A stretch of DNA of 64,000 nt, from the NCBI RefSeq assembly GCF_951230155.1, contig NZ_CATNVD010000013.1, positions 62,001 through 126,000 of the forward strand, given 5' to 3'. Shown piece after piece: positions 1-64,000 of the stretch; positions within the stretch are counted from its first letter, which is position 1, and every line of letters begins with the position of its first letter. The notes under the pieces are model-generated. The model saw only the letters and a list, made by a program, of their open reading frames with translations, had not been told where the DNA came from and searched no databases. Source of the stretch: Parablautia sp. Marseille-Q6255. Its GTDB lineage: Bacteria; Bacillota; Clostridia; Lachnospirales; Lachnospiraceae. The position numbers were made by a program, and so were the translations under genes.

Positions 1-1127
1 GTATCCGATGTCTTTGCCGTCTCATAATTGGTGACCGGCGTGTCTGTAAAAAAGATGCAGCCCAGCGATCCGCAGAAGGATACCTGCGCCGGTATGTCGG
101 ATTCCCGCACAATGCTCTCTACCTGTGTAAAGAACCATGTGCCCGTCTCATTCAGCTTTGTATAAATATCCGGCTGATCTTTCAGAAGAGAAAGCTGGCT
201 AAGTCCTGCTGTCATAGCGACCGGATTGCCGCTTAAGGTACCTGCCTGATACACCGGACCGCTCGGAGCCACACACTCCATGATCTGCCGTTTTCCGCCG
301 TATGCGCCTACCGGCATACCTGCCCCGATGATCTTTCCGTACGTCACAAGGTCCGCGTCTACGCCAAAATATCCCTGTGCCCCTGCAAAGCCGAGACGAA
401 ATCCTGTGATGACCTCATCAAAGATCAGCACTGCTCCGTATCTCGTACACAGCGCCCGCAGGCGCTCCAAAAATCCTGGTTTCGGGGAAACGACTCCCAT
501 ATTCGCGCCGACCGGCTCTACGATCACTGCTGCGATCTCCTGTGGGAAGGCTTCAAACAGGCGCTCCACAGAAGCAGTATCATTATATACAGCAGAAAGC
601 GTATCCTTTGTACAGCCTGCCGGTACTCCCGCACTGTCCGGGATCCCTGCTGTCATCACACCGGACCCCGCCTGCACCAGCAGCGCATCTGAATGTCCGT
701 GATAGCAGCCTGTAAATTTCACGATCTTGTCACGCCTCGTATAGCCGCGGGCTGCGCGGATAGCGCTCATCACCGCCTCTGTACCGGAATTGACCATGCG
801 GATCATATCTATATTCGGGATCTCCCGGCAGATCAGCTCTGCCATCTCTACCTCGAGCGCCGTCGCCGCGCCAAAGCTTAATCCATTTTCACATGCCTTT
901 ATGACAGCCTCCCGGATCGCAGGATGATTATGCCCGAGGATCATCGGCCCCCAGGAATTTACAAAATCCAGGTAGGTATTCCCATCCTCATCCGTCATGT
1001 ATGCGCCATCTGCGTTTCGGATCATGCGGGGACTCCCCCCGATCGAACCAAATGCGCGCACCGGGCTGTTGACTCCGCCCGGGATCACCCTTTTTGCCCG
1101 TTCAAACAACTCCTGTGACCGTGTCAT
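1..1127 (-). CDS. hemL: Glutamate-1-semialdehyde 2,1-aminomutase (C-terminus off the left edge)
   Basis: PLP-dependent aminomutase that converts glutamate-1-semialdehyde to 5-aminolevulinate, the second step of the C5 tetrapyrrole pathway in the cytoplasm. About 375 of the usual ~430 residues are present, starting MTRSQELFERAKRVIPGGVN. The family landmarks are visible: GGSPRM, SFGAATALE, NSGTEAVMSAIR, the aspartate motif DEVITGFR, and the PLP lysine in YGKIIGAGMPVGA. The start ATG shares its A with the hemB stop (TGATG), so translation is coupled. It is the last visible gene of the cbiK-hemACD-B-L operon. The gene is cut only by the window edge. Very secure. Confidence 0.97.
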   Translation of the reverse strand, partial: MTRSQELFERAKRVIPGGVNSPVRAFGSIGGSPRMIRNADGAYMTDEDGNTYLDFVNSWGPMILGHNHPAIREAVIKACENGLSFGAATALEVEMAELICREIPNIDMIRMVNSGTEAVMSAIRAARGYTRRDKIVKFTGCYHGHSDALLVQAGSGVMTAGIPDSAGVPAGCTKDTLSAVYNDTASVERLFEAFPQEIAAVIVEPVGANMGVVSPKPGFLERLRALCTRYGAVLIFDEVITGFRLGFAGAQGYFGVDADLVTYGKIIGAGMPVGAYGGKRQIMECVAPSGPVYQAGTLSGNPVAMTAGLSQLSLLKDQPDIYTKLNETGTWFFTQVESIVRESDIPAQVSFCGSLGCIFFTDTPVTNYETAKTSD

Positions 1128-2110
1128 CAGCCAATCCTCCCTTCCTTCATAAACCGTGCGATCTCTGCTGCATAATACGTCAGGTAAATATCACAGCCGG
1201 CACGGTACGCAGACGCTGCCGTCTCACAGATAATCTTTTCCTCATCAATATAACCAAGACTCGCCCCTGCCTTGATCATTGCATACTCTCCGCTGACACT
1301 GTATGCGGCTACCGGCACATGGACGGCTTCCCTGATCCTGGATACCATATCCAGATAGGACAGAGCCGGTTTTACCATAATGATATCGGCGCCCTCCTGC
1401 ACATCAAGCAGCGCTTCCCTGATCCCCTCACGGCTGTTGTGATAATCCATCTGATAGCTTTTGCGGTCTCCAAACGCCGGAGCAGAGCCTGCGGCATCAC
1501 GGAACGGACCGTAAAAGGCCGACGCATACTTCACCGCATAGGACATGATCGGCGTATTCTGGTATCCATTTGCATCCAGCTCTTTGCGGATCGCCGCCAC
1601 TCTTCCGTCCATCATATCAGACGGCGCTACCATATCTGCCCCTGCCTGAGCATGAGAAAGCGCAGTCTTTGCCAGAAGCTCGAGCGTCCGGTCATTGTCC
1701 ACCTCATCGTTGCACAGCACGCCGCAGTGTCCGTGCGACGTATATTCGCACATACAGACATCCGTGATCCGGTAGATCTGAGGATATTCCTCCTTCGCCC
1801 TGCGAAGCGCTCTCTGGATAATCCCATCCTGCGCATATGCTCCGCTTCCAAGCGCATCCTTATGATCCGGAATGCCAAAGAACATCACGTTTGATACTCC
1901 TGCATCAAGCAGCTCCTCCAGCTTTGCCCCCATGGTATCCGTACTGTAGCGATACTGCCCCGGCATAGTCGGGATCTCCTCTGTGATCCCTGTCCCTTCT
2001 TTTATAAAAATCGGATAGATCAGTGTAGACGGATCCATCCTCGTCTCCCTTACCATTTTTCTGAGTGTTTCCCCATAACGAAGCCTTCTTGGTCTGATCG
2101 TCATTTCCAT
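1127..2110 (-). CDS. hemB: Porphobilinogen synthase (delta-aminolevulinic acid dehydratase)
   Basis: Condenses two 5-aminolevulinate molecules to porphobilinogen. The 327-residue length is normal. Seen: the cysteine-rich zinc loop DVCMCEYTSHGHCG, the first active-site lysine in YAVKYASAFYGPFRDA and the Schiff-base lysine in MVKPALSYLD. The start is placed at MEMTIRPRRLR because AAAGGAGA lies seven bases upstream; the reading frame is open for 49 more codons upstream but these overlap cobA/hemD and look non-coding. It overlaps hemL by one base. Confidence 0.97.
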   Translation of the reverse strand: MEMTIRPRRLRYGETLRKMVRETRMDPSTLIYPIFIKEGTGITEEIPTMPGQYRYSTDTMGAKLEELLDAGVSNVMFFGIPDHKDALGSGAYAQDGIIQRALRRAKEEYPQIYRITDVCMCEYTSHGHCGVLCNDEVDNDRTLELLAKTALSHAQAGADMVAPSDMMDGRVAAIRKELDANGYQNTPIMSYAVKYASAFYGPFRDAAGSAPAFGDRKSYQMDYHNSREGIREALLDVQEGADIIMVKPALSYLDMVSRIREAVHVPVAAYSVSGEYAMIKAGASLGYIDEEKIICETAASAYRAGCDIYLTYYAAEIARFMKEGRIG

Positions 2111-2132
2111 GTTGCCGTCTCCTTTCTCTGCC

Positions 2133-3659
2133 TCATTTCTGTCTGTTTTCTGTATATACCTCGACAAGCCGTTCCACAAGACTGTCCGTAGATGCCTGCT
2201 TCGCCCTCCACGTGCGCATGCCAAGGGACGCTGCCGCCTCCTCAGTCTGTCTGCCAATGCACACAGCCTTTACTTTCGTATAATCCAGTCCCTGTGTGAC
2301 TGCTGCAAATCCATGCACCGTAGATGCGCTCGTAAAGAGTACGTAATCCGTCTGTCCTGTCTCCAGCTCCTCTTTTGCATCAATCCATTCATCTGATACA
2401 TACTGCGTATCATACGTTGCTATATCATCTATCTCCAGCGTCTCTTTTTCTGCCAGCCTCTGGATCAGCTGCAAACTGCCCTGCGCCGCGCGCGGGATCA
2501 GGATGCGCTCACCCCCCGTACACTGCGCTGCGAGCGCCGCTCCAAGGTGCTCTGCATCGTATACCTCCGGCATCAGATCCGCCTGTATCCCATAAGAAAA
2601 AAGCTCTTTTGCTGTGCCGCTTCCGATCACAGCAAACCTTGCCCCGGCCAGGCAGCGCACATCCCGGCCAGAGTCTCGAAGCTCCTCAAAAAAGAAACGC
2701 ACGCCGGCCGGACTTGTAAATACGATCCACTGATACGAGTGCAGCCGCCCGAGCGCTTCCTGCAGTCTTGTATTGTCCTGTCTTTTTACAGTGTCGATCG
2801 CCGGAAGTTCCACAACCTGCGCTCCGAGAGCGCGCAGCTTCGCCGCAGTCTTTCCGATTCGCTCCTTTGGTCTTGTCACCATCACCTTTGCTCCGCCAAG
2901 CGGCTGTTTCTCATACCAGGAAAAGGTATCTGCCAGTGTGCAGACGGCGCCGACCACAATGATCGCAGGCGTCCTGGCGCCATGCTTTCTGACCTCCTGC
3001 GCAAGCGTTCCGACCGTTGCCAGTATCCGCTCCTGCTTCGCCGTGGTGCCACGCATCAGAAGCGCCGCCGGCATATCCGGACGCATCCCGGCATCCAGCA
3101 GTCCGTTACAGATATCCGGCAAAGAGGACACTCCCATCAAAAAGACAAGCGTCCCGCCCGTGCGTACCAGAGCCTCAAAATCTATATCATAAGAAGCGCC
3201 TGCCCGCTTATGTCCTGTAATAATGTGTACAGAAGAACAGAAATCCCGGTGGGTCACCGGGATCCCCTGATAAGCCGGCACTGCGATCGCAGAGGTGATC
3301 CCGGGCACCACTTCATACGGGATCCCCTCCTTTACCAGAAGCTCGATCTCCTCTCCGCCGCGTCCAAACAGAAACGGATCTCCTCCCTTTAGCCGCACAA
3401 CGCGTTTTCCTTCTCTCGCCTTTTCCACCAGCAGCCCGCTGATCTTTTCCTGCGGCATCGTATGGTTGCTGGAGCGCTTGCCAACATTGATCTTCTGTGC
3501 CTTTTCCGGTATCATCTGAAGGATCCCATCTCCAACCAGCGCGTCATAGACTACGACCTGTGCCTCCTCCAGCACCTGCTTTCCTTTTATGGTAAATAGT
3601 CCCGGATCTGACGGTCCTGCTCCGACCAGCCAGACCTTTCCTGTCTTTTTATTATCCAT
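2133..3659 (-). CDS. cobA/hemD: Fused uroporphyrinogen-III C-methyltransferase / uroporphyrinogen-III synthase
   Basis: Bifunctional 508-residue protein. The N-terminal ~255 residues are a SUMT (CobA) domain with the SAM-binding VGAGPSDPGL, RLKGGDPFLFGRGGEE and PGITSA motifs; it methylates uroporphyrinogen III to precorrin-2. The C-terminal half starts near VMVTRPKER and is a HemD domain, which cyclises hydroxymethylbilane to uroporphyrinogen III. Fusion of the two is common in Clostridia and channels flux to sirohaem and cobalamin. The start MDNKKTGKVW follows GGGAGG at good spacing. Nineteen bases separate it from the hemC stop. Confidence 0.95.
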   Translation of the reverse strand: MDNKKTGKVWLVGAGPSDPGLFTIKGKQVLEEAQVVVYDALVGDGILQMIPEKAQKINVGKRSSNHTMPQEKISGLLVEKAREGKRVVRLKGGDPFLFGRGGEEIELLVKEGIPYEVVPGITSAIAVPAYQGIPVTHRDFCSSVHIITGHKRAGASYDIDFEALVRTGGTLVFLMGVSSLPDICNGLLDAGMRPDMPAALLMRGTTAKQERILATVGTLAQEVRKHGARTPAIIVVGAVCTLADTFSWYEKQPLGGAKVMVTRPKERIGKTAAKLRALGAQVVELPAIDTVKRQDNTRLQEALGRLHSYQWIVFTSPAGVRFFFEELRDSGRDVRCLAGARFAVIGSGTAKELFSYGIQADLMPEVYDAEHLGAALAAQCTGGERILIPRAAQGSLQLIQRLAEKETLEIDDIATYDTQYVSDEWIDAKEELETGQTDYVLFTSASTVHGFAAVTQGLDYTKVKAVCIGRQTEEAAASLGMRTWRAKQASTDSLVERLVEVYTENRQK

Positions 3660-3678
3660 TCTTCTGCCTCCCGTATGC

Positions 3679-4557
3679 TCATTCTCCCAGGAACTGTGCA
3701 GCAAGCTGCTTTCCCGCCTCTTCCGGCGCGTCCGCACGTCCTTCCTGCCTTCCCGTGTGCAGCTTTCCCGTATGATCATCCAGATACATCGCATGCAGGG
3801 ACAGCTGTTTCCCGTCAAGCTGTGCAAATGCCGCGACCGGCGTACTGCAGTTTCCGCCGAGCGCACGCACAAAGGCCCGCTCTGCTCTCGCACACAGCTC
3901 TGACTCCATATCTGAATACCCGTCCAGACAGCTGTAATCCTCTCCTGCTCTGCCCTGTACAGCCAAAATCGCCTGACCTGCCGCCGGGATCATCTCTTCC
4001 GTGGAAAAATAGCGGCTGATCCGTTCTGCAAGCCCCAGCCGCTTCAGTCCCGCGGCTGCCAGGATCGTCGCACTGTACTGTCCTTCATCCAGCTTGCGCA
4101 GGCGTGTCTGTACATTGCCGCGGATCATCTCGAATTTCGCCTGCGGATACAGCTTCGCAAACTGGATCATACGCCGCCGGCTGGAACATCCCACCGGCTT
4201 TGAAAAATCTATCCCGGACGCCCCCTTCGGCAGCACGAGCACGTCTCTTGGATCCTCCCGCTTTGAATACGCGATCAGAGGAAGCTGCGGCAAAAGCTCC
4301 ATCGGCACATCCTTTAAGCTGTGCACAGACAGATCGGAGCGCTTCTCCAGCAAAGCCACGTCGAGCTCTTTGACAAACAGCCCTTTTCCTCCTATTTTAT
4401 CCAAAGACCGATCCAGTATTTTATCCCCTGTTGTTTTCATTGTGAGAATTTCCGTCTCTGTATGCAAAGCATTCTCACGAATATATGACGCCACCTGCTC
4501 TGCCTGGATCACAGCAAGCCTGCTTTCTCTGCTTCCGATCACCACTTTTGCTCTCAT
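3679..4557 (-). CDS. hemC: Porphobilinogen deaminase (hydroxymethylbilane synthase)
   Basis: Polymerises four porphobilinogens to hydroxymethylbilane. Seen: IGSRESRLAVIQA at the N-terminus, SLKDVPMELL, the arginine-rich GCSSRRRMIQ, and the dipyrromethane-attaching cysteine in ALGGNCSTPVAA. At 292 residues it is slightly shorter than most family members (about 310), through a compact C-terminal domain. The start MRAKVVIGSRE has AAGGGAG upstream. It lies between hemA and cobA/hemD in one operon. Confidence 0.96.
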   Translation of the reverse strand: MRAKVVIGSRESRLAVIQAEQVASYIRENALHTETEILTMKTTGDKILDRSLDKIGGKGLFVKELDVALLEKRSDLSVHSLKDVPMELLPQLPLIAYSKREDPRDVLVLPKGASGIDFSKPVGCSSRRRMIQFAKLYPQAKFEMIRGNVQTRLRKLDEGQYSATILAAAGLKRLGLAERISRYFSTEEMIPAAGQAILAVQGRAGEDYSCLDGYSDMESELCARAERAFVRALGGNCSTPVAAFAQLDGKQLSLHAMYLDDHTGKLHTGRQEGRADAPEEAGKQLAAQFLGE

Positions 4558-4604
4558 GTCCTGTCTCCCTTCTGTCTTCCACATGCGGTTCCTGTCTTTT
4601 CCGG

Positions 4605-5837
4605 CTACTCGTCCTCATACATATGCTCCAGTACATCGAGACATTCCCGAAAGACGCCATGCTCTGCTCCATCCCGCAGACCAAACAGCATTTTATTGAC
4701 CGTCTTCTGCGCGGCCGACTCAATATCTTTGCGCAGCTCCTCCCGCTCTTTTTCTGTCACTGACAGTCTTAAAAGCTTTTTGGTAAGGCGCAAAGTCAGA
4801 TCCTTTGCCGCTTTTTGTTTGATCTTCTGTATATTCGGGATCAGGTCCGCACATTCATACCAGCTGTAAAACTCCTCCATCTGCTGCGCAAAGCAGGCCT
4901 GCGCCTGCCGGATCGCCTCTTTTTGCGCCTCGCTGTGCGCCTCCTCCCGAAAACAGTCTATATCATACAGCCTGACGCCGGGCAGCTTCTTTACCTGCGG
5001 ATCAATATCTCTTGGAACAGCCAGATCAACCAGTACGACCGGACGGCACAGCGCCTGCCGGACCTGTTCCTCTACAAGCGTATAATTCGGACTGACTGTC
5101 GCGCTGACTACGAGATCGCACTGTCCAAAAAGCTCCATCCGGCGTCCATAGTCGATCCGCTGACAATGCAAAGGGATCTGTACCACACCGCTTCGGTACT
5201 GACGGACCGTCACCGTCACATCCGCTCCCTGCGCTTTTAAAAGCGTTGCAGCAAGCTTTCCCATAACGCCATTGCCGATCACCATGCATTTCTTTCCTTC
5301 AAACGTAAAACCATCTGCTTCGAGTGTCTCAATCGCTGTATGAACAACTGATTTATCTGCCGGGGAGAGCGCGATCCCTGATGTTTTTACCTTTTTCGCA
5401 GCCGTCACTGCCTGCCGGAACAGCGTTTCCAGTATGTGATCGGCTGCATAATGCTCCCGCGCAAAAGTGAGCGCTTCCCCTACCTGTGTGATGATCTGAT
5501 CCTCTCCCAGGATCCTTGATTCCAGTCCTCCCGCCAGACAGAACAGATGGCTGACCGCCTCGCGCTCCGTCCGATACCGGAAATAAGGCCGGTACTGCTC
5601 CGCCGGCACCCCGCGCAGATCGCAAAGCAGCTGCACCAGATCACAGGAAAAATCCTCCTCCGTACTCAGCCACAGCTCCATCCGATTGCACGTAGACAGC
5701 ATCACGCAGCCACAGATGCCATCCACCTTTTTGAAATACGCAAACGCTTCTTCCATTGATTTTTTAGTAAATGAAAATATCATGCGGATATCAATCTCAG
5801 CCATGCTGTGATCAATCCCGATCATCTGTATACTCAT
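4605..5837 (-). CDS. hemA: Glutamyl-tRNA reductase
   Basis: First committed step of the C5 pathway: NADPH-dependent reduction of glutamyl-tRNA(Glu) to glutamate-1-semialdehyde, the substrate of HemL. The 410-residue protein has the catalytic cysteine in MLSTCNRMELW, GGLESRILGEDQI, a Rossmann loop VIGNGVMGKLA and a C-terminal dimerisation helix region. The start MSIQMIGIDHS follows AGGAAG; the 18 extra codons available upstream overlap the region after cbiK and are unlikely to be used. Confidence 0.96.
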   Translation of the reverse strand: MSIQMIGIDHSMAEIDIRMIFSFTKKSMEEAFAYFKKVDGICGCVMLSTCNRMELWLSTEEDFSCDLVQLLCDLRGVPAEQYRPYFRYRTEREAVSHLFCLAGGLESRILGEDQIITQVGEALTFAREHYAADHILETLFRQAVTAAKKVKTSGIALSPADKSVVHTAIETLEADGFTFEGKKCMVIGNGVMGKLAATLLKAQGADVTVTVRQYRSGVVQIPLHCQRIDYGRRMELFGQCDLVVSATVSPNYTLVEEQVRQALCRPVVLVDLAVPRDIDPQVKKLPGVRLYDIDCFREEAHSEAQKEAIRQAQACFAQQMEEFYSWYECADLIPNIQKIKQKAAKDLTLRLTKKLLRLSVTEKEREELRKDIESAAQKTVNKMLFGLRDGAEHGVFRECLDVLEHMYEDE

Positions 5838-5887
5838 GTCCGATTCTTCCTTCTGTCTATTCTTACCCGGTGCGTTCGCCCGAGCTG

Positions 5888-6718
5888 TCACTGCCTGACA
5901 TTATGCGGCTTGCCGCTTTCCTGCTCTTTATTAAGCTGTGCGACCGATGACGCCACATGCGACAGAAACAGCTGCCGGATGCCCTCATATTCTCCAAGTC
6001 CTTTCAGGACGCACGTCACCGGAAATCCCTCGCTCTCCAGCCGGCTCTTCCAGGAATCCTCCCCGTCTCCTGACAGATCATTTGACGCATGGTCGCCCGC
6101 CACGATCATAAACGGGGCAAGGATCACCCTTTTCGGCCCGTACGCCCGCACTCTTCTGATCAGAGAATCAAACGCCGGATACGCCTCTACAGTTCCCATA
6201 AATATATTTTCATATCCCCGGTCCTTGAACTGATAGTCAAGCGCAGCATAAACGCTGTTTGAATAATGCTCCGTCCCGTGTCCCATCAGCAAAAGCGCCT
6301 CATCCGGAGAAGGATGCAGTTCCCGCGCCACACATTCCACCACTGTATCATTGTCCTCCTGCGAGGTGAGCAGCGGTTTTCCCGTCACAATCTGATCAAA
6401 GCAGTCCGCAAATGCCCGCACCTCTTTCTCCATCTGCTCATTTTCGATGCCATTGATGACATGCGTCGGCTGAACGATCACTGTACGGACTTTGTCCTTT
6501 CGCATCTGCTCCAGCGCCTCCGTCACATCCGGGATATGGATCCCGTCGCGCTGTTCTATTTTTCTCCGGATCATTCCGCTGGTCCACGCGCGATACAGCG
6601 CATACTGCGGATACTGCGCCTGAATCTCCGCCTCGATCCGGTCAATCGTTTTTTTTCTTGTCTCCTCGTAGCTTGTGCCAAAACTGACCACAAGAATCGC
6701 ACCTCTTGTATGTTCCAC
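5888..6718 (-). CDS. cbiK: Sirohydrochlorin cobaltochelatase, CbiK type
   Basis: Class II chelatase that inserts cobalt into sirohydrochlorin in the anaerobic B12 pathway; members may also load iron for sirohaem. The 276 residues begin EHTRGAILVVSFGTSY, and the metal-binding histidines are in LLMGHGTEHYSN and IVAGDHASNDL. The start is a GTG with AAAGGG about nine bases upstream; there is no better ATG. It is the first gene of the tetrapyrrole operon, so cobalt chelation is co-expressed with precursor synthesis. No precorrin-2 dehydrogenase gene is seen in the window. Confidence 0.92.
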   Translation of the reverse strand: MEHTRGAILVVSFGTSYEETRKKTIDRIEAEIQAQYPQYALYRAWTSGMIRRKIEQRDGIHIPDVTEALEQMRKDKVRTVIVQPTHVINGIENEQMEKEVRAFADCFDQIVTGKPLLTSQEDNDTVVECVARELHPSPDEALLLMGHGTEHYSNSVYAALDYQFKDRGYENIFMGTVEAYPAFDSLIRRVRAYGPKRVILAPFMIVAGDHASNDLSGDGEDSWKSRLESEGFPVTCVLKGLGEYEGIRQLFLSHVASSVAQLNKEQESGKPHNVRQ

Positions 6719-6762
6719 GTTCTATTACCCTTTCTTCCGTAAATAACTGTAAAAATTTTCTG

Positions 6763-6768
6763 ATTATA
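6763..6768 (-). promoter_or_regulatory. Possible -10 box for the tetrapyrrole operon
   Basis: A perfect TATAAT on the minus strand, about 45 bases upstream of the cbiK start. The matching -35 is poor: 17 bases upstream falls in the T-rich tail of the tRNA-Leu terminator. The leader is about 40 bases, too short for a cobalamin riboswitch. Confidence 0.35.
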
Positions 6769-6783
6769 ATAATAGAGATAATC

Positions 6784-6824
6784 AAAAAAAGTACCCCGCA
6801 AGCCATCGCATGACTTTGGGATAC
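6784..6824 (-). terminator. Rho-independent terminator after tRNA-Leu
   Basis: Long two-part stem: GTATCCC pairs with GGGGTAC (one G-U) and inner AAGTCAT pairs with ATGGCTT around a GCG loop. Seven T residues follow on the minus strand. Confidence 0.9.
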
Positions 6825-6833
6825 TCTCAGTAA

Positions 6834-6915
6834 TGCCGCTGGCCGGACTCGAACCGGCACGGTGTTACCCGCTTGATTTTGAGTCAAGTGCGTCTGCCAA
6901 TTCCGCCACAGCGGC
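6834..6915 (-). tRNA. tRNA-Leu (anticodon CAA)
   Basis: An 82-nt cloverleaf read on the minus strand. Acceptor GCCGCTG pairs with CAGCGGC, the discriminator is A, and no CCA is encoded. Anticodon stem CTTGA/TCAAG encloses the loop CTCAAAA, giving anticodon CAA (reads UUG). The long variable arm (GGGTAACACC) is typical of class II leucine tRNAs, and the T loop is TTCGAGT. Confidence 0.97.
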
Positions 6916-6943
6916 ATTTCGCGACTGCATTCGCACCTTTTGT

Positions 6944-6972
6944 ATATTATCATGATTTTCTTTGAGATGCAA
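6944..6972 (-). promoter_or_regulatory. Sigma-A type promoter of tRNA-Leu
   Basis: On the minus strand TTGCAT (6967-6972), a 17-base spacer, then TAATAT (6944-6949), about 30 bases before the tRNA 5' end. Confidence 0.7.
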
Positions 6973-7011
6973 GTTATTTTTATGGAAAAAACCAAAATCC
7001 TTCCCAAAGTC

Positions 7012-8283
7012 TCACTCAAATCTCATCTTATCCAGTATATCGCAGAAATCAAACGTTGCAAAATAATCGCGCGCAGTCTCCGCACGCCGGATCATCCGGG
7101 CGCTCCCATCCTCGCAAAGCAGGATCTCTGCAGAACGCAGCTTTCCATTGTAATTATACCCCATAGAATAGCCGTGTGCACCGGTATCATGGATCACGAG
7201 CAGATCTCCCATATCAATCTTCGGAAGCTTGCGGTCAATTGCAAACTTGTCATTATTCTCACACAGGGAACCTGTCACATCGTACGTATGATCGCATGGC
7301 TCCTTTTCTTTTCCCATTACTGTGATATGGTGGTAGGCGCCGTACATCGCCGGACGCATCAGATCCACAGCACAGGCATCTACACCGATGTACTCCTTGT
7401 GTGTGTGCTTTTCATTGATCGCCCGCGTCACCAGACAGCCGTACGGTCCGAGCATATATCTGCCAAGCTCCGTATAAAGAGCCACATCTCCCATACCTGC
7501 CGGTACAAGGACCTCCTCATACACCTTCCGTACGCCGCGCCCGATCGCATAAATATCATTCTTTTCCTGATCCGGACGGTAGGGGATCCCGATCCCGCCA
7601 GAAAGGTTGATAAAGCGGATGTTTGCCCCTGTGGTCTTGTGGAGTCTGACTGCCAGTTCAAAAAGAACCTTTGCAAGCATTGGATAATACTCATTGGTCA
7701 CGGTATTGCTCGCAAGGAACGCATGGATGCCAAACTCCTCTACGCCCTTTTCCTTCATAATGCAAAACGCTTCTTCGATCTGCTCATCCGTCATACCGTA
7801 CTTAGAATCTCCGGGGTTGTCCATAATATCATTGCTGATCCGGAACAGACCGCCGGGATTGTAACGGCAGGACATCGTCTTTGGCAGATGCCCTACTGCG
7901 CGTTCTACCTTCTCAATATGCGTGATATCATCCAGATTGATGATCGCGCCAAGCTGTGCTGCCTTTGCAAACTCAGCTTCCGGCGTATCATTTGAAGAAA
8001 ACATAATATCCTGTCCGGCAATACCGATCGCCTCAGAAAGCATCAGCTCTGTCATAGAGGAACAGTCTGTCCCACAGCCATACTCGTTCAGAATACGGAT
8101 CAGGAACGGATTCGGCGTTGCCTTTACTGCAAAATATTCTTTATAGCCCTTATTCCAGGAAAATGCCTCATACAGCTCCTTTACATTTTGCCGGATCCCT
8201 CTCTCATCATACAGATGAAACGGAGTCGGAAACTGCTGCGCGATCTCCTCCAGCTTTTCTTTTGTTACAAATGTCTTTTTCAT
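7012..8283 (-). CDS. lysA: Diaminopimelate decarboxylase
   Basis: PLP-dependent, alanine-racemase-fold decarboxylase making L-lysine from meso-diaminopimelate. The 423 residues show the PLP lysine in EYFAVKATPNP, the glycine-rich phosphate loop NLSGGIGIPYRP, TELGRYMLGPYG and a cysteine/acid active-site segment GVDACAVDLMRPAMYGAYH. The start is the ATG giving MKKTFVTKEK, since GAGGAG lies seven bases upstream; an earlier in-frame ATG overlaps that ribosome-binding site. A divergent carboxynorspermidine-decarboxylase-like role is possible, but the length and motifs fit LysA. Confidence 0.88.
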   Translation of the reverse strand: MKKTFVTKEKLEEIAQQFPTPFHLYDERGIRQNVKELYEAFSWNKGYKEYFAVKATPNPFLIRILNEYGCGTDCSSMTELMLSEAIGIAGQDIMFSSNDTPEAEFAKAAQLGAIINLDDITHIEKVERAVGHLPKTMSCRYNPGGLFRISNDIMDNPGDSKYGMTDEQIEEAFCIMKEKGVEEFGIHAFLASNTVTNEYYPMLAKVLFELAVRLHKTTGANIRFINLSGGIGIPYRPDQEKNDIYAIGRGVRKVYEEVLVPAGMGDVALYTELGRYMLGPYGCLVTRAINEKHTHKEYIGVDACAVDLMRPAMYGAYHHITVMGKEKEPCDHTYDVTGSLCENNDKFAIDRKLPKIDMGDLLVIHDTGAHGYSMGYNYNGKLRSAEILLCEDGSARMIRRAETARDYFATFDFCDILDKMRFE

Positions 8284-8318
8284 ACGTTTACTCCTCATAT
8301 ATGCAATATATATGTATA

Positions 8319-8346
8319 ACTATAAACGCCAGATCGAAATTGTCAA
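8319..8346 (-). promoter_or_regulatory. Sigma-A type promoter of lysA
   Basis: Minus-strand TTGACA (8341-8346), 16-base spacer, TATAGT (8319-8324), ending about 36 bases upstream of the lysA ATG and just past the stop of the upstream gene. Confidence 0.7.
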
Positions 8347-8349
8347 GCC

Positions 8350-10353
8350 TTAACCTCCAAAAAATTGGCTCATCCGGTTCTTCTCATCGACAAGATAATT
8401 GTACTGGAGAATTTTATAATCATTCAGTAGCTCTGCATACGTCTCATCCTCCCGCTGATAGAAGGTTCCGTTTGCATCACGGCAGACATTGCCCGTTATG
8501 ACCGGAAGCTGTTCCATAAGGCTGCTCAAAAACTTCTGATAGCCGGTGAGCGGCAGCCCCGCCGCTTCCAGCAAAAGTCCTCCGAGATAATTTACACTGA
8601 CTCCTTCATAATAGGTATGTTCCAGTCCGTAATTACTCCAGAGCAAAAACGGCACACGATAGCCGCGCTGCACATACTCCAAAGACTCCTCCGGCTGCGT
8701 CTTGCAGATACGCTCGATCACATCTGTAATATAGTCAGACGGCTGATGATCTCCAAACATCAGCACAACGACCGGCTCTTCCTGTTCCTCAAAATACAGA
8801 AGCAGATCCTGCAGCGCCCGGTCCGTCTCATTCATCAGCGTCAGATACTTTTCTGTCGCAAACACGCTCGTTGTCTTTGGAGAAACGCCCTCAAGCTTCA
8901 GATAAGACTCAAAATCCGGTGACGGCTTGCTGTAGCCGCCGTGATTTTGCATTGTCACTTCAAAAATAAAGGATCTTCCTCCCTGCGCCTTTGTCTTTTC
9001 AAACTCTTCTATGATCTTGTCAAAAGCCGCCCGGTCGCTGACATACCCACGCATACAGTGCGGATTTACAAAATCCTTCAGGCTTAAAAACTCATCAAAA
9101 CCAAACCGCTCATAAACCTCGTCACGATCCCAGCCCGAGGCATTGTACGGATGGATCGCCGTCGCCGTATATCCAAGCGTCTTCAGATAAGAAGCCAGGG
9201 AGGGCATATCTTCATTGATATACTGCTGATACGGTACGCTTCCCACCGGCAGAAACGCCATGGTATTTCCTGTAAGGAATTCAAACTCTGTATTTGCCGT
9301 GTTTCCTCCCTTCACAGAGACGTACGCTTCCCCGCCGATAGCTTCCTGCTGCATCGACTTAAAAAACGGCATCACTTCCTCACTCGTCTGGAAGTCTCCC
9401 CATACAAACAGATCAGAAAACGCCTCATCCATGATCACTACAATATTTGGAAGCTCTGTCTCTTTTTGCATTCCGTCCTCTGCCATTTTCTGCGCATCCG
9501 AAGGCTTGTCTGCTCCCGCATCGGCCGCCTCCTCCTTTTCTGCCTGCGCAGCAAGCGCCTCTGCCTCATCCGCAGAATACCCTGCCGGCTCTTCTATACT
9601 GAGAAAACGCAGGTTTCCAAGAAACGCCGCAGCGATCCCGTTGTTGCGGTACAGCACATTCAGCGTAAACAGTGTAGTATCCATACCAAAAAAGCTCTGG
9701 ACACTGCTCTTCTGGATCCCGCTCAGATAACCTGCCAGCAGCAGCACACTCAGGACGGCGCCTGCCAGCCGTATGCGCAGCCGCCGGAAGCTGACACGTG
9801 ATTTTGAAGCAAGAAGGATGATCCAGATAAAGATCATCAGTACAAAAGCAACCTTCCAGGTTATGGTAAACGTATAATTATCTGCTACAGACGCCGCTGT
9901 ACCAAGAGAAAGAAAATCCCACGGCACGATCGGCGACGAGCGGAAACTGACTACAAAATAATTGGCCAGTCCAAACAGCATCGGCACAAGCGTAGCTGCA
10001 AAAAATCCCCGGCGCACACTCCCGAAAAGGAATGTCGCGACTGCATACAAAAGATAAAAAAATGCCAGATTCAGCACAATGATCGGCAGATCCAGATCAG
10101 ACAGAACATGCGTATAGTTTTCCAGCGCGCCAAACGCAAGCGCCGGAAGCGCCAGATACATCAGTGCAGATATCAGCTTTCCATATGTAACGTCAAAAAA
10201 AACAAACAGCCCTGCGCCAAGGGCCAGCAACAGCGCCACAGTAAAACGGGCAGTGTCCATTCCCTCTCCCGCTACTGCAAATCCTGTGATAATAAGCATA
10301 GCTGCGGCAGCGCCAAGCGCAGCCGCAGCTTTTTTCATTTTGAATTTCAACAT
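8350..10353 (-). CDS. LTA synthase family phosphoglycerol transferase / sulfatase-domain membrane enzyme
   Basis: A 667-residue membrane enzyme. There are about five to six transmembrane segments in residues 10-235, a low-complexity Ala/Glu-rich linker (about 265-300), then a large extracytoplasmic alkaline-phosphatase-like domain. The domain shows NIVVIMDEAFSD (metal site), the nucleophile threonine in GGNTANTEFEFLTG, MQNHGGY and VLMFGDHQPSD. These are the LtaS-family metal and catalytic positions, so it probably transfers glycerophosphate to a surface glycopolymer; the exact polymer cannot be read from sequence. The start is the ATG 9 bases after AAAGGACG. It is the second gene of an operon with the rhomboid-like gene. 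Confidence 0.88.
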   Translation of the reverse strand: MLKFKMKKAAAALGAAAAMLIITGFAVAGEGMDTARFTVALLLALGAGLFVFFDVTYGKLISALMYLALPALAFGALENYTHVLSDLDLPIIVLNLAFFYLLYAVATFLFGSVRRGFFAATLVPMLFGLANYFVVSFRSSPIVPWDFLSLGTAASVADNYTFTITWKVAFVLMIFIWIILLASKSRVSFRRLRIRLAGAVLSVLLLAGYLSGIQKSSVQSFFGMDTTLFTLNVLYRNNGIAAAFLGNLRFLSIEEPAGYSADEAEALAAQAEKEEAADAGADKPSDAQKMAEDGMQKETELPNIVVIMDEAFSDLFVWGDFQTSEEVMPFFKSMQQEAIGGEAYVSVKGGNTANTEFEFLTGNTMAFLPVGSVPYQQYINEDMPSLASYLKTLGYTATAIHPYNASGWDRDEVYERFGFDEFLSLKDFVNPHCMRGYVSDRAAFDKIIEEFEKTKAQGGRSFIFEVTMQNHGGYSKPSPDFESYLKLEGVSPKTTSVFATEKYLTLMNETDRALQDLLLYFEEQEEPVVVLMFGDHQPSDYITDVIERICKTQPEESLEYVQRGYRVPFLLWSNYGLEHTYYEGVSVNYLGGLLLEAAGLPLTGYQKFLSSLMEQLPVITGNVCRDANGTFYQREDETYAELLNDYKILQYNYLVDEKNRMSQFFGG

Positions 10354-10367
10354 TCTCAATCGTCCTT

Positions 10368-11183
10368 TTATTTTTTCACATGCTGATGTGTGAACAGATG
10401 GTCCTGACAGTACTCATAGTTGCCCTCACATTTGGAGCAATAGCGGAACTCCAGATGATCCCCGTCCTTTTCTGTCCTGCCGCATACTGCACATTTATGA
10501 ATAGTCGCGCTCTTTGGCTGCACCTTCTTCACATTGCGTTTAAACTCATTTCTGCGGTGTACCTCTTTCGGAGAATACCGTCTGAGATTCCTGCTCATCA
10601 GGAAGAAAATGACGAAGTTCAGCAGGGACATCACGATCGATATCCGGTCTGCCCAGCTTCCCTGTACGACAGACAGGAGAATAAAGAATCCATAGATATA
10701 GCCCATCCACTTCATCTTGATCGGAATCAGGAAATACAGCATCACTTCCATATCCGGGTACGTCAGAGCGAAAGCCAGGAAGATCGACATATTAATATAG
10801 TACGTACTGTACCAGCCCACCTGACCCGTAAAAAAGTAAAGCAGAAATGCTCCGATCACGGTAAAGACAACACCGGAAAGGATGTATACATTAAACCGGA
10901 ACGATCCCCACGTATACTCCAGTGTCCGTCCGAGAGAAAAATAAAAATACAGCATGATAAGTGTAAATATCGATAAGCTCTCAGGCGGCACCAGCACCCA
11001 GGTAATGACTCTCCAGATCTGACCGCGCAGCACGAGCGCCGGATTCAGATACAAAAAACTGATGATCTCCGGCATGAGCGCCGTGAGCAGATAGCCTGCC
11101 GCATAAACTGCGATCATGATCATTGGAAGATTCCGGATCGCATACTTTCCGTATTTTCGTTCCATTTTATCGAGAAAATTCAT
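10368..11183 (-). CDS. Rhomboid-like membrane protein with C-terminal zinc ribbon (probably protease-dead)
   Basis: 271 residues with six hydrophobic segments between residues 17 and 205 and the rhomboid landmarks RGQIWRVITWVLV and YTWGSFRFNVYILSG. The catalytic GxSG of active rhomboids is replaced by a YINMSIFLAFA segment, and no histidine is found in the last membrane helix (SIVMSLLNFVIFFL), so proteolysis is unlikely. A soluble tail carries CAVC...CSKC...CQDH, a probable zinc ribbon. Shine-Dalgarno AGAGGA precedes the ATG. It lies 14 bases upstream of the LTA-synthase-like gene, suggesting a joint envelope function. Function unknown. Confidence 0.75.
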   Translation of the reverse strand: MNFLDKMERKYGKYAIRNLPMIMIAVYAAGYLLTALMPEIISFLYLNPALVLRGQIWRVITWVLVPPESLSIFTLIMLYFYFSLGRTLEYTWGSFRFNVYILSGVVFTVIGAFLLYFFTGQVGWYSTYYINMSIFLAFALTYPDMEVMLYFLIPIKMKWMGYIYGFFILLSVVQGSWADRISIVMSLLNFVIFFLMSRNLRRYSPKEVHRRNEFKRNVKKVQPKSATIHKCAVCGRTEKDGDHLEFRYCSKCEGNYEYCQDHLFTHQHVKK

Positions 11184-11221
11184 AGTCTATCCTCTTTCCT
11201 GAATATTTTTTGCTTCTGCTC

Positions 11222-11250
11222 ATTATAAATTTTACCGCACTGTTTGTCAA
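11222..11250 (-). promoter_or_regulatory. Near-consensus promoter of the rhomboid/LTA-synthase operon
   Basis: Minus strand: TTGACA (11245-11250), exactly 17 bases, TATAAT (11222-11227), then a leader of about 35 bases to the ATG. Both hexamers are perfect sigma-A matches. Confidence 0.88.
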
Positions 11251-11287
11251 TCTGGACGCCGCCTGTTTTCTGTTTATTTATACTTTT

Positions 11288-11473
11288 TTAAGAAAGCGGA
11301 CGCAGCTTCGGGATACATATCTGATCTCCCACCTGCAGGTTATACACATCTACGTAGGGATTCGCAAAAATCAGCGCCGATACTCTCACATGATATTTCT
11401 TTCCTAACAGATACAGCGTATCTCCTTTCCTGACTGTGTGGACAAAGCCAATACATCTGCCGGCACAACTCAT
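11288..11473 (-). CDS. Small LysM-domain protein
   Basis: 61 residues: a short N-terminus MSCAGRCIGF, then a single LysM module (VHTVRKGDTLYLLGKKY, ending VGDQICIP), a peptidoglycan- or chitin-binding fold of about 45 residues. There is no convincing signal peptide, so export is uncertain; similar mini-LysM proteins occur as spore or wall accessory proteins. The start is set by AAAGGAG about seven bases upstream; the longer frame upstream overlaps the promoter region. Confidence 0.8.
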   Translation of the reverse strand: MSCAGRCIGFVHTVRKGDTLYLLGKKYHVRVSALIFANPYVDVYNLQVGDQICIPKLRPLS

Positions 11474-11524
11474 CCTCCTCTTCTCCTTTCCCTGACCCGG
11501 CTGTCCGCCGGCGCCTTTTATCTT

Positions 11525-11553
11525 ACTATATGCAAAAACCGCGCATCTGCCAA
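11525..11553 (-). promoter_or_regulatory. Promoter of the LysM gene
   Basis: Minus strand TTGGCA (11548-11553), 17-base spacer, TATAGT (11525-11530). The transcript would start about 45 bases before the LysM ATG. Confidence 0.55.
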
Positions 11554-11613
11554 ACAGCGGATGCCATTTTCGCGACAGTTCCGCCATTTTCCGGACAGCA
11601 CACGGTTCTTCTC

Positions 11614-11642
11614 TTGCCAATCGCAGGCAGATGCGGTATACT
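11614..11642 (+). promoter_or_regulatory. Promoter of aroC
   Basis: Plus strand TTGCCA (11614-11619), 17-base spacer, TATACT (11637-11642), 38 bases before the aroC ATG. Divergent from the LysM promoter. Confidence 0.65.
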
Positions 11643-11680
11643 CAGGTGCATCAAGCATAAACACGAAAGGCGGAAACAAT

Positions 11681-12784
11681 ATGGCAGGTTCATCCTTTGG
11701 AACTATTTTCAGAGTCACCACCTGGGGCGAATCACACGGAAAGGCAATCGGAGCTGTCGTAGATGGATGTCCGGCAGGCATCTCTTTGTGTGAAGCCGAC
11801 ATACAGACATACCTCGACCGGCGCAGACCGGGGCAGAACAAATACACCACCTCCCGGGCAGAAGCCGACGCCGTGCAGATCCTTTCCGGCGTATTTGAAG
11901 GAAAGACGACCGGCACGCCCATCTCTTTGATGGTCCTCAATCAGGATCAGCGTTCCAAAGATTATGGGACGATCTCTGAACTATACCGTCCCGGTCATGC
12001 GGATTATACCTTTGACCAAAAATATGGATTCCGGGACTACCGCGGCGGGGGGCGCTCCTCCGGCCGGGAAACGATCGGGCGCGTAGCGGCAGGTGCGATC
12101 GCCTGCCGGATGCTCGATGAGCTCGGTATCCGGGTGCGCGCGTACGTCTCCCAGATCGGTCCGGTATCCATCGACCGAAGCCGGATGGATCTCGATCGGA
12201 TCGAGGACAGTCCTGTGCGTATGCCGGATCCGCAGGCCACCCGGGCGGCGCTTTCCTATCTGGACGCCTGCATCCATTCGCTTGACTCGAGCGGCGGCAC
12301 CATCGAATGCAGCATCTGCGGCCTTCCCGCCGGACTGGGCGAGCCTGTTTTTGACAAGCTCGACGCCTCTTTGGCAAAAGCGGTTATGTCGATCGGCGCA
12401 GTCAAGGCCGTAGAGATCGGAGACGGAGTACAGGCAGCCATGGCCAGAGGATCACAGAATAATGATGCTTACACCTGCGGTGCTGACGGCACTCCCACAA
12501 AGGCTACGAACCACAGCGGAGGGATTCTTGGCGGGATCAGTGACGGAACTAACGTCCTGCTGCGCGCTTCCTTTAAGCCTACCCCATCGATCGCCCGGCC
12601 GCAAAGCATGCTCGGCAGAGACGGCGCATGCCATGAAGCAGTCATCCACGGACGCCATGATCCGATCATCGTCGCCCGCGCGTGTGTCGTTGTCGAAGCG
12701 ATGGCTGCACTGACCATCGCAGACCATCTGCTGCTCCATATGTCCTCACGGATTGATTTTTTGAAAAAAATATATCAGAAATAA
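11681..12784 (+). CDS. aroC: Chorismate synthase
   Basis: Last step of the shikimate pathway: EPSP to chorismate, using reduced FMN. The 367 residues start MAGSSFGTIFRVTTWGESHG, a canonical AroC N-terminus (signature GESHGKAIG). Also seen: RRRPGQNKYTTSR, the GGGRSSGRET loop, NHSGGILGGISDG and FKPTPSI. The start follows GAAAGGCGG. Monocistronic, with its own promoter and a strong terminator. Confidence 0.97.
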   Translation: MAGSSFGTIFRVTTWGESHGKAIGAVVDGCPAGISLCEADIQTYLDRRRPGQNKYTTSRAEADAVQILSGVFEGKTTGTPISLMVLNQDQRSKDYGTISELYRPGHADYTFDQKYGFRDYRGGGRSSGRETIGRVAAGAIACRMLDELGIRVRAYVSQIGPVSIDRSRMDLDRIEDSPVRMPDPQATRAALSYLDACIHSLDSSGGTIECSICGLPAGLGEPVFDKLDASLAKAVMSIGAVKAVEIGDGVQAAMARGSQNNDAYTCGADGTPTKATNHSGGILGGISDGTNVLLRASFKPTPSIARPQSMLGRDGACHEAVIHGRHDPIIVARACVVVEAMAALTIADHLLLHMSSRIDFLKKIYQK

Positions 12785-12815
12785 AAGCAGGACTTTCCAG
12801 CTCAGATAAGGGAAG

Positions 12816-12873
12816 CAGGGGCTGCTGCAATCCACGAAAATACGTGTTTTGCAGCAGCCCCTGACTGTTTTTT
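12816..12873 (+). terminator. Terminator of aroC
   Basis: A 15-bp perfect stem, left arm 12816-12830 (CAGGGGCTGCTGCAA) and right arm 12849-12863, followed by TTTTTT on the plus strand. Confidence 0.93.
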
Positions 12874-12909
12874 CATTTTCTTTTTTCATACGGCTCTTTG
12901 GCCATGCTT

Positions 12910-13974
12910 TTACGCTTCGTCTGTATACTCCGAAATCAGAATACAGTTTGGCGTCTCGATCTTGACGGGACGTCCCTTCATAACAAGCAGCCCCTTCTCA
13001 TAGTCAATCGTAAAGAAGCGGATCTCATTTGTCTCATGATTGAGTACCACCAGTGTCTTTTCTCCCGGCAGCACATCAATATCCTTTGGATAATCTCCGC
13101 TGATCGGCAGACAGCAAAGCCGCGTAAGCAGGCCCGTCTTCTGATCTACCGCAAATACTGCCACCGTATTCTCCCCGGCAGTAGAAGCATAAAGGTATTT
13201 GCCGCTCGGCGCAAGCTTCATGCCGCAGCAGGCGCTCCCCTTTGTCTGCGGATCGCGCAGTACGGAGACAGACTGTATCCTTTCAAACTCCGGCGACTTT
13301 CCCGTACCATCATACGTATAGACTACGATCTCATTCGTCAGCTCACAGTTGATATAGGCATATCTGCCATCCTGACTAAACGTCAGAAGTCTGGGACCTG
13401 AATCCAGCTTGCAGCGCAAAATATCATACAGATTGATCCTTCCGGTCTGTTCATTAATCTTATAGATCTTGACCTGGTCCACTCCATTGTCCACTGCACA
13501 GAGATATTTGTCATCTGGCGTTGGCAGAACACAGCTTACATGCGGGCGGAAATTGCGCTCCGCCACGCTCCCAAGCCCTTTGTGGAAAACGCCGTCCATG
13601 ATCGATCCAAGGCGGCCATCCCTGTGCGTGTGGACGACTGTCACCTTTCCGTCATGGTAACCTCCTACATACAGGAACTTTCCATTTTTATCGGTAGAAA
13701 GATAACACCCTCTCATACCATCTATCCCGACTTTATTGATCGGCTCCAACCCTCCGTCGGGCAGGATCCGCAGTACCTCTACGCCCTCATCCGCTATTGA
13801 ATACAGATATTTGCCATTGTATGACTTTGTCATATGGGAGGCATTGTTGACTGGCACTACATCCCGCTCCGTCATATGCCCTGCCTCCACATCAATATCA
13901 TATATGTGAATCCCGATGCTGCTGCCGTGTGTATACGTCCCAACATACGCTACATACTTCTTCTGACCGTCCAT
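12910..13974 (-). CDS. Lactonase-family seven-bladed beta-propeller protein
   Basis: 354 residues resembling the 6-phosphogluconolactonase (Pgl/YbhE) family: repeated blade motifs such as YVGTYTHGSSIGIHIY, GKYLYSIAD, GKFLYVGGYHDGKVTV, RPHVSCVLPTPDDKYLCAVD and GRYAYINCELTNEIVVYTYD. In this family the known role is lactone hydrolysis in the oxidative pentose pathway, but many members have no tested substrate. The start MDGQKKYVAYVG follows AGGAGG at seven bases. It is a single-gene unit, convergent with aroC. Confidence 0.85.
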   Translation of the reverse strand: MDGQKKYVAYVGTYTHGSSIGIHIYDIDVEAGHMTERDVVPVNNASHMTKSYNGKYLYSIADEGVEVLRILPDGGLEPINKVGIDGMRGCYLSTDKNGKFLYVGGYHDGKVTVVHTHRDGRLGSIMDGVFHKGLGSVAERNFRPHVSCVLPTPDDKYLCAVDNGVDQVKIYKINEQTGRINLYDILRCKLDSGPRLLTFSQDGRYAYINCELTNEIVVYTYDGTGKSPEFERIQSVSVLRDPQTKGSACCGMKLAPSGKYLYASTAGENTVAVFAVDQKTGLLTRLCCLPISGDYPKDIDVLPGEKTLVVLNHETNEIRFFTIDYEKGLLVMKGRPVKIETPNCILISEYTDEA

Positions 13975-14015
13975 CGTCCAACCTCCTGTTTCCAAAAATC
14001 GCGTTATCTTTAGTC

Positions 14016-14044
14016 ATCTTATCACATGTCCGCTTCTTTGTTAA
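14016..14044 (-). promoter_or_regulatory. Promoter of the lactonase-fold gene
   Basis: Minus strand TTAACA (14039-14044), 17-base spacer, TAAGAT (14016-14021). Confidence 0.5.
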
Positions 14045-14075
14045 GTAAAATATGCCCAAACCTCCCGGAAATCTA

Positions 14076-14103
14076 TTGACACATCCCCTGTTTTGGGTAT
14101 AAT
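14076..14103 (+). promoter_or_regulatory. Near-consensus promoter of the pseudouridine synthase gene
   Basis: Plus strand TTGACA (14076-14081), 16-base spacer, TATAAT (14098-14103), about 60 bases before the ATG. Confidence 0.8.
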
Positions 14104-14164
14104 CAATCTCACAAAATCCACAAAGCAACCATTCACCGGCAAAGGAAGGACCGCAAAAACGATC

Positions 14165-15085
14165 ATGGAAAGAATACTCTCCTGGCATATCACCCCCGCA
14201 GACGCAGACACGACAGTCGAACAGTTTCTCCGCAGCCGCGGCTGTTCCCACCACATCCTCACGCACTTAAAACGGACGCCCTGCGGCATTCTGCGAAACG
14301 ATGTATGGGCGTATACAAATGAGCGTCTGTGCTGCGGCGATCTTCTTACGATCCGCCTGATCGAAGAAGCCTCCTCGGAAAATATTGTTCCAGTCAAAAT
14401 GGCGCTCTCCATCCTTTATGAGGATGAGGATCTGCTCATACTGAATAAGCCCGCCGACACCCCGATCCACCCATCCATCAATAACCATGAAAATACACTG
14501 GCAAACGGCGTCCTGTACTATTTCGCCGCACAGGGGATCCCATTCGTCTATCGCTGTATCAACCGGCTCGACCGCGACACAAGCGGTCTGCTGATCATCG
14601 CCAAAAACATGCTGAGCAGTACGATCCTCTCACGTATGTCTGCCAGCCGCGAGATCCACCGGGAATATCTTGCGATCACAGAAGGCATACTGCCCTCCTG
14701 CGGGACGATCGATGCGCCCATCGCGCGCGCAAAGGATTCTGCGATTGCGCGCTGTGTTGACCGGGAGCACGGCGAGCGTGCCGTTACACATTATAAAAGC
14801 CTTGTACACCTCACAGATACCGCCTCCAAAATCCCTCTGACACTCGCCAGTGTGCGCCTGGAGACCGGACGGACCCATCAGATCCGCGTCCATATGAAGC
14901 ATATCGGACATCCTCTGATCGGAGATTTTCTGTACAATCCATCTGCCACAGAGCTGATGCAGCGGCAGGCACTGCATTCGTACCGGCTCTCCTTTTGCCA
15001 TCCGCTCACCAAAAAAGAGCTGGATTTTACGTGTCCTCCCCCAAAAGATATGATGCAGCTGCTGCCGGATCATATCTTTTTGTAA
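14165..15085 (+). CDS. RluA/RluD-family RNA pseudouridine synthase
   Basis: 306 residues. An S4-like N-terminal domain (to about residue 85) is followed by the catalytic domain with LYEDEDLLILNKPADTPIHP, the active-site aspartate in RLDRDTSGLLIIAK, and the C-terminal LETGRTHQIRVHMKHIGHPL. These are diagnostic of RluA-type enzymes that isomerise uridines in 23S rRNA or tRNA; which site is modified cannot be decided. The start MERILSWHIT has AAGGACC about ten to twelve bases upstream. Confidence 0.93.
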   Translation: MERILSWHITPADADTTVEQFLRSRGCSHHILTHLKRTPCGILRNDVWAYTNERLCCGDLLTIRLIEEASSENIVPVKMALSILYEDEDLLILNKPADTPIHPSINNHENTLANGVLYYFAAQGIPFVYRCINRLDRDTSGLLIIAKNMLSSTILSRMSASREIHREYLAITEGILPSCGTIDAPIARAKDSAIARCVDREHGERAVTHYKSLVHLTDTASKIPLTLASVRLETGRTHQIRVHMKHIGHPLIGDFLYNPSATELMQRQALHSYRLSFCHPLTKKELDFTCPPPKDMMQLLPDHIFL

Positions 15086-15105
15086 GGAGCCTAAAAAAGA
15101 ACTTT

Positions 15106-15150
15106 AAAAAGGCAATACCACAGCAGGAGATGCTGCAGTATTGCCTTTTA
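15106..15150. terminator. Bidirectional terminator between the rluD-type gene and trpS
   Basis: Arms AAAAAGGCAATAC (15106-15118) and GTATTGCCTTTTA (15138-15150) with an inner CAGCA/TGCTG stem. Short T tails exist in both directions, serving two convergent genes. Confidence 0.85.
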
Positions 15151-15153
15151 CAC

Positions 15154-16158
15154 TTATCGGATCTTCTCTGGAAAACCAACCTTTTTTTGCACTTTGCGCA
15201 GTGTTTTCTGTGCAAAGTAATTCGCCTTTTCCGCATTTTCTTTGATAATACCGTCAATATAGGACTTGTCCTTTTCCAGCTCGGCAACGCGCTTTTGCAG
15301 CGGCTCAAGGATGGCAACAACCGCCTCGCCGACCGCCTCCTTAAACTGTCCGTAGCCGCAGCCTGCAAATTCTTTCACAACCTCATCCGGAGTCTTGTTC
15401 TGGCAGGCACAGTAAATATCGATCAGATTGTGCAGTCCCGGCTGTTCCTCACTGTAGCGGATCTCTCCCAGCGAATCTGTCACGGCGCGCTTACACTTTC
15501 TGCGGATCGTATCCGGGTCATCCATCAGGTAAATGCTGCCGTTTGGATTTTCATCGGATTTGCTCATCTTTTTTGACGGCTCCTGCAGACTCATGATCTT
15601 TGCGCCCGATTTCCCGATGTAGGCCTGCGGAACAGTAAATACGTCCCCGTAAACAGCATTAAAGCGCTGCGCGATATCCCTTGTCAGCTCCAGGTGCTGC
15701 ATCTGATCGATCCCTACCGGCACAACGTCTGCCTGATACAAAAGAATATCTGCTGCCATCAGCACCGGGTACGTAAACAGCCCCGCATTGATATTATCCG
15801 CATGCTTGGAAGCCTTATCCTTAAACTGCGTCATGCGGTTCAGCTCCCCCATATAGGTAAAACAGTTCAGGATCCACGCAAGCTCCGCATGTCCTGATAC
15901 GTGCGACTGATAATAGATACAGTTTTTCTGCGGGTCAAGCCCGGCTGCAATATACAGCGTCAGAAGTGCGCGTGCGCGCTTGCGCAGTGTTGCCGGATCC
16001 TGGCGCACAGTGATCGAATGCATATCTACCACAGAATAAAAGCACTCATATTCATCACTGAGCGTCACCCAGTTTTTGAGTGCGCCCAGATAATTGCCCA
16101 GTGTAAGATTCCCTGTCGCCTGCATACCGCTGAACAGGACCTTTTTCTCTCCTATCAT
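15154..16158 (-). CDS. trpS: Tryptophanyl-tRNA synthetase
   Basis: Class I synthetase charging tRNA-Trp. The 334-residue length is typical. Seen: the HIGH-region variant TGNLTLGNYLGAL, VVDMHSITVR, GIDQMQHLELTRDIA, and the KMSKS loop KKMSKSDENPNG. The start MIGEKKVLFSG has AGGAGG upstream. The leader is about 65 bases, too short for a T-box riboswitch, so regulation by tRNA-Trp sensing is not indicated. Confidence 0.97.
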   Translation of the reverse strand: MIGEKKVLFSGMQATGNLTLGNYLGALKNWVTLSDEYECFYSVVDMHSITVRQDPATLRKRARALLTLYIAAGLDPQKNCIYYQSHVSGHAELAWILNCFTYMGELNRMTQFKDKASKHADNINAGLFTYPVLMAADILLYQADVVPVGIDQMQHLELTRDIAQRFNAVYGDVFTVPQAYIGKSGAKIMSLQEPSKKMSKSDENPNGSIYLMDDPDTIRRKCKRAVTDSLGEIRYSEEQPGLHNLIDIYCACQNKTPDEVVKEFAGCGYGQFKEAVGEAVVAILEPLQKRVAELEKDKSYIDGIIKENAEKANYFAQKTLRKVQKKVGFPEKIR

Positions 16159-16227
16159 ACCCTTTTCCTCCTGAAACGTAACGTCTGCGGACGGCGCTCT
16201 GCGTGTATCCCATCCGCTTTTCCGGTA

Positions 16228-16256
16228 ATTCTATCATTTTCGTATACTAAAGTCAA
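16228..16256 (-). promoter_or_regulatory. Promoter of trpS
   Basis: Minus strand TTGACT (16251-16256), 17-base spacer, TAGAAT (16228-16233). Confidence 0.75.
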
Positions 16257-16258
16257 GG

Positions 16259-16287
16259 TTGTATCCCATGCTGCAATCTGCTAAAAT
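16259..16287 (+). promoter_or_regulatory. Promoter of luxS
   Basis: Plus strand TTGTAT (16259-16264), 17-base spacer, TAAAAT (16282-16287). Its -35 abuts the trpS -35, so the two promoters are back to back. Confidence 0.6.
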
Positions 16288-16366
16288 AGTACCCGTATCC
16301 GGTTTATCCCATACGAAAAAACGGAAGAAAAACAGAAAAATCACTATGGAAAGGACGTCATCTGTC

Positions 16367-16846
16367 ATGAAAAAAATTGCAAGCTTTACCATCGACCACA
16401 TCCGCCTTCTTCCAGGGCTTTACGTTTCCCGCAAAGACCATATCGGAAGCGAAGTCGTTACGACCTTCGATATCCGCATGACAAAGCCAAACGGCGAGCC
16501 GGTCATGAACACCGCAGAAATACACACGATCGAGCACCTCGCCGCTACATTTCTGCGCAATCACGCACAGTACGGTGAAAAAACGGTTTACTTCGGTCCA
16601 ATGGGCTGCCGTACCGGCTTCTATCTGCTGCTCGCCGGAGACTATGAGTCAAAAGACATTGTCCCACTGATGCGTGAGATGTTTACCTTTATCCGCGACT
16701 TTCACGACGAGGTGCCGGGAGCAAGCGCAAAGGACTGCGGCAACTACCTCGATATGAATCTTCCGATGGCAAATTATCTGGCGGAAAAATATCTGCGGGA
16801 TGTTCTGGCCGATATCACGGAGGAGCGTCTGGTATATCCGCAGTAG
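16367..16846 (+). CDS. luxS: S-ribosylhomocysteine lyase (autoinducer-2 synthase)
   Basis: Cleaves S-ribosylhomocysteine to homocysteine and DPD, the precursor of AI-2; part of the activated methyl cycle. The 159-residue length is normal. The metal site HTIEHLAATFLRN (histidines near 53 and 57) and the third ligand cysteine in KDCGNYLDMN (near 123) are present, as is GPMGCRTGFYLL. The start MKKIASFTIDH follows AAGGACG by nine bases; two earlier in-frame ATGs lie in the leader. Confidence 0.96.
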   Translation: MKKIASFTIDHIRLLPGLYVSRKDHIGSEVVTTFDIRMTKPNGEPVMNTAEIHTIEHLAATFLRNHAQYGEKTVYFGPMGCRTGFYLLLAGDYESKDIVPLMREMFTFIRDFHDEVPGASAKDCGNYLDMNLPMANYLAEKYLRDVLADITEERLVYPQ

Positions 16847-16863
16847 TTTCGGCTTTGATTCGC

Positions 16864-19359
16864 CTATTCCCTGTAGCGGATCCGCTCGATCACAGACTCC
16901 CGTCTGACGCTGCGCGTGAGTAGAAACGACAGCAGGATCTGGAACAGCACCAGGAAGAGAACCAGCGCGGCAAGCTCTGTGACCGGAAAATGATACTGGT
17001 TCAAGCCAAACATATGCTCTGCCTTCCCGTAACGAAACAGACCATACCCGCATGGGATGCCGACAAGCATCGCTACCGCCAGTGTTCCAAGGGTAAAAAT
17101 AAGCCCTTCGCCCTGCAAGCTTGCATTGAGCTGGCGGCTCGTCATCCCGATCGCCTGAAGCACGCCAAACTCCTGTCTGCGCGTCACAGCACTTACGACG
17201 AGCGTATTTGCCATATTCAAAAAGCTGATCACAGCGACCATGCCACTTAAAAGATACACGATCAGCTTTAAAAGCTCCATACTCATTCTGGAGACTTCGA
17301 GCGCGTCTTCATACGTCTCAAGCTCCAGATGTTCCTTTTCCAAAAGGAGCTCCCTGATCCCAGCTTCCACCGACTTTTCTTTTCCTTCCTCACACGTCAC
17401 CCACACCTTAGATACCGGGCTATCCTCAAAGCCGAGTCTCCGATATACCTCTTCCGTGATCGCCCAGTCCGCGCCAAGCATTCCAAACGCACCCGCCACA
17501 CGCGCCTGAAGCTGTGCCTGGCGAATCCCGTCTGTAAGCAGCAGCCTTTTCTCGTCTCCGACTGCCACGCCTTCATCGTCCATAAAATAGACTGCGCCCC
17601 ACAGAATCTGCGGCTCTTTCGATACGCTTTCATATGAAAACTCGCCGGCGTAACCGCCAGCCTCCAATTCCCGCTCAAAAAGATCCTGATCTAAAACAAG
17701 CACGGAGTAGTCTTTTTCTGTCACATTCCCTTCTGCATCAAGAAGCTGTGCATACAGGATATTCTGCGTACTGACCTCTTTTACCCCGTCGATCGCACGC
17801 AGGTCTTCCAGCAAAGCAGCATCAATCGGATCCTCTCTCAAGATTGCGTCGAGATTTTCCTCTGGATATGCCTTATCGCCGATGGAATACTCTATTTCAA
17901 TCTGAAAGTCTCCATACTCTACGGTTTTCCGGGCATCATATTCCATATCAATATTGCCTGCCAGATTCGCAAGCACAACAAAAAGTGTACAGGAAAGCCC
18001 CATCGTCACAATCGTCATCGCCGTTCTTTTTTTATTTGCAGACAAACTGGCAAATGTCAGCCCGGCTACGCCCATTTTTCGTTTTCCTCTGCGTACCCCC
18101 TGCTCCTTCTTTCCGGCGCTTCCTTCCTGATACCGCACCGCCTCAATCGGAGAGACCGCCGCCACAAGCCGCATCGGGCGACGAAGCGCGATCCACACCG
18201 TAAACAGGCAAAACAGGACTACCAGAAAAATCAGCGGCGGACAGATCGGCGAAACAATACAAAAACCCTGCGGTCGGTAGATGCCCTCCAGCCTCATCAG
18301 ATACTCAAATGACAGCTTGGCAGACACTGTGCCAAGTACTGTCCCGACAGGGATACCCACTGCCGCAAGTACCATGCCCTCTGTCTGGATCAGTTGGCGC
18401 ATCTGTTTTTTTGAGGCGCCAAGCGCACGTATTTTTCCATATTCCTGAATCCGGCGCACGATCCCCACCTGAAAAATATTATAGATGACCAGCACCGAAA
18501 ACAGCACGATACATCCGCTGATCAGCACACATCCGACGATCAGCTCTGTTCCCGGGTACAGGCTCCATCTCAGATAATCATTGTTTACCTTCACATCTTT
18601 CTCTTCCACACCGACAAGCGATGCCAGCTCCCTGATCACCTCCTCTGCATTGTCTGTATTGATCTGTACAGAAGGCTGCAGGGTAAAGCAGACATTGTAC
18701 TCCCTCTCCTGCGGCAAAACCACCGACTCATAGTATTCCTCTGACACAAAGACAGCCCGGTAGATGCCGGAGCCTACCTCATTTTCCCGGATGATCCCGC
18801 TGACCGTATACGTTTCTTCCTCGTACGGTGTTTCCATGTCAAAGCGCCGCTGTAAGGTCACTGTGTCTCCGACCTTTGGCTCCTTCATCCCGCATAGCTT
18901 TAAAAAGGATGCTCCTGCTGCGATCTCATTTCCCTCTTCCGGATAGTGTCCCTCGATCAGGCGGTTTTCCATATTGTTAAGCAAAAGTGCAGTTTCATCC
19001 GCATAATACATCGCACCATCCTGCTGCGTAAGTGCCATAAGCGCCATCCGGCCGATCTGGTCAAACTCACTGCGCAGCCGCATCTGTTCGATCTGTTTCT
19101 CACCTGCTTTTTTGAAATATCCATAATGCGAACCGCTCGCCAGCCCGGCGTTGACTTTCTGAGAACGCAGCATCCCATACCCGTAAGAAGCAATGAGCAC
19201 GAGCAGCAGCGTAGTCAGACAGACTGTCACCATTACAAGAATGCTGCGCGTCCGGTCATTTTTATCATTGCATAATGCGAGTCTGCCGATCGTCATGCCG
19301 TGCCTGTTCCTGCGCAGCTTTCCCTCCCCTGTTCTCTTTTGTTCCCGCTCCTTTTTCAT
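16864..19359 (-). CDS. ABC transporter permease with two FtsX domains (MacB/LolC type)
   Basis: 831 residues. The layout is: one transmembrane helix near residues 40-62, an extracytoplasmic domain (to about 270), three helices (about 275-400), a further helix near 450, a second extracytoplasmic domain, then three C-terminal helices (about 700-815). This is the duplicated FtsX layout of peptide or antibiotic export and sensing permeases. It overlaps the ATPase gene by four bases (ATGA), with GGAGGTG before its start. The nearby response regulator and kinase suggest a Bce-like sensing or efflux unit, although a terminator separates them. Substrate unknown. Confidence 0.88.
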   Translation of the reverse strand: MKKEREQKRTGEGKLRRNRHGMTIGRLALCNDKNDRTRSILVMVTVCLTTLLLVLIASYGYGMLRSQKVNAGLASGSHYGYFKKAGEKQIEQMRLRSEFDQIGRMALMALTQQDGAMYYADETALLLNNMENRLIEGHYPEEGNEIAAGASFLKLCGMKEPKVGDTVTLQRRFDMETPYEEETYTVSGIIRENEVGSGIYRAVFVSEEYYESVVLPQEREYNVCFTLQPSVQINTDNAEEVIRELASLVGVEEKDVKVNNDYLRWSLYPGTELIVGCVLISGCIVLFSVLVIYNIFQVGIVRRIQEYGKIRALGASKKQMRQLIQTEGMVLAAVGIPVGTVLGTVSAKLSFEYLMRLEGIYRPQGFCIVSPICPPLIFLVVLFCLFTVWIALRRPMRLVAAVSPIEAVRYQEGSAGKKEQGVRRGKRKMGVAGLTFASLSANKKRTAMTIVTMGLSCTLFVVLANLAGNIDMEYDARKTVEYGDFQIEIEYSIGDKAYPEENLDAILREDPIDAALLEDLRAIDGVKEVSTQNILYAQLLDAEGNVTEKDYSVLVLDQDLFERELEAGGYAGEFSYESVSKEPQILWGAVYFMDDEGVAVGDEKRLLLTDGIRQAQLQARVAGAFGMLGADWAITEEVYRRLGFEDSPVSKVWVTCEEGKEKSVEAGIRELLLEKEHLELETYEDALEVSRMSMELLKLIVYLLSGMVAVISFLNMANTLVVSAVTRRQEFGVLQAIGMTSRQLNASLQGEGLIFTLGTLAVAMLVGIPCGYGLFRYGKAEHMFGLNQYHFPVTELAALVLFLVLFQILLSFLLTRSVRRESVIERIRYRE

Positions 19360-20027
19360 AGTCTGACCACCTCCCCGTCTTCCAGCAGGATCGTGCGGTC
19401 TGCCATCTGCGCGATATCCTCGTCATGTGTGATGATGACAAGTGTCTGTCCAAATTTCTGTGCCGATGCCTTTAACAGCGTCACAACCTCATCACTCGTC
19501 CGTGAATCAAGGTTTCCGGTCGGTTCGTCTGCAAAAACAATGTCCGGACGCGTCACAAGCGCCCGCGCGATCGCCACTCTTTGCTGCTGACCGCCGGACA
19601 GCGCACAGGGAAGATGATACAGCCGCTCACGCAGTCCGAGCGTATCAATAAGCTCCTCAACATACGGCTCATCAATCTTCTTCCCGTCAAGCCCGAGCGG
19701 CAGCACAATGTTCTCCCACACATTGATCGAGCTGACGAGATTGTACGCCTGAAATACGAACCCGATCTTTCTTCTGCGAAATACAGTCCGTGCATCCTCG
19801 CCGGGCCGATAAATATCCACGCCGCGGATCCGCACGTGCCCGGATGTGGGGCGGTCCAGTCCGCCCAGCATATGCAAAAGCGTAGATTTTCCAGATCCGC
19901 TTTTTCCGACGATCGCGACAAATTCTCCCTGCATGATCTCCAGATCCACGCAGTTGACTGCCTTCACCTGCTGCGTTCCTGTTCCATAAAATTTACAAAG
20001 TGCTTCTGCCTGTAAAATAACTCCCAT
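19356..20027 (-). CDS. ABC transporter ATP-binding protein (MacB/LolD family)
   Basis: 223 residues with Walker A GKSGSGKSTLL, Q-loop FVFQAYNLV, signature ALSGGQQQRVAIARAL, Walker B DIVFADEPTGNLDS and the H-loop VIITHDEDIA. Subfamily features (the EPTGNLDS segment and the FtsX partner) place it in the LolD/MacB group, which drives a mechanotransmission permease rather than a classical import channel. Shine-Dalgarno GGAAG precedes the ATG. Coupled to the permease by an ATGA overlap. Confidence 0.95.
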   Translation of the reverse strand: MGVILQAEALCKFYGTGTQQVKAVNCVDLEIMQGEFVAIVGKSGSGKSTLLHMLGGLDRPTSGHVRIRGVDIYRPGEDARTVFRRRKIGFVFQAYNLVSSINVWENIVLPLGLDGKKIDEPYVEELIDTLGLRERLYHLPCALSGGQQQRVAIARALVTRPDIVFADEPTGNLDSRTSDEVVTLLKASAQKFGQTLVIITHDEDIAQMADRTILLEDGEVVRL

Positions 20028-20118
20028 ACGATTTCTTCCTTTCTGGCTTCAGTATGCTGTATATCCTTTCCACTACTAATCTAGCAGATATTTCTTTCTG
20101 TTTTCTTTCATAAACGCA

Positions 20119-20152
20119 GAAAAAGCCTTACATTTTTGTAAGACTTTTTATC
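20119..20152. terminator. Terminator between the kinase and ABC genes
   Basis: Stem AAAAAG.CTTAC / GTAAG.CTTTTT around a short loop, with T runs on both strands. It lies just after the histidine kinase stop, separating that operon from the ABC operon downstream. Confidence 0.75.
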
Positions 20153-20161
20153 AAAACTACT

Positions 20162-21394
20162 TCACCCAAGCGGAAGCTGTATCACAAAACGACTGCCCTG
20201 GGGCTTCTGCGCCGCCACGCGGATTGTACCATGATGTTTCTCAATAATCTGACGCGCCAGATACAGGCCAATCCCCTGTCCGTTTTCCTCCCGGATGCGG
20301 GCATTGTCTCCGCGCCAGAAACGCCGGAAAATCCGATTGACATCCTCCGGCAAAATGCCGATCCCCTGATCAATGATCTCAATCCGTACTGAGACTGCCA
20401 TCTGGAGCACTGTGATTGTCACCTGCGTACTGTCTGGACTGTATTTTACGGCATTTTCCAGAATATTGATCAAGGCTTCAGAAAGCCACCTGGGATCGTG
20501 CAATACCATAAGAGGTGCGCTTTGCGCATCTGTCTCCTCTAACACAACCGCTATCTCCTTTTCCCGTGCCCGCGGATAAATACGGTTAACTGCCGTCAAT
20601 ATCGTATCAAACAGCGGCGTACGCTGGAGCTTTAGCTCAATCAGACCTGTCTCAAGACGGGAAATCTGTAAAAGTGCATCGGTAAGCTCCTGAAGGCGTA
20701 CCATCTGCACGGCACAGCGATTTTGAAATTCTGCATATTCATCCGGAGAGAGGGAGCCGCTGCACAGCAGCTCAAAGCTTGTCCAAAGTGCGGTAAGAGG
20801 CGTGCGGAGCTGATGCGAGATATCTGTAACCAGCGCTTTTGTCTCCTCCCGATCCGCACGCGCCGATGTATAGACCTGCCCGATGCGGTCGGAAAGCTGC
20901 GCAAGCTCCTCCTCAATCCTGACAAGCTGCGGCATATCTTCCGGCAGCGTATCACTGTCCCCGCAGCTCCCTCCCGTGTGCATACTGTTTTTCAGCCCGG
21001 CAAGCCGGTCACAGATCCACTGCACCGACGCCTCCGTCTCATTTCTTCTTTTGTTCCTGTCATACATATAGAGGAAGAGCAGCCCTGCGCCGGCAAGCCC
21101 TGTCGTAAGTGCATTCCAGAAAATCTGAAAAAACAGCTGCTTTTGTAAAGTTCCAACATAAGTATCTGTATAACCAAGCTCCCTCAGGGGCTCTTTCTCA
21201 TCTTCACCGTCAAAAAAGGGGCCTTCCTTTAAATACCGGGCGATGCTCTCTCCCGGATCTTCTCCAAGCCCAAGCGCGCAAAGCTGCTGCTTTTCCTGAT
21301 AGCTGCGACAGGCAGGATACGCAAGCGCCAGATTCACGATCACCCAGAAAAGAAATGTCGACAGGAAGATCCGCTTTGCTTTTATAGCCCCCAT
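20162..21394 (-). CDS. Sensor histidine kinase
   Basis: 410 residues. Membrane helices lie near residues 10-28 and 88-112 with a ~60-residue extracytoplasmic loop between. Then come a HAMP-like linker, the HisKA box DISHQLRTPLTAL with the phospho-accepting histidine near residue 195, and the ATP-binding domain with ENAVKYSP (N box), IDQGIGI (G1) and GQGIGLYLARQI (G2). The start is the ATG preceded by AAGGAG; a GTG two codons earlier overlaps that site. It overlaps the response regulator gene by 13 bases. The signal is not evident. Confidence 0.93.
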   Translation of the reverse strand: MGAIKAKRIFLSTFLFWVIVNLALAYPACRSYQEKQQLCALGLGEDPGESIARYLKEGPFFDGEDEKEPLRELGYTDTYVGTLQKQLFFQIFWNALTTGLAGAGLLFLYMYDRNKRRNETEASVQWICDRLAGLKNSMHTGGSCGDSDTLPEDMPQLVRIEEELAQLSDRIGQVYTSARADREETKALVTDISHQLRTPLTALWTSFELLCSGSLSPDEYAEFQNRCAVQMVRLQELTDALLQISRLETGLIELKLQRTPLFDTILTAVNRIYPRAREKEIAVVLEETDAQSAPLMVLHDPRWLSEALINILENAVKYSPDSTQVTITVLQMAVSVRIEIIDQGIGILPEDVNRIFRRFWRGDNARIREENGQGIGLYLARQIIEKHHGTIRVAAQKPQGSRFVIQLPLG

Positions 21395-22074
21395 CGGCAC
21401 TCCTTGCTCCAGACATAGCCAAGCCCGCGCACATTTTTAATATACATCGGATCTGTCCTGTCTGGCTCGATTTTTTCCCGCAGGCGGTTGATATTGACCG
21501 CCACAGTATTATCATTGACAAAGCTTCCCTCAACATCAAAAAGACATTCTAAAATCTGTCCTTTTGAAAGGATCTTCCCGGCATTTTCTGCCAGCAGACA
21601 CAATAGCTTCCATTCATTCCGGGAAAGTGGAATCTCCTCTTTATCCCGAAACAGCTTCATCGCATCAAGCTGTACGGTCAGATCCCCGCTTCTAAAGCAG
21701 TTTTTCGAGTTTCCGCCGCACCGCTCCAGATACGCCCGCAGCTTCAGCGTAAGCACAGAAAGACTAAACGGCTTTGTAATATAATCATCTGCTCCAGCAC
21801 CGTACCCCATCACCTGATCCGTCTCCTGGTCAAGCGCTGTCAGACAGATAATATAGGCGCTGCCACTCTCGCGCGCTTCCTTGACAAGGGCCAGACCGCT
21901 GCCATCCGGCAGATTTATATCACACAGCAAAATATCCGGATAGCTCTGACGCAGCCTGCCTTTTGCTTCGCATAGTGTGGCAGCTCTGCTTACCTCATAC
22001 CCTTCCTTCTGCAAAGAAAATGCAACTGCGCGGTTGACGCTCTCGTCATCCTCTACCAGTAATATCTTCGTCAT
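21382..22074 (-). CDS. OmpR-family response regulator
   Basis: 230 residues: receiver domain with VEDDESVN, the phospho-acceptor aspartate in LLCDINLPDGSG, CLTALDQE and ITKPFSLSVL, then a winged-helix DNA-binding domain (LSRNEWKLLCLLAENAGKIL, NTVAVNINRLREKI, RGLGYVW). Its ATG overlaps the DUF5662 stop (ATGA) and it overlaps the kinase gene downstream, so the three are translated together. The ABC exporter immediately beyond is a plausible target. Confidence 0.95.
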   Translation of the reverse strand: MTKILLVEDDESVNRAVAFSLQKEGYEVSRAATLCEAKGRLRQSYPDILLCDINLPDGSGLALVKEARESGSAYIICLTALDQETDQVMGYGAGADDYITKPFSLSVLTLKLRAYLERCGGNSKNCFRSGDLTVQLDAMKLFRDKEEIPLSRNEWKLLCLLAENAGKILSKGQILECLFDVEGSFVNDNTVAVNINRLREKIEPDRTDPMYIKNVRGLGYVWSKECRWGL

Positions 22075-22658
22075 ATCTCATAACCTTTTAAATAATAGTC
22101 CCGCACAAAGCGGATCAGCTCCTCCTCGCCGCGCTCATCCAAGATGCGAAGCATCCCGCGCAGCTCCTTTTCGGTCTGCGGATGCAGCAGATAATGGCTT
22201 TTTCCTTTTTCAAAATATAAAAGGGGATGATGCTGCGTATACGTCTCTTTATTATAATTTTTGGATGCGCTGATCCGGTCCATCAGCATCTCAGCCACAT
22301 ACCGGCGCGGCATCTGTACCGGCTGCAGCGGACACCGGTCGCTGACCGGATGAAGCGCGTAATCCGTCCAGTATTCAAAATGGTGACGGTTGCGTCCCTT
22401 GTGATGCATCCACGCATAAGAATAGCCCTTCTCCCTTCGTTCTCCATTGTTCGGACTGCTCTTTCCATCCTCATAATACCGAAATCCCATCAAAAGCTCT
22501 GAGGGAAGATACTTGGACAGATCATGCGTAAGCCCCTGCCAATACAGCCCAATGCGGAAGCAGTGCTGCAGCACCAGCATTTTATGTTCATTTATCGTTT
22601 TCCAGTGTCCCCGGATCTTTCTCCAGGTAATCCTCTGGTTCTCTTTTTGCAGTTCCAT
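22071..22658 (-). CDS. DUF5662 family protein
   Basis: 195 residues rich in His, Tyr and charged residues, with clustered histidines (LTHDLSKYLPSELLMGF, MHHKGRNRHHFEYW) that could bind metal or form an HD-like hydrolase site. I recognise the family by its LTHDLSK...HH...Y pattern; no function is established. It is squeezed between the GH13-like gene (one base apart) and the response regulator (ATGA overlap), suggesting joint expression. Confidence 0.75.
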   Translation of the reverse strand: MELQKENQRITWRKIRGHWKTINEHKMLVLQHCFRIGLYWQGLTHDLSKYLPSELLMGFRYYEDGKSSPNNGERREKGYSYAWMHHKGRNRHHFEYWTDYALHPVSDRCPLQPVQMPRRYVAEMLMDRISASKNYNKETYTQHHPLLYFEKGKSHYLLHPQTEKELRGMLRILDERGEEELIRFVRDYYLKGYEI

Positions 22659-22659
22659 A

Positions 22660-24561
22660 TTATTTTCCTTCCAAAATCACAATTGTTCTTGCCAGAACAG
22701 TAAACGATTTCGCCTCCGGCAGCTTTTCCTGTGCTTCCTGCGGGATAAAACTCTCGCGAAGTGAGGTATCCATCACCTTGTACCATACCATCTTCTGAGG
22801 AAGCAGCGGAAGAGCAAATTCCTGCGCTTCCCAGTGGAAGTTATAGGCGATATAGAGAAAGCCCTTTTCTCCGGCATACGCTCCGGAATACATACATCCG
22901 AGATGACGCCTGATGTGTCCGAAATCTCCATACCATGCCCGCTCTCCGTGAAAGGAAAGATCCGGGTAGCCCGTAGAGAGCAGATCCGAGCATGTCATCT
23001 GTCTCGTCTGATGAAGCATCCGGTGCATGTTCCGATAAGCAACTGCTTTTTGCACAAACTCCAGAAGCTCCCGGTCACGCCGTCTGCCGCTCCAGTCTAC
23101 CCACGACAATTCGTTGTCCTGACAGTAGGGATTATTATTCCCATTCTGGGAATTTCCAAACTCGTCTCCGGCAAGCAGCATCGGAGTCCCCTGTGCAAAC
23201 AGCAGCATCGCAATTGCATTTTTTCGCTGGCGCATACGCAGATTTTTAATTTCGCGCCGGTTTGACGCCCCTTCTGTTCCACAGTTCCAACTGAAATTAT
23301 AGTCTGTACCGTCAAGGTTCTGCTCTCCATTGTCAAGATTATGCTTGGCGTCATAGGACACCAGATCAGACAGGGTAAAACCATCATGGTTCGTCATATA
23401 ATTCACCGGCCGGATTCCTTTGGGGTTGCTTTGCAGCCGTCTGGAAAATGCGCGCAGCGCATCTTCATCCCCCTTTAGCAGCCTGCGGCAGTCATTCATA
23501 AACCCATCATTTGACTCGGCAAGAAGCGCCCGTCCTTTTTCACTGTTCCAGTTCTTCAGATCCTCTGCGTACCAGTTGCAGATCAGCTTCCTCGTTCGAA
23601 ACAGCGGCAGACGGGAAAGCTCCTGTACAACGCTTTCTCGTGCGATCACAGAAAAGCCGTCAATGTGATACGTCCGCGCCCAGTAGCAAAGGCAGTCCGA
23701 GATCATTGAAATATCTGCTTCCGGGACAAAGTAAAACTCAAGGATCACCTCGATCCCGTTTCTGTGAAAAGCTTTTACCATATCCTTTAATTCTTTCTGC
23801 GCATCCTGTCCGTACGCATAAGCACTTTTCGGCGCAAAATAAAATCCCGGTCCATATCCCCAGAAATTCATTTTATACTCTGCCTGTCCGCAGGGAGCGT
23901 CCGTTCCCTCCCTGGCATTTGTATGCACAGGCGCTTTTTCGCAGGCGTACTCCGGATGCTGCAGCTTTTTTGTGCCGCCTGCGATCCTCGGCACAAGCTC
24001 TTCAAACTCATAGACCGGCATCAGCTTGACCTGATTGATCCCAAGCGTCTTCAGATACGGAATCTTCTCCCGCAGTCCTGCAAAGGTCCCTTTTTTCCTG
24101 ACGCCTGAATTCGGATGCATCGTATATCCACGCACATGCAGATGATACATGACCGCATCTTCATACGGGATGGAAGGCAGCTGATCTTTCTCCCAGTTAT
24201 AGGAATGTTTCACAAAACCGGCACGGACCGCATGAGCCGACGCGTCTGTGCGCACGCCAAACGTCTCTCTTCCGCAGATTCTGGCCGCATACGGATCTGT
24301 CACTACCTCGCCTGCATCCAGAAAATTGTATTCATACTGCATACTGTCAACTGCCACCTTCATAGAATAATAGCAGTCTCCTGTCTCTGAGTCCGGGAAA
24401 GGCAGTCTGGCTGCGATCTCCTCGCTTCCCCTGCGGTAAAGGAGCAGCTCGGGCACTCCCTTCCCCGAAGCAAAGAAACCAAAATGGATCCCGTTTTTCT
24501 CTACTGCTACTCCCGGCGTCCTGCCATGGTCTGCTGTCACTTTAAACGTGTCTTTCTGCAC
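22660..24561 (-). CDS. Glycogen-debranching (GlgX/isoamylase) family protein lacking the catalytic acids
   Basis: 633 residues with the GlgX/pullulanase layout: an N-terminal CBM48-like domain (GIHFGFFASGKGVPELLLY, about 25-110), then a GH13 barrel (YHLHVRGYTMHPNSG, WGYGPGFYFAPKSAY, VNYMTNHDGFTLSDL, GTPMLLAGDEFGNSQNG) and a C-terminal beta domain. The catalytic regions are altered: the nucleophile motif GFRFDLA reads GFSVIAR, the general-acid motif IAEPWD reads ICNWYA, and region I (DVVYNH) reads EFYFVP. Only the region-IV HD remains. It may bind but not cleave alpha-glucan. The start is GTG with GGAAG upstream. Confidence 0.8.
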   Translation of the reverse strand: MQKDTFKVTADHGRTPGVAVEKNGIHFGFFASGKGVPELLLYRRGSEEIAARLPFPDSETGDCYYSMKVAVDSMQYEYNFLDAGEVVTDPYAARICGRETFGVRTDASAHAVRAGFVKHSYNWEKDQLPSIPYEDAVMYHLHVRGYTMHPNSGVRKKGTFAGLREKIPYLKTLGINQVKLMPVYEFEELVPRIAGGTKKLQHPEYACEKAPVHTNAREGTDAPCGQAEYKMNFWGYGPGFYFAPKSAYAYGQDAQKELKDMVKAFHRNGIEVILEFYFVPEADISMISDCLCYWARTYHIDGFSVIARESVVQELSRLPLFRTRKLICNWYAEDLKNWNSEKGRALLAESNDGFMNDCRRLLKGDEDALRAFSRRLQSNPKGIRPVNYMTNHDGFTLSDLVSYDAKHNLDNGEQNLDGTDYNFSWNCGTEGASNRREIKNLRMRQRKNAIAMLLFAQGTPMLLAGDEFGNSQNGNNNPYCQDNELSWVDWSGRRRDRELLEFVQKAVAYRNMHRMLHQTRQMTCSDLLSTGYPDLSFHGERAWYGDFGHIRRHLGCMYSGAYAGEKGFLYIAYNFHWEAQEFALPLLPQKMVWYKVMDTSLRESFIPQEAQEKLPEAKSFTVLARTIVILEGK

Positions 24562-24605
24562 TGTATTCTTCCGCCTTTCTGTTGAAATCGTTTCTGTGAT
24601 GGACG

Positions 24606-25361
24606 TCAGACAGAAATATCAAGCTCCACCGGACAGTGGTCTGATCCGAAAATCTCCGTGTGGATCCTCGCATCCTCCAGCTGCTCCCGCAGCGCTTCTG
24701 ACACACAAAAATAGTCGATACGCCATCCTGCATTTTTCTCACGCGCTTTAAACCGATACGACCACCAGCTGTATATCCCCTCCTGATCCGGATAAAAATA
24801 GCGAAAGGTATCGATAAAGCCCTGATCAATAAGCTCTGTAAACTTTGCCCTCTCCTCATCTGTAAATCCGGCATTTCTGCGGTTTGTCTTCGGATTTTTC
24901 AGATCGATCTCCCGGTGTGCGACATTGAGATCGCCTGCAAAAATGACTGGCTTCTCCTTCTCCAATGCTTTCAGATACGCCAGAAAATCCTCCTCCCACT
25001 GCATCCGGTAATCAAGACGGGCAAGCTCATTCTGAGAGTTGGGTGTGTACACCGTCACAAAGTAAAACCGGTCAAACTCCAGCGTGATGACACGCCCCTC
25101 CTGGTCATGTTCTTCTATGCCCATCCCATACCTGACTGCAAGCGGCTCCTGCTTTGTGAAAACAGCAGTTCCTGAATATCCTTTCTTTTTTGCATAATTC
25201 CAGTACTGATGGTAGCCCGGCGTATCAAGCTCGATCTGCCCTTCCTGCAATTTGCTCTCCTGAATACAGAAAATATCCGCATCCGCCTCGCGAAAAAAAT
25301 CCATAAACCCCTTCTGAACACATGCCCGAAGACCGTTTACGTTCCAAGATATTAATTTCAT
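24606..25361 (-). CDS. xth: Exonuclease III / AP endonuclease
   Basis: 251 residues of the Xth/ExoA class: [22 protein letters not shown] (metal glutamate), [17 protein letters not shown] (Asp/Asn), [18 protein letters not shown] and GSDHCPVEL (final Asp-His). All exonuclease III catalytic positions are intact. It repairs abasic sites and 3'-blocked ends. Shine-Dalgarno GGAG lies upstream of the ATG, and a 44-base gap separates it from the GH13-like gene. Confidence 0.95.
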
Positions 25362-25601
25362 AATTTGCTCTCCTGTTCTATGCTCCGATAACAGCCTCTG
25401 TCCGCAAGACCTGTTCTGACGGTCTGCCGCAGCGAGTTGGCGCTATGGACAAAAATTCATGTTCAGTATATCATTTCCCGGAACCTTTTGACAGTCCTAT
25501 TTAAATTTTTCTGCTGCAATATTATTCTTGCCATTTTCTGTCTCATCTGTTAAAGTGTATCTATCACAAAGATTGATTACACAGATAAGAGAGGTACTGA
25601 C

Positions 25602-25955
25602 ATGAGTGATTTTGAAACATGCGGCGGAAACTGTTCCAGCTGCTCAGAGGACTGTGAAAACGGAGGAGCAACTATTACGCTCACACTGGACAACGATGAA
25701 ACGATCGAGTGCTCGATCCTCACTGTATTCGAAGCTGCCGGAAACAACTACATTGCCCTGCTTCCGCTCAATGAAGAAGGTGTAAATGAAGACGGAGAGG
25801 TATTTATTTACCGCTTCCATGAAGAAAATGGCCTTCCGGTTCTTGAGAACATCGAGAGCGATGAGGAGTATGAAGCAGCTTCGGACGGCTTTGATGAGTG
25901 GATCGACTCCATGGAGTACGATGAGCTCGTTCCTGCTGACGAAGACGAAGAATAA
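25602..25955 (+). CDS. DUF1292 domain protein
   Basis: 117 residues. A cysteine-rich N-terminus (CGGNCSSCSEDC) precedes the DUF1292 core (ITLTLDNDETIECSILTVFE, NYIALLPL, IYRFHEENG). The tail is very acidic. The family is common in Firmicutes and its function is unknown. Shine-Dalgarno AGAGAGG precedes ATG and a terminator follows directly. The 240 bases upstream, shared with divergent xth, hold a TTGACA near 25488 but no well-spaced -10; I cannot assign the promoter. Confidence 0.85.
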   Translation: MSDFETCGGNCSSCSEDCENGGATITLTLDNDETIECSILTVFEAAGNNYIALLPLNEEGVNEDGEVFIYRFHEENGLPVLENIESDEEYEAASDGFDEWIDSMEYDELVPADEDEE

Positions 25956-25960
25956 ATAAT

Positions 25961-26013
25961 AAAAAGAGAACTTCTTGTGACAGATCCTATCCGCTCAAGA
26001 GGTTCTCTTTTTC
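25961..26013 (+). terminator. Terminator after the DUF1292 gene
   Basis: AAAAAGAGAAC...CTTG pairs with CAAGAGGTTCTCTTTTT; the plus-strand right arm ends in a T run. Confidence 0.85.
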
Positions 26014-26040
26014 TAAATATACACAGGGAGGTATGCTCAA

Positions 26041-27030
26041 ATGCACGAGTGTCACGCCACAGCAGAACCAGATGAATTATTTGAAACCGGCTCCTTGAAA
26101 CATTTAGTCCCCGGCAACGAAGGACGGGTACTGGACGGACGCCGTACCCCAGGCTATATTGAATCTTTTGATCCCGAAAGCTGTATGTTTATCTGGAGAA
26201 TCACGGCATTTGAAGATGCGGGAAAGTGCTGGGAAATTCCCGCAGAACAAATTGAACAATATCAGTTTCGGAAGAGCTGCTCCACTCTGTCGCGTGCTGC
26301 AGTCGAAAAGCTCTCTGCGCAATGCAAAGCGTACCAGAAACAGCTTACGATACCAGTAACCAGCCAGTCTCAGGCTGCCGCCAGAGTCTCCATTGCAAAA
26401 CAGGAACTGCAAACAGCTGCATGGCTGAAAGAGCATTCCCGCTTTATCCAAAAAGGAAAACGCTTTGATTTTCACGCAGCAACCGGTGATCCTGACCTGT
26501 ATTGCGACCTCGAGGAATACATGCGCGCGCAGAAACTGTATGACTTAGAGCAAAAAACCGCCAGCCAGTATCTGTTAAATCCTTACTCAGGAGAATGGAT
26601 AAAAGGAATGAAAATCGTTATGGCGGAAGCTGGTCTGATCTCCTATAGCGGTTCCGTTCCCCGGACCCCAGACATCTTTCAGGGGATCGGTGCAAAAGAA
26701 CTTAGATGGAATTATATTCTTGCACGGACTGCATTTTTAAGAAGTGTATTCAAGCTGTCCGGAATTCTGGAAGTACCGCTGTATCGGGGGATGGCCAGTT
26801 CTTCAGACTGGATAAAAACTCCCCCAACGCTGCTGTCTGCCACGTTTTCCGCGGACACTGCAAAGGATTTTTGCGGCATGGATGACCCCGGTCTATACAG
26901 AAGTTGTTACTGGATCAAATTTTTCTGCCCTGTTGAGAATCTTTTTATGACCTTTTATGAAACAAAAGAATTGAACGAGCGCTACAAAGAGCAGGAAGCC
27001 ATTATCTACTACCAGGCACCGCTCACATGA
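26041..27030 (+). CDS. Uncharacterised protein with an ADP-ribosyltransferase-like C-terminus
   Basis: 329 residues, no signal peptide or membrane helix. The N-terminal part has no recognised domain. The C-terminal ~120 residues show the spacing of an R-S-E type ADP-ribosyltransferase: VPLYRGMASS (Arg), LLSATFSADTAKDF (Ser/Thr strand) and an E-x-E in KEQEAIIYYQ close to the end. This is motif reading only; a fold prediction is needed. It stands alone between a terminator and the convergent helicase gene, with AGGGAGGT before the ATG. No partner or immunity gene is seen. Confidence 0.6.
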   Translation: MHECHATAEPDELFETGSLKHLVPGNEGRVLDGRRTPGYIESFDPESCMFIWRITAFEDAGKCWEIPAEQIEQYQFRKSCSTLSRAAVEKLSAQCKAYQKQLTIPVTSQSQAAARVSIAKQELQTAAWLKEHSRFIQKGKRFDFHAATGDPDLYCDLEEYMRAQKLYDLEQKTASQYLLNPYSGEWIKGMKIVMAEAGLISYSGSVPRTPDIFQGIGAKELRWNYILARTAFLRSVFKLSGILEVPLYRGMASSSDWIKTPPTLLSATFSADTAKDFCGMDDPGLYRSCYWIKFFCPVENLFMTFYETKELNERYKEQEAIIYYQAPLT

Positions 27031-27043
27031 CTTTCCCCGGCTG

Positions 27044-28864
27044 TTATTCCAGCAGCTCTTCGAGGAACTGTGACGGCTCCTGCTCTCTGCCGTAGCGTTC
27101 CTTTACATGAAAAATATGCAGTTTGTCCTTCGCCCGCGTCATCCCGACGTAAAACAGCCTTCGTTCTTCCTCAAAATCTGCTTCCACGGAGGCTTTTTTG
27201 TGCGGGATCGTCCCTTCATTTACATCCACTAAAAATACTTCTTTAAATTCCAGCCCCTTTGAGCTGTGCAGCGTCGCCAGTGTGACCGCATCCTCTTCGC
27301 TCTTTCGACTGCTTCTGCGCTCTTCCAGCCTGGCCGCATACGCCTCTATCTGCTCCTGCCACTCCTCAAAGGTACGGTACGGTCTTGCACTTTGCTGTAT
27401 CTCATCAAGCAGCTCGAAAAGCTCCTCTGGTTTCATTCTCCGCGCGGCTGCATATTCTTTCAGATACTCCTCATACCCGATCCCATGCCGGATATAATTG
27501 ACTGCTGCATACGGCGTCATCCCTGCAAGCAGCTTAAGATCAAGCTCCATACGGTCGATCCGATCCAGCATCCATTCTTTGTCCTCACAATATGTGCGCA
27601 GAGTTTCAAAAGAGATCACAGACGCATCGAGCATGCTTCTGCTGATATAGCGTTTCGGCCGGTTCATCACCTGCAAAAATTCCGCCCGGTCCAGACGCCT
27701 GCGTGCCAGATGGAGATACGCGCGAATATCCTGTGCGATCCAGTGCTCGTAAATATTCGGCAAGGCATCTCTCATCACAAACGGCAGATTAAATTCCATC
27801 AGACGCTGTGCAAAAGGACTGGCCCCCTGATTTGTGCGGAATAAAACCGCAATATCCGAAAGCGCCCTTCCCTGCTCCGCCGCTGTCTTAATACATTTTA
27901 CCAGATACAGGCTCTCATGCTCCTGATTTTCAAATTCCTTTATATCCACCGGACTGCTGCCTGAGCGTGCAGGCCGGATCTTTTTATCAAATCGGGTCGT
28001 ATTCTGTGCGATCACCCGAAGCGCAGCATGAACGATCGGCGGACTGGAGCGAAAATTCAGATCCAGCAGGATCTGTTTTGCATCCGGAAAGTCCTTTGTA
28101 AAATTCAGCATGATTTCCGGCTTTGCCCCACGAAACCGGTAGATCGACTGATCATCATCCCCTACGATAAACAGATTGTTCTGTGGTGCTGCAAGCATTC
28201 GCAGAATACGATACTGCAGCATATTAATATCCTGAAACTCATCCACCAGGATATAGCGGAACCGCCGCTGCCATGCGGCCAAAATATCTGCCCTCGCTGC
28301 AAGAAGCTCATACGTGTAGACCAGCATATCGTCGAAATCAAGAAGCCCCCTGTCTTTATGCGCTTTCTCATAGCTCTGATACAGGCTGCGGAATTTTTCC
28401 TCAGGACATGCTTTTGAATAATAATGCTGCAGATCTATCTGTTCATTTTTCACAGCGCTGATCTCTGCTGCAAGCTCCGCAAGCAGCTCTTTTTCATCCT
28501 CCGCGGCAAATTTCATCTCACGCATAAGCTGTCTGAGAATCCCAAACTTTTTTTCCTCCGTGAGAATATTTGCCGCTGTAAAATGATATGCCTGTTTCAG
28601 TATGCCAAAAAATACAGCATGAAATGTCCCAAAAGTCACACCGGAAGCGCGGCAGACCGTACCAAAACGAAGCCTCATCTCATTCGCTGCGGCTTTCGTA
28701 AAGGTAATGACCAGTATTTCCTGCGGCTTAACGCCGTACTGTTCTACCAGATATTTTGTTCTCTGTGTAATTACGAGGGTTTTTCCGGAACCGGGACCGG
28801 CAAGTACCATAGCCGGTCCCGTCCCATGGGCGATCGCCCTTGACTGTGCATCGCTTATCTGCAT
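27044..28864 (-). CDS. UvrD/PcrA-like superfamily 1 DNA helicase
   Basis: 606 residues, shorter than PcrA (~730). Motifs are in order: [14 protein letters not shown] (Walker A), [12 protein letters not shown] (Ia), VDEFQDIN (II), [14 protein letters not shown] (III), NFRSS (IV), [21 protein letters not shown] (V) and [17 protein letters not shown] (VI). It acts as an ATP-driven 3'-5' helicase in repair. It overlaps the end of gltX by ten bases with AGGAG before its ATG. The missing C-terminal region suggests a small UvrD paralogue rather than PcrA itself. Confidence 0.92.
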
Positions 28865-30315
28865 GTTTCTCCTAATAATTCTATTGCTTTTCTGATCCGT
28901 ACAAGAGATTCCTCTTTTCCAAGGATCTCCATGATCTCCGTCGCGCCGGCCGGAGTCATCTGTTTACCTGATACTGCCACGCGCAGCGGCCACATGACGA
29001 AATTTACCTTGCAGCCCTTTTCCTCCACATACGCCTTAAGCATATCAAAAAGCGCGTTATTGCTGAAATCCTCCTGTGCCTCCAGTTTTGGGAGCAGCTC
29101 TGTGAGTACCTCCAGACAGGATTCCTGTGTCGTCTTGGATTTTTTGTGTGCAAACATGGCGGGATCATACTCTGGAAGCTTCTCAAAGAAATCTACCATC
29201 TCCATAATATCCGGATAGACCTCAATCCTTGTCTTGACCATCTGCGCGATCTTTCTAAAATCAAACTCGCGTGAGATCGCTTTTTTAAGATAAGGCAGCG
29301 CTGCTTCATAAAACTTCTCATCATCCATCGCCTTTAAATACTCTCCGTTCATCCAGCGCAGCTTCTGAACATCAAATACAGCAGGAGATTTGCTCATATG
29401 ATGGTAATCAAACGCTTCTACCAGCTCCTGCAGGGAGAATATTTCTCTGTTGTCCTCCGGGCACCAGCCAAGGAGCGCCACGTAGTTCACGATCGCCTCA
29501 GAGACAAAGCCCTGCTCCAGAAGATCCTCGTAGGAGGAATGTCCGGAACGCTTGGAAAGCTTCTTATGCTCCTCATTGGTGATCAGCGGACAGTGCACAT
29601 AAACCGGAACTTCCCAGCCAAACGCCTCATAAAGCCGGTTATATTTTGGTGCAGAAGAAAGGTATTCATTACCGCGCACCACATGTGTGATCCCCATCAA
29701 ATGATCATCCACAACATTTGCAAAATTGTAGGTCGGATATCCGTCTGACTTGATCAGGATCATATCATCAAGCTCTGCATTTGGCACCTCGATCGTTCCA
29801 TAGATCTCATCCACAAATTTCGTTGTGCCTTCCTTTGGAACATTCTGGCGGATGACAAAGGGCACACCTGCAGCAAGCTTTGCCTCGATCTCCTCCTTCG
29901 GAAGATGCAGGCAGTGCTTGTCATAGACAACGATCTCCTTTCCTGCCACCTCCTGCTTCAGAGATTCCAGACGTTCTTTGTCACAGAAGCAGTAATACGC
30001 TTCTCCTTTTTCTATCAGCTTTTTCGCGTACTCCATGTAAATGCCTGCCTTCTGGCGCTCACTCTGCACATAGGGACCGCAGCCGCCGTCCTTATCAGGA
30101 CCTTCATCATGGATCAGACCTGTTTTTTCCAGCGTGCGGTTGATGATCTCAACCGCGCCCTCGACATAGCGTTCCTGATCGGTATCCTCGATGCGCAGCA
30201 TAAATGTACCGCCCTCATGCTTTGCGATCAGATACGCATACAGTGCTGTTCTTAAATTTCCTACATGCATCCGCCCTGTCGGACTCGGTGCAAATCTTGT
30301 CTTTACATTACTCAT
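28855..30315 (-). CDS. gltX: Glutamyl-tRNA synthetase
   Basis: 486 residues, class I synthetase: [20 protein letters not shown] (HIGH region), [22 protein letters not shown] and the KMSKS-equivalent KKLSKRSGH. It charges tRNA-Glu, which also feeds the HemA reaction of this window. The start is the ATG giving [10 protein letters not shown]; a GTG four codons earlier overlaps the GGAG ribosome-binding site. Confidence 0.97.
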
Positions 30316-30360
30316 AATCTCTAACACTCCTCGTTTTGCATCTATTGTTCTTTTATTTTC

Positions 30361-31590
30361 TTATGACCGAAAACGGATCTGCCGTGATACACTTAAAGCC
30401 AGCGCCATCTCTGCCATTAAAAACAAAATTGATGTACCTCCATAGCTGACGAACGGAAGCGTGATCCCTGTCGTGGGGATCAGGTTCGTCACAACCGCGA
30501 TGTTGAGCACCACCTGCAGCGCAATGTGGACAAAAATACCGGAAGCGATCAATGATCCCAAAAGATCCGGAGCATTCTGTGCAATAAAAAACAGGCGGTA
30601 CAGCATAAAAACAAACATCAGTATCACAAGAGCTGCACCGAACACGCCAAGCTCCTCGCAGATGATAGAAAAGATCATATCATTTTGCGCCTCAGGAAGC
30701 GCACCGAGCTTCTGCGTACTGTTGCCCAGTCCCTTGCCAAAAAAGCCTCCCGATCCGATCGCATACAAGGCCTGCATGACCTGATAGCCTCCAAGGCTTG
30801 CATAGGATTCCGGATCGAGCCATACCTTCACACGCTGGATACGAAAGCTTCCGCCGCTTCCCGCCATGTTGACCAGAATCACCACCAATATCCCGATCAG
30901 TACTGCTCCAACACCCCCCGCGATCACAAAAGGCGCCGTCTTTGGATGCGCAATAAAAATCAAAACCACTGTAATCCCGGCAATGATCACGGCTGTACTC
31001 AGGTTTTCTGTAAAAATATAAGTGCAGCCGGAAGCCAGCATGCCGAACCCGAATACGATCAGCGGAGGTTTAAATCCCCGCAGCTTATACCCCATTTTTA
31101 CGATCAGAACAGGCAAAAACAGGATAACCGCAAGCTTTGCAAGCTCCGCCGGCTGAAAAGAGATCGGTCCAAAATAAATCCATCGTTTTGCACCGTTTAC
31201 CTCCCGCCCGATAAACTTCGTAATAACAAGGAAAAAGACTGCGATCCAGTATATCGGCACCGCAAATCTCGCAATAAAATGATAATCAATCTGTGAACCG
31301 ATCAGCGCCAGTATAAATGCACCGATACTGATGATCGCCTGTTTACGGAAATACGTCATATCACTCCCGTTTGGCTCGAGCATCGCTTCATAAGCACTTG
31401 TACTATAGAGCATCACAAGTCCAAAGCAGGTCAGCAAAATAACGATCGCCAGCAGATTATAATCAAAGTAGTCTCTGTCTGTGCTGAATACTTTCTGCAC
31501 ATATCCCGGCCGCTTCCTGGCTGCCGCAGCTTTTCCCGGAGGCATCCGTCTCTTTTGGACCGGCCGCAAATGTTGTGATCTGTTTGCCAT
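30361..31590 (-). CDS. SEDS-family peptidoglycan glycosyltransferase (FtsW/RodA)
   Basis: 409 residues. A basic cytoplasmic N-terminus (~45 residues) precedes ten membrane helices. Family signatures: GLVMLYSTSAYEA, FQPAELAKLA (catalytic-aspartate region lies in the following periplasmic loop), GGYQVMQALYAIGSGGFFGKGLGNS and FVSYGGTSILFLM. It polymerises lipid II with a class B PBP. The N-terminus and GSGGFFGKGLGNS loop favour FtsW (possibly sporulation- or division-linked) over RodA, but context does not decide. Confidence 0.92.
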   Translation of the reverse strand: MANRSQHLRPVQKRRMPPGKAAAARKRPGYVQKVFSTDRDYFDYNLLAIVILLTCFGLVMLYSTSAYEAMLEPNGSDMTYFRKQAIISIGAFILALIGSQIDYHFIARFAVPIYWIAVFFLVITKFIGREVNGAKRWIYFGPISFQPAELAKLAVILFLPVLIVKMGYKLRGFKPPLIVFGFGMLASGCTYIFTENLSTAVIIAGITVVLIFIAHPKTAPFVIAGGVGAVLIGILVVILVNMAGSGGSFRIQRVKVWLDPESYASLGGYQVMQALYAIGSGGFFGKGLGNSTQKLGALPEAQNDMIFSIICEELGVFGAALVILMFVFMLYRLFFIAQNAPDLLGSLIASGIFVHIALQVVLNIAVVTNLIPTTGITLPFVSYGGTSILFLMAEMALALSVSRQIRFRS

Positions 31591-31759
31591 ACTATCCCTT
31601 CAATTTCTTTTTCTGTACATGCTTTTATAAATTACCCGGTAATCATATCATATCTGATCTGCTTTTTCCAGTATTACTGCCAATAATTTTCCCTGCTCCC
31701 CTCCCCTGCCCAAGTTTTTCTTCTGCCCTGCCGGATGATTAGCACTTTTCTTTCTTTTT

Positions 31760-31767
31760 CATATTGT
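31760..31767 (+). promoter_or_regulatory. Possible sporulation sigma-E/K -10 element of the cotJ operon
   Basis: CATATTGT resembles the sigma-E -10 consensus (CATAnnnT) and lies about 40 bases before cotJA. B. subtilis cotJ is sigma-E dependent. The -35 is not convincing. The remaining ~150 bases back to the ftsW start show no other feature. Confidence 0.35.
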
Positions 31768-31805
31768 GATAATGTAACTGCTATTTCTTTTAGAAAGGAG
31801 CCAAT

Positions 31806-32030
31806 ATGTCTGATTTCCAACACTCCGGTTGCCGATGCAGCTGTCATTCTTCTGACAGAACAGACGCAATATACCGCTGTCTGGCTGAGTCAGATGCCCC
31901 TCTGGCCATGGGATACGTGCCATGCCAGTCCTGGGGCGTCACTTATGATCTCTGTCATGCCCTGCATACCGGAACCATCTTTCCAGAACTGCACAAGCCA
32001 TTTTGCGGGAAAGGAGGAAAATGTCGATGA
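31806..32030 (+). CDS. cotJA: Spore coat protein CotJA
   Basis: 74 residues. After a Cys-rich start, the core PLAMGYVPCQSWGVTYDL and GTIFPELHKPFCGK matches the CotJA family, which assembles with CotJC into the spore coat. Shine-Dalgarno AAAGGAG precedes the ATG by about five bases. The stop overlaps the cotJB start (ATGA). First gene of cotJABC. Confidence 0.92.
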   Translation: MSDFQHSGCRCSCHSSDRTDAIYRCLAESDAPLAMGYVPCQSWGVTYDLCHALHTGTIFPELHKPFCGKGGKCR

Positions 32031-32686
32031 ACCGAACCAATTACAACAATATGAACTGCCGGACCAGAAGCATGCCGCGATGCAATGAAATGCCACGGTG
32101 CAACGACATGCCGCGATGCAATGAAATGCCACGGTGCAACGACATGCCGCGATGCAATGAAATACCACGATGCAACGACATGCCACGATGCAATGAGATG
32201 CCGCGATGCAACGACATGCCACGATGCAATGACATGCCGCGGTGCAGCGACATGCCACGGCGCAACGACATGACGCGATGCAATGAAATGCCGCAGCGGG
32301 ACGTCTGCACCTGTCCCCCGGCAGGCCATACTTCCCCCACGTGCACAGACTCAGGAGACCGGAATACTCCATGTACAGGTAACCCCCGCCCCTGTGACTG
32401 CCGCGAGGAGCAAATAGAGATCCCCACCGGCGACCGCAGGAAACTCTTCACTTTTATAAATGAGGTCAGCTTTGCCGTTTACGAAGCACTGTTGTATCTC
32501 GATACACACCCGGACTGCGAAGAAGCGCTTCATTATTTTAAAAAATACAATCAGCTCCGCAATCGCGCGCTTAAAGCATATGAGCATGCATACGGACCCC
32601 TCGTCATTTCTGTAGCCGACGAGTCCTGCAGCAGGTCATGGGAATGGATGAACCAGCCATGGCCATGGGAAGGAGGTATGTGTTAA
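32027..32686 (+). CDS. cotJB: Spore coat protein CotJB with a long MPRCN-repeat N-terminal extension
   Basis: 219 residues, against about 80-90 in ordinary CotJB. The C-terminal ~85 residues are standard: LFTFINEVSFAVYEALLYLD, HPDCEEALHYF, YEHAYGPL and the ending WPWEGG. The N-terminal half holds twelve tandem hexapeptides MPRCN(E/D) with few substitutions, then a Cys/Pro-rich linker (CTCPPAGH, CTGNPRPCDC). The start at MNRTNYNN is chosen because it gives an ATGA overlap with cotJA and GGAGG nine bases upstream; an ATG two codons earlier is also possible. The Cys/Arg repeat could cross-link in the coat or bind metal. Confidence 0.9.
   Translation: MNRTNYNNMNCRTRSMPRCNEMPRCNDMPRCNEMPRCNDMPRCNEIPRCNDMPRCNEMPRCNDMPRCNDMPRCSDMPRRNDMTRCNEMPQRDVCTCPPAGHTSPTCTDSGDRNTPCTGNPRPCDCREEQIEIPTGDRRKLFTFINEVSFAVYEALLYLDTHPDCEEALHYFKKYNQLRNRALKAYEHAYGPLVISVADESCSRSWEWMNQPWPWEGGMC
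32072..32287 (+). repeat. 18-bp tandem repeat (12 units) inside cotJB
   Basis: Twelve in-frame 18-bp units encoding MPRCNE or MPRCND, alternating so that a 36-bp higher-order unit is visible (ATGCCGCGATGCAATGAA followed by ATGCCACGGTGCAACGAC). Later units carry substitutions (IPRCND, MPRCSD, MPRRND, MTRCNE). The count probably varies between strains. Confidence 0.95.
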
Positions 32687-32689
32687 ATT

Positions 32690-32803
32690 ATGTGGAATTA
32701 TGAAAAAAGACTGCAGTACCCGGTCAATATCAAAACGCCAAATGCAAAAATCGCACAGATCATCATGAGTCAGTACGGTGGCCCGTATTGCAGTAACCTA
32801 TAG
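32690..32803 (+). pseudogene. cotJC: CotJC (manganese-catalase-like spore coat protein), 5' fragment cut by prophage insertion
   Basis: Codes for MWNYEKRLQYPVNIKTPNAK and continues to MSQYGGP, exactly the conserved CotJC start; intact CotJC is about 180-190 residues. After codon 32 the reading becomes YCSNL and stops, unlike the family (QYGGPDGE...). All phage genes begin directly afterwards, so this is the left prophage junction. Only three bases separate it from the cotJB stop. The 3' part should lie beyond the right edge of the window. Confidence 0.85.
32771..32785 (+). other. Probable attL core region in cotJC
   Basis: The last codons that match CotJC are Gln-Tyr-Gly-Gly-Pro (CAGTACGGTGGCCCG); homology stops immediately after. 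The crossover must lie within or next to this stretch. The exact core needs the other junction. Confidence 0.55.
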
Positions 32804-32861
32804 GAATCAGAAATGTAATTTTATGCAATAATTATACCAAAGAAATCAGATATGTCCATAC

Positions 32862-32951
32862 TTATTTTATGATCGCTGAGAACCCAGCTGCTTTCAGGTG
32901 CTTCATCAACATCTCTACACGAAGAGAGCGGTTGCCCGCTCCCTGTGTGAT
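32862..32951 (-). pseudogene. Remnant of an endolysin 3' end (SPOR-like tail)
   Basis: Reads ...RSLRVEMLMKHLKAAGFSA and ends IIK, stop. The last ~17 codons match the end of the endolysin at 34650 (KALVKRLKAAGFSAIIK), and the nucleotide match extends about 50 bases including the stop. No start is present. This is a direct repeat left by recombination or by a former lysin gene at the element end. The rest of 32804-32966 holds nothing recognisable. Confidence 0.75.
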
Positions 32952-32966
32952 TGCTTTTATTATGTA

Positions 32967-33443
32967 TTATGCCGTTCTACGTAAGCATCGTCTTCTACTT
33001 TCCTTACATTCGTGAGCAATAAAAAGCAATGTATCTTCAACTTCTGCCTTTACCCCAAGATATTGTACATATGAAGCTCTGCCCTGTTGAAACATCAGCT
33101 CCAAATTTACTAAATTGATTCTCCCTCTACGCTGCATAAATAAATCCGCTTCATGACTGCCTTGCTTCTGCATCTCCCATATATCATTAAGCTTCTCTGA
33201 CAATTCACTTATCATTTGACAGTGTTTATAATTACATTTGCTCAGCATAATTAAATTTTTACATTTTAAAACACCAAGCGGAATACCCATATATCGCGAG
33301 ATTCCTGCCAGTTCAGTATCTGTCAAATCTTCTTTTCCTGCAAAAACCGCCTTCATCAACTCTCCAGTCACATTCGCAAAATCGGCATAGGCAGGTGTTC
33401 CATATGGATGATAGTTTCGTAACTCCATTAAATTAATCTGCAT
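32967..33443 (-). CDS. Phage protein of unknown function downstream of ant
   Basis: 158 residues, soluble, mostly helical, ending in an Arg-rich tail. I do not recognise a domain. Its ATG shares a base with the ant stop (TGATG) and GGGGAGG lies seven bases upstream, so it is translated together with the antirepressor and probably acts in the same switch. Confidence 0.75.
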   Translation of the reverse strand: MQINLMELRNYHPYGTPAYADFANVTGELMKAVFAGKEDLTDTELAGISRYMGIPLGVLKCKNLIMLSKCNYKHCQMISELSEKLNDIWEMQKQGSHEADLFMQRRGRINLVNLELMFQQGRASYVQYLGVKAEVEDTLLFIAHECKESRRRCLRRTA

Positions 33444-34219
33444 CACGCCACCTCCCCTGCGGAGATACCGTACTTAATAGCCATTTCTTTTATGATTGCT
33501 ATGTAGCCCTCTATCAACTTTGGATCATCAGCAATTACATCAAGCTGATTTAATTTGTCCAGCTTCGACTTGCACATACCATTCAGGGCATTTGTCTTTT
33601 TCTTATTCGCCAACCGAATATTTAAAGCTACATGCATGCGCTCCTCTAATGTTTTATACGACTGTTCACGCACCGCCTTGATGTGCTCCACTCCGCCGAG
33701 TTCAAAAGCAATCTTATTGATGATATTACTGCTTTCCTTTCTCCATGCATTTGGTCTTAGAGCAACCACATCTTTGATGGAATCCACTTTACTGTCCAGT
33801 TCCGCCAGCTTCTGATCGTGTTCCTTCTGCTTCATTTCCATATTGATTAGTAACTGGAGCTGTGGAGAAAACTCTGCCAGATCAGACTTCGCAGATTTGT
33901 ATTTCTTCTCCACTTGGATAAAATACCGGCGCACCTGTTTTCCTTTCTCATTGCGCTCCAACATTGCCATTTCTTTGGCGGTGTCGAGTTTGATGATATA
34001 CTCCTTAATCCTCCCACCGTTTTCTAAATTTTTAGAAATCGCTTCAAAGTCCTCATTTTCTGCCGCTTCACAGTCATTCAAACGATTCTTAATCCAATCT
34101 GCAAACTTACTCCTTACTTCCAGTACCGCATGCAACTCTGTGCCATAAACAACCTTTTCGCCTGCACTTGTCTCGTAAACTGGTACTAACTCATTTTCAA
34201 TAACTTTTAAGCTTTGCAT
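33443..34219 (-). CDS. AntA/AntB-type antirepressor with ORF6C-like C-terminus
   Basis: 258 residues. The N-terminal ~100 residues are an AntA/AntB antirepressor domain (VYGTELHAVLEVRSKFADWI, ENGGRIKEYIIKLDTAKEM, RRYFIQVEKKY). A coiled-coil linker (about 110-160) leads to a C-terminal ORF6C-like domain with the typical NIINKIAFELGG and AVREQSYKTLEERMHV segments. Such proteins bind and inactivate prophage repressors. The start MQSLKVIENEL follows AAAGGAG; the longer frame upstream lacks a site. It is preceded by an Arc-like gene and faced by an antisense RNA candidate. Confidence 0.9.
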   Translation of the reverse strand: MQSLKVIENELVPVYETSAGEKVVYGTELHAVLEVRSKFADWIKNRLNDCEAAENEDFEAISKNLENGGRIKEYIIKLDTAKEMAMLERNEKGKQVRRYFIQVEKKYKSAKSDLAEFSPQLQLLINMEMKQKEHDQKLAELDSKVDSIKDVVALRPNAWRKESSNIINKIAFELGGVEHIKAVREQSYKTLEERMHVALNIRLANKKKTNALNGMCKSKLDKLNQLDVIADDPKLIEGYIAIIKEMAIKYGISAGEVA

Positions 34220-34244
34220 AATAAAAATCTCCTTTCGATTTATC

Positions 34245-34273
34245 TTGAAAGAAGCCCCATTCTGCATTATAAT
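34245..34273 (+). promoter_or_regulatory. Strong plus-strand promoter between ant and the RHH gene
   Basis: TTGAAA (34245-34250), exactly 17 bases, TATAAT (34268-34273). It faces away from ant, toward the RHH gene, opposite to all surrounding phage genes, and leads straight into a short terminated transcript. Confidence 0.75.
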
Positions 34274-34279
34274 ATTTAC

Positions 34280-34347
34280 AGAAGGAAACTTCTTTGGTGG
34301 AAACGCTCGTTGACTTGGTAGGTTGGTCGGGCGTTTCTTATTTTTTT
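34280..34347 (+). ncRNA. Predicted ~68-nt antisense RNA (Sar-like) in the RHH-ant intercistronic region
   Basis: Starts about seven bases after the TATAAT. The first element is a tight hairpin AGAAG-GAAA-CTTCT (34280-34293). It ends in a terminator: GAAACGC-CG arm (34300-34309) pairing with CG-GCGTTTC (34328-34337), followed by TTATTTTTTT (34338-34347). The RNA is complementary to the intercistronic mRNA between the RHH and ant genes and to the last RHH codons. It does not reach the ant ribosome-binding site (about 34229-34236), unlike P22 Sar. No ORF with a start is present in it. Prediction only. Confidence 0.6.
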
Positions 34348-34520
34348 AGTTCATCGTCGATTTTTTCATTGAGCCATTCTGACTTTGTCTTTTTCTGTTC
34401 GGATAATTTCTGTTCAAACTTCAACATTTTTTCTTTATCCACAGCTACGCTAAACGTTTTTTGTCTTTCTCTTCTGGCTTTCATGTAATCGGCTCTGCTT
34501 TTCTCCGCGATTATTCTCAC
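34338..34520 (-). CDS. Arc-like ribbon-helix-helix regulator
   Basis: 60 residues. The C-terminal part fits a ribbon-helix-helix: strand KTFSVAVDKE, helix MLKFEQKLSEQKK, then TKSEWLNEKIDDEL. Arc of P22 is a similar-sized RHH repressor of ant. The reading frame opens at a GTG with AAAGAGG directly before it; an internal ATG at 34484 is the alternative, so the exact start is uncertain. It is the first gene after a promoter flanked by repeated GTTACGCGT sites, consistent with autorepression. It is followed by ant on the same strand. Confidence 0.65.
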   Translation of the reverse strand: MRIIAEKSRADYMKARRERQKTFSVAVDKEKMLKFEQKLSEQKKTKSEWLNEKIDDELKK

Positions 34521-34528
34521 CTCTTTTC

Positions 34529-34573
34529 GTTACGCGTTACATATAATATATTTGTGTTACGCGTAATTGTCAA
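34529..34573 (-). promoter_or_regulatory. Promoter of the RHH-ant operon with paired GTTACGCGT operator-like sites
   Basis: Minus strand TTGACA (34568-34573), 17 bases, TATATT (34545-34550). One repeat, a perfect palindrome TTACGCGTAA, sits at 34557-34566 in the spacer. A second copy of GTTACGCGT at 34529-34537 lies downstream of the -10. The two start 27 bases apart (34529 and 34556), flanking the -10 as expected for a repressor site pair. Confidence 0.7.
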
Positions 34574-34611
34574 GAGGTTTTTCAAAATTTCCCCGTCCTA
34601 CCTACGGAATC

Positions 34612-34640
34612 AAAAAGAGCGCAGCATTTCGCTACGCCCT
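34612..34640 (-). terminator. Terminator after the endolysin gene
   Basis: Minus strand: GGGCGTAGC, loop GAAAT, GCTGCGCTC, followed by TTTTTG; nine pairs with G-U wobbles. Confidence 0.8.
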
Positions 34641-34649
34641 AAAATATGT

Positions 34650-36641
34650 TTATTTTATAATCGCTGAAAATCCAGCTGCTTTCAGGCGTTTTACCAACGC
34701 TTTGGCGTTTTTACGCACACTAAACACGCCACACTGGACCACCCATTGAGCATCGCGCTTTTTAATCAGCGCATCGAATCCGGCTTTCTTCAGCTTTCTG
34801 AACAGTTTCTCTGCGTTTGCCTTTACCGCAAATACTCCCGCCTGCACGATATACTCGTTGCTGCTCGCACGCCGGCGGATGATGTATCCGACACGCTGGT
34901 TGTCATACTGGCCGTCACCGTACCAGCTCTTGTAGGTTGCACCTTCGCCGGATCCTTTGCAGTAGGCATGGCCCGCGTCGTACCACTTACCGCTTCCGGC
35001 ATAGATGTTTGTGTGCTGCATCGTTACATATGTCACGATGTCACCCGGCTGCAGGTCGCCCGATGTGATCAGCTGTTTGACTGTCTTGTTGCCGATCTTA
35101 ATCAGATCACAAGTCTTTGTGACGGCTGCTTTTGTACCTGCTCCCCATGAGATTGTACCACCGAGTTTGCCATAAAAGATGCCGGTATCCTGTGGAATCA
35201 AACCTGCCTCTTTTAATGCCCAACGCGCAAGTAAAGCGCAGTTGCAGGCTCTCTTTCCTTTTTTCAGTGCCTTGTTCCACTGCTCCTCGAGATACTTTGA
35301 CGGGTTCCGGTATTCCCAACTCTTTCCCGCTGCAATGTCTGCTTTAAGCTGCTTCTGGAACACCTTGCACACTGCGATAATATCACCGCTGATCTGCGCC
35401 GCCGGCGGATAGATCTGTGTACCGGACTCATCGTATACTCTGTATCCCGGATGATCGTCCGCACACTTTTTAGCCTTTGTCAGGTTGTGATAAGCTCCGA
35501 TCTGGCTCTTTGCATCCGCCCACGACTTGCGTACGCGGTACCACTGCTGATCTGGAGTGTCTGGCAGGATCTCTCCGGATGCCTGATCGTATTTGTCCAG
35601 ATCAAAACGCTCAATGATATTGCAGATCTTATCAACGTAATTGACATCTGTCGCATAGCCGCCGCGCTTAATCAACTCAATCTGATCGCGGTAGTTTTTG
35701 CAGTCCTGGATACCATCGTAGCGCAGCTTACTTCCATTCTGAGCGCCAAGCAGATATGCGCAGCGATCGGCAATGCTGTCCTCAATGCACGGATATCTTC
35801 TAAAATCGGCGTAGATGTAGTACGTGTTACCGGAGGCATCCTGCTCCGGCGTGCGGATATTTACCTTGCTCTTGCCATCCCATGTGCTGCCCGGCCATGT
35901 ATTGCCCGACAGAGTTGTCTTCATTCCGCACACGTTATTTGCTTTCTTCGCGAGCTCCGTGGTGCAGTATCCGCTCTCCAAGATCGTCTGCGCCGCACAG
36001 ACAGAGGCAAATAGGTCATTCTTCTCGGCGATCGGGCGGCTGATTTCAAGGAGTCTTGCCGCGGCTGCCGTCTCGGACAGACCTGCAAACTCTGATGTCT
36101 GCGTACCTGTGGTTGCTTCCTGCTCCCCGGTCAGACGGCTCTTGAATTCATCCCACGTCCATGCAGTCTTATATTTATTGTTGTGTACATACGGTGCCGG
36201 GCAGGTCTTATTTACGATGTCGTAATGGCGCAGAACATGATCTGCCGGAATACCATTTTCTCGCATAAGCTTCTGTACAAGCCATACGCATGCTTCCTGT
36301 GTCTCTTTCGTGAAATACCACTTCTTATCCTCTGCGCTGGCAGAATTGCCGTCACACTTGCAGCACATCTCAATACTGATCGTATTTGCGTTTCGGGCTT
36401 CCGGATGTTTTTGTTTGTACACTCCTGCCGTGCCTACCGCCCAGACAACTGCATCAAGACTGCACCGCTGATAGATTGTGCCGTCCCAGTAAATGTAAAA
36501 GTGTGCGCCTGATCCATCCGGACTCAGATCGTGATTCTGTCCGACCACACCTAGATAGTGCACTGCAATATATTTCTTCTTGTTTCCCCACTGCGGCACT
36601 CTGTTCTTGCTTACTGCATTTATAATTTTTCTTTCGCTCAT
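34650..36641 (-). CDS. Multidomain endolysin: amidase + glucosaminidase + NlpC/P60-like + SPOR
   Basis: 663 residues. Residues 1-170 are an N-acetylmuramoyl-L-alanine amidase (PGRP/Amidase_2): IAVHYLGV, GAHFYIYWDGTIYQ, TISIEMCC, LRHYDIVNKTCPAP. Residues ~195-350 look like a glucosaminidase (FASVCAAQTILESGYCTTEL, NVCGMKTT, FRRYPCIEDSI). A YRVRKSWADAKSQIGAY linker repeat follows (~370-420). Residues ~450-600 resemble a cysteine peptidase with CNCALLARWAL and PGDIVTYVTMQHTNIYAG. The C-terminus is a SPOR-like pair (YIVQAGVFAVKANAEKL and WVVQCGVFSVRKNAKAL). Three lytic activities in one protein is unusual. Holin genes lie directly upstream. Confidence 0.9.
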   Translation of the reverse strand: MSERKIINAVSKNRVPQWGNKKKYIAVHYLGVVGQNHDLSPDGSGAHFYIYWDGTIYQRCSLDAVVWAVGTAGVYKQKHPEARNANTISIEMCCKCDGNSASAEDKKWYFTKETQEACVWLVQKLMRENGIPADHVLRHYDIVNKTCPAPYVHNNKYKTAWTWDEFKSRLTGEQEATTGTQTSEFAGLSETAAAARLLEISRPIAEKNDLFASVCAAQTILESGYCTTELAKKANNVCGMKTTLSGNTWPGSTWDGKSKVNIRTPEQDASGNTYYIYADFRRYPCIEDSIADRCAYLLGAQNGSKLRYDGIQDCKNYRDQIELIKRGGYATDVNYVDKICNIIERFDLDKYDQASGEILPDTPDQQWYRVRKSWADAKSQIGAYHNLTKAKKCADDHPGYRVYDESGTQIYPPAAQISGDIIAVCKVFQKQLKADIAAGKSWEYRNPSKYLEEQWNKALKKGKRACNCALLARWALKEAGLIPQDTGIFYGKLGGTISWGAGTKAAVTKTCDLIKIGNKTVKQLITSGDLQPGDIVTYVTMQHTNIYAGSGKWYDAGHAYCKGSGEGATYKSWYGDGQYDNQRVGYIIRRRASSNEYIVQAGVFAVKANAEKLFRKLKKAGFDALIKKRDAQWVVQCGVFSVRKNAKALVKRLKAAGFSAIIK

Positions 36642-36705
36642 TGTGTCTCCTTTCTTCTATTCTGCATCGTAAAAATGGCGGCTCATTCGCCGCCACTCTA
36701 CATCG

Positions 36706-36999
36706 CTATTCCGATTTTCCTGCCTGTTTGATAATCTGATTTACGTATGTACTCAATCCAGCTACCAGTATGCCCTGCACGATCGCCGTAAATATCGCCA
36801 TCGCGATCTCCTGCGGCGACGACATCGGGCACGTCGCCACCACCCAGATACCCGACAGCACGATACCAAGCATACCTAATGCAGCGGGTATATACTTGTC
36901 GGTAAACGCCTGTGTGTGCTTCAGTCCTGCGCCGATAAAGTACAGTACGACTGCCAGTATTAACAGTTCCGGTTTTACGTAATTTAAAATCTGTTCCAT
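36706..36999 (-). CDS. Phage holin
   Basis: 97 residues with three hydrophobic segments: ELLILAVVLYFIGAGL (11-26), YIPAALGMLGIVLSGIWVVA (36-55) and a weaker one near 65-85 (AIFTAIVQGILVAGLSTYV). A charged C-terminus follows. Size, helices and position immediately before the endolysin identify it as the holin that opens the membrane at lysis. GGAGGGG precedes the ATG and overlaps the end of the upstream gene. Confidence 0.85.
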   Translation of the reverse strand: MEQILNYVKPELLILAVVLYFIGAGLKHTQAFTDKYIPAALGMLGIVLSGIWVVATCPMSSPQEIAMAIFTAIVQGILVAGLSTYVNQIIKQAGKSE

Positions 37000-37001
37000 C
37001 T

Positions 37002-37313
37002 CTACCCCTCCATATCATGCGCCTGTTTATTCAGGTGCTTTTCTATTTTGTTGATCGCTTCCGTCACAGGTCCATTGCAGCCCTGTTCTCGCAGCCCTTT
37101 TAAACAGGCAAGCAGTCCATAAGTGATCAGGCACTGCTCCTCGTTAATTGCTTTTATGTCCTCTTCATGCGCGGATCGTAGCTTCTTGATTTCTTCGCCC
37201 TGCAGCTTAGGCTGCATAATAAATCTGATTATCGCAGCAATCAGCCCTATGATCACGCCTGCGGCAGTGATCAGAGCTGCGGCTTTAATAATTGTGTCTA
37301 CATCAATATACAT
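37002..37313 (-). CDS. Small membrane protein of the lysis cassette
   Basis: 103 residues: one N-terminal membrane helix (AALITAAGVIIGLIAAIIRFI, about 12-33), then a helical, charged cytoplasmic part (EEIKKLRSAHEEDIKAINEE). Two residues separate its stop from the holin start. The design resembles holin-associated or XhlA/antiholin-type proteins but I cannot assign it firmly. The ~110 bases upstream contain a strong Shine-Dalgarno in front of only six codons (37352-37372), probably a gene remnant. Confidence 0.7.
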   Translation of the reverse strand: MYIDVDTIIKAAALITAAGVIIGLIAAIIRFIMQPKLQGEEIKKLRSAHEEDIKAINEEQCLITYGLLACLKGLREQGCNGPVTEAINKIEKHLNKQAHDMEG

Positions 37314-37425
37314 TATGTCTTATCCTTTCCGGTTATTATTATTTCAACTTTTTAAGTCGGTGCTCTAATCATAAAAAACCTCCCTCCTGGTAAAATATCG
37401 GAAAAAGTAATTGGCTTTTAATTAT

Positions 37426-38376
37426 CTACTTAATAATCCAACATCCACATACCGCAATATTACCTGCCGGGGCCACGGTTTTTGCAGATGTATAATTTTC
37501 ATACACCGTTACTGTCACAGTACGGCCTTGCACATATGCTACTGCACGCTTTGTAAAGTCCGCTCCTGCGACCGTATATGTAGTCAATGGCATAAACATA
37601 AAAGGATTCAGTGCGTCATCTTTAGTTGTTACAAAATTCATCGGCTCTGGACTTTTGGCTGTACACGTTGCCCTGAAAAATATTACTTTACCAACACGAA
37701 TAGCTTTGTAATCAATTGCAGCCCCCCAGTTAAACTTGTTCGTGACGTCCTCGATATCTGCTTTATTCTTGTTTAGTTTATCAAGTTCGCCCTGGATGTC
37801 TTTCCCCTGCCGTCCGTCCAACACCGTTCCTTCTTTGGTTGTGGCCCGATTATTTACGATTTCCGGCACATTTGATAAATCTCCATAGTCTCCAGTAAAT
37901 GCTATATTTTTAAGATCCGCAAACCACTTCTTGATTTTTCCAAACGTGGTTGCAGTACTCTCACCCGTATTGATGTTCTCACGAGTTTCCGCTTCAGAAA
38001 ACTTCACGGTTTTCCCTGAGATATCTCCCAACACATACGCACCTGCGGCCTCAGCCGCCTTGCGGGCTGCTTCTGCTGCCAGATCAGCTGCTTCTTTCGC
38101 CTCGTTCGCCGCATTTGTCGCTGCAATCGAGTTTGTAATGGCTGTCCTAATCTCCTGCGTAAATGCCTGCTGGATCTCTTCTGTGGCATTTTGCAGTTCA
38201 TTCTCAAAATCTTCATACGATACGATTCGCTTCACGACTCCCGGTGCAAAGCAAACATAAAGTGTCCGCCCCGTAGGACTCACCGGATCTCCAGACGTCA
38301 CGACTGCAAGTTCCGCCGTAACCATCTTGTTCGGGTCAAAATCTTTAAAATCTCCGTGTCTGTGCTGTATTGCCAT
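37426..38376 (-). CDS. Tail/baseplate receptor-binding-type protein
   Basis: 316 residues. N-terminal anchor (MAIQHRHGDFKDFDPNKM), an Ala/Glu-rich coiled coil at about 85-115 (ATNAANEAKEAADLAAEAAR), a fibre-like middle (DLSNVPEIVNNRATTKEG), then a beta-rich C-terminal head with many aromatic residues. Position after the tail-tip protein and before the lysis cassette fits a fibre or upper baseplate protein that contacts the host surface. The TAA of the preceding gene abuts the ATG, with GGAGG upstream. Confidence 0.75.
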   Translation of the reverse strand: MAIQHRHGDFKDFDPNKMVTAELAVVTSGDPVSPTGRTLYVCFAPGVVKRIVSYEDFENELQNATEEIQQAFTQEIRTAITNSIAATNAANEAKEAADLAAEAARKAAEAAGAYVLGDISGKTVKFSEAETRENINTGESTATTFGKIKKWFADLKNIAFTGDYGDLSNVPEIVNNRATTKEGTVLDGRQGKDIQGELDKLNKNKADIEDVTNKFNWGAAIDYKAIRVGKVIFFRATCTAKSPEPMNFVTTKDDALNPFMFMPLTTYTVAGADFTKRAVAYVQGRTVTVTVYENYTSAKTVAPAGNIAVCGCWIIK

Positions 38377-38574
38377 TTAATTGTCCTCCAGTTTACCGGT
38401 AATCATAGACTCGATAGCCTTAATATTTTCCAGCAGATCCCCAACAGCATAAAAGGTTGGTGATTTGGCATTTTTTCTGATGATTTTTCCATTTTCATCT
38501 GCCTGATTGTATGTTACCGATATTGCGTACTCACCCCCGTGATTCATGATACTGATAATTTTGATAGCTTTCAT
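38377..38574 (-). CDS. Small phage tail-region protein
   Basis: 65 residues, soluble, no recognised domain (GGEYAISVTYNQADENGK, then a helical end). Its start lies 44 bases inside the end of the tail-tip gene with GGAGGAG upstream, and its stop touches the next ATG. Such tight packing supports a real gene. Function unknown. Confidence 0.7.
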   Translation of the reverse strand: MKAIKIISIMNHGGEYAISVTYNQADENGKIIRKNAKSPTFYAVGDLLENIKAIESMITGKLEDN

Positions 38575-41254
38575 TTAACAGCTCCTCCTCTTCTTTATTT
38601 ATCATGTATACTTCTTGTTTCAGATTGAATTCTATGTCATCGTCATATTCTTTTAACATTGCGGTTTCCAAGCTTTCCATCTCCGCATCATATTGCTCAA
38701 CTTTACTGTTTTCTTCATTTTGCAAGTCAACTTCTTCCATCCTTTTATTTTCCGAATTGATTTCCGTACATTTTATAGACCAAGAAAACTTCAGGCCGGC
38801 AGTTCCTTTCACGACAAAAAAAGAAGGCTCTTTCAAATCTACCCACAGATCGCCTTGTCCCTCTTTTTGTAAAAACACCTGATATTCGATGTCCGTATTA
38901 ACCGCAGTCAAAAACACTGGATCAATATCCACATAGGCAACTCCTCTTTCGTTCGTAACACCTGTTCCGACATCTTCGCAAACCGGCATTGCACTTCTTC
39001 CCATATAGATTTCTCGCAAAACAGGGTTATTGTAATTCGCGGAATTTATATTGATATTTTTCACAAAATCTTTTGCCCGTACTTCTTTTGTTACGTCCAA
39101 ATTTCCGGTTATGCCAGATGATTTGCCAGAGCTAAATCCGCCCGCCAAATTAGCTTTTTGACTGGATGATAAGCCTCCCGTAGATACACTATTTGCTGAC
39201 ATGTCACCAGCTGTTAATGTGCGCGGAATCAATACCCTGTCTCTTGTGATGTTGATTTCGGACCTCCCCTGTATACCGATGTCGACCGAATAAAATCCGT
39301 TTACACCGATACCAGCCAAGTATGAATCCCCTGATATTAAAACATATTCTCCACCTGCATACACAAGGGCATCGGTAAGGTGAGATATGACCGGAGATAT
39401 ACTGCCTGCGTAATCATCATAGTTAAGATCTGCTTCCTGATAAAATGTGATATTCCCTTGTTTTATATTCATATATCCGGAATTGTCTTGTTTTTCTGTG
39501 ATGAATTCCGAACCCTCAATTTTGCTCCCGGAAAAATCAGCCGCCTGCAGATTGCCGGAGAATGTGCCTCCTGCTGCTTGCAGATTGCCAGAGAACGTAC
39601 CCTTGTTAAAATTGACCCCGGTATTATCAATGTACCCAATCTGCCTTCCTGTCGCATCTAATATCCTAAGTTTTCCATTTCCATTGCTGATGCCGCCCAA
39701 CGTCAGCGTTCCGCCGTGTGCCCAATCAAAGTTGATGCCGATCACAGACAGCATATTGAGTACTGCATTCCCATTGCTGTCAAATCCTGCCTTCCACGTT
39801 GTCGATGAATCGGTGCCACGATAATTTTCTGTCACCCAAAATCCATCAATACCGGACTTGTACACGATCTTAGACTCCGACAACTTGGGCTTATCGTGCC
39901 GGTACGCCAGTATACTTCCGTCTGCCTGCTTTACTGTTGTCGCATAAAATCCCATCGTATTCGCGGCGAGCTGGTTCATGTTCTGGACGGCAATGTCGTA
40001 AGCATCCAGCTTTCGCCCTGTTTCTTGATTTGTCTTCGCGATAATACGAGTCTGGGCGTTATATTTCGTGTAATTTTTCTCTGTCGGCGTTTCCGCGGAA
40101 CAAGCTATGCTTTGTTTTCCGCCAAGCGAAAACGTCGTATTTGTAACCAATGTATAAATTACCGGTGACTGCTCTGAAACTGATACCAGCGCACAATCGC
40201 CTGCCTCAATCGCAGGATCTGACTGCGCAGAAATCGTCATCGGGCGAAACGCATTATAAACCAGCTTTGCCCCAACGTGCCGTGCCACAGCTTTCACATC
40301 TGTATCACTTATGATTAAAGGATTGTTTTCCAGTACAATCATATAGCCTTCTTTTCCATATACTGCTTCCGGCGCTGATTCAGATCCTGCCTTCAGCCCA
40401 ATCACCTTTACTCCTGTAATAACTATATCATCCGTATTAATATCTTTAGACTGCAGATCATGAAAATGATGATAGTCCGACATTGTTGCGAATCCATCAT
40501 AATATACATCTCCGGTATCCCATGGCATAAATGCGCCGCCATGTAAATCATCGCCAGTCGAATACGGCATATCCTTATCAAAAATTCCGCCCCAAATATT
40601 TACATCGTTATCGAATGCATACCAGCCAAACTGCAGCTTATCTAACCGGTCAATCCGCGCATAGCAGCCCATGATCTGAGCAGCATGCGATATGACATCC
40701 CGAAATGTCAGTGCCTCATCCGATGGTCTGGAGGAGACAATGTACTTACTGTTCTGCACTGTGCTCGTATCAAATGCCATCTGACAGCACGTGCACGCAT
40801 CGCGGATAATATCTAACAATGTCGCCGGATACTGCAAGCTGCTTTCACTGTATGGTCGGTCAAAAAACAACATACTATCGTACGCTGTGATAGAAATTGT
40901 TTCTACTCCGACTGCCTTCACAATGCGGAATACACCCTTTCTTAATATCTCCCAGCTACCGTCTGCAAGCTTCAGGCCGATGTCGGCGACAATGTTCGCG
41001 CCCTCAAATACATATCCGTTAAACTTTCCATCGAAGTTACTCAGTGTAATTGAGTATTCCTTTATGATTGCAGCTCCGATCTGAAACTTACCGGATTCCG
41101 TAGTGGCATCATTGACCATATAGGCGATCACGTCATCGAGCGACAACTGAAGTTTTCTGCCGTCTGAAAATGTGATCGTATCTCGAATGCAAAATTCTCG
41201 ATTCCCCACATTCCCCGCGATCATTTCTTTATATGCTTTGCTCGTATGAATCAT
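38531..41254 (-). CDS. Tail-tip / tail-associated protein
   Basis: 907 residues. The N-terminal ~380 residues are like phage tail-spike-base (gp27/Tal-like) domains (TITFSDGRKLQLSLDDV, FDGKFNGYVFEGANIVADIG). The middle has fibre-like repeats (NFNKGTFSGNLQAAGGTFSG, NLQAADFSGSKI), then a C-terminal acidic helical tail (about 830-907, rich in Glu and Gln). Position right after the tape measure and DUF6711-like genes fits a tail-tip protein that starts DNA injection. No peptidase signature is obvious. Confidence 0.8.
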   Translation of the reverse strand: MIHTSKAYKEMIAGNVGNREFCIRDTITFSDGRKLQLSLDDVIAYMVNDATTESGKFQIGAAIIKEYSITLSNFDGKFNGYVFEGANIVADIGLKLADGSWEILRKGVFRIVKAVGVETISITAYDSMLFFDRPYSESSLQYPATLLDIIRDACTCCQMAFDTSTVQNSKYIVSSRPSDEALTFRDVISHAAQIMGCYARIDRLDKLQFGWYAFDNDVNIWGGIFDKDMPYSTGDDLHGGAFMPWDTGDVYYDGFATMSDYHHFHDLQSKDINTDDIVITGVKVIGLKAGSESAPEAVYGKEGYMIVLENNPLIISDTDVKAVARHVGAKLVYNAFRPMTISAQSDPAIEAGDCALVSVSEQSPVIYTLVTNTTFSLGGKQSIACSAETPTEKNYTKYNAQTRIIAKTNQETGRKLDAYDIAVQNMNQLAANTMGFYATTVKQADGSILAYRHDKPKLSESKIVYKSGIDGFWVTENYRGTDSSTTWKAGFDSNGNAVLNMLSVIGINFDWAHGGTLTLGGISNGNGKLRILDATGRQIGYIDNTGVNFNKGTFSGNLQAAGGTFSGNLQAADFSGSKIEGSEFITEKQDNSGYMNIKQGNITFYQEADLNYDDYAGSISPVISHLTDALVYAGGEYVLISGDSYLAGIGVNGFYSVDIGIQGRSEINITRDRVLIPRTLTAGDMSANSVSTGGLSSSQKANLAGGFSSGKSSGITGNLDVTKEVRAKDFVKNININSANYNNPVLREIYMGRSAMPVCEDVGTGVTNERGVAYVDIDPVFLTAVNTDIEYQVFLQKEGQGDLWVDLKEPSFFVVKGTAGLKFSWSIKCTEINSENKRMEEVDLQNEENSKVEQYDAEMESLETAMLKEYDDDIEFNLKQEVYMINKEEEELLNESYQNYQYHESRG

Positions 41255-41258
41255 GTTC

Positions 41259-41621
41259 TCACCTCTGTATTACATCAACTGACACGCTACGGTACCAGTA
41301 ATGCCCATCTCCAATGTCTCCTAAAATATCTTTTGATAATGTTCCTCGATAGGATTCAATCGTGATATCTATCCCGTCGTCTCGAAAAGTAAACGGGAAA
41401 AATCCGGCGATCAATCGGCTTTTAATGAGTCTCACGTCTTCTTCTGTGAGGTATTCCCATTTGATTCCGACATTCTTTTTTTCCGAGATCACATCTCCAA
41501 CCATGCGTCCTGATAACGTTCGACCGGTATCAGATGTCCAGATGATCTCATCTGATACGCTGATCGACGTCGGCGCCGGAAGCACGACATTCCCAGATTT
41601 TAAAATTTCTCCTTTTTTCAT
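41259..41621 (-). CDS. DUF6711-like tail protein
   Basis: 120 residues: GNVVLPAPTSISVSDEIIW, TGRTLSGRMVGDV, KKNVGIKWEYLTEEDVRLI, SVSVDVIQR. This matches the small beta-rich tail proteins (DUF6711) found between tape measure and tail-tip genes. It may act as a short distal-tail equivalent. Four bases separate it from the tail-tip start. Confidence 0.75.
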   Translation of the reverse strand: MKKGEILKSGNVVLPAPTSISVSDEIIWTSDTGRTLSGRMVGDVISEKKNVGIKWEYLTEEDVRLIKSRLIAGFFPFTFRDDGIDITIESYRGTLSKDILGDIGDGHYWYRSVSVDVIQR

Positions 41622-41629
41622 CCTGCCTC

Positions 41630-44497
41630 CTATATTTCTACAGTATTGAATCGCCGGTCAATAACCGTCTGCGCCATACGCTGCAATGTTGCCAGCCGCT
41701 CTCCGTCAATATTAAATCCGATGGACTCCAGGGCAGCAATGATCCGCATAACTGCATTATTCAATATAGACTCCAACTCTTCACGCGTAATACCATTCGG
41801 ATTTGCACGACGCAATGCATCATCCACCATCGCCTGCAGCTTTCCTTCCGGTGCTACAAACTCACCCTGATGCCGGTTGTCACCGATCATGGCAAGCTGC
41901 GGTGCGTTTTTCTTGACGTATGCACCCTGAGCAAGATAAGGAATCTGCGGAGCTTTCCATGTTGGTACGTTAAATCCTACCGACGTGTACCCCGTTAAAT
42001 CCTGTAACCATCCAGGGAGATCTATGCTGATCGTGTTAAGTGCATTCGCAACGCCATTCACCATAGTCTGTATGCCCCGCAAAAAAGCATTTACAAATCC
42101 CAGAATAGCGTTGATCGGCGCTTTAATGATATTTTTAATGCTGTTCCACACCGTTCTTGTCTTTTCTTTGACGGCATTCCATACATTCGAAATCGTAGTC
42201 TTTATTCCGTCAAATACAGTTTCTGCAGTTGTTCTTAGCCCGGTCCAAACACCAGTAACGGTTTCTTTAATACCCGACCAGATATTTGATGCCTTGGTCT
42301 TTACGCCGTCCCATACAGTACCGATCGTATCCTTAACAGCATTGAATATTGCTTTTGCAGTTGTGCTGATTCCATTCCAGACTGTCGATAGAACAGATTT
42401 AATCGTATTCCATACGGTCAATGCTACTGTTTTGATTGCTTCCCAAAGTTTTCCCAAAAATGCTTTGAGACCATTAAAAATCTCAATTGCATTTCTCTTG
42501 ATATTTTCCCATGTCCGCTTTAGGAATTTTGAAACTTCGTCCCAATTTTGCCACAGCAAAACGCCTGCCGCAATAAAAGCACCTATCGCCAGTACTACTG
42601 GGTTAAATCCACCTGCAAGAACAGAGAGCCCGTGCTTCAATAATGTCAAAGCACCAGACACACTTTTCACCATCGAAATGACATTGAATCCTGCCTGAAC
42701 AAAAGAAGCTATTTGCGTCACAATTGGAGCAAGTTTCCATGCCGCCAAAAATGATATGACGATTGTCGTCATCACTTGAATAACACCTGGATTCTCTGCA
42801 CACCACGAAGAAAAGCTTTGCATCGCCGTATTGATGCCATCCCATACTTGCAGAAAAATTCCACCTGTCCACGCTGCGAGAGGCTGTAGCACATTATCCC
42901 AGAACCACTGGAACAAGGGCTGCAAAGCTGTCAAAATCTCATTAAAGGCACCGGTTGAAATGCTTAAGGTGTCAAGAAATCTCGGCACAACCTCATTCGC
43001 GGTCCATGTACCAAGTGGAACGAGTACGTTCTGCCAAAACCACAAAAGACCTTCGCCTACTTTGACAGCAAACGGAGCGAGTGCGTCCCACAATCTGCGC
43101 AGAGACGAGCTAATCTTGTCAAAATTGACTTTCATCAACCCATTATTCAATGCATTGACGAAATCCGGAATTCCTTTTCCGAGCGTCCATTTTCCGACTG
43201 GCACCAGAAATCTTTCGTAAAAGTCTTTCAGGCTTCCCCAGGCAAACGATCCGAGCCGTGCAAGCCCCTGATTCCAGAGGTTTTTAAGAGCATCCGTAGC
43301 CGGTTTTGCCAAGTTCACGATGTTCTGGAACATCTTTGTGATTTTACTGTCTACCTCATCGATGACAGTCTTGCCCTGCGCCAGACTGCCGAAATCCATT
43401 GCCGATCCAACAGCTCCGCCGCCCGCACTCCCAGTTCCGCCCCCAGAGGAACCACTATCAGATTCTGAGACCGGTTCATTCAGTTTATTGACTTTGTCAA
43501 AGCCCATTAGAGCGCGCATTTCTTTTGCCGCCTTTTTTGCAGCTGTCCCTACTCCCTTTGTAGCATTTGACAGTCCAGATGCAGCATCACTTGCACCGTC
43601 CAGTCCGCTCGCTGCCGTATCAGCAACAGCTCCCAGATCGGCAACCGGCGCAGCCGCAGAAGCACCGCTGCTTTTCTTTCCGGTAATTAGCTCCGTAAAA
43701 GCCTTAAAAGCATTTGCAAGCGTGATAAGTTTCCCGATCACGGTATTTACAACCTTGATGATCGGCGTGAACAGGTTTATCAGCCCCTGCCCTATCGTTG
43801 CTTTCAGCGATTCAAATTGAAGTCTCAGAACCCTTACCTGGTTTGCCCATGAACCTGATGATCTTGCAAAATCTCCCGAAGCTGCCGAAAGCTGCTGCTG
43901 TACGAATGAATACCGCAGCGCAACTTTTTCAGCCTCAGACATCGCCTGCGTGGTCTTGCCGAAGCCATTCGCCATCGCATATGCATCAAGTGCGTTCTGC
44001 GTCATAACAACGCCGAGTTCCTTAAGCGACTCTGTCTCACCTGTGAAAACTGATTTCAGCTTTGTATATGCCTCGTCCTGACTGATGTTGTAGAACGACG
44101 CCACATCACCTGCAAGTCCTGTCAGCGTGCTTCCCATGTCATAGGCGGCTTTTTCGGAGAATCCGAACACCTTTGCCATAGCGCCGAAAGTTCCTGTATA
44201 ACGCTTTGCCATCGTCTCTGACAGACCGAAGCTTCCTGCTGCTGACTTCGCAAATTTATCAACCTGCGCAGTCATACGTGGGAACGTCACATCTACGACA
44301 TTTTGCACCTCTTGCAAGTCTGAACCAAGCTCAATGCAGGATTTTCCGAAGTCTGCAAGTTTTTTTACTCCGAACGCAGCAGCCAGAGCAATTCCTGCTT
44401 TTTTCGCTAATCTGGTAATCCCAGACATTTGTTTGTTAAATTGATTTTGATTAACGACCAGATCCAGACCGATCTCGCCCACGCTTGTAGCGCTCAC
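41630..44497 (-). CDS. Tail tape measure protein
   Basis: 955 residues: SATSVGEIGLDLVVNQNQF start, helical N-terminus, Ala-rich linker near 270-360, hydrophobic helices near 575-640, and a run of about nine 22-residue-type repeats near 665-790 with the pattern W-(N/D/S)-x-I/V-K-x-x-(A/V) (TVWNGISTTAKAIF, TVWDGVKTKASNIW, NVWNAVKEKTRTVW). Its length sets tail length; by the usual scaling of about 0.15 nm per residue the tail would be roughly 140 nm (inference). Overlaps the upstream chaperone frame by four bases. Confidence 0.93.
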   Translation of the reverse strand: MSATSVGEIGLDLVVNQNQFNKQMSGITRLAKKAGIALAAAFGVKKLADFGKSCIELGSDLQEVQNVVDVTFPRMTAQVDKFAKSAAGSFGLSETMAKRYTGTFGAMAKVFGFSEKAAYDMGSTLTGLAGDVASFYNISQDEAYTKLKSVFTGETESLKELGVVMTQNALDAYAMANGFGKTTQAMSEAEKVALRYSFVQQQLSAASGDFARSSGSWANQVRVLRLQFESLKATIGQGLINLFTPIIKVVNTVIGKLITLANAFKAFTELITGKKSSGASAAAPVADLGAVADTAASGLDGASDAASGLSNATKGVGTAAKKAAKEMRALMGFDKVNKLNEPVSESDSGSSGGGTGSAGGGAVGSAMDFGSLAQGKTVIDEVDSKITKMFQNIVNLAKPATDALKNLWNQGLARLGSFAWGSLKDFYERFLVPVGKWTLGKGIPDFVNALNNGLMKVNFDKISSSLRRLWDALAPFAVKVGEGLLWFWQNVLVPLGTWTANEVVPRFLDTLSISTGAFNEILTALQPLFQWFWDNVLQPLAAWTGGIFLQVWDGINTAMQSFSSWCAENPGVIQVMTTIVISFLAAWKLAPIVTQIASFVQAGFNVISMVKSVSGALTLLKHGLSVLAGGFNPVVLAIGAFIAAGVLLWQNWDEVSKFLKRTWENIKRNAIEIFNGLKAFLGKLWEAIKTVALTVWNTIKSVLSTVWNGISTTAKAIFNAVKDTIGTVWDGVKTKASNIWSGIKETVTGVWTGLRTTAETVFDGIKTTISNVWNAVKEKTRTVWNSIKNIIKAPINAILGFVNAFLRGIQTMVNGVANALNTISIDLPGWLQDLTGYTSVGFNVPTWKAPQIPYLAQGAYVKKNAPQLAMIGDNRHQGEFVAPEGKLQAMVDDALRRANPNGITREELESILNNAVMRIIAALESIGFNIDGERLATLQRMAQTVIDRRFNTVEI

Positions 44498-44859
44498 GTA
44501 TCTCTCTCACCTCCAGCCATTTTTATAAAAGCAGTTTTGAAGCCTTCCAATATTCTGTCCATATCTTCTTGCTTCACCTGTTTTGCCTGCCTGCTTCTCC
44601 ACGCGTTACGAATTCGCCTTTGATCTTTTGTAAAATGCTTTAATACCTCTTTATCGTCCTCGGCTCGGATCGCGACGATCCGGCCAAGAGCCGTGTCCGG
44701 TCCGAGTCCGACAAGCAGATCGCGAAATTCGCTCCACTTCATCCCTACAGGCAATTCTTTTGATAAACGAATCCCGTACTGCGATTGAAACGATGATACG
44801 ATCAGATCAAAGTCTTCGTTCAGGTCGTAGTACGGGTCGCTACTCTCCCTGTGTATCTT
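44494..44859 (-). CDS. Gp15-type tail assembly chaperone extension (probably reached by frameshift)
   Basis: 121 residues of open frame: YYDLNEDFDLIVSSFQSQYG, KWSEFRDLLVGLGPDT, IVAIRAEDD. This is the Gp15-like C-terminal partner seen between the tail tube and tape measure genes. No ATG or Shine-Dalgarno fits its beginning; the frame is entered from the upstream chaperone gene at AUG-GGG-G-AAG (44866-44857), one base forward. A fused product ALVMG-KIHRESSDPYYDL would result, analogous to lambda G/GT. Start coordinate is therefore the first codon after the shift. Confidence 0.7.
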   Translation of the reverse strand, partial: KIHRESSDPYYDLNEDFDLIVSSFQSQYGIRLSKELPVGMKWSEFRDLLVGLGPDTALGRIVAIRAEDDKEVLKHFTKDQRRIRNAWRSRQAKQVKQEDMDRILEGFKTAFIKMAGGERDT

Positions 44860-45145
44860 CCCCCATGACAAGTGCCATTGCTTCCTGCACAATAGCCATC
44901 AGAGACGACGCGGCAAGCTTCTTACCGTCTTTTTTCAGATTGCATATTGCCTTAATGTCTTTCGGCTTAAAGATCAGGTTCAGTGCTTCCATGACTGCCT
45001 GCAGATCTTCCTTGCTATTAAATACACCCATCAGGCGCAGCATTGTTTCTGCATCCGAATTCACTTCGACTTCAAGCGTTCCGATTTTCATAACCGGATT
45101 TTCATCGAAACTGAGTTTTTCTGTGATATCTACTACTTTTGCCAT
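44840..45145 (-). CDS. Tail assembly chaperone (G-type)
   Basis: 101 residues: MAKVVDITEKLSFDENPVMK, LEVEVNSDAETMLRLMGVF, helical remainder, ending VMGEDTQGE. Position and size match the short tail-assembly chaperone that coats the tape measure protein. AAGGAG precedes the ATG. The run of five G before its last eight codons is the likely slip site for the longer product. Confidence 0.8.
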   Translation of the reverse strand: MAKVVDITEKLSFDENPVMKIGTLEVEVNSDAETMLRLMGVFNSKEDLQAVMEALNLIFKPKDIKAICNLKKDGKKLAASSLMAIVQEAMALVMGEDTQGE

Positions 45146-45159
45146 AGCCTATCTCCTTT

Positions 45160-45606
45160 TCATCCCTTCGGTGTAACGGTTGGTTTTCCGTTGCTCATGA
45201 TCTCGAATTCCAATGGCGCTACTGCCGTAGAATCTCCTGCCCCTATATTTGTTACATTCACCACTGCTCCCGGGAACTCTACCTTTGTTCCATCCGGGAA
45301 TGTCCATTGAAATGATTTCTCGGACTTTCGACCGTTCTCGAACGCCAATCCGGCGATCAGGTCATTTCCTGCGTCTCCTACATTCCTTTTTGCTGTGACG
45401 GAAATCGTAACGCCCTTTCCGGTCAGTAAGCGACGAACCCATCCTTCTGTATCGAACGGTGTCCATTCTTCGATATTGTTATCGAAAGCTACGCTAAAAG
45501 TCTCGCAGTCCGCTATGTTTGCATACGATGCCGGACCTTCTGCTGACGCAGTGTCCACCTGAAACTGGTTCTCGTAGCATGGATATACTCCTGTCTTTCC
45601 TGCCAT
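45160..45606 (-). CDS. Major tail tube protein
   Basis: 148 residues, beta-rich: GVYPCYENQFQVDTASAEG, VAFDNNIEEWTPFDTEGWV, GVTISVTAKRNVGD, and a final domain FEIMSNGKPTVTPKG. Such sequences form the hexameric tube of siphovirus tails. Good Shine-Dalgarno (AAAGGAG). Directly upstream of the chaperone pair, as usual. Confidence 0.82.
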   Translation of the reverse strand: MAGKTGVYPCYENQFQVDTASAEGPASYANIADCETFSVAFDNNIEEWTPFDTEGWVRRLLTGKGVTISVTAKRNVGDAGNDLIAGLAFENGRKSEKSFQWTFPDGTKVEFPGAVVNVTNIGAGDSTAVAPLEFEIMSNGKPTVTPKG

Positions 45607-45609
45607 ATG

Positions 45610-46011
45610 TTATTCTCCTTTCGCATAAATAAAAGCCGCCTCTATGACCATTTCGTAGATTCCGGAATCATCCGTACCAACATCCTGTATCTCATAAAGC
45701 GGCTGGATAAATTTAATTGTCTCATTGTTAATCTTTGCTTCTCTCGCAGCCGTCAGAGCCTTAAATAAAGCTGTAGCGGCCTTTTCTGTATCTCTTGGAG
45801 ACTTGTTCCAATGCACCAGAAGGGTGACGTATTTCGTGCCGTAGGACTCCAGAGAGGCACCTCCAATAGCCGTCTTATAGGCACGCTGATGCTTGCTGTG
45901 ATACACTCCAATGGTTTTATCCGGTTTGGCATCCAGTTTCCCCATATAAACCTTTTTTGGCTCTGTAATATTCAGAGAAGCAATATAGTCTCTTATATCT
46001 GCCAGTGTCAT
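45610..46011 (-). CDS. Tail terminator/completion-type protein (phage 'minor capsid' family)
   Basis: 133 residues, alpha/beta: YIASLNITEPKKVYMGKLD, a conserved YVTLLVHWNKSPRDTEKAA core, YEIQDVGTDDSGIYEMVI. Its place just before the tail tube gene and its size fit the head-tail joining terminator. It overlaps the upstream gene by four bases. Confidence 0.7.
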   Translation of the reverse strand: MTLADIRDYIASLNITEPKKVYMGKLDAKPDKTIGVYHSKHQRAYKTAIGGASLESYGTKYVTLLVHWNKSPRDTEKAATALFKALTAAREAKINNETIKFIQPLYEIQDVGTDDSGIYEMVIEAAFIYAKGE

Positions 46012-46391
46012 ATACCTGTCAGCCTCCTGTAGATGTTCTTAAATGCTTTCGCTGCAAAATCAGCCTGCGATCCACCCGGCAGCCAGTCCTCATACCACCT
46101 TCCACGCGCATTTGGGTTTTCATCTTTCTGGAAGTGATATTCGGGGTGAAAATACAGGCGGCGCGCATAAGGCGTACTGGAAACAATAGATACTTTCCCT
46201 TTGCTACTGTCAGAATAATCTACAAAAGTGCTTTCATTTTGAAGATTTCCAGTATCCCGCGGAAATACCTGCGCCTGCACCACTTCGGTATGCAGCGCTT
46301 CCGCTGTCTGCTCCAAAGCTGTAACCTGCGCCTGTGTGAGCTGCTGAAGCTTCGGAAAATTCATCCTGATCTTAGACGTAACTTTTATCAT
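46008..46391 (-). CDS. Head-tail joining protein (minor capsid 2 / HK97 gp10-like)
   Basis: 127 residues: helical N-terminus (LTQAQVTALEQTAEALHTEV), then VFPRDTGNLQNESTFVD and STPYARRLYFHPEYHF, the conserved core of this connector family that binds between head and tail. Overlaps neighbours by ATGA on both sides. Confidence 0.78.
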   Translation of the reverse strand: MIKVTSKIRMNFPKLQQLTQAQVTALEQTAEALHTEVVQAQVFPRDTGNLQNESTFVDYSDSSKGKVSIVSSTPYARRLYFHPEYHFQKDENPNARGRWYEDWLPGGSQADFAAKAFKNIYRRLTGI

Positions 46392-46726
46392 ATCAGTAGT
46401 ACCTCCGTGTAATTCACAGTCCCATCTGGGTTCCTTGCTTTTCGTCCTTGCAGAATCCGGCGCTTTACTCCGAAAATTTCGGCTTCCCCGCCTGATATGA
46501 TGGGTAAATCAGGGCATATATCACACGGGAACAGCGCAGATCCGGTAATCTCTATCAGCTTCTTTTGTGCCGTGAGTACCGTCCGCGCCTTATCCTGATA
46601 GTTGCAGCATCCGGCATACGTTATCGGCGGTAACGGCTCGCCATACTCATTCAATCCCTCACGCGAAATCGAAAGACGAATCTCCGTCCTACAAAGTTTT
46701 TTCGGTACCAGACATGGATATTTCAC
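46388..46726 (-). CDS. Minor capsid 1-type head completion protein
   Basis: 112 residues starting at a GTG (MKYPCLVPKKLCRTEIRLSI) that has GAGGTG about seven bases upstream and lies five bases after the preceding stop; the longer frame upstream overlaps that gene. Features: YGEPLPPITYAGCCNYQDK, ITGSALFPCDICPDLP. Member of a connector block of four small genes. Confidence 0.72.
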   Translation of the reverse strand: MKYPCLVPKKLCRTEIRLSISREGLNEYGEPLPPITYAGCCNYQDKARTVLTAQKKLIEITGSALFPCDICPDLPIISGGEAEIFGVKRRILQGRKARNPDGTVNYTEVLLI

Positions 46727-46731
46727 AGTTA

Positions 46732-47118
46732 TCACCTCGCTAACCGGCAACACAGCCCCGTCTGACACAGCAGCGCATACACATCACGCCGCATGGCAAC
46801 TCCCTGTTCCGTATACACATTCCAAGAGCTGCCAAATTGAGCTGATACGCCGTTGATACTGTAGCCTTGCAGGATCGTGCTGATCTCGTCTGCATTTTCG
46901 TATTCAAAATCTGCCTGCTGGCAGACCACCTCCCGGATTAGATCCTGCTGAAATGGTGTAAGATCAGAAATTCCCCGGCCCACAATCCGGTTGAAAGTCA
47001 GGGAATCAATGTGGCGGGATGCCTGCCGGAGAGCACTGGGAAGCTTATTCTCCGGGATCAGGCTCCCGCCGTACTCACGCAAATAAAAATCAGGTGCAGC
47101 GTATGGCTCATATGCCAT
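46732..47118 (-). CDS. Head-tail connector protein (gp6-like)
   Basis: 128 residues: MAYEPYAAPDFYLREYGGSL, ALRQASRHIDSLTFNRIVG, LTPFQQDLIREVVCQQADF. The helical hairpin composition is typical of gp6/gp15-type adaptor proteins. The start is the ATG after GCAGGTG; it sits two bases past the previous stop. Confidence 0.78.
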   Translation of the reverse strand: MAYEPYAAPDFYLREYGGSLIPENKLPSALRQASRHIDSLTFNRIVGRGISDLTPFQQDLIREVVCQQADFEYENADEISTILQGYSINGVSAQFGSSWNVYTEQGVAMRRDVYALLCQTGLCCRLAR

Positions 47119-47119
47119 A

Positions 47120-47380
47120 TCACTCACCTGCTTTCTTGGGCGGTGCCTTTTTACTGGGTTCTTTGGACGCTTTGGGTTCTTCCGATTCTTCGGACTTTTC
47201 CATATTTGTAGGTTCATCCTCATTTTCAGGCACCTTCACGCCCGCCGCCTCTTCTACAGTATAACCATGTTTCCTAAACCAATCTAACAGATACGGATCA
47301 TCCGTTTCCCCTACTCCGCCGCAAAATGGCACGGATGCCGATACTCCGGTATAATCTTTGTTAGGGCTATACACCTTCAT
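47120..47380 (-). CDS. Small acidic/lysine-rich head protein
   Basis: 86 residues. The N-terminus (MKVYSPNKDYTGVSASVPFC and DPYLLDWFRKHGYTVEE) is folded-looking; the tail is a Glu/Lys/Pro-rich low-complexity stretch (EESEEPKASKEPSKKAPPKK). Similar small proteins follow capsid genes in many Firmicute phages; function unknown. Confidence 0.72.
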   Translation of the reverse strand: MKVYSPNKDYTGVSASVPFCGGVGETDDPYLLDWFRKHGYTVEEAAGVKVPENEDEPTNMEKSEESEEPKASKEPSKKAPPKKAGE

Positions 47381-47395
47381 ACTTTATACCTCCTA

Positions 47396-48352
47396 CTATT
47401 TCACTTTAATGTTACGGAATACGCCTGCCGCCTTGGATGCTTTCAGCGCAATGGCTGCATTCATTTCCACTTCACCTTTCTTTACGGCTCCGGCGGTAGA
47501 AAAATCAGGAAGCCAGGTCTGGACAGGGGCCACGCCTGAGAAGGAAACAGCATGAAGACCATCCATAGCCAGACGGGCTACATAGAGGGAGGTTGTTCCT
47601 GCATCATTATCAATGCCAACTACCTCATCATTGGTTCCGGGCTTTGTCTTCATGTCCACAAACGGGATACCGCCGTAACTCTCTACCTGATTTCCCCAGT
47701 TATCCTTTGTTACCTGATACATGCTGGCGCGTCTCGCGCAGGCACGCAGCTTAGAGATCAGTTTATTATTTCCCATAATGCAGGACGGGGTACCATCCAA
47801 ACCACCGAGGAACTCGTCCAGCATATCCAGAAAATACTGGTAATTCTGTGTAATCAGTTCTGAGGTAGACAGATCAATATTTCCGGTTTTGTTGTACTCT
47901 GTGCTGCTTCCGGTCAGCGCCTTATCCAGACCATCAAAAGCCTTAGAATCTTTTCCCACATCACCGTTGATGAACGTATCATTAAACAGTGCCTGGGCTG
48001 CCTTGATCTTCTGGGCTTGCTGCAATTCTACCTCGCTTACAATACCGCCCATACTTGCAATCACACGGTCAATCTCATAAGAACCACCAAACACCTTAAT
48101 TTCAACCGTGTGGCGTTCTTTGGTTACCTCAGACGGGGTGTATTCCTTGTTGATCTCACGGAACTGTGCCGTCGGCTGTGTCTTAAGACGGGTATAGCTG
48201 TAACTTGGCGTTGCTCCTCCGCCGGTCAGTGATACCGCATCATCGAATGGGATGTGCTCCAAAATCCAGTTAGATTTCTGGAACTCATCAATCACGCCCA
48301 TCTGCAGGTCATCCTGCACATTCTTTTTTGCTTCTTCAAGTGTAATCGCCAT
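47396..48352 (-). CDS. Major capsid protein (HK97-like)
   Basis: 318 residues: AITLEEAKKNVQDDLQMGVI, PTAQFREINKEYTPSEVT, GGSYEIDRVIASMGGIVSEV, CIMGNNKLISKL, YGGIPFVDM, GEVEMNAAIALKASKAAGVF. Order and size after a GP20 scaffold identify it as the shell protein with the HK97 fold. Confidence 0.9.
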   Translation of the reverse strand: MAITLEEAKKNVQDDLQMGVIDEFQKSNWILEHIPFDDAVSLTGGGATPSYSYTRLKTQPTAQFREINKEYTPSEVTKERHTVEIKVFGGSYEIDRVIASMGGIVSEVELQQAQKIKAAQALFNDTFINGDVGKDSKAFDGLDKALTGSSTEYNKTGNIDLSTSELITQNYQYFLDMLDEFLGGLDGTPSCIMGNNKLISKLRACARRASMYQVTKDNWGNQVESYGGIPFVDMKTKPGTNDEVVGIDNDAGTTSLYVARLAMDGLHAVSFSGVAPVQTWLPDFSTAGAVKKGEVEMNAAIALKASKAAGVFRNIKVK

Positions 48353-48357
48353 TGTTT

Positions 48358-48960
48358 TTACTCTCCTTTCTCATCTGCTCCCATGCCTAATTTGGCTGCG
48401 ATTGCTTCCTTCATTGTCATGCGGCCGCCTTCTCCGCCATTGCCTCCATCCGTGTCCTTGGCTCCGATGGGGAAGAAACCTTTCTTTGCAGCAGGCTTCT
48501 GCTCCGCCTTAAACAGGAATGGCTTACTTTCTTTCAGTGCCTTTACCTGCTCATCCAGACCAGTTACTTTTCCGTCCTCCCCAAGGATAAGCTTGTTTCT
48601 GTCAACCAGACCAGCTACCAGATCGCTATCCTGCGCGGATGTAGAAATAGCCAGCTTGATGGCATTGGTCAGCTTAAGATCCGTAATCTCTTTCTGATGT
48701 TCCAGATCCTTCTGCTTGATCTGATTTTGAAAGTCTGTGATCTGCTGGGTAAGCGCTGCATTGTCCCCGGCGGTCGTTTTTAAGGTCTCCAGCTGGGTCT
48801 TGTAGTCATTGACAGATGTTTCCAGCTGTTTACGCTGCCGCTCTGTCTGGTCGTATGTGTCTTTTGCTACATACCCCTCCAGCTCCTTTTTGGATTCCTC
48901 TGCGGCCTTCTTGGCAAGAGATTTCTCGATGCCAAGGGCTTCAAACTGTTCCTGCGTCAT
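48358..48960 (-). CDS. GP20-type scaffolding protein
   Basis: 200 residues, mostly coiled coil (ERQRKQLETSVNDYKTQLET, QQITDFQNQIKQKDLEHQKE), then KLAISTSAQDSDLVAGLVDR and a Gly-rich end. Matches the phage minor structural GP20/scaffold family that guides capsid assembly. Lies directly before the capsid gene. Confidence 0.87.
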   Translation of the reverse strand: MTQEQFEALGIEKSLAKKAAEESKKELEGYVAKDTYDQTERQRKQLETSVNDYKTQLETLKTTAGDNAALTQQITDFQNQIKQKDLEHQKEITDLKLTNAIKLAISTSAQDSDLVAGLVDRNKLILGEDGKVTGLDEQVKALKESKPFLFKAEQKPAAKKGFFPIGAKDTDGGNGGEGGRMTMKEAIAAKLGMGADEKGE

Positions 48961-49010
48961 TATGACACCTTCCTTTCTTCCGGTTCTTTAACGCCTGCCG
49001 AAAAAAGGCG

Positions 49011-49041
49011 AAAAAATAACACCCAGGCACCGCCTGCGTGT
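49011..49041 (-). terminator. Terminator upstream of the head operon
   Basis: Minus strand ACACGCAGGC, loop GGT, GCCTGGGTGT (one mismatch), followed by TATTTTTT. It would end or attenuate transcription between the crAss001_48-like gene and the scaffold gene. Confidence 0.7.
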
Positions 49042-49091
49042 CTATGACTAATTCTATGACTTGCTATGACTAATTCTATAACTTGCTATGA
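49042..49091. repeat. 22-bp direct repeat, about 2.3 copies
   Basis: CTATGACTAATTCTATGACTTG at 49042-49063, again at 49064-49085 with one change, then a partial copy. It lies between a stop codon and a terminator. Confidence 0.85.
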
Positions 49092-49358
49092 CTACAGCTC
49101 TATGCCTTCCATTACTGCCCGCGCTTCCAGCACCGCAATATAATCCGTCATAGCCTTTACCTGCATATTGTAGGTGCTTCTTGGGCAGGTCGGCTCAAAG
49201 TCCAGCATACCCTGATCCCATTTATCCAGCATGGCTTTCAGCTTGTGGTATCGAATCGCAACCTGACAATACTCAGCCTTAAAGCGTTCCTTATAATCCG
49301 GGCTGCTCATCATCTCAGCTGTATCATCTAACCTCATTTCTCTCTTACACTCACTCAT
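49092..49358 (-). CDS. crAss001_48-related phage protein
   Basis: 88 residues, helical: YHKLKAMLDKWDQGMLDFEP, CPRSTYNMQVKAMTDYIAVL, EARAVMEGIEL. I recognise this short conserved family, common in gut phages. Function unknown. Overlaps the preceding small gene by ATGA. Confidence 0.78.
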   Translation of the reverse strand: MSECKREMRLDDTAEMMSSPDYKERFKAEYCQVAIRYHKLKAMLDKWDQGMLDFEPTCPRSTYNMQVKAMTDYIAVLEARAVMEGIEL

Positions 49359-49507
49359 CTCCTAATCTCCTTTCCGTATTTCACGCACCGCCTCACATAG
49401 CCGCCATAAGGGCCATGGCGGCGGCACCAATGTTTCCTATACTGATGTTCGCATCCAGGCTTTGCCCGACAGAAGAACCGTTTCAGCCATCTTAACAATC
49501 TACTCAT
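49355..49507 (-). CDS. Very small Cys/Arg-rich phage protein
   Basis: 50 residues (MSRLLRWLKRFFCRAKPGCE ... HWCRRHGPYGGYVRRCVKYG), strongly basic, with C-x5-C and H-x-C-x2-H spacing that could hold zinc. GAAGGAG precedes the ATG, and a 16-bp palindrome lies just before that. Confidence 0.6.
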   Translation of the reverse strand: MSRLLRWLKRFFCRAKPGCEHQYRKHWCRRHGPYGGYVRRCVKYGKEIRR

Positions 49508-49522
49508 TATGCGCTCCTTCCT

Positions 49523-49538
49523 GTTGCGACGTCGCAAC
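49523..49538. promoter_or_regulatory. Perfect 16-bp palindrome GTTGCGACGTCGCAAC
   Basis: An exact inverted repeat directly upstream of the Shine-Dalgarno of the 50-residue gene and after a terminator. It could be an operator or an RNA hairpin controlling translation. Confidence 0.6.
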
Positions 49539-49553
49539 GCTAAAAATGGATAC

Positions 49554-49587
49554 AAAAAACCACCGGCCATTACTGACTGGTGGTTTT
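49554..49587 (-). terminator. Terminator after the MuF-ART cassette
   Basis: Minus strand AAAACCACC...GGTGGTTTTTT, nine pairs around a ~14-base loop; the first arm overlaps the stop codon of the 41-residue gene. Confidence 0.8.
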
Positions 49588-49711
49588 AAATGCGTCCTTC
49601 TTTTTTCAGTTTTTCGATTTCCTCCGGTGTAAGTTTCCGAGGGTTGGTCGGCATTGTTACTCTATCCCGAAATGCCTTATAAGCCTCTTTTTCTTCCTTT
49701 GTCATCTTCAT
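49586..49711 (-). CDS. 41-residue protein following the MuF-ART gene (candidate immunity/accessory peptide)
   Basis: MKMTKEEKEAYKAFRDRVTM, then PTNPRKLTPEEIEKLKKEGR. Its ATG overlaps the upstream TGA (ATGA) with GCAGGTG before it, so it is co-translated with the ADP-ribosyltransferase gene, and a terminator follows immediately. Charged and helical. Position would suit an immunity peptide, but sequence gives no proof. Confidence 0.65.
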   Translation of the reverse strand: MKMTKEEKEAYKAFRDRVTMPTNPRKLTPEEIEKLKKEGRI

Positions 49712-51372
49712 ATAATCACCTGCAATTCAATTACATTTTCTTTCTTTGATATTACTCTAAAAATAGTTCCTTTGTCAAGTAGCAGTTCTCTTTGTTTGGG
49801 ATACTTACTAATAGCCTCAATATATGCTCCCCTACTCCCTTTAGGAATATAAATAACCACCTTATATGGCTTTTCAAGAGCTGCTCTTTTTGACACAGAA
49901 GTACTGATAAACTGTTCTTCTATGATTAAATCATTTACTTCAAACCCAGAATATAAATCCACATCCAAATTTCTGTACGCAATAACATCACGTTTAATTC
50001 TGCTTTTATTCAGTGCACTGCTTATAATATCTGCATAGGTTCTCAACTTTTTATCTTCCGGCAGATCTCCCCGTAGCATGGCGTTTAACCTTTCAAAGAA
50101 ACGATTCGGCTTTTTGTCCCCAGAATTATATGTGTATTTCTGTATTGCGTTCTTTTCATCTTCTGAAAGAGTTTCTATCCATTCTTTTGAATCTTCTCTC
50201 AGAACATCAACTACTTTTTCCTTCGGTAAGGCTCTGAAATTTGCCAATGGACGTTTTGACTGAGCGTATTCAGGGTTATTCATACCGCCCGTCTTAAAAC
50301 GTGCCCTCTTCCATTCCCTTGCTTTTATTCCATAGTGCTTTTGATTCTCCTCATCCAGCGAATACTCAGACAGCCGCCTATACTTCTCTTCCTGTCGCTT
50401 AGCATACTGCTGTTTCTGTTCTGCTTCGTATTCCTGTCCGATGGCCTCCAATTCTTCTCTTGTCCATGTATCATCAGCTGTTGAAATTCCAGGAAAATAG
50501 GTTGTATGGCTGTCCTTACAGCGTGGATGGTAGAGACCGCAGCTGATTGCGTAACTCATCAAGGGATATTTCTTCCCTGTCTCTGGATCTACTCCATCCT
50601 CAGAGCCACCGCTCCACACATCATCGATCAGAACCTTCCCACAGAACGGGAGACACTTGGGACAGGGATTCCCACGCTTGTTGATAATTACCGTGGCTAT
50701 TCCCCATTCCTGCCGCTTCTCTCCTTCGCCTTGCAGGTATGCCCTCTTTGATGCCGTTCGGATTGCCATATCAGCATAATCAGCCAATGTATGACGGGCT
50801 CCATTGACATACTGTACACAGTTAAGGCCACGGGATAACATATCCTTCGTAGCCATATCCACAGCCTTCTCATAGGTTCCTGCGCCTGTATTGGCGTATA
50901 CCTGAGCGTTATAGATCGCCTGCCTGTAATCATCCTCTGCCTTGCGCAGGATCGCAGTTTCGGCCTTCTCCATATCATGAGTAGTGGCCTCGATCAGAGC
51001 TTCCAGTTTACGGTCATTCAGGCGGAAGAACTCTCCTGCCATGCCCTTACTGATCTTCTTGGTCGGAAACCCCTTTTTAATTGCCCCCAGTATTTTTATT
51101 TCCTGCTGCATATTCCCTGTTTCTCTGGCCTGTCGGATCAGAAGGTCAATCTCCCCGTTTATCTTCTGGAACTGCTTCTTGTACTTCTTCTGGTTGTCTC
51201 GTTTATACTTTTCTAAGGCCTTAAGCTGCTCGGCCTGCCACATAGACCATTCATAGCCCTCTGCTATTTCCTCGGCCCTGTGGCGGTCCATGTTACGGAT
51301 CATAGAGGCAATCAGTTCATTCTCAATAGCCTTAAAAGCAGCTGTGATATCATATTCTGTCAGAGGAATCAC
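49708..51372 (-). CDS. MuF-like minor capsid protein fused to an ADP-ribosyltransferase domain
   Basis: 554 residues. The first ~330 resemble the minor capsid 2/MuF head protein (YANTGAGTYEKAVDMATKDM, HTLADYADMAIRTASKRAYL, GNPCPKCLPFCGK, SCGLYHPRCKDSHTTYF). Residues ~330-440 are a charged linker. The C-terminal ~110 are an ADP-ribosyltransferase exoenzyme domain: DVIAYRNLD (Arg), EEQFISTSVSKRAAL (Ser-Thr-Ser) and KQRELLLDKGTIF with a Q-x-E catalytic pair. Known MuF proteins are polymorphic toxins of temperate phages that are delivered with DNA. Overlaps upstream and downstream genes by ATGA. Confidence 0.88.
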   Translation of the reverse strand: MIPLTEYDITAAFKAIENELIASMIRNMDRHRAEEIAEGYEWSMWQAEQLKALEKYKRDNQKKYKKQFQKINGEIDLLIRQARETGNMQQEIKILGAIKKGFPTKKISKGMAGEFFRLNDRKLEALIEATTHDMEKAETAILRKAEDDYRQAIYNAQVYANTGAGTYEKAVDMATKDMLSRGLNCVQYVNGARHTLADYADMAIRTASKRAYLQGEGEKRQEWGIATVIINKRGNPCPKCLPFCGKVLIDDVWSGGSEDGVDPETGKKYPLMSYAISCGLYHPRCKDSHTTYFPGISTADDTWTREELEAIGQEYEAEQKQQYAKRQEEKYRRLSEYSLDEENQKHYGIKAREWKRARFKTGGMNNPEYAQSKRPLANFRALPKEKVVDVLREDSKEWIETLSEDEKNAIQKYTYNSGDKKPNRFFERLNAMLRGDLPEDKKLRTYADIISSALNKSRIKRDVIAYRNLDVDLYSGFEVNDLIIEEQFISTSVSKRAALEKPYKVVIYIPKGSRGAYIEAISKYPKQRELLLDKGTIFRVISKKENVIELQVII

Positions 51373-51590
51373 CTCCCATTTGCATATACCTTATACCCTG
51401 CCGCCTTGAATTGGCGAATCAGCTTTTTCAGCTGGGTAATGCTCTTGCAATGATCCAGACGCATTTCTGCCTGTCCGTCCTTTTCAATAGCATACACCCC
51501 AAAAGGAACCTGCTCACTTCCCAGCGCCAGAAGGCTCTTGTACCTTTCCTGATTCACCGCCCAGACCTTTTTTCCTATTGTCACCACCAT
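51369..51590 (-). CDS. Small phage protein overlapping the portal gene
   Basis: 73 residues: VVTIGKKVWAVNQERYKSLL, FGVYAIEKDGQAEMRLDH, QLKKLIRQFKAAGYKVYANG. No recognised domain. It starts 77 bases inside the portal gene end in another frame, with GGAGG upstream, and ends in an ATGA overlap with the MuF gene. Confidence 0.68.
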   Translation of the reverse strand: MVVTIGKKVWAVNQERYKSLLALGSEQVPFGVYAIEKDGQAEMRLDHCKSITQLKKLIRQFKAAGYKVYANGR

Positions 51591-53082
51591 CTATTTTGCC
51601 TCCTTCTGTATTCAACTGAAAAGAACCGGCGGACTGATTGATCCCCGGCTCTTCCAACTCTGCGATACCCTGTTCTGTTTTCAAACGCCCCACCTCTGCA
51701 TCCTTTTCTTCCTGCGTCCATGTGTCTCCGTACAGCTGATCCACAGAGGTTTCCAGAGACATTACGCCATACTGTTTTGCTTTTCCTACTGTCTCTACTG
51801 TGGTTCCAAAATCAGGAGATGCATATTCACCAAATTTTACTGTCGGCTCATACTCCCCTGGTGTTTTCCCGCACATCAGATCGTAACATTGTAATACCGC
51901 CTGGATCAGCTTTGGAAGAGTTTCATTCAAAGCGTCTACAATCTTATTTCTCACATGGAGTGTCACCTTTTCTTTCTCCCTCTGTGATTCGGCATTGTCT
52001 GTCTTTTTGAGATCAATTCCCAGAGTGGACGGGGATATGATACCTTGCAATACCATATCCAGAAAACTGGCATAGCTGCTGACATATGCCTCGTAGGAAA
52101 TCTGGGGCTGTGAAATCTCCACCTGCTGACTGGATTTCTCTGTCATATTGTCCCCAATAGCAATAAAATCATTGTCAAACGGATTAGCCGGAAGCATCTT
52201 TCCATCAACAGGATCTCTTGGCATCAGATTCTCTGGTATATAACGTTTAATGCGTCCCATCCGGATTGCATCCATCCACTGGCTTATCACCTCGTCCAAA
52301 CCATCCAGCACATCCGTCTTCCCGTCAAACAACGCTTTTCCACGATGCTTATGTTTGATTGATGAAAATATCTTAAGAGGGACTGCCAGCATCAGATCCC
52401 CCTCTATCCCTATATCCATCAAGTGCGCCGTTTCTGGGAGCTGCTTCAAGGATACCTCCCGGCCATAATCATCATACAGCTTGTACTTAATGTACCCGTA
52501 TCCATAAGTTTCTTCCAATTGCAACTCCTTGCTTCCAGATCTGTAACTCGTATAGAATTTAATCTCCTTGAGCTGGGAATGACTGTATACATAATTGATA
52601 TTTTCCGCATCGTAAAACTCAATGATCGGGTAAGGGCTGCACTCGTCTGCCGTAATCTTGAAAGCACCGTCTCCGGAAGCAAGCGCTCCAGAAATACCCT
52701 CACCAATTACATTATTAAGGTCGGCCCCGTTAAATATTTCTTTCCAGGTTTTCTCCGTTTCCAGCTGCCCTTCTCCGAAGGTTACTGCGTCCATATCAGC
52801 CAGCACAATATCCCTGTACCGGTCCACAACCGTAGACACAATTCCACTGTGCATCTTACGGACGCTTCCCTGCGCTGTTGCCGCCCAGAATCTGGCTTTC
52901 TCTACGTCCCAGCGAGCTGTCTTTTTAAAATACTGCTCCAGCTCCGCGCTGTCTCCCCGATACCACAGCTTATTCCGGATCACATCCGCCAGAAAAGTAT
53001 GGGGTTCTATGATTACAACCTCTCTTTCCCTGGCTGGCTGGATCCGAAAGAGTTTTTTTACAAAATTCTGTATCCAATTCAT
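51514..53082 (-). CDS. Portal protein
   Basis: 522 residues, SPP1/phi29-type portal: WYRGDSAELEQYFKKTARWD, VSTVVDRYRDIVLADMDAVT, SGALASGDGAFKITADE, FYTSYRSGSKELQLEETYG, LGIDLKKTDNAESQREKEKV. Forms the DNA channel vertex and docks the terminase. The ATG is five bases after the terL stop with AGGGG at eight bases; a GTG three codons earlier is less likely. Confidence 0.92.
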   Translation of the reverse strand: MNWIQNFVKKLFRIQPAREREVVIIEPHTFLADVIRNKLWYRGDSAELEQYFKKTARWDVEKARFWAATAQGSVRKMHSGIVSTVVDRYRDIVLADMDAVTFGEGQLETEKTWKEIFNGADLNNVIGEGISGALASGDGAFKITADECSPYPIIEFYDAENINYVYSHSQLKEIKFYTSYRSGSKELQLEETYGYGYIKYKLYDDYGREVSLKQLPETAHLMDIGIEGDLMLAVPLKIFSSIKHKHRGKALFDGKTDVLDGLDEVISQWMDAIRMGRIKRYIPENLMPRDPVDGKMLPANPFDNDFIAIGDNMTEKSSQQVEISQPQISYEAYVSSYASFLDMVLQGIISPSTLGIDLKKTDNAESQREKEKVTLHVRNKIVDALNETLPKLIQAVLQCYDLMCGKTPGEYEPTVKFGEYASPDFGTTVETVGKAKQYGVMSLETSVDQLYGDTWTQEEKDAEVGRLKTEQGIAELEEPGINQSAGSFQLNTEGGKIDGGDNRKKGLGGESGKVQEPSGAGK

Positions 53083-53087
53083 CTGTT

Positions 53088-54484
53088 TCACCCCTTAAAA
53101 ATCTTACTCTGGTAGGGAATCCATGCATATTGCACGGAGTTCACCATGTGATCGTTTCTGTCTTCTGGTGTGTTGTCCTTATCTTCCATCCAGCTGTAAG
53201 AATCAAGCTCTGCAATGTAATTCGTGCATGTGTCCACCACATAAAAGCATGGCTCTATTTCAGCGCCATCATCATATGCCATCCATCCCAGCTGTGCGTT
53301 GATTCGGTCAATAATCTCCATCTGCTTCCACGCGTTATTAAGTGTATAGACGCATCCGTTCCGGCGCTTATACTTATTCCACTCCTGCATGGTTGCCTGA
53401 TCTGCATTATCCAGAAAAGCATTTCTTGACAGGCCCCATTCTTTCTTGTTTCGATCCAGAAAGTCAACCAGGTTCTGAACCGTATCGGATGGGGCAAGCG
53501 GCATTTCTAGTGTGGCATTATTATACACTTTTTCTGCCAGCACAACGCAGCACCCTTTGTTGGTGATTCCAAGGAATGACATTGCTATTGTATCCGGAGA
53601 TTTCTGGGAATAAGACGTATCAACAGCAGCCGAAAAATACATGAAAAATTCCTTTTTTCTCGGCTCGTCTGGACTTTGTACAAACTGTTTGGCCCATTCC
53701 TTACTCTTAACATGGCGGGAATGGTTAAAGTTACTGAATACCAAGCCTGTAGCCTTTCCACGCAGTCCCAGGATCTTATTCTTCCAAATCTTAGTGCCCT
53801 TGGGAGTGTTGGCTATGATCTTTTCTATCTTTTCTTTCGGCAGGCCGAGGTTATGGACAAAAGAAAAGAACCAATGCACCCAGCCGGGCTTCGGTTCTTC
53901 TTTCAACTCGTCCTTAATTTCCTGCGGCGTTTCGTCTTCCCATTCGGGGAGCGGTCTGGAACAATTGATATACTCCCTGTATACGTCAAGCCCCGGATCG
54001 TCCGGATTCAGCGTTGCCATCAGATAATCGCAGCGCATAGATGCTTCGCGAACAAAATCAATGTCCGCCGTATTGATCTCATCGATGTACAAGCAGCCAT
54101 ACTGACCACCAAGGGCTTTTTTCCACTTCTTTTTATTTCCGTAGCCGAGCACATAGATCACTTTATCGCCACCGGTTGTTTTGAAGATCAGGTGCGGGAT
54201 CTTATCATCTTTTGTTCCGCTGCCGTTATACTCAACCAGAACACCAAAAACATCAAGAATACCGAGATCCTTGTTAATGATGTTCTTCTCCGCTGTACCG
54301 GTATCATCCGCTGCGATAATATGCAGCTTCTTCGGAGACTCAGCAACCTTCAGCATGAATTTGAATAGTCCGACTGTCGTCTTTCCCGCTGCTGTGGTTA
54401 AGTTCCTTCAAGGAACTCGACCGGAGCGTCGCACCTTACAAACGCCTTGTATTTATCAGATAATAATAGTCTTTCATTACTCAA
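53088..54484 (-). pseudogene. terL: Terminase large subunit, disrupted near the Walker A motif
   Basis: PBSX-type terminase ATPase/nuclease. The long frame (422 residues from ATG 54356) has Walker B CLYIDEINTAD, LMATLNPDDPGLDVY, KILGLRGKATGL and the nuclease domain (AVDTSYSQKSPDTIAMSF). Upstream in that frame AAGKTTVGLFKF (Walker A) is readable but has no start and meets a TGA at 54409. An N-terminal piece (MSNERLLLSDKYKAF...VEFLEGT) starts at TTG 54484 with GGGGGTG upstream and stops at 54398, in the frame one base back. Compared with intact EFLEGTTAAGKTT proteins about five extra bases sit between ACT and ACA. As sequenced the ATPase cannot be made without recoding. Confidence 0.8.
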
Positions 54485-54519
54485 AGGAAAATCACCCCCT
54501 TCAAAACAAAAGTCAAGCA

Positions 54520-54603
54520 CTATCTTTCCAAGAACTCTACCGGCGCATCATACCGCAGGAAAGCTTTGTATTTCTCCGACAGCAATAAACGCTCTGTGCT
54601 CAT
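54520..54603 (-). pseudogene. terL: Second, divergent N-terminal fragment of terL
   Basis: 27 codons: MSTERLLLSEKYKAFLRYDA, PVEFLER, stop. It starts on the terS stop (TAATG), where an intact terL start is expected. The peptide matches the second copy (54398-54484) but many codons differ, so the two are not a recent duplication. It marks a recombination or insertion event inside terL. Confidence 0.8.
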
Positions 54604-55106
54604 TACTCGCTGCCTCTCATTTGCGTGATCAGATCATCTAACTTCGACTTTTCCTCATCGATGCCGGATACCTGCAATTTATCATTCCACATGCCAAGAT
54701 GTCGTCCTAAAAGCTCCAATGCTTTCTCTTTGTCGTTCAGCTTAAGTTCTATTCCGAACTTCCCCTCCTTGATTCCCGCAATCGCTTTAACCTGCGTAGC
54801 GGATAGCTCTTTGGTATCCCGAATCTTAACGACATCACCGCAAACTTCTGCATAATCAGTAGCTCGCGCAAATGCAATGGCTGCCAGTTCCTGAATTACC
54901 ATGTCCTGCGTTACTTCTGTGCGCTCCTGCCGTTCTTCCATCCGCTTTGCAATATATGCCGCAACGTTAGCATTTGTTAGCAGCCTACTTCCGTTTGCCC
55001 TGGCTGTCTCATCCTTTCTCACAGACGGATACGCGACTCGGTAAGCCCGAGTGGCATTCAAGTCGATCAAGTATTCATCAGCAAAAATTTTCTGTTTTTT
55101 TGTCAC
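54603..55106 (-). CDS. terS: Terminase small subunit
   Basis: 167 residues: TKKQKIFADEYLIDLNATRA, RVAYPSVRKDETARANGSRL, the DNA-binding helical N-terminus typical of TerS, then KALELLGRHLGMWNDKLQVS. Recognises packaging sites and delivers DNA to the large subunit. Starts at a GTG after GAGGTGA; another GTG three codons earlier overlaps that site. Confidence 0.9.
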   Translation of the reverse strand: MTKKQKIFADEYLIDLNATRAYRVAYPSVRKDETARANGSRLLTNANVAAYIAKRMEERQERTEVTQDMVIQELAAIAFARATDYAEVCGDVVKIRDTKELSATQVKAIAGIKEGKFGIELKLNDKEKALELLGRHLGMWNDKLQVSGIDEEKSKLDDLITQMRGSE

Positions 55107-55130
55107 TCGGCTCACCTCGCTTTCTGCATT

Positions 55131-55171
55131 GAAAAAGCTGAGAGAATCATCCCTCAGCTGGTTATTTTTTT
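55131..55171 (-). terminator. Terminator between the 133-residue gene and terS
   Basis: AGCTGAG (55136-55142) and CTCAGCT (55153-55159) arms with TTTTTC after the stem on the minus strand and a longer T run on the plus strand. Confidence 0.75.
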
Positions 55172-55173
55172 GA

Positions 55174-55575
55174 TTACAATATTGTTATCCGCATAGTCTC
55201 ACCTATGTCTTTGACAATAACGTTAGCAACAGCAAGTCTTGCATTTTCCTTGTCTGCTTCATTCTTCAGAACATAAGTCAAAAATTCGGATGTATCCTCT
55301 CCATAATCAAAGTCCTTTATAATACAGTATAAATATACTTCCCGTCCTTTTTGCTTTATTTTCTCTATAATATCATCTGTTTCCTTTTTGATAAATTCAT
55401 GCAAATACGCTTCTCCGCATGTAGTCAGCCTAATTCGTTCTTCATCTTTTTCTGCGAATCCAGAAGAAGCAAACTTTTTAGTCAACTCCTCTTCAACAGC
55501 TAAATCATAATATCGACCTGGTGTTTCGTAAAAATCTATCACCAAATCTACTAACTCTTTTTTAGTGAACTCCAT
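55174..55575 (-). CDS. Hypothetical AT-rich phage cargo protein
   Basis: 133 residues, soluble, helical, Glu/Lys-rich: LVDLVIDFYETPGRYYDLAV, EERIRLTTCGEAYLHEFIKK, VYLYCIIKDFDYGEDTSEF. No family recognised. It has its own extended -10 (TGGTATGAT, minus strand, -10 at 55605-55610), GAGGGAGG before the ATG and its own terminator, so it is an independent cargo ('moron') unit. Base composition is lower in GC than the head genes. Confidence 0.72.
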   Translation of the reverse strand: MEFTKKELVDLVIDFYETPGRYYDLAVEEELTKKFASSGFAEKDEERIRLTTCGEAYLHEFIKKETDDIIEKIKQKGREVYLYCIIKDFDYGEDTSEFLTYVLKNEADKENARLAVANVIVKDIGETMRITIL

Positions 55576-55612
55576 AGCATATTACCTCCCTCAACATTTT
55601 CTCCATCATACC

Positions 55613-55641
55613 ACAAAACGCCCTGTATTTCTACAGGACGT
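55613..55641 (-). terminator. Terminator after the membrane-protein cassette
   Basis: Minus strand ACGTCCTGTA, GAAA loop, TACAGGGCGT, then TTTTG. Confidence 0.75.
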
Positions 55642-55665
55642 TCATGAAAACAAAGATATTCAAAC

Positions 55666-56259
55666 TTATTTATTCATATCTACATCTATTACCCGATAAA
55701 TTCGTTTGAGAATCATAAATAAAGTTATCAATAGTAAAAAAACCAAATAATATACGATAAAACTTTGTAAATAACTATACTGCTTTACAAATACATTAAA
55801 TAGACAAAAAATGAGAATCACAATACTCAACAATATTGCAAACATCACTGCATAATACGTTTGTATTAACGAACGTTTTGATATGTGCGCATCCATGCTG
55901 TAGTAGTTCGGATTCTGTTGAATTTTCGACTTCATATCAATTATCATTGTTAATAAAGTAAATAACATGGCTGTTAAAATCGAAACTATAATCGTAACAA
56001 TATTGAGAATTGATGCATCCATTCTTTTATTCTTCACCGCGCCCAAAGCAATTATTAGAGGAATACCAAAATAATAAATTATTGGAACAAGCATTATCCC
56101 ACCGTCCCGTTTTTTAAAGCAAGACACATAGTTTAAAATAATCGTTCTTACAGAAGCATATTTCATTTTAAATACCAACCGTCCAACTACCAATAAACAA
56201 ACGACTACACAAATTATCATGATGTCCGGCTTTAAAAAAATTTTTATTATTTCAGCCAT
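55666..56259 (-). CDS. Five-helix membrane protein of the LexA-box cassette
   Basis: 197 residues with five predicted membrane helices (about 12-30, 54-75, 82-107, 131-158, 162-187): DIMIICVVVCLLVVGRLVF, GIMLVPIIYYFGIPLIIALG, ILNIVTIIVSILTAMLF, MFAILLSIVILIFCLFNVFV, IVYYLVFLLLITLFMIL. No channel or transporter signature. Eleven bases after the 316-residue gene stop, AGGGGA before the ATG. Very AT-rich. Could be a membrane effector partner of the upstream soluble protein. Confidence 0.75.
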   Translation of the reverse strand: MAEIIKIFLKPDIMIICVVVCLLVVGRLVFKMKYASVRTIILNYVSCFKKRDGGIMLVPIIYYFGIPLIIALGAVKNKRMDASILNIVTIIVSILTAMLFTLLTMIIDMKSKIQQNPNYYSMDAHISKRSLIQTYYAVMFAILLSIVILIFCLFNVFVKQYSYLQSFIVYYLVFLLLITLFMILKRIYRVIDVDMNK

Positions 56260-56270
56260 AATTAATTCCC

Positions 56271-57221
56271 CTATTCAGCAATGAATCCTTGTCCAACTAA
56301 GTAGCCTCTTCCTGTTTCTATCATTACCGGTTTCAAACTTTCAAATATTGGATGCCCATCAGCAGTTTGAACCTTTTCTGTAATATCTTCTGTGATAATT
56401 ATCTTATCCAAATTATCCAGATTTATCGTTTTTTCTGTTTTCCCTAACTTAAAAACCAACTTTAAATTATTATAATCAAAACCATCTATTTGTATGATTT
56501 CTGTAGCGGCTCTTTGTCCTCGCATCCATTCATCAATCTCAATTCGTTTTCTGGTCATAAACCCTATTGGCTTATGAATGATCCTTTCTTCGCTTGTTGC
56601 AGCAACACCATAATTTACACCCATTCGTTCCGCTTCATCTTCAGGTATTTCATATCTGATCATAGAAATTTTCTGCAAAACACCTTCGTTAAAATACTTT
56701 TGCACATATTGTTTTGGCATTACAGGCCCCATTGAAACAAATAAATCCGGATTTACATTTCTAAGAATCTCTTGAATTTTTTTATGCAATGCAACCTTTA
56801 CGCCATATTGTCCTAGTGTTTGCATGACAATGACACAAGTATCTATTTCCCCAGCCGGGAGCACAATACAAAAGCCAAATGGCATAACATCTGCCTGATT
56901 GGTGCTACGATTATATATCTCACCACTGTTTATGTTGACTAACTCTGAACTTGTGCCATATTCTCCTGTTTTTATTTTTCCGCAAAGTGTTTTACAAATA
57001 AGTCTGTTATTATCATCTAAAATCTCTTCATTATCCTTTTGGCAAAATGTAAAAAGACTTTCTTTGTCCCTATCATTTATATATTCATTTATATGTGTAT
57101 CAATGTACTCTGAAATTATCTGAATAATATCTCTTTCAGCAACAATATTATTTAAATTTTGTTTTTCTACGCCACCTAACGATACACTCATCCCGTAAAC
57201 AGACAAACCAATTTTTCTCAT
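56271..57221 (-). CDS. Soluble partner of the LexA-box cassette, unknown function
   Basis: 316 residues, no membrane helix: MRKIGLSVYGMSVSLGGVEK, NAERDIIQ-type helix, then MPFGFCIVLPAGEIDTCVIV and TLGQYGVKVALHKKIQEILR, ending GRGYLVGQGFIAE. I do not recognise a domain. The arrangement (soluble protein then small multi-helix membrane protein in an AT-rich prophage cargo unit) resembles lambda rexA-rexB, without claiming homology. The ATG at 57221 follows TTGGGGG; a TTG five codons earlier overlaps that site. Confidence 0.72.
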   Translation of the reverse strand: MRKIGLSVYGMSVSLGGVEKQNLNNIVAERDIIQIISEYIDTHINEYINDRDKESLFTFCQKDNEEILDDNNRLICKTLCGKIKTGEYGTSSELVNINSGEIYNRSTNQADVMPFGFCIVLPAGEIDTCVIVMQTLGQYGVKVALHKKIQEILRNVNPDLFVSMGPVMPKQYVQKYFNEGVLQKISMIRYEIPEDEAERMGVNYGVAATSEERIIHKPIGFMTRKRIEIDEWMRGQRAATEIIQIDGFDYNNLKLVFKLGKTEKTINLDNLDKIIITEDITEKVQTADGHPIFESLKPVMIETGRGYLVGQGFIAE

Positions 57222-57308
57222 ATAAAAATCCCCCAAACAACATTTTTCTTTTATTGTATTCCAAAATTATCTATTTTTCAACAAGAAACGCTTGTCTGAG
57301 TCATCTTT

Positions 57309-57337
57309 ATATTACCGAACATTTGTTCTTTTGTCTA
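57309..57337 (-). promoter_or_regulatory. Promoter of the two-gene cassette with a putative LexA (SOS) box
   Basis: Minus strand TAGACA (57332-57337), 17 bases, TAATAT (57309-57314). Between them is GAACATTTGTTC (57317-57328), matching the Gram-positive LexA core GAAC-N4-GTTC, with CG before it. An adjacent inverted repeat TTTTGTC...GACAAAA lies at 57329-57346. Confidence 0.6.
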
Positions 57338-57351
57338 TTGACAAAACCACC

Positions 57352-57382
57352 AAAAAGAGCCGTGTATTTTCTACACGACTCT
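57352..57382 (-). terminator. Terminator after tRNA-Ile
   Basis: Minus strand AGAGTCGTGTA, short A-rich loop, TACACGGCTCT (11 pairs, one G-U), then TTTTTG. It insulates the tRNA transcript from the cassette promoter. Confidence 0.88.
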
Positions 57383-57418
57383 CTTTAAAAAATGTTGTTT
57401 GGGTCCTCATTCGAGGAA

Positions 57419-57491
57419 TCGGAACAGCCGGAATCGAACCGGCGACCCCACGGATATAAGCCATGTGCTCTGCCAACTGAGCTATGTTCCA
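57419..57491 (-). tRNA. Phage tRNA-Ile (anticodon UAU)
   Basis: 73-nt cloverleaf on the minus strand: acceptor TGGAACA with TGTTCCG (first pair U-G), D arm GCTC/GAGC, anticodon stem CATGG/CCGTG enclosing CTTATAT, so the anticodon is TAT and reads AUA. T arm GCCGG-TTCGATT-CCGGC, discriminator A, no encoded CCA. A UAU isoleucine tRNA is rare in bacteria, where AUA is normally read by a lysidine-modified CAU tRNA. Confidence 0.9.
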
Positions 57492-57495
57492 ATAT

Positions 57496-57564
57496 GCCGG
57501 CAAGGTTCCTGCGGCGTTGCCTCATTATTTAAGTCCGTCTTATGAGGTATCACCTTGTACCGGC
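57496..57564 (-). ncRNA. Possible structured RNA upstream of tRNA-Ile
   Basis: Outer stem GCCGG-(UA)-CAAGG with CCUUG-CCGGC, inner stem CCUCAU/AUGAGG. Not a canonical tRNA. It lies four bases before the tRNA on the same strand, so it may be a processing leader. Apart from this I see nothing in 57492-57700. Confidence 0.4.
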
Positions 57565-57700
57565 AAATCAGCCGCCGAGCTGTGACGCCCAGCGACTGTG
57601 GAGGAAATGTACTTGGCTTTTTGTATCACCTAATTTTACATGCTACCATTATAAATCTTTCAAACGGACATCGCAAGGACACGTTTTTGCCAACCTTCTG

Positions 57701-58204
57701 TCACTCCAAGTTTACTGCGTCTGCCCCGAACAGATACACACTCAGGATATTCGTCAGCTCTTGAACCCACCGGCGCGCTGTTCGTTCTGAATACCCATAT
57801 ACCTCCGTAATGCTCTCATACGTCATCTCGTCAAAATAGAAATACTTAAAGGCAAGAAACTTCTCTGGCGTATTCTTACTGTACTGTTCACGCTCAAGCA
57901 GCGCCACACATTTATCTATATGTGCAATCATCACGATACTTCTGAGCTTGCTTTTGAGAATACTGTTGATGAAAATATCCTCTTCGGTAAACTCTTCCAG
58001 TTCATCGCTGTTATCCATCTCGGTCAGATCGGAAATCCCCTCTTGCACACTCTCGCAAATGCGATTGTAATTTTGCAGCAATTTCTTTGTATTCCGAAAT
58101 GTCTTGACCCGCTTTTCTTTCTCAAGCTCTTTTCTCAACTCCTTGACTGCCTCTTTCGCAGCCATCGTCGCGATCGTTTCCGCTGTTACCGTTTTCACCG
58201 GCAT
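57701..58204 (-). CDS. ArpU/RinA-like late transcription regulator
   Basis: 167 residues: Lys/Glu-rich N-terminus, FRNTKKLLQNYNRICESVQE, and a C-terminal helix-turn-helix DEMTYESITEVYGYSERTAR followed by RWVQELTNILSVYLFG. This matches the sigma-like ArpU/RinA family that turns on packaging and structural genes; its place right before the late genes agrees. GAGGGG-type Shine-Dalgarno. Confidence 0.82.
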   Translation of the reverse strand: MPVKTVTAETIATMAAKEAVKELRKELEKEKRVKTFRNTKKLLQNYNRICESVQEGISDLTEMDNSDELEEFTEEDIFINSILKSKLRSIVMIAHIDKCVALLEREQYSKNTPEKFLAFKYFYFDEMTYESITEVYGYSERTARRWVQELTNILSVYLFGADAVNLE

Positions 58205-58367
58205 CCCCTCCTCTCTGATATGGTCTGTGCCTCATATGCCACCATGCAGACTCCGGCGGTTTGCACTTATCATTGTATATCCTCGGTGCATGGTACATCG
58301 GAGCTTTTCGCTCGCGCTCGTCGATGATCTGCTGCACAGTCTTGCGTTGTCTCTGACTGTTATCCAT
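58122..58367 (-). CDS. Small basic phage protein
   Basis: 81 residues: MDNSQRQRKTVQQIIDERER, KAPMYHAPRIYNDKCKPPES, then a Gly/Asp-rich end overlapping the next gene by 83 bases. A strong GAGGGGT precedes the ATG, four bases after the previous stop, and it fills an otherwise empty gap. Function unknown; the long overlap keeps confidence modest. Confidence 0.5.
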   Translation of the reverse strand: MDNSQRQRKTVQQIIDERERKAPMYHAPRIYNDKCKPPESAWWHMRHRPYQRGGDAGENGNSGNDRDDGCERGSQGVEKRA

Positions 58368-58371
58368 ACGC

Positions 58372-58686
58372 TTACCCCTCTGTAAAATCTATGATTTCAA
58401 CACCAACAATCATATTATTCATTTCTTCTGCATCACACGCGCACTTCAAAGTATCACCTTTTTCATTCACTAACACGCAGTTAAATGTGCCGTAATCTTC
58501 ATCATATGTGAGCTGACAATCATTGTCGGGGAATTCATTTTCGCATTCAAAATCAAAATCCAGAATTTGTTTTCCCTTACAATTTCCTTTGATTTTTTGA
58601 ATGATATGTCCTACATAATCCCATGCCTGTAAAGTAATTTTTACTGTATGTACTCCACTGTCTATATTTGGATCATATTTTTTCAT
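58372..58686 (-). CDS. DUF5406-like phage protein
   Basis: 104 residues: MKKYDPNIDSGVHTVKITLQ, AWDYVGHIIQKIKG, then an acidic beta-rich part with cysteines. The N-terminal pattern resembles DUF5406. The ATG shares a base with the preceding stop and has GGAGGGTGGAG upstream; a longer frame upstream is not used. Confidence 0.7.
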   Translation of the reverse strand: MKKYDPNIDSGVHTVKITLQAWDYVGHIIQKIKGNCKGKQILDFDFECENEFPDNDCQLTYDEDYGTFNCVLVNEKGDTLKCACDAEEMNNMIVGVEIIDFTEG

Positions 58687-58979
58687 CACTCCACCCTCCC
58701 GAATCTCTGCATCACGTTCTGTTTCCAATCTTTGCTGACCGTTTTCTTTACTCCGCCGGACAGCAGATCTTCAAGAAATATCGCCCACTTCTCAAGCTGC
58801 TCCTTTTTCCAACTCAGGATCGCCTGATCGAGCGCTGTGTCCTCCGTGATCAGCATGTGCCTGATGTTTACGATGCCGGCACGCACTTCTTCGAGCTTAT
58901 GTGCGATCGCAATCTTCATCTCGCCTGCTTCCGCAGCGTGTTTCTGTGCTTCCTGTTTCCAGTTGATTTCTCTGTTCAT
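58686..58979 (-). CDS. Hypothetical helical phage protein
   Basis: 97 residues: MNREINWKQEAQKHAAEAGE, EEVRAGIVNIRHMLITEDTA, KKEQLEKWAIFLEDLLSGG. No family recognised. AGGAGG precedes the ATG. Part of the closely packed middle block between replication and late genes. Confidence 0.72.
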   Translation of the reverse strand: MNREINWKQEAQKHAAEAGEMKIAIAHKLEEVRAGIVNIRHMLITEDTALDQAILSWKKEQLEKWAIFLEDLLSGGVKKTVSKDWKQNVMQRFGRVE

Positions 58980-58990
58980 CCTCTTACCTC

Positions 58991-59206
58991 CTAAACGATA
59001 CCGTGACTCCACACAGCTCCAACACAGCGTGTGTGGAAAAACAACTCAGTTCCCCGTTTCGTCTTTACGTACTCAACGCCCTCTGCATCTGCGGATGAGA
59101 TCTTTTCTCCGCAACCCTGGCACAGCACTTCGCAGATCTGCCTCCTTCTCGCGTCCGTTTGCCCAGTCGGCTTTCCTGCTGCTCTTATGTACTTTGACAC
59201 ATCCAC
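58991..59206 (-). CDS. Small zinc-finger-like phage protein
   Basis: 71 residues with CEVLCQGCGEKI and FFHTRCVGAVW: a C-x2-C...H-x2-C arrangement that can bind zinc. N-terminus MDVSKYIRAAGKPTG. Follows the SNF2 gene by one base. Confidence 0.68.
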   Translation of the reverse strand: MDVSKYIRAAGKPTGQTDARRRQICEVLCQGCGEKISSADAEGVEYVKTKRGTELFFHTRCVGAVWSHGIV

Positions 59207-59207
59207 G

Positions 59208-60593
59208 TTACTTTCCCTCCTTAATCGCCTTGATTCTTGCTTTCAGACTCTGCATCACCCAATTCTGTACGTCGTCTTTTCTGGCAAGAGCCTGCATCAC
59301 ATCTTCATCACGTGTGCCGGTACACACGAGATGGTGAACGATGACTTTCTGTGTCTGACCCTGTCTGTGCAGACGCTTATTCGCCTGTGTATACAACTCA
59401 TAGTTCCATGTGAGCCCAAACCAGATCACATGATTTCCGCCTTGCTGCAGGTTCAGTCCATAGGCACTGCTTGCCGGATGTGTAAGCAGGACATCGATCT
59501 GTCCTGCGTTCCAGTCGTCCTCGTCCTGCGTTGTTTTTAACTCTCGGATCCTTAGTCCTGTCTTCTTAAGTGCTTCCAGTATCCGCTCTTTGTCATGCTG
59601 GAAATTATAAAACACAAGTGCCGGTTTTCCCCGTAGGGATTCGATCAGTTCAAGTAGTGCCTCGATCTTACAGTTATGCACCTCATGTACCTGACGGTCC
59701 TCGTCATACACAGCGCCATTTGACAGCTGCAGCAGTTTATTGGACAGTGCAGCTGCACTCGTCACACTGATCTCCTCTTCGTCTTCCGGCAGCTCCAGCA
59801 CCATCTTCCGTTCCAACTCACGGTAGGCCTTTCCTGCTTTCGTATCCAAGACAACTGGGATCTCATGAAACGTCAGATCCGGAAGTTGCAGGTAATCTTC
59901 CGCCTTCATGCTGATACAGATATCCGAAATCCGTGACAGGATACTGTCCTCACTTCCCGGTTTTGCTTTATAGTCGTACACCATGCCATCTGCCCCGCGG
60001 CGCCCCGGATCAAAATACCGCTCCCGAAAATGCGTGTACCGCTTACCCAGACGCTCGCCTCCGTCCAGAAGATAGACCTGCGCCCACAAATCTGAAAGTC
60101 CGTTCGGAGACGGCGTGCCGGTGAGTTCAACCAGCCGTGTGATCTTTCCGGAGATTCCGGCGAGCGATTTGAAACGTTTCGATGTATGGCTTTTAAAACT
60201 GCTGCTCTCATCAATCACGACCATGTCAAACGGCCAGTCGTTCCGGTAGTAATCCACCAGCCAGCAGACATTCTCTCGGTTTGTGATGTAAATGTCTGCT
60301 GGCGTGTTCAGCGCCCTGATTCGCTTCGCCTGACTTCCAAGCACCTGCGAGACACGCAGGATCTTCGTATGCTCCCACTTGTCTTTTTCTTTCATCCATG
60401 TCCCCTCTGCCACTTTCTTTGGCGCGATCACCAACACGCGGCGCACTTGGAAGCGATTGTATTTCAGCTCTCGGATCGCGGTCAGCGTTGTCACTGTCTT
60501 GCCTAAACCCATATCGAGATAAAGCCCCAGTTTGTTGATTTCAAGAATCTTGTCAATACAGTGTTGCTGATAAGCGTGAGGTGTAAATATCAT
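59208..60593 (-). CDS. SNF2-family DEAD-like helicase/translocase
   Basis: 461 residues: LYLDMGLGKTVTTLTAIREL (Walker A), VLVIAPKKVAEGTW, VVIDESSSFKSH (motif II), LTGTPSPNGLSDLWAQ (III), and C-terminal SSAYGLNLQQGGNHVIWFGL and RLHRQGQTQKVIVHHLV (V and VI). Compact phage SNF2 proteins sit in replication modules with a VRR-NUC nuclease, as here. AAAGGAG precedes the ATG. Confidence 0.93.
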   Translation of the reverse strand: MIFTPHAYQQHCIDKILEINKLGLYLDMGLGKTVTTLTAIRELKYNRFQVRRVLVIAPKKVAEGTWMKEKDKWEHTKILRVSQVLGSQAKRIRALNTPADIYITNRENVCWLVDYYRNDWPFDMVVIDESSSFKSHTSKRFKSLAGISGKITRLVELTGTPSPNGLSDLWAQVYLLDGGERLGKRYTHFRERYFDPGRRGADGMVYDYKAKPGSEDSILSRISDICISMKAEDYLQLPDLTFHEIPVVLDTKAGKAYRELERKMVLELPEDEEEISVTSAAALSNKLLQLSNGAVYDEDRQVHEVHNCKIEALLELIESLRGKPALVFYNFQHDKERILEALKKTGLRIRELKTTQDEDDWNAGQIDVLLTHPASSAYGLNLQQGGNHVIWFGLTWNYELYTQANKRLHRQGQTQKVIVHHLVCTGTRDEDVMQALARKDDVQNWVMQSLKARIKAIKEGK

Positions 60594-60608
60594 TGCCCAT
60601 CGCTCCTT

Positions 60609-60929
60609 TCACAGATCGTACCTCGTGGCAATCCGGGATGCTGTATCCCAAAAGCCCTGATCCTCAAAGAACTCTTTTAACCCTGCGATTCCTCGGATAA
60701 CCCGGGTGTATTGTCCCAGATCATCCAGCCGTTTCAGCTGCACCCCTTGCAGCACACTCAGCCTGCCGGTATCTGTTTTCAGTTCGACGAAGATCGGACG
60801 CCCGTCTGGAAATATTACGATGCGATCCGGAACACCGTCATTTCCTGGACTTACGAACTTGTACGCCCTGCCGCCCAGCTTCCGTACCTCATCTACGAGG
60901 ATCTTCTCGATCTCTTTTTCTTTCATCAT
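60609..60929 (-). CDS. VRR-NUC domain nuclease
   Basis: 106 residues: EKILVDEVRKLGGRAYKFVS, PGNDGVPDRIVI, GRPIFVELKTDTG. This is the PD-(D/E)xK-type VRR-NUC fold (Asp, then E-x-K), a structure-specific nuclease in phage replication or recombination. Paired ATGs occur at 60929 and 60926 after AGGAGGGG; the longer frame upstream is unlikely. Confidence 0.9.
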   Translation of the reverse strand: MMKEKEIEKILVDEVRKLGGRAYKFVSPGNDGVPDRIVIFPDGRPIFVELKTDTGRLSVLQGVQLKRLDDLGQYTRVIRGIAGLKEFFEDQGFWDTASRIATRYDL

Positions 60930-61046
60930 GTCCCCTCCTGCCATCTACAACTCTCACACACGCGTGTATGTATTACCCGTATTATGTGCCGTATGTAATA
61001 TTAGGCGTATTTATTATTATTTATTTTTTCTTTTATATGTAAAGTT

Positions 61047-61203
61047 TGTAGACATTGTAGACATATATAGGTTTTTATTGAATTTATGCGGTTTTGCAGT
61101 GTCTACACAGTCTGTAGATTTATGTAGACTCTGTATACAACCTATTTTTTAGCAGTCTACAACGACTACAAAGTTTTTCAGTTTGTATTTATTCTATGTA
61201 GAC
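61047..61203. repeat. Cluster of TGTAGAC/GTCTACA motifs in an AT-rich intergenic region (possible origin iterons)
   Basis: Exact copies at 61047, 61056, 61101 (inverted), 61123, 61155 (inverted) and 61197; one-base variants at 61113, 61132 and 61164. The host segment 60945-61193 is about 250 bases without a gene, AT-rich, between the primase-helicase and nuclease genes. It is the largest gene-free stretch of the phage replication block. Confidence 0.65.
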
Positions 61204-63611
61204 ACTGCTTTGAACCCCCGTTGCATTCCGTACGGTCCATGCCGTCCCGGGCTTTTTTCCCGTTCCCACCCGGGAAGTCCCTGCAGGATACCGTTGATCT
61301 CCATACTGTCACGACGCTGCATGTATCTTGGATCACTGCCGAAGCATTCTGCCCATACCGCCATTGCGCAGATCCGATCCCGCCGCACAAGCTTCTGGCC
61401 GCTTCCTGTCCTTGCATTTCCGTTTAAGAACATACGCCGTTCACTCAGGCTCAATGATTCCCAGTTATCTGGAACTTCACGCTCAAGAAATGATTTAACC
61501 AGTCCCTCTTTCCCGTTCGTTTCTTTGTGGGATTCCTGTGCCTCCGCTGCCATACGTTCGATCTCTTTTGGCAGGTACAGTTCTTCTCCCATCTGCCAGT
61601 AAAAATAAGCTTCTGCCCATATCTGGTCGACTTCTTCTGGCAGCTGCTTCCACACAGATTTCTTTGCCGGATGCTCGCCAACATCCACCGGCCAGAAGCG
61701 CCGGTTCCCCGTCGTGTCTTTTAGGAACTCCGTGTCATTGCTTGTCCCGAAGAACACGCAGCGCCGCGGATACTTATCCGTCCGACGGCCGTATGCCGCG
61801 CGGTAGATATCATCCGTCTTGCTCAAAAACTGTTTGATGACCTGCGTCTCCTGCTTCGTAAAAGCCGAAAGCTCCCCGACCTCGTTGATCCAGGTGCCCT
61901 GTATCAGCTCCGCCGCCTCCTTACCTTCAAACGTTGTCAGCGAATCAGAGAACCATTCTTTCCCCAGAATGCGCAGAAAGGTGCTCTTTCCGATCCCCTG
62001 CGGTCCGGTAAAGATCGGCATATAGTCGAATTTTACGCCGCCGGTTACCGCACGCGCTACTGCAGCACACAATGACTTCCGCATAACCGCCCGTGTATAA
62101 GCCGTGTCTTCCGCACCGAGATAATCCGCAAGAAGCGCGTCGAGCCGCCGCACGCCGTCCCACGTAAGCCCTTCCAGATAACGTTTCACGTCATTGATCC
62201 GGTTCTGGCTGCTGACGATCAGAAGGGCATTATCCAGTTTCTCCTTCCCTGTCAACTGATAAAAAGTCTCCATATACCGGTAGTACCCCGCATCGTCCAC
62301 ATCCTGCCAGCGGCGCCGGATATCCCGTTTATCCCACGGGAGCTTGCCAAGTACCATGCCGCAGCTTGCAAACTCATCCGTCACGATCCTTCCCGCAAGC
62401 AAAGGATCGTGCTCGAGGACCAGCACCGCGTTATTGATTGTTTTCTCTATCTTCCCGCTACTGTCAGTCGTAAGACGTGTAATCCACGCCATATCGTAGC
62501 CGTCTTCCGTTAGCATGTTTCCGGTTGTTTCATCTGTTCGAAATGCTTCCTTCGCCTGTTCTACCCTCTCCTTCGCTATAAGCTTCGCGACTTCCTTATC
62601 TCCGGACGCCAGGCGGCTCATAGCCACGAATGACGGCAGCTTACTAACCGGCGTACCATCCTTCGCTTCTGTATCCTGATCGCCAAACTTATGCAGTCGG
62701 ATCAGGTCAAACGCATTCACAAGCTGCCCCGAGCAGGGATCTGTTGCATGGTGCGAATACAGGAACCGGTCTCCGTCATAGACTACAGCTCCGCCGCTCG
62801 TAGAGCCCCCTGTGAACGTGTAACGCCCCGGTACAGCCGTCTCCTCATACATTCCCGGTATAAACTGTTCCATCGCCTGCGTGACGCTATACGTCCGGCA
62901 GAATGCGCCGATAATACCACGTTTTGTGGTCGGATCTTCCTGCTTTGCCAGCCTGCGGCGTTCCATCGCCTCAACTCCCGGAACCTGCGGCCACTGCGTC
63001 ACGTCCTGCCAGTCCCCATACATCGCAAGGACGCCGTCCAGACTCCCGAACGGTTTATCATACACACGAAAAATGAACTCTGCGTCCCGGCTGCAGCTTG
63101 CCCAGTACATAAGCCGTGTTGCCTCGAACGTCGTCGGGTCACAGAACTCCATACCGATCAGTGACGCCAGCTTGCGCGCCGCAGGCTCGTATTCGTCCGC
63201 CGTCGCTGTCCGATCAAGGGGCAGGACGATCCGCAGACGCGGCGTATAGCCGGAATGCTTGCGCGTACTGTACACGACTGCGGCACATCCAAGCCCATCC
63301 ACCCGTCTCAGGATATCATCCGTCTTTCCTGCCGGTATGTTGTCAAGGTCAAGCGTAATAAGATCCCTGCCTTCCACGCAGCCGGCTTTCCGCCGGTCCT
63401 GCGTAAATGTACCACCCACAAATCCGCCCACGTCCTTGAGCTCTGCCTGTTGTGCCTTCGGCATCTTCAGGTATTCCTCGTACGTTTCCGTTCCACGCAC
63501 CGGTGTTTTTAATTTTTCGGTAAATTCAGACCAGAGGATCTCACTTTTCGGCCAGTGGGTTACCTTCCGGCTTCCCCCTGTGCTGATCTTCAGCATTCTG
63601 TTATACTGCAT
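61194..63611 (-). CDS. VapE-family primase-helicase
   Basis: 805 residues. An N-terminal primase-polymerase-like domain (RDLITLDLDNIPAG, YSTRKHSGYTPRLRIVLPLD, ATRLMYWASCSRD) leads to a C-terminal virulence-associated E helicase domain with Walker A FTGPQGIGKSTFLRILG, Walker B-like TWINEVGELSAF, SKTDDIYRAAYGR and GTSNDTEFLKDTTGNRRFWP. It primes and unwinds phage DNA. Shine-Dalgarno AGGAGG. Iteron-like repeats begin at its 3' end. Confidence 0.93.
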   Translation of the reverse strand: MQYNRMLKISTGGSRKVTHWPKSEILWSEFTEKLKTPVRGTETYEEYLKMPKAQQAELKDVGGFVGGTFTQDRRKAGCVEGRDLITLDLDNIPAGKTDDILRRVDGLGCAAVVYSTRKHSGYTPRLRIVLPLDRTATADEYEPAARKLASLIGMEFCDPTTFEATRLMYWASCSRDAEFIFRVYDKPFGSLDGVLAMYGDWQDVTQWPQVPGVEAMERRRLAKQEDPTTKRGIIGAFCRTYSVTQAMEQFIPGMYEETAVPGRYTFTGGSTSGGAVVYDGDRFLYSHHATDPCSGQLVNAFDLIRLHKFGDQDTEAKDGTPVSKLPSFVAMSRLASGDKEVAKLIAKERVEQAKEAFRTDETTGNMLTEDGYDMAWITRLTTDSSGKIEKTINNAVLVLEHDPLLAGRIVTDEFASCGMVLGKLPWDKRDIRRRWQDVDDAGYYRYMETFYQLTGKEKLDNALLIVSSQNRINDVKRYLEGLTWDGVRRLDALLADYLGAEDTAYTRAVMRKSLCAAVARAVTGGVKFDYMPIFTGPQGIGKSTFLRILGKEWFSDSLTTFEGKEAAELIQGTWINEVGELSAFTKQETQVIKQFLSKTDDIYRAAYGRRTDKYPRRCVFFGTSNDTEFLKDTTGNRRFWPVDVGEHPAKKSVWKQLPEEVDQIWAEAYFYWQMGEELYLPKEIERMAAEAQESHKETNGKEGLVKSFLEREVPDNWESLSLSERRMFLNGNARTGSGQKLVRRDRICAMAVWAECFGSDPRYMQRRDSMEINGILQGLPGWEREKSPGRHGPYGMQRGFKAVST

Positions 63612-63622
63612 TTCCCGTCCTC

Positions 63623-64000
63623 CTAATCCTTCATATAATAGTCACATTCAAAACCTGCGCCTTTTAATATCAGACCCGGTGCCCAGTCTATCGGTTCCGC
63701 CATCAGATCACAGATCTCGCCTACCGTGGTCTCCTGTGGTGCGTCGATGATCACTTCGTCATGCACGTGAAAGACAACCTGCAGTCCGCGTGCGTCGATC
63801 CGGCGCAGCGTCTCCGCCAGACAGTCCCTCGCGATCGCCTGTACGATATTCTCCGTCATTTTCCCGCCATATGTGGAGTCTATCTCCCACTTACGCGTCT
63901 GTTGACCGACAGTGTAATAATGCAGCGCCAGTTTTCCGAATCGGTTTTCCTGCAAAAATGGTCTCGGGTAAAATAATTTTCGACCAGATGGTAGCTGCAC
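63623..64000 (-). CDS. Phage DNA polymerase I (family A), C-terminal part
   Basis: At least 125 residues at the right edge: STYGGKMTENIVQAIARDCL and the palm motif VVFHVHDEVIIDAP identify the family A polymerase (motif C HDE). The N-terminal part lies outside the window. Eleven bases upstream of the VapE gene. Confidence 0.93.
   Translation of the reverse strand: MQLPSGRKLFYPRPFLQENRFGKLALHYYTVGQQTRKWEIDSTYGGKMTENIVQAIARDCLAETLRRIDARGLQVVFHVHDEVIIDAPQETTVGEICDLMAEPIDWAPGLILKGAGFECDYYMKD

Follow-up and report, generated by a model that had tools for sequence, protein, structure and literature searches.

The stretch of DNA analysed here (the window; 64,000 nucleotides) corresponds to positions 62001-126000 of contig C13 (NZ_CATNVD010000013.1; contig coordinate = window coordinate + 62000) of a host draft genome of 3.79 Mb in 40 contigs that is 95.67% complete. 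Profile searches of this genome retrieved Spo0A over its cut-off, as well as sigma-K-family factors with scores below that model's curated cut-off. On the forward strand of the window, cotJA (31806..32030; PF11007, 61.7 bits, E 5.8e-17) and cotJB (32003..32686; PF12652 at residues 147-223, 98.6 bits, E 2.3e-28) were followed by the first 32 codons of cotJC (32690..32785; PF05067 positions 1-32). The N-terminal part of the CotJB frame, whose start is putative, was long and contained PRCNEMPRCNDM-type repeats. The frame at 32690-32803 translated to MWNYEKRLQYPVNIKTPNAKIAQIIMSQYGGP, followed by YCSNL and a stop codon, and its cotJC homology ended with ...MSQYGGP at 32785, beyond which lay foreign DNA. 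The remaining 174 codons were found 41,540 bp downstream on the same strand and in the same frame, as a 3' exon with a natural stop codon (C13:136311-136850, +; identified by PF05067 profile match and translation); the 3' part matched PF05067 positions 27-197 without a stop (C13:136308-136778, 133 bits). The 3' exon scored over the PF05067 cut-off and the 32-residue 5' exon, with cotJA and cotJB upstream of it, below. In silico joining of the two flanks at their shared core yielded 206 codons free of stops. A Cu/Zn superoxide dismutase gene (C13:136853-137350, +; PF00080) lay directly 3' of the 3' exon and is thus also parted from the cotJ genes by the element. These two pieces were the only matches to PF05067, the Mn-catalase family, that the profile search found in the host assembly. 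The preliminary description had noted complete cotJA and cotJB genes, a cotJC homology that breaks off after 32 codons and prophage genes immediately beyond, all of which were borne out by the Pfam matches, the translation and matches to PHROGs; the second, intact cotJC that it had raised as a counter-indication was not found in the 95.67%-complete genome.

The same 15-bp core, CAGTACGGTGGCCCG, occurred on the forward strand at the left (32771..32785) and right (C13:136311-136325) junctions, and a sporulation gene is cut in frame between direct-repeat cores, as in a gene-intervening element. Because the missing part lies on the same contig and the core is present at both junctions, the split of cotJC is not a matter of chance. 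The 3' exon starts inside the core, 42 bp beyond the stop codon of a large serine integrase (C13:134817-136268, +) with Resolvase, Recombinase and zinc-ribbon domains (PF00239, PF07508 and PF13408, all over their cut-offs). The 3' part of cotJC was thus located where it had been predicted, at the right prophage end beside a large serine recombinase, and the shared core with the adjoining integrase agrees with the proposal that cotJC serves as the attachment site. The inner arm of the left end (32786..32810, +) is an inverted repeat of the integrase-side arm; once the element is circularised, its ends flank the core as inverted repeats (TTCCATAGGTTAC... versus ...GTAACCTATAGGAA), which is the expectation for a serine-integrase attP. 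Alignment of both ends of 11 elements narrowed the crossover to the GGNGG of codons Gly30-Gly31, where the bases common to all 11 were the two GG. Since these bases do not vary and belong to conserved residues, the site would survive codon drift across species. A palindromic core was considered as the reason for the two orientations in which related elements occur, and was rejected because only the GG dinucleotide was common to all 11 elements.

The window contains positions 32771..64000 of the 41,540-bp element, which extends past the right window edge. Judging from its gene content, the element is a siphovirus-type temperate prophage. On the reverse strand, we identified an AntA-type antirepressor (33443..34267; PF08346 9.5e-20; phrog_373); endolysin, tail, tape measure, connector, major capsid and scaffold genes, among others (34650..48960; PHROGs); a minor head protein and the portal (49708..53091; phrog_581 and phrog_533; PF06152 and PF03496); the open part of the large terminase (53088..54356; weak PHROGs terminase matches and three-frame reading); the small terminase (54603..55115; phrog_51 1.7e-46); and a helicase, an endonuclease and a VapE-type primase/helicase (59208..63611; PHROGs/Pfam-type profile matches). 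A DNA polymerase is also encoded on the element. Within the minor head gene (49708-51372), an ADP-ribosyltransferase domain (PF03496) was fused to the head protein. A phage repressor (C13:131795-132430, +) was located in the part beyond the window, and a tiny hydrophobic frame that precedes the integrase (positions 12434-12517 of locus L006, C13:122001-141000) resembles type I toxins. Among records of isolated phages, the integrase had a single distant relative (35.9%; E 1e-40 or better), which ties the element to no free phage, while viral contigs contained 139 relatives, 80 of which were kept.

Not all packaging and structural genes were whole. Three-frame reading placed the start of the large terminase, upstream of a Walker A motif spotted by eye, out of frame and with a near-duplicate stretch inside, in keeping with the earlier impression of a broken gene; the frame break may stem from a sequencing error, and no sign of breakage was seen in the other phage proteins scanned, a subset of the element's genes, so that the domesticated state suggested in the preliminary description is one possibility. 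A decaying prophage that has left cotJC as a pseudogene on its way out would fit the broken terminase frame, but it is very improbable given that the integrase, the core sites, the inverted arms and both exons are intact.

The host genome carried a second, related element (C12:151858 and C21:1-5241; L008 and L039) whose integrase is identical at the amino-acid level and which has a small gene of its own, of the type discussed below. It sits at a pseudo-site of another gene, which is itself split over two contigs; we take this gene to be one with a DUF1835-like start and, as far as can be told, it is not a sporulation gene. A draft of 40 contigs in which two elements encode identical integrases might raise the suspicion that the fusion of prophage and cotJC is an assembly error. 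This can practically be dismissed, as the whole element lies on a single contig and the same cut recurs in independent assemblies, including the complete chromosome of Blautia parvula and a 3.5-Mb contig of B. massiliensis.

The integrase was used to search 397 genomes of the family Lachnospiraceae (E 1e-60 or better; at most four candidates scored per genome), which yielded at least 61 places in 51 genomes. The flanks of 48 of these were examined, the remaining 13 being nearly all weaker matches. With some target labels assigned by eye, the gene at the integrase 3' end was cotJC in 26 places, a SpoIID-like/peptidoglycan-binding gene in 15, and a PdaB-like polysaccharide deacetylase (L116), an M23 peptidase (L125) and the gene with the DUF1835-like start in one each; no target gene was recognised in four (L107, L117, L121 and L129). 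A second collection comprised the best 79 of 370 relatives in named genomes, 17 of which overlap the first set in their integrase DNA. In 73 of these 79 loci, one of two genes, cotJC (57) or the SpoIID-like gene (16), was present no more than 1.5 kb from the end of the integrase; the other six had neither and no other recognised target. The cotJC of relatives was cut at the same codons, with the element in either orientation; in a FastTree tree of 112 integrases, the target switched between cotJC and the SpoIID-like gene once, and the orientation within cotJC changed 13 times. The SpoIID-like gene had a sub-threshold SpoIID match and a PG_binding_1 match over the cut-off, and CATAnnn[TA] was present upstream of all nine copies with a findable start (of 13; shuffled mean 2.0). 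From its domains and this upstream motif, the gene looks sporulation-controlled.

The preliminary description had also called for a comparison with related genomes in which cotJC is uninterrupted, and such genomes prevail in the host's genus: an uninterrupted match to PF05067, which also takes in Mn catalases other than CotJC, was found in 34 of 47 genomes (with a stop inside the match in two). The match lacked its first 21-29 positions in the host and in G397, G399, G407, G420 and G421; five genomes had other partial matches and two had none. The clade's integrase adjoined the cotJC cut in the host, G397, G399 and G420, where G397 and G399 match loci of Candidatus Choladousia (L131 and L132; Lachnospiraceae). 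In G421, two contigs (L069 and L070) stop at the cotJC att core, which might be caused by mixed integrated and empty sites in the sample. Element remnants of ~3, 3.4, 9 and 15.9 kb retained the integrase, the small gene and both exons, and the ~3-kb elements consisted of hardly more than the integrase and this ~50-residue gene.

At 43 loci, a cotJC 3' exon lay beside the integrase, and in 26 of these exons the frame stayed open to roughly the natural C-terminus (168-213 codons; 393 in one case). Among the 17 shortened exons, six ended at codon ~136, including that of L173, though this locus was scored as full-length in the recombinase scan, and 11 lost homology at codons ~65-70, two of them near a contig end. 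Scattered decay was rejected as the cause of the short matches, because the breaks fall at two fixed places and other serine recombinases adjoin the break in five of the 17 (L148, L157 and L191 at ~65; L091 and L145 at ~136). The recombinases at codons ~65 and ~136 belong to serine-recombinase clades other than that of the present integrase. At L171, another serine recombinase was present at the far side of the break. A recombinase match in L120 was discounted as a coiled-coil receptor-like frame. No adjoining second recombinase was found for the 12 other shortened exons (L149 and L168 fell outside the scan with too little sequence), and none was present in more than 6.5 kb of sequence at L133 and L170. 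Given these two loci and the short sequence elsewhere, some of the breaks may be permanent losses.

Overall, cotJC was interrupted at three different sites, Gly30-Gly31, ~65-70 and ~136. In the complete circular chromosome of B. parvula (NZ_CP084061.1; L306-L308), the gene was present as four collinear in-frame pieces spread over ~131 kb, with exons at 94.5 kb, 87.6 kb, 6,233 kb and 6,210 kb and core spacings of 6,844, 101,041 and 22,826 bp. Joined at the cores, the four pieces read through in frame for 210 codons. A recombinase was found at one or more ends of each of the three intervals and at both ends of the 101-kb interval, which may therefore be composite. B. parvula also has a second, intact gene of the cotJC type (61% identical), which means that the split copy need not strictly be rebuilt in this species. 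In a Roseburia metagenome-assembled genome, a single contig carried three recombinases and cuts at these same three sites.

Alternatively, these elements could be ordinary temperate phages for which a conserved but dispensable gene serves as the attachment site, with cotJC lost in lysogens and excision on induction only. The nearly complete prophage with repressor and antirepressor would suit such phages, as would the shortened 3' exons with no recombinase in sight, and undecayed exons would also be compatible with fresh insertions. The loss of CotJC may be mild, since insertions in cotCB/cotD of Clostridioides difficile lowered catalase activity but caused no significant coat defect, according to the accessible text of PMC11222575. 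However, the 26 3' exons that reach about their natural end, the confinement of the other 17 breaks to two fixed places, the three different sites within one gene, the retention of integrase, small gene and exons in small remnants, and a second target that also looks sporulation-controlled (CATAnnn[TA] in 9/9 scorable copies of 13) are all at odds with this account, as is the mother-cell-type promoter motif of the small gene described below, and we regard it as unlikely.

In the element of the window, the small gene encodes 53 residues (C13:130388-130546, -). Homologous genes of ~50 residues were found in 31 of 51 loci of the first set, from which nine of the search seeds were drawn, and in 48 of the 79 named loci, on the strand opposite the integrase in 46 of the 48; none was found in the other 31 within the locus sequence covered. 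The host genome contained exactly two, one per integrase copy. The divergence of the small gene follows that of the integrase (Mantel r 0.70, 0/5000 permutations, n=44), which can be explained by shared descent alone. The protein had no match in Pfam or NCBIfam, PHROGs gave one weak match to a function-less family for one of two members, and no functional name occurred across 98 homologue clusters. From its size, linkage and analogy to known systems, the ~50-residue protein is probably an excision/directionality factor.

Promoters recognised by sigma-K carry the elements mACm and CATAnnnTA. The pattern mACm-N16-CATA was present upstream of the small gene in 24 of 48 regions (mean 0.6 and maximum 3 over 200 shuffles) and missing from the other half, and the other spacings tested occurred in at most eight of the 48. 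With a stricter -10, the pattern preceded 23 of 48 small-gene starts, compared with 65 of 1788 control starts from these loci. These figures overstate the significance because the upstream sequences are related and non-independent. A similar promoter pattern was seen in 16 of 33 upstream regions of the first set. The upstream consensus, AACAaGTACAA-C-GT----CATAcaaT, resembles a sigma-K promoter, and its AACAAG also resembles the SpoIIID box of C. difficile (KRTAACARK), as given in the accessible part of PMC5025042. The small gene of the window's element is preceded by AACA-N16-CATAGAAC, with a good -35 and a weak or incomplete -10 that is without the T. The small gene of G399 (L064:2611-2769) is not part of the element but lies downstream of cotJC, and a CATATAGTA motif precedes its start by 26 nt.

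The recurrence of the cut in many species, the mostly undecayed exons and the candidate factor with its mother-cell-type promoter together support restoration of the gene in the mother cell. We therefore consider it likely, on the strength of these genomic patterns, that the element is a sporulation gene-intervening element whose developmental excision rebuilds cotJC. The anatomy of the locus shows that a temperate siphovirus-type prophage entered cotJC by serine-integrase recombination at Gly30-Gly31. Serine integrases normally do not excise alone, which is why the integrase would keep the element in place during growth. The ~50-residue gene upstream of the integrase would be switched on in the sporulating mother cell from a promoter of the sigma-K or sigma-E/SpoIIID type, and its product may serve as the directionality factor. 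Integrase and factor would then recombine attL with attR, the 41.5-kb element would leave as a circle, and the 206-codon cotJC would be restored, with the Cu/Zn superoxide dismutase gene rejoined to the cotJ operon. The germ-line copy in the forespore would retain the prophage.

What was seen in many Lachnospiraceae is the split of cotJC and not its excision. A broader reading, which we hold with slight preference, is that the cotJC of this family is a gene in pieces: one integrase clade with its own family of excision factors would have specialised on mother-cell genes, further clades would use two more sites, and B. parvula would need three or more coordinated mother-cell excisions to join four exons across ~131 kb. 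The printed cases of sporulation rearrangement that we found amount to a handful of separate examples, whereas in the present data elements have repeatedly integrated into one coat gene and into a second gene of sporulation type throughout a major gut family. Annotation would label cotJC as broken in many gut spore-formers, which may be wrong. Phage-sized, remnant and 3-kb elements coexist, and if excision is confirmed, they would form a series from phage to minimal switch, provide a natural test of mother-cell genes as safe harbours for mobile DNA, and supply genome work with a collection of serine integrases, together with their matching sites and probable directionality factors.

Our literature searches, with subscription papers outside their coverage, returned no printed report of an interrupted cotJC, nor a report of a sporulation gene split by multiple elements. 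A term search of the accessible text of PMC10747680, PMC5595907 and PMC4191935 gave no mention of cotJC; the nearest remark, in the part of PMC11222575 that is accessible, places phi027 of C. difficile beside a CotJC-like catalase gene. Other sporulation genes are also interrupted by elements, namely yabG by yin, gerE by gin and spoVFB by vfbin, with serine recombinases named for yin and gin (accessible parts of PMC10747680 and PMC5595907). As described there, yin is unique to one strain, whereas integrases of the present clade occupy one and the same site in many species, and gin is no prophage, unlike the present element. Heterocyst elements of cyanobacteria, such as those in nifD, resemble the proposed system in being excised during differentiation but belong to another cell type and lineage; 10 of 87 interrupted genes contained several elements, and one nifD contained four (PMC4874684, accessible text). 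The skin element of C. difficile relies on the serine recombinase CD1231 and the 72-residue directionality factor CD1234, which is under sigma-E and SpoIIID control with a transcription start 14 bp ahead of the start codon (PMC5025042, accessible part). The present element likewise combines a serine recombinase with a small candidate factor; skin interrupts sigK, whereas the gene cut here encodes a coat enzyme. For SPbeta, which interrupts spsM in Bacillus subtilis, sprA and sprB are sufficient for excision, SprB has 58 residues, and a mother-cell promoter lies directly upstream of sprB, with transcription starting 20 nt ahead of the start codon (PMC4191935, accessible part). Both SPbeta and the present element are phage-sized, lie in a spore-surface gene and carry a serine recombinase and a small factor (a candidate in our case), but the present element targets cotJC, its small protein falls into no named family, many relatives have the reverse orientation and excision is inferred. 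Together, SPbeta and the skin element of C. difficile provide the experimental model for the present element.
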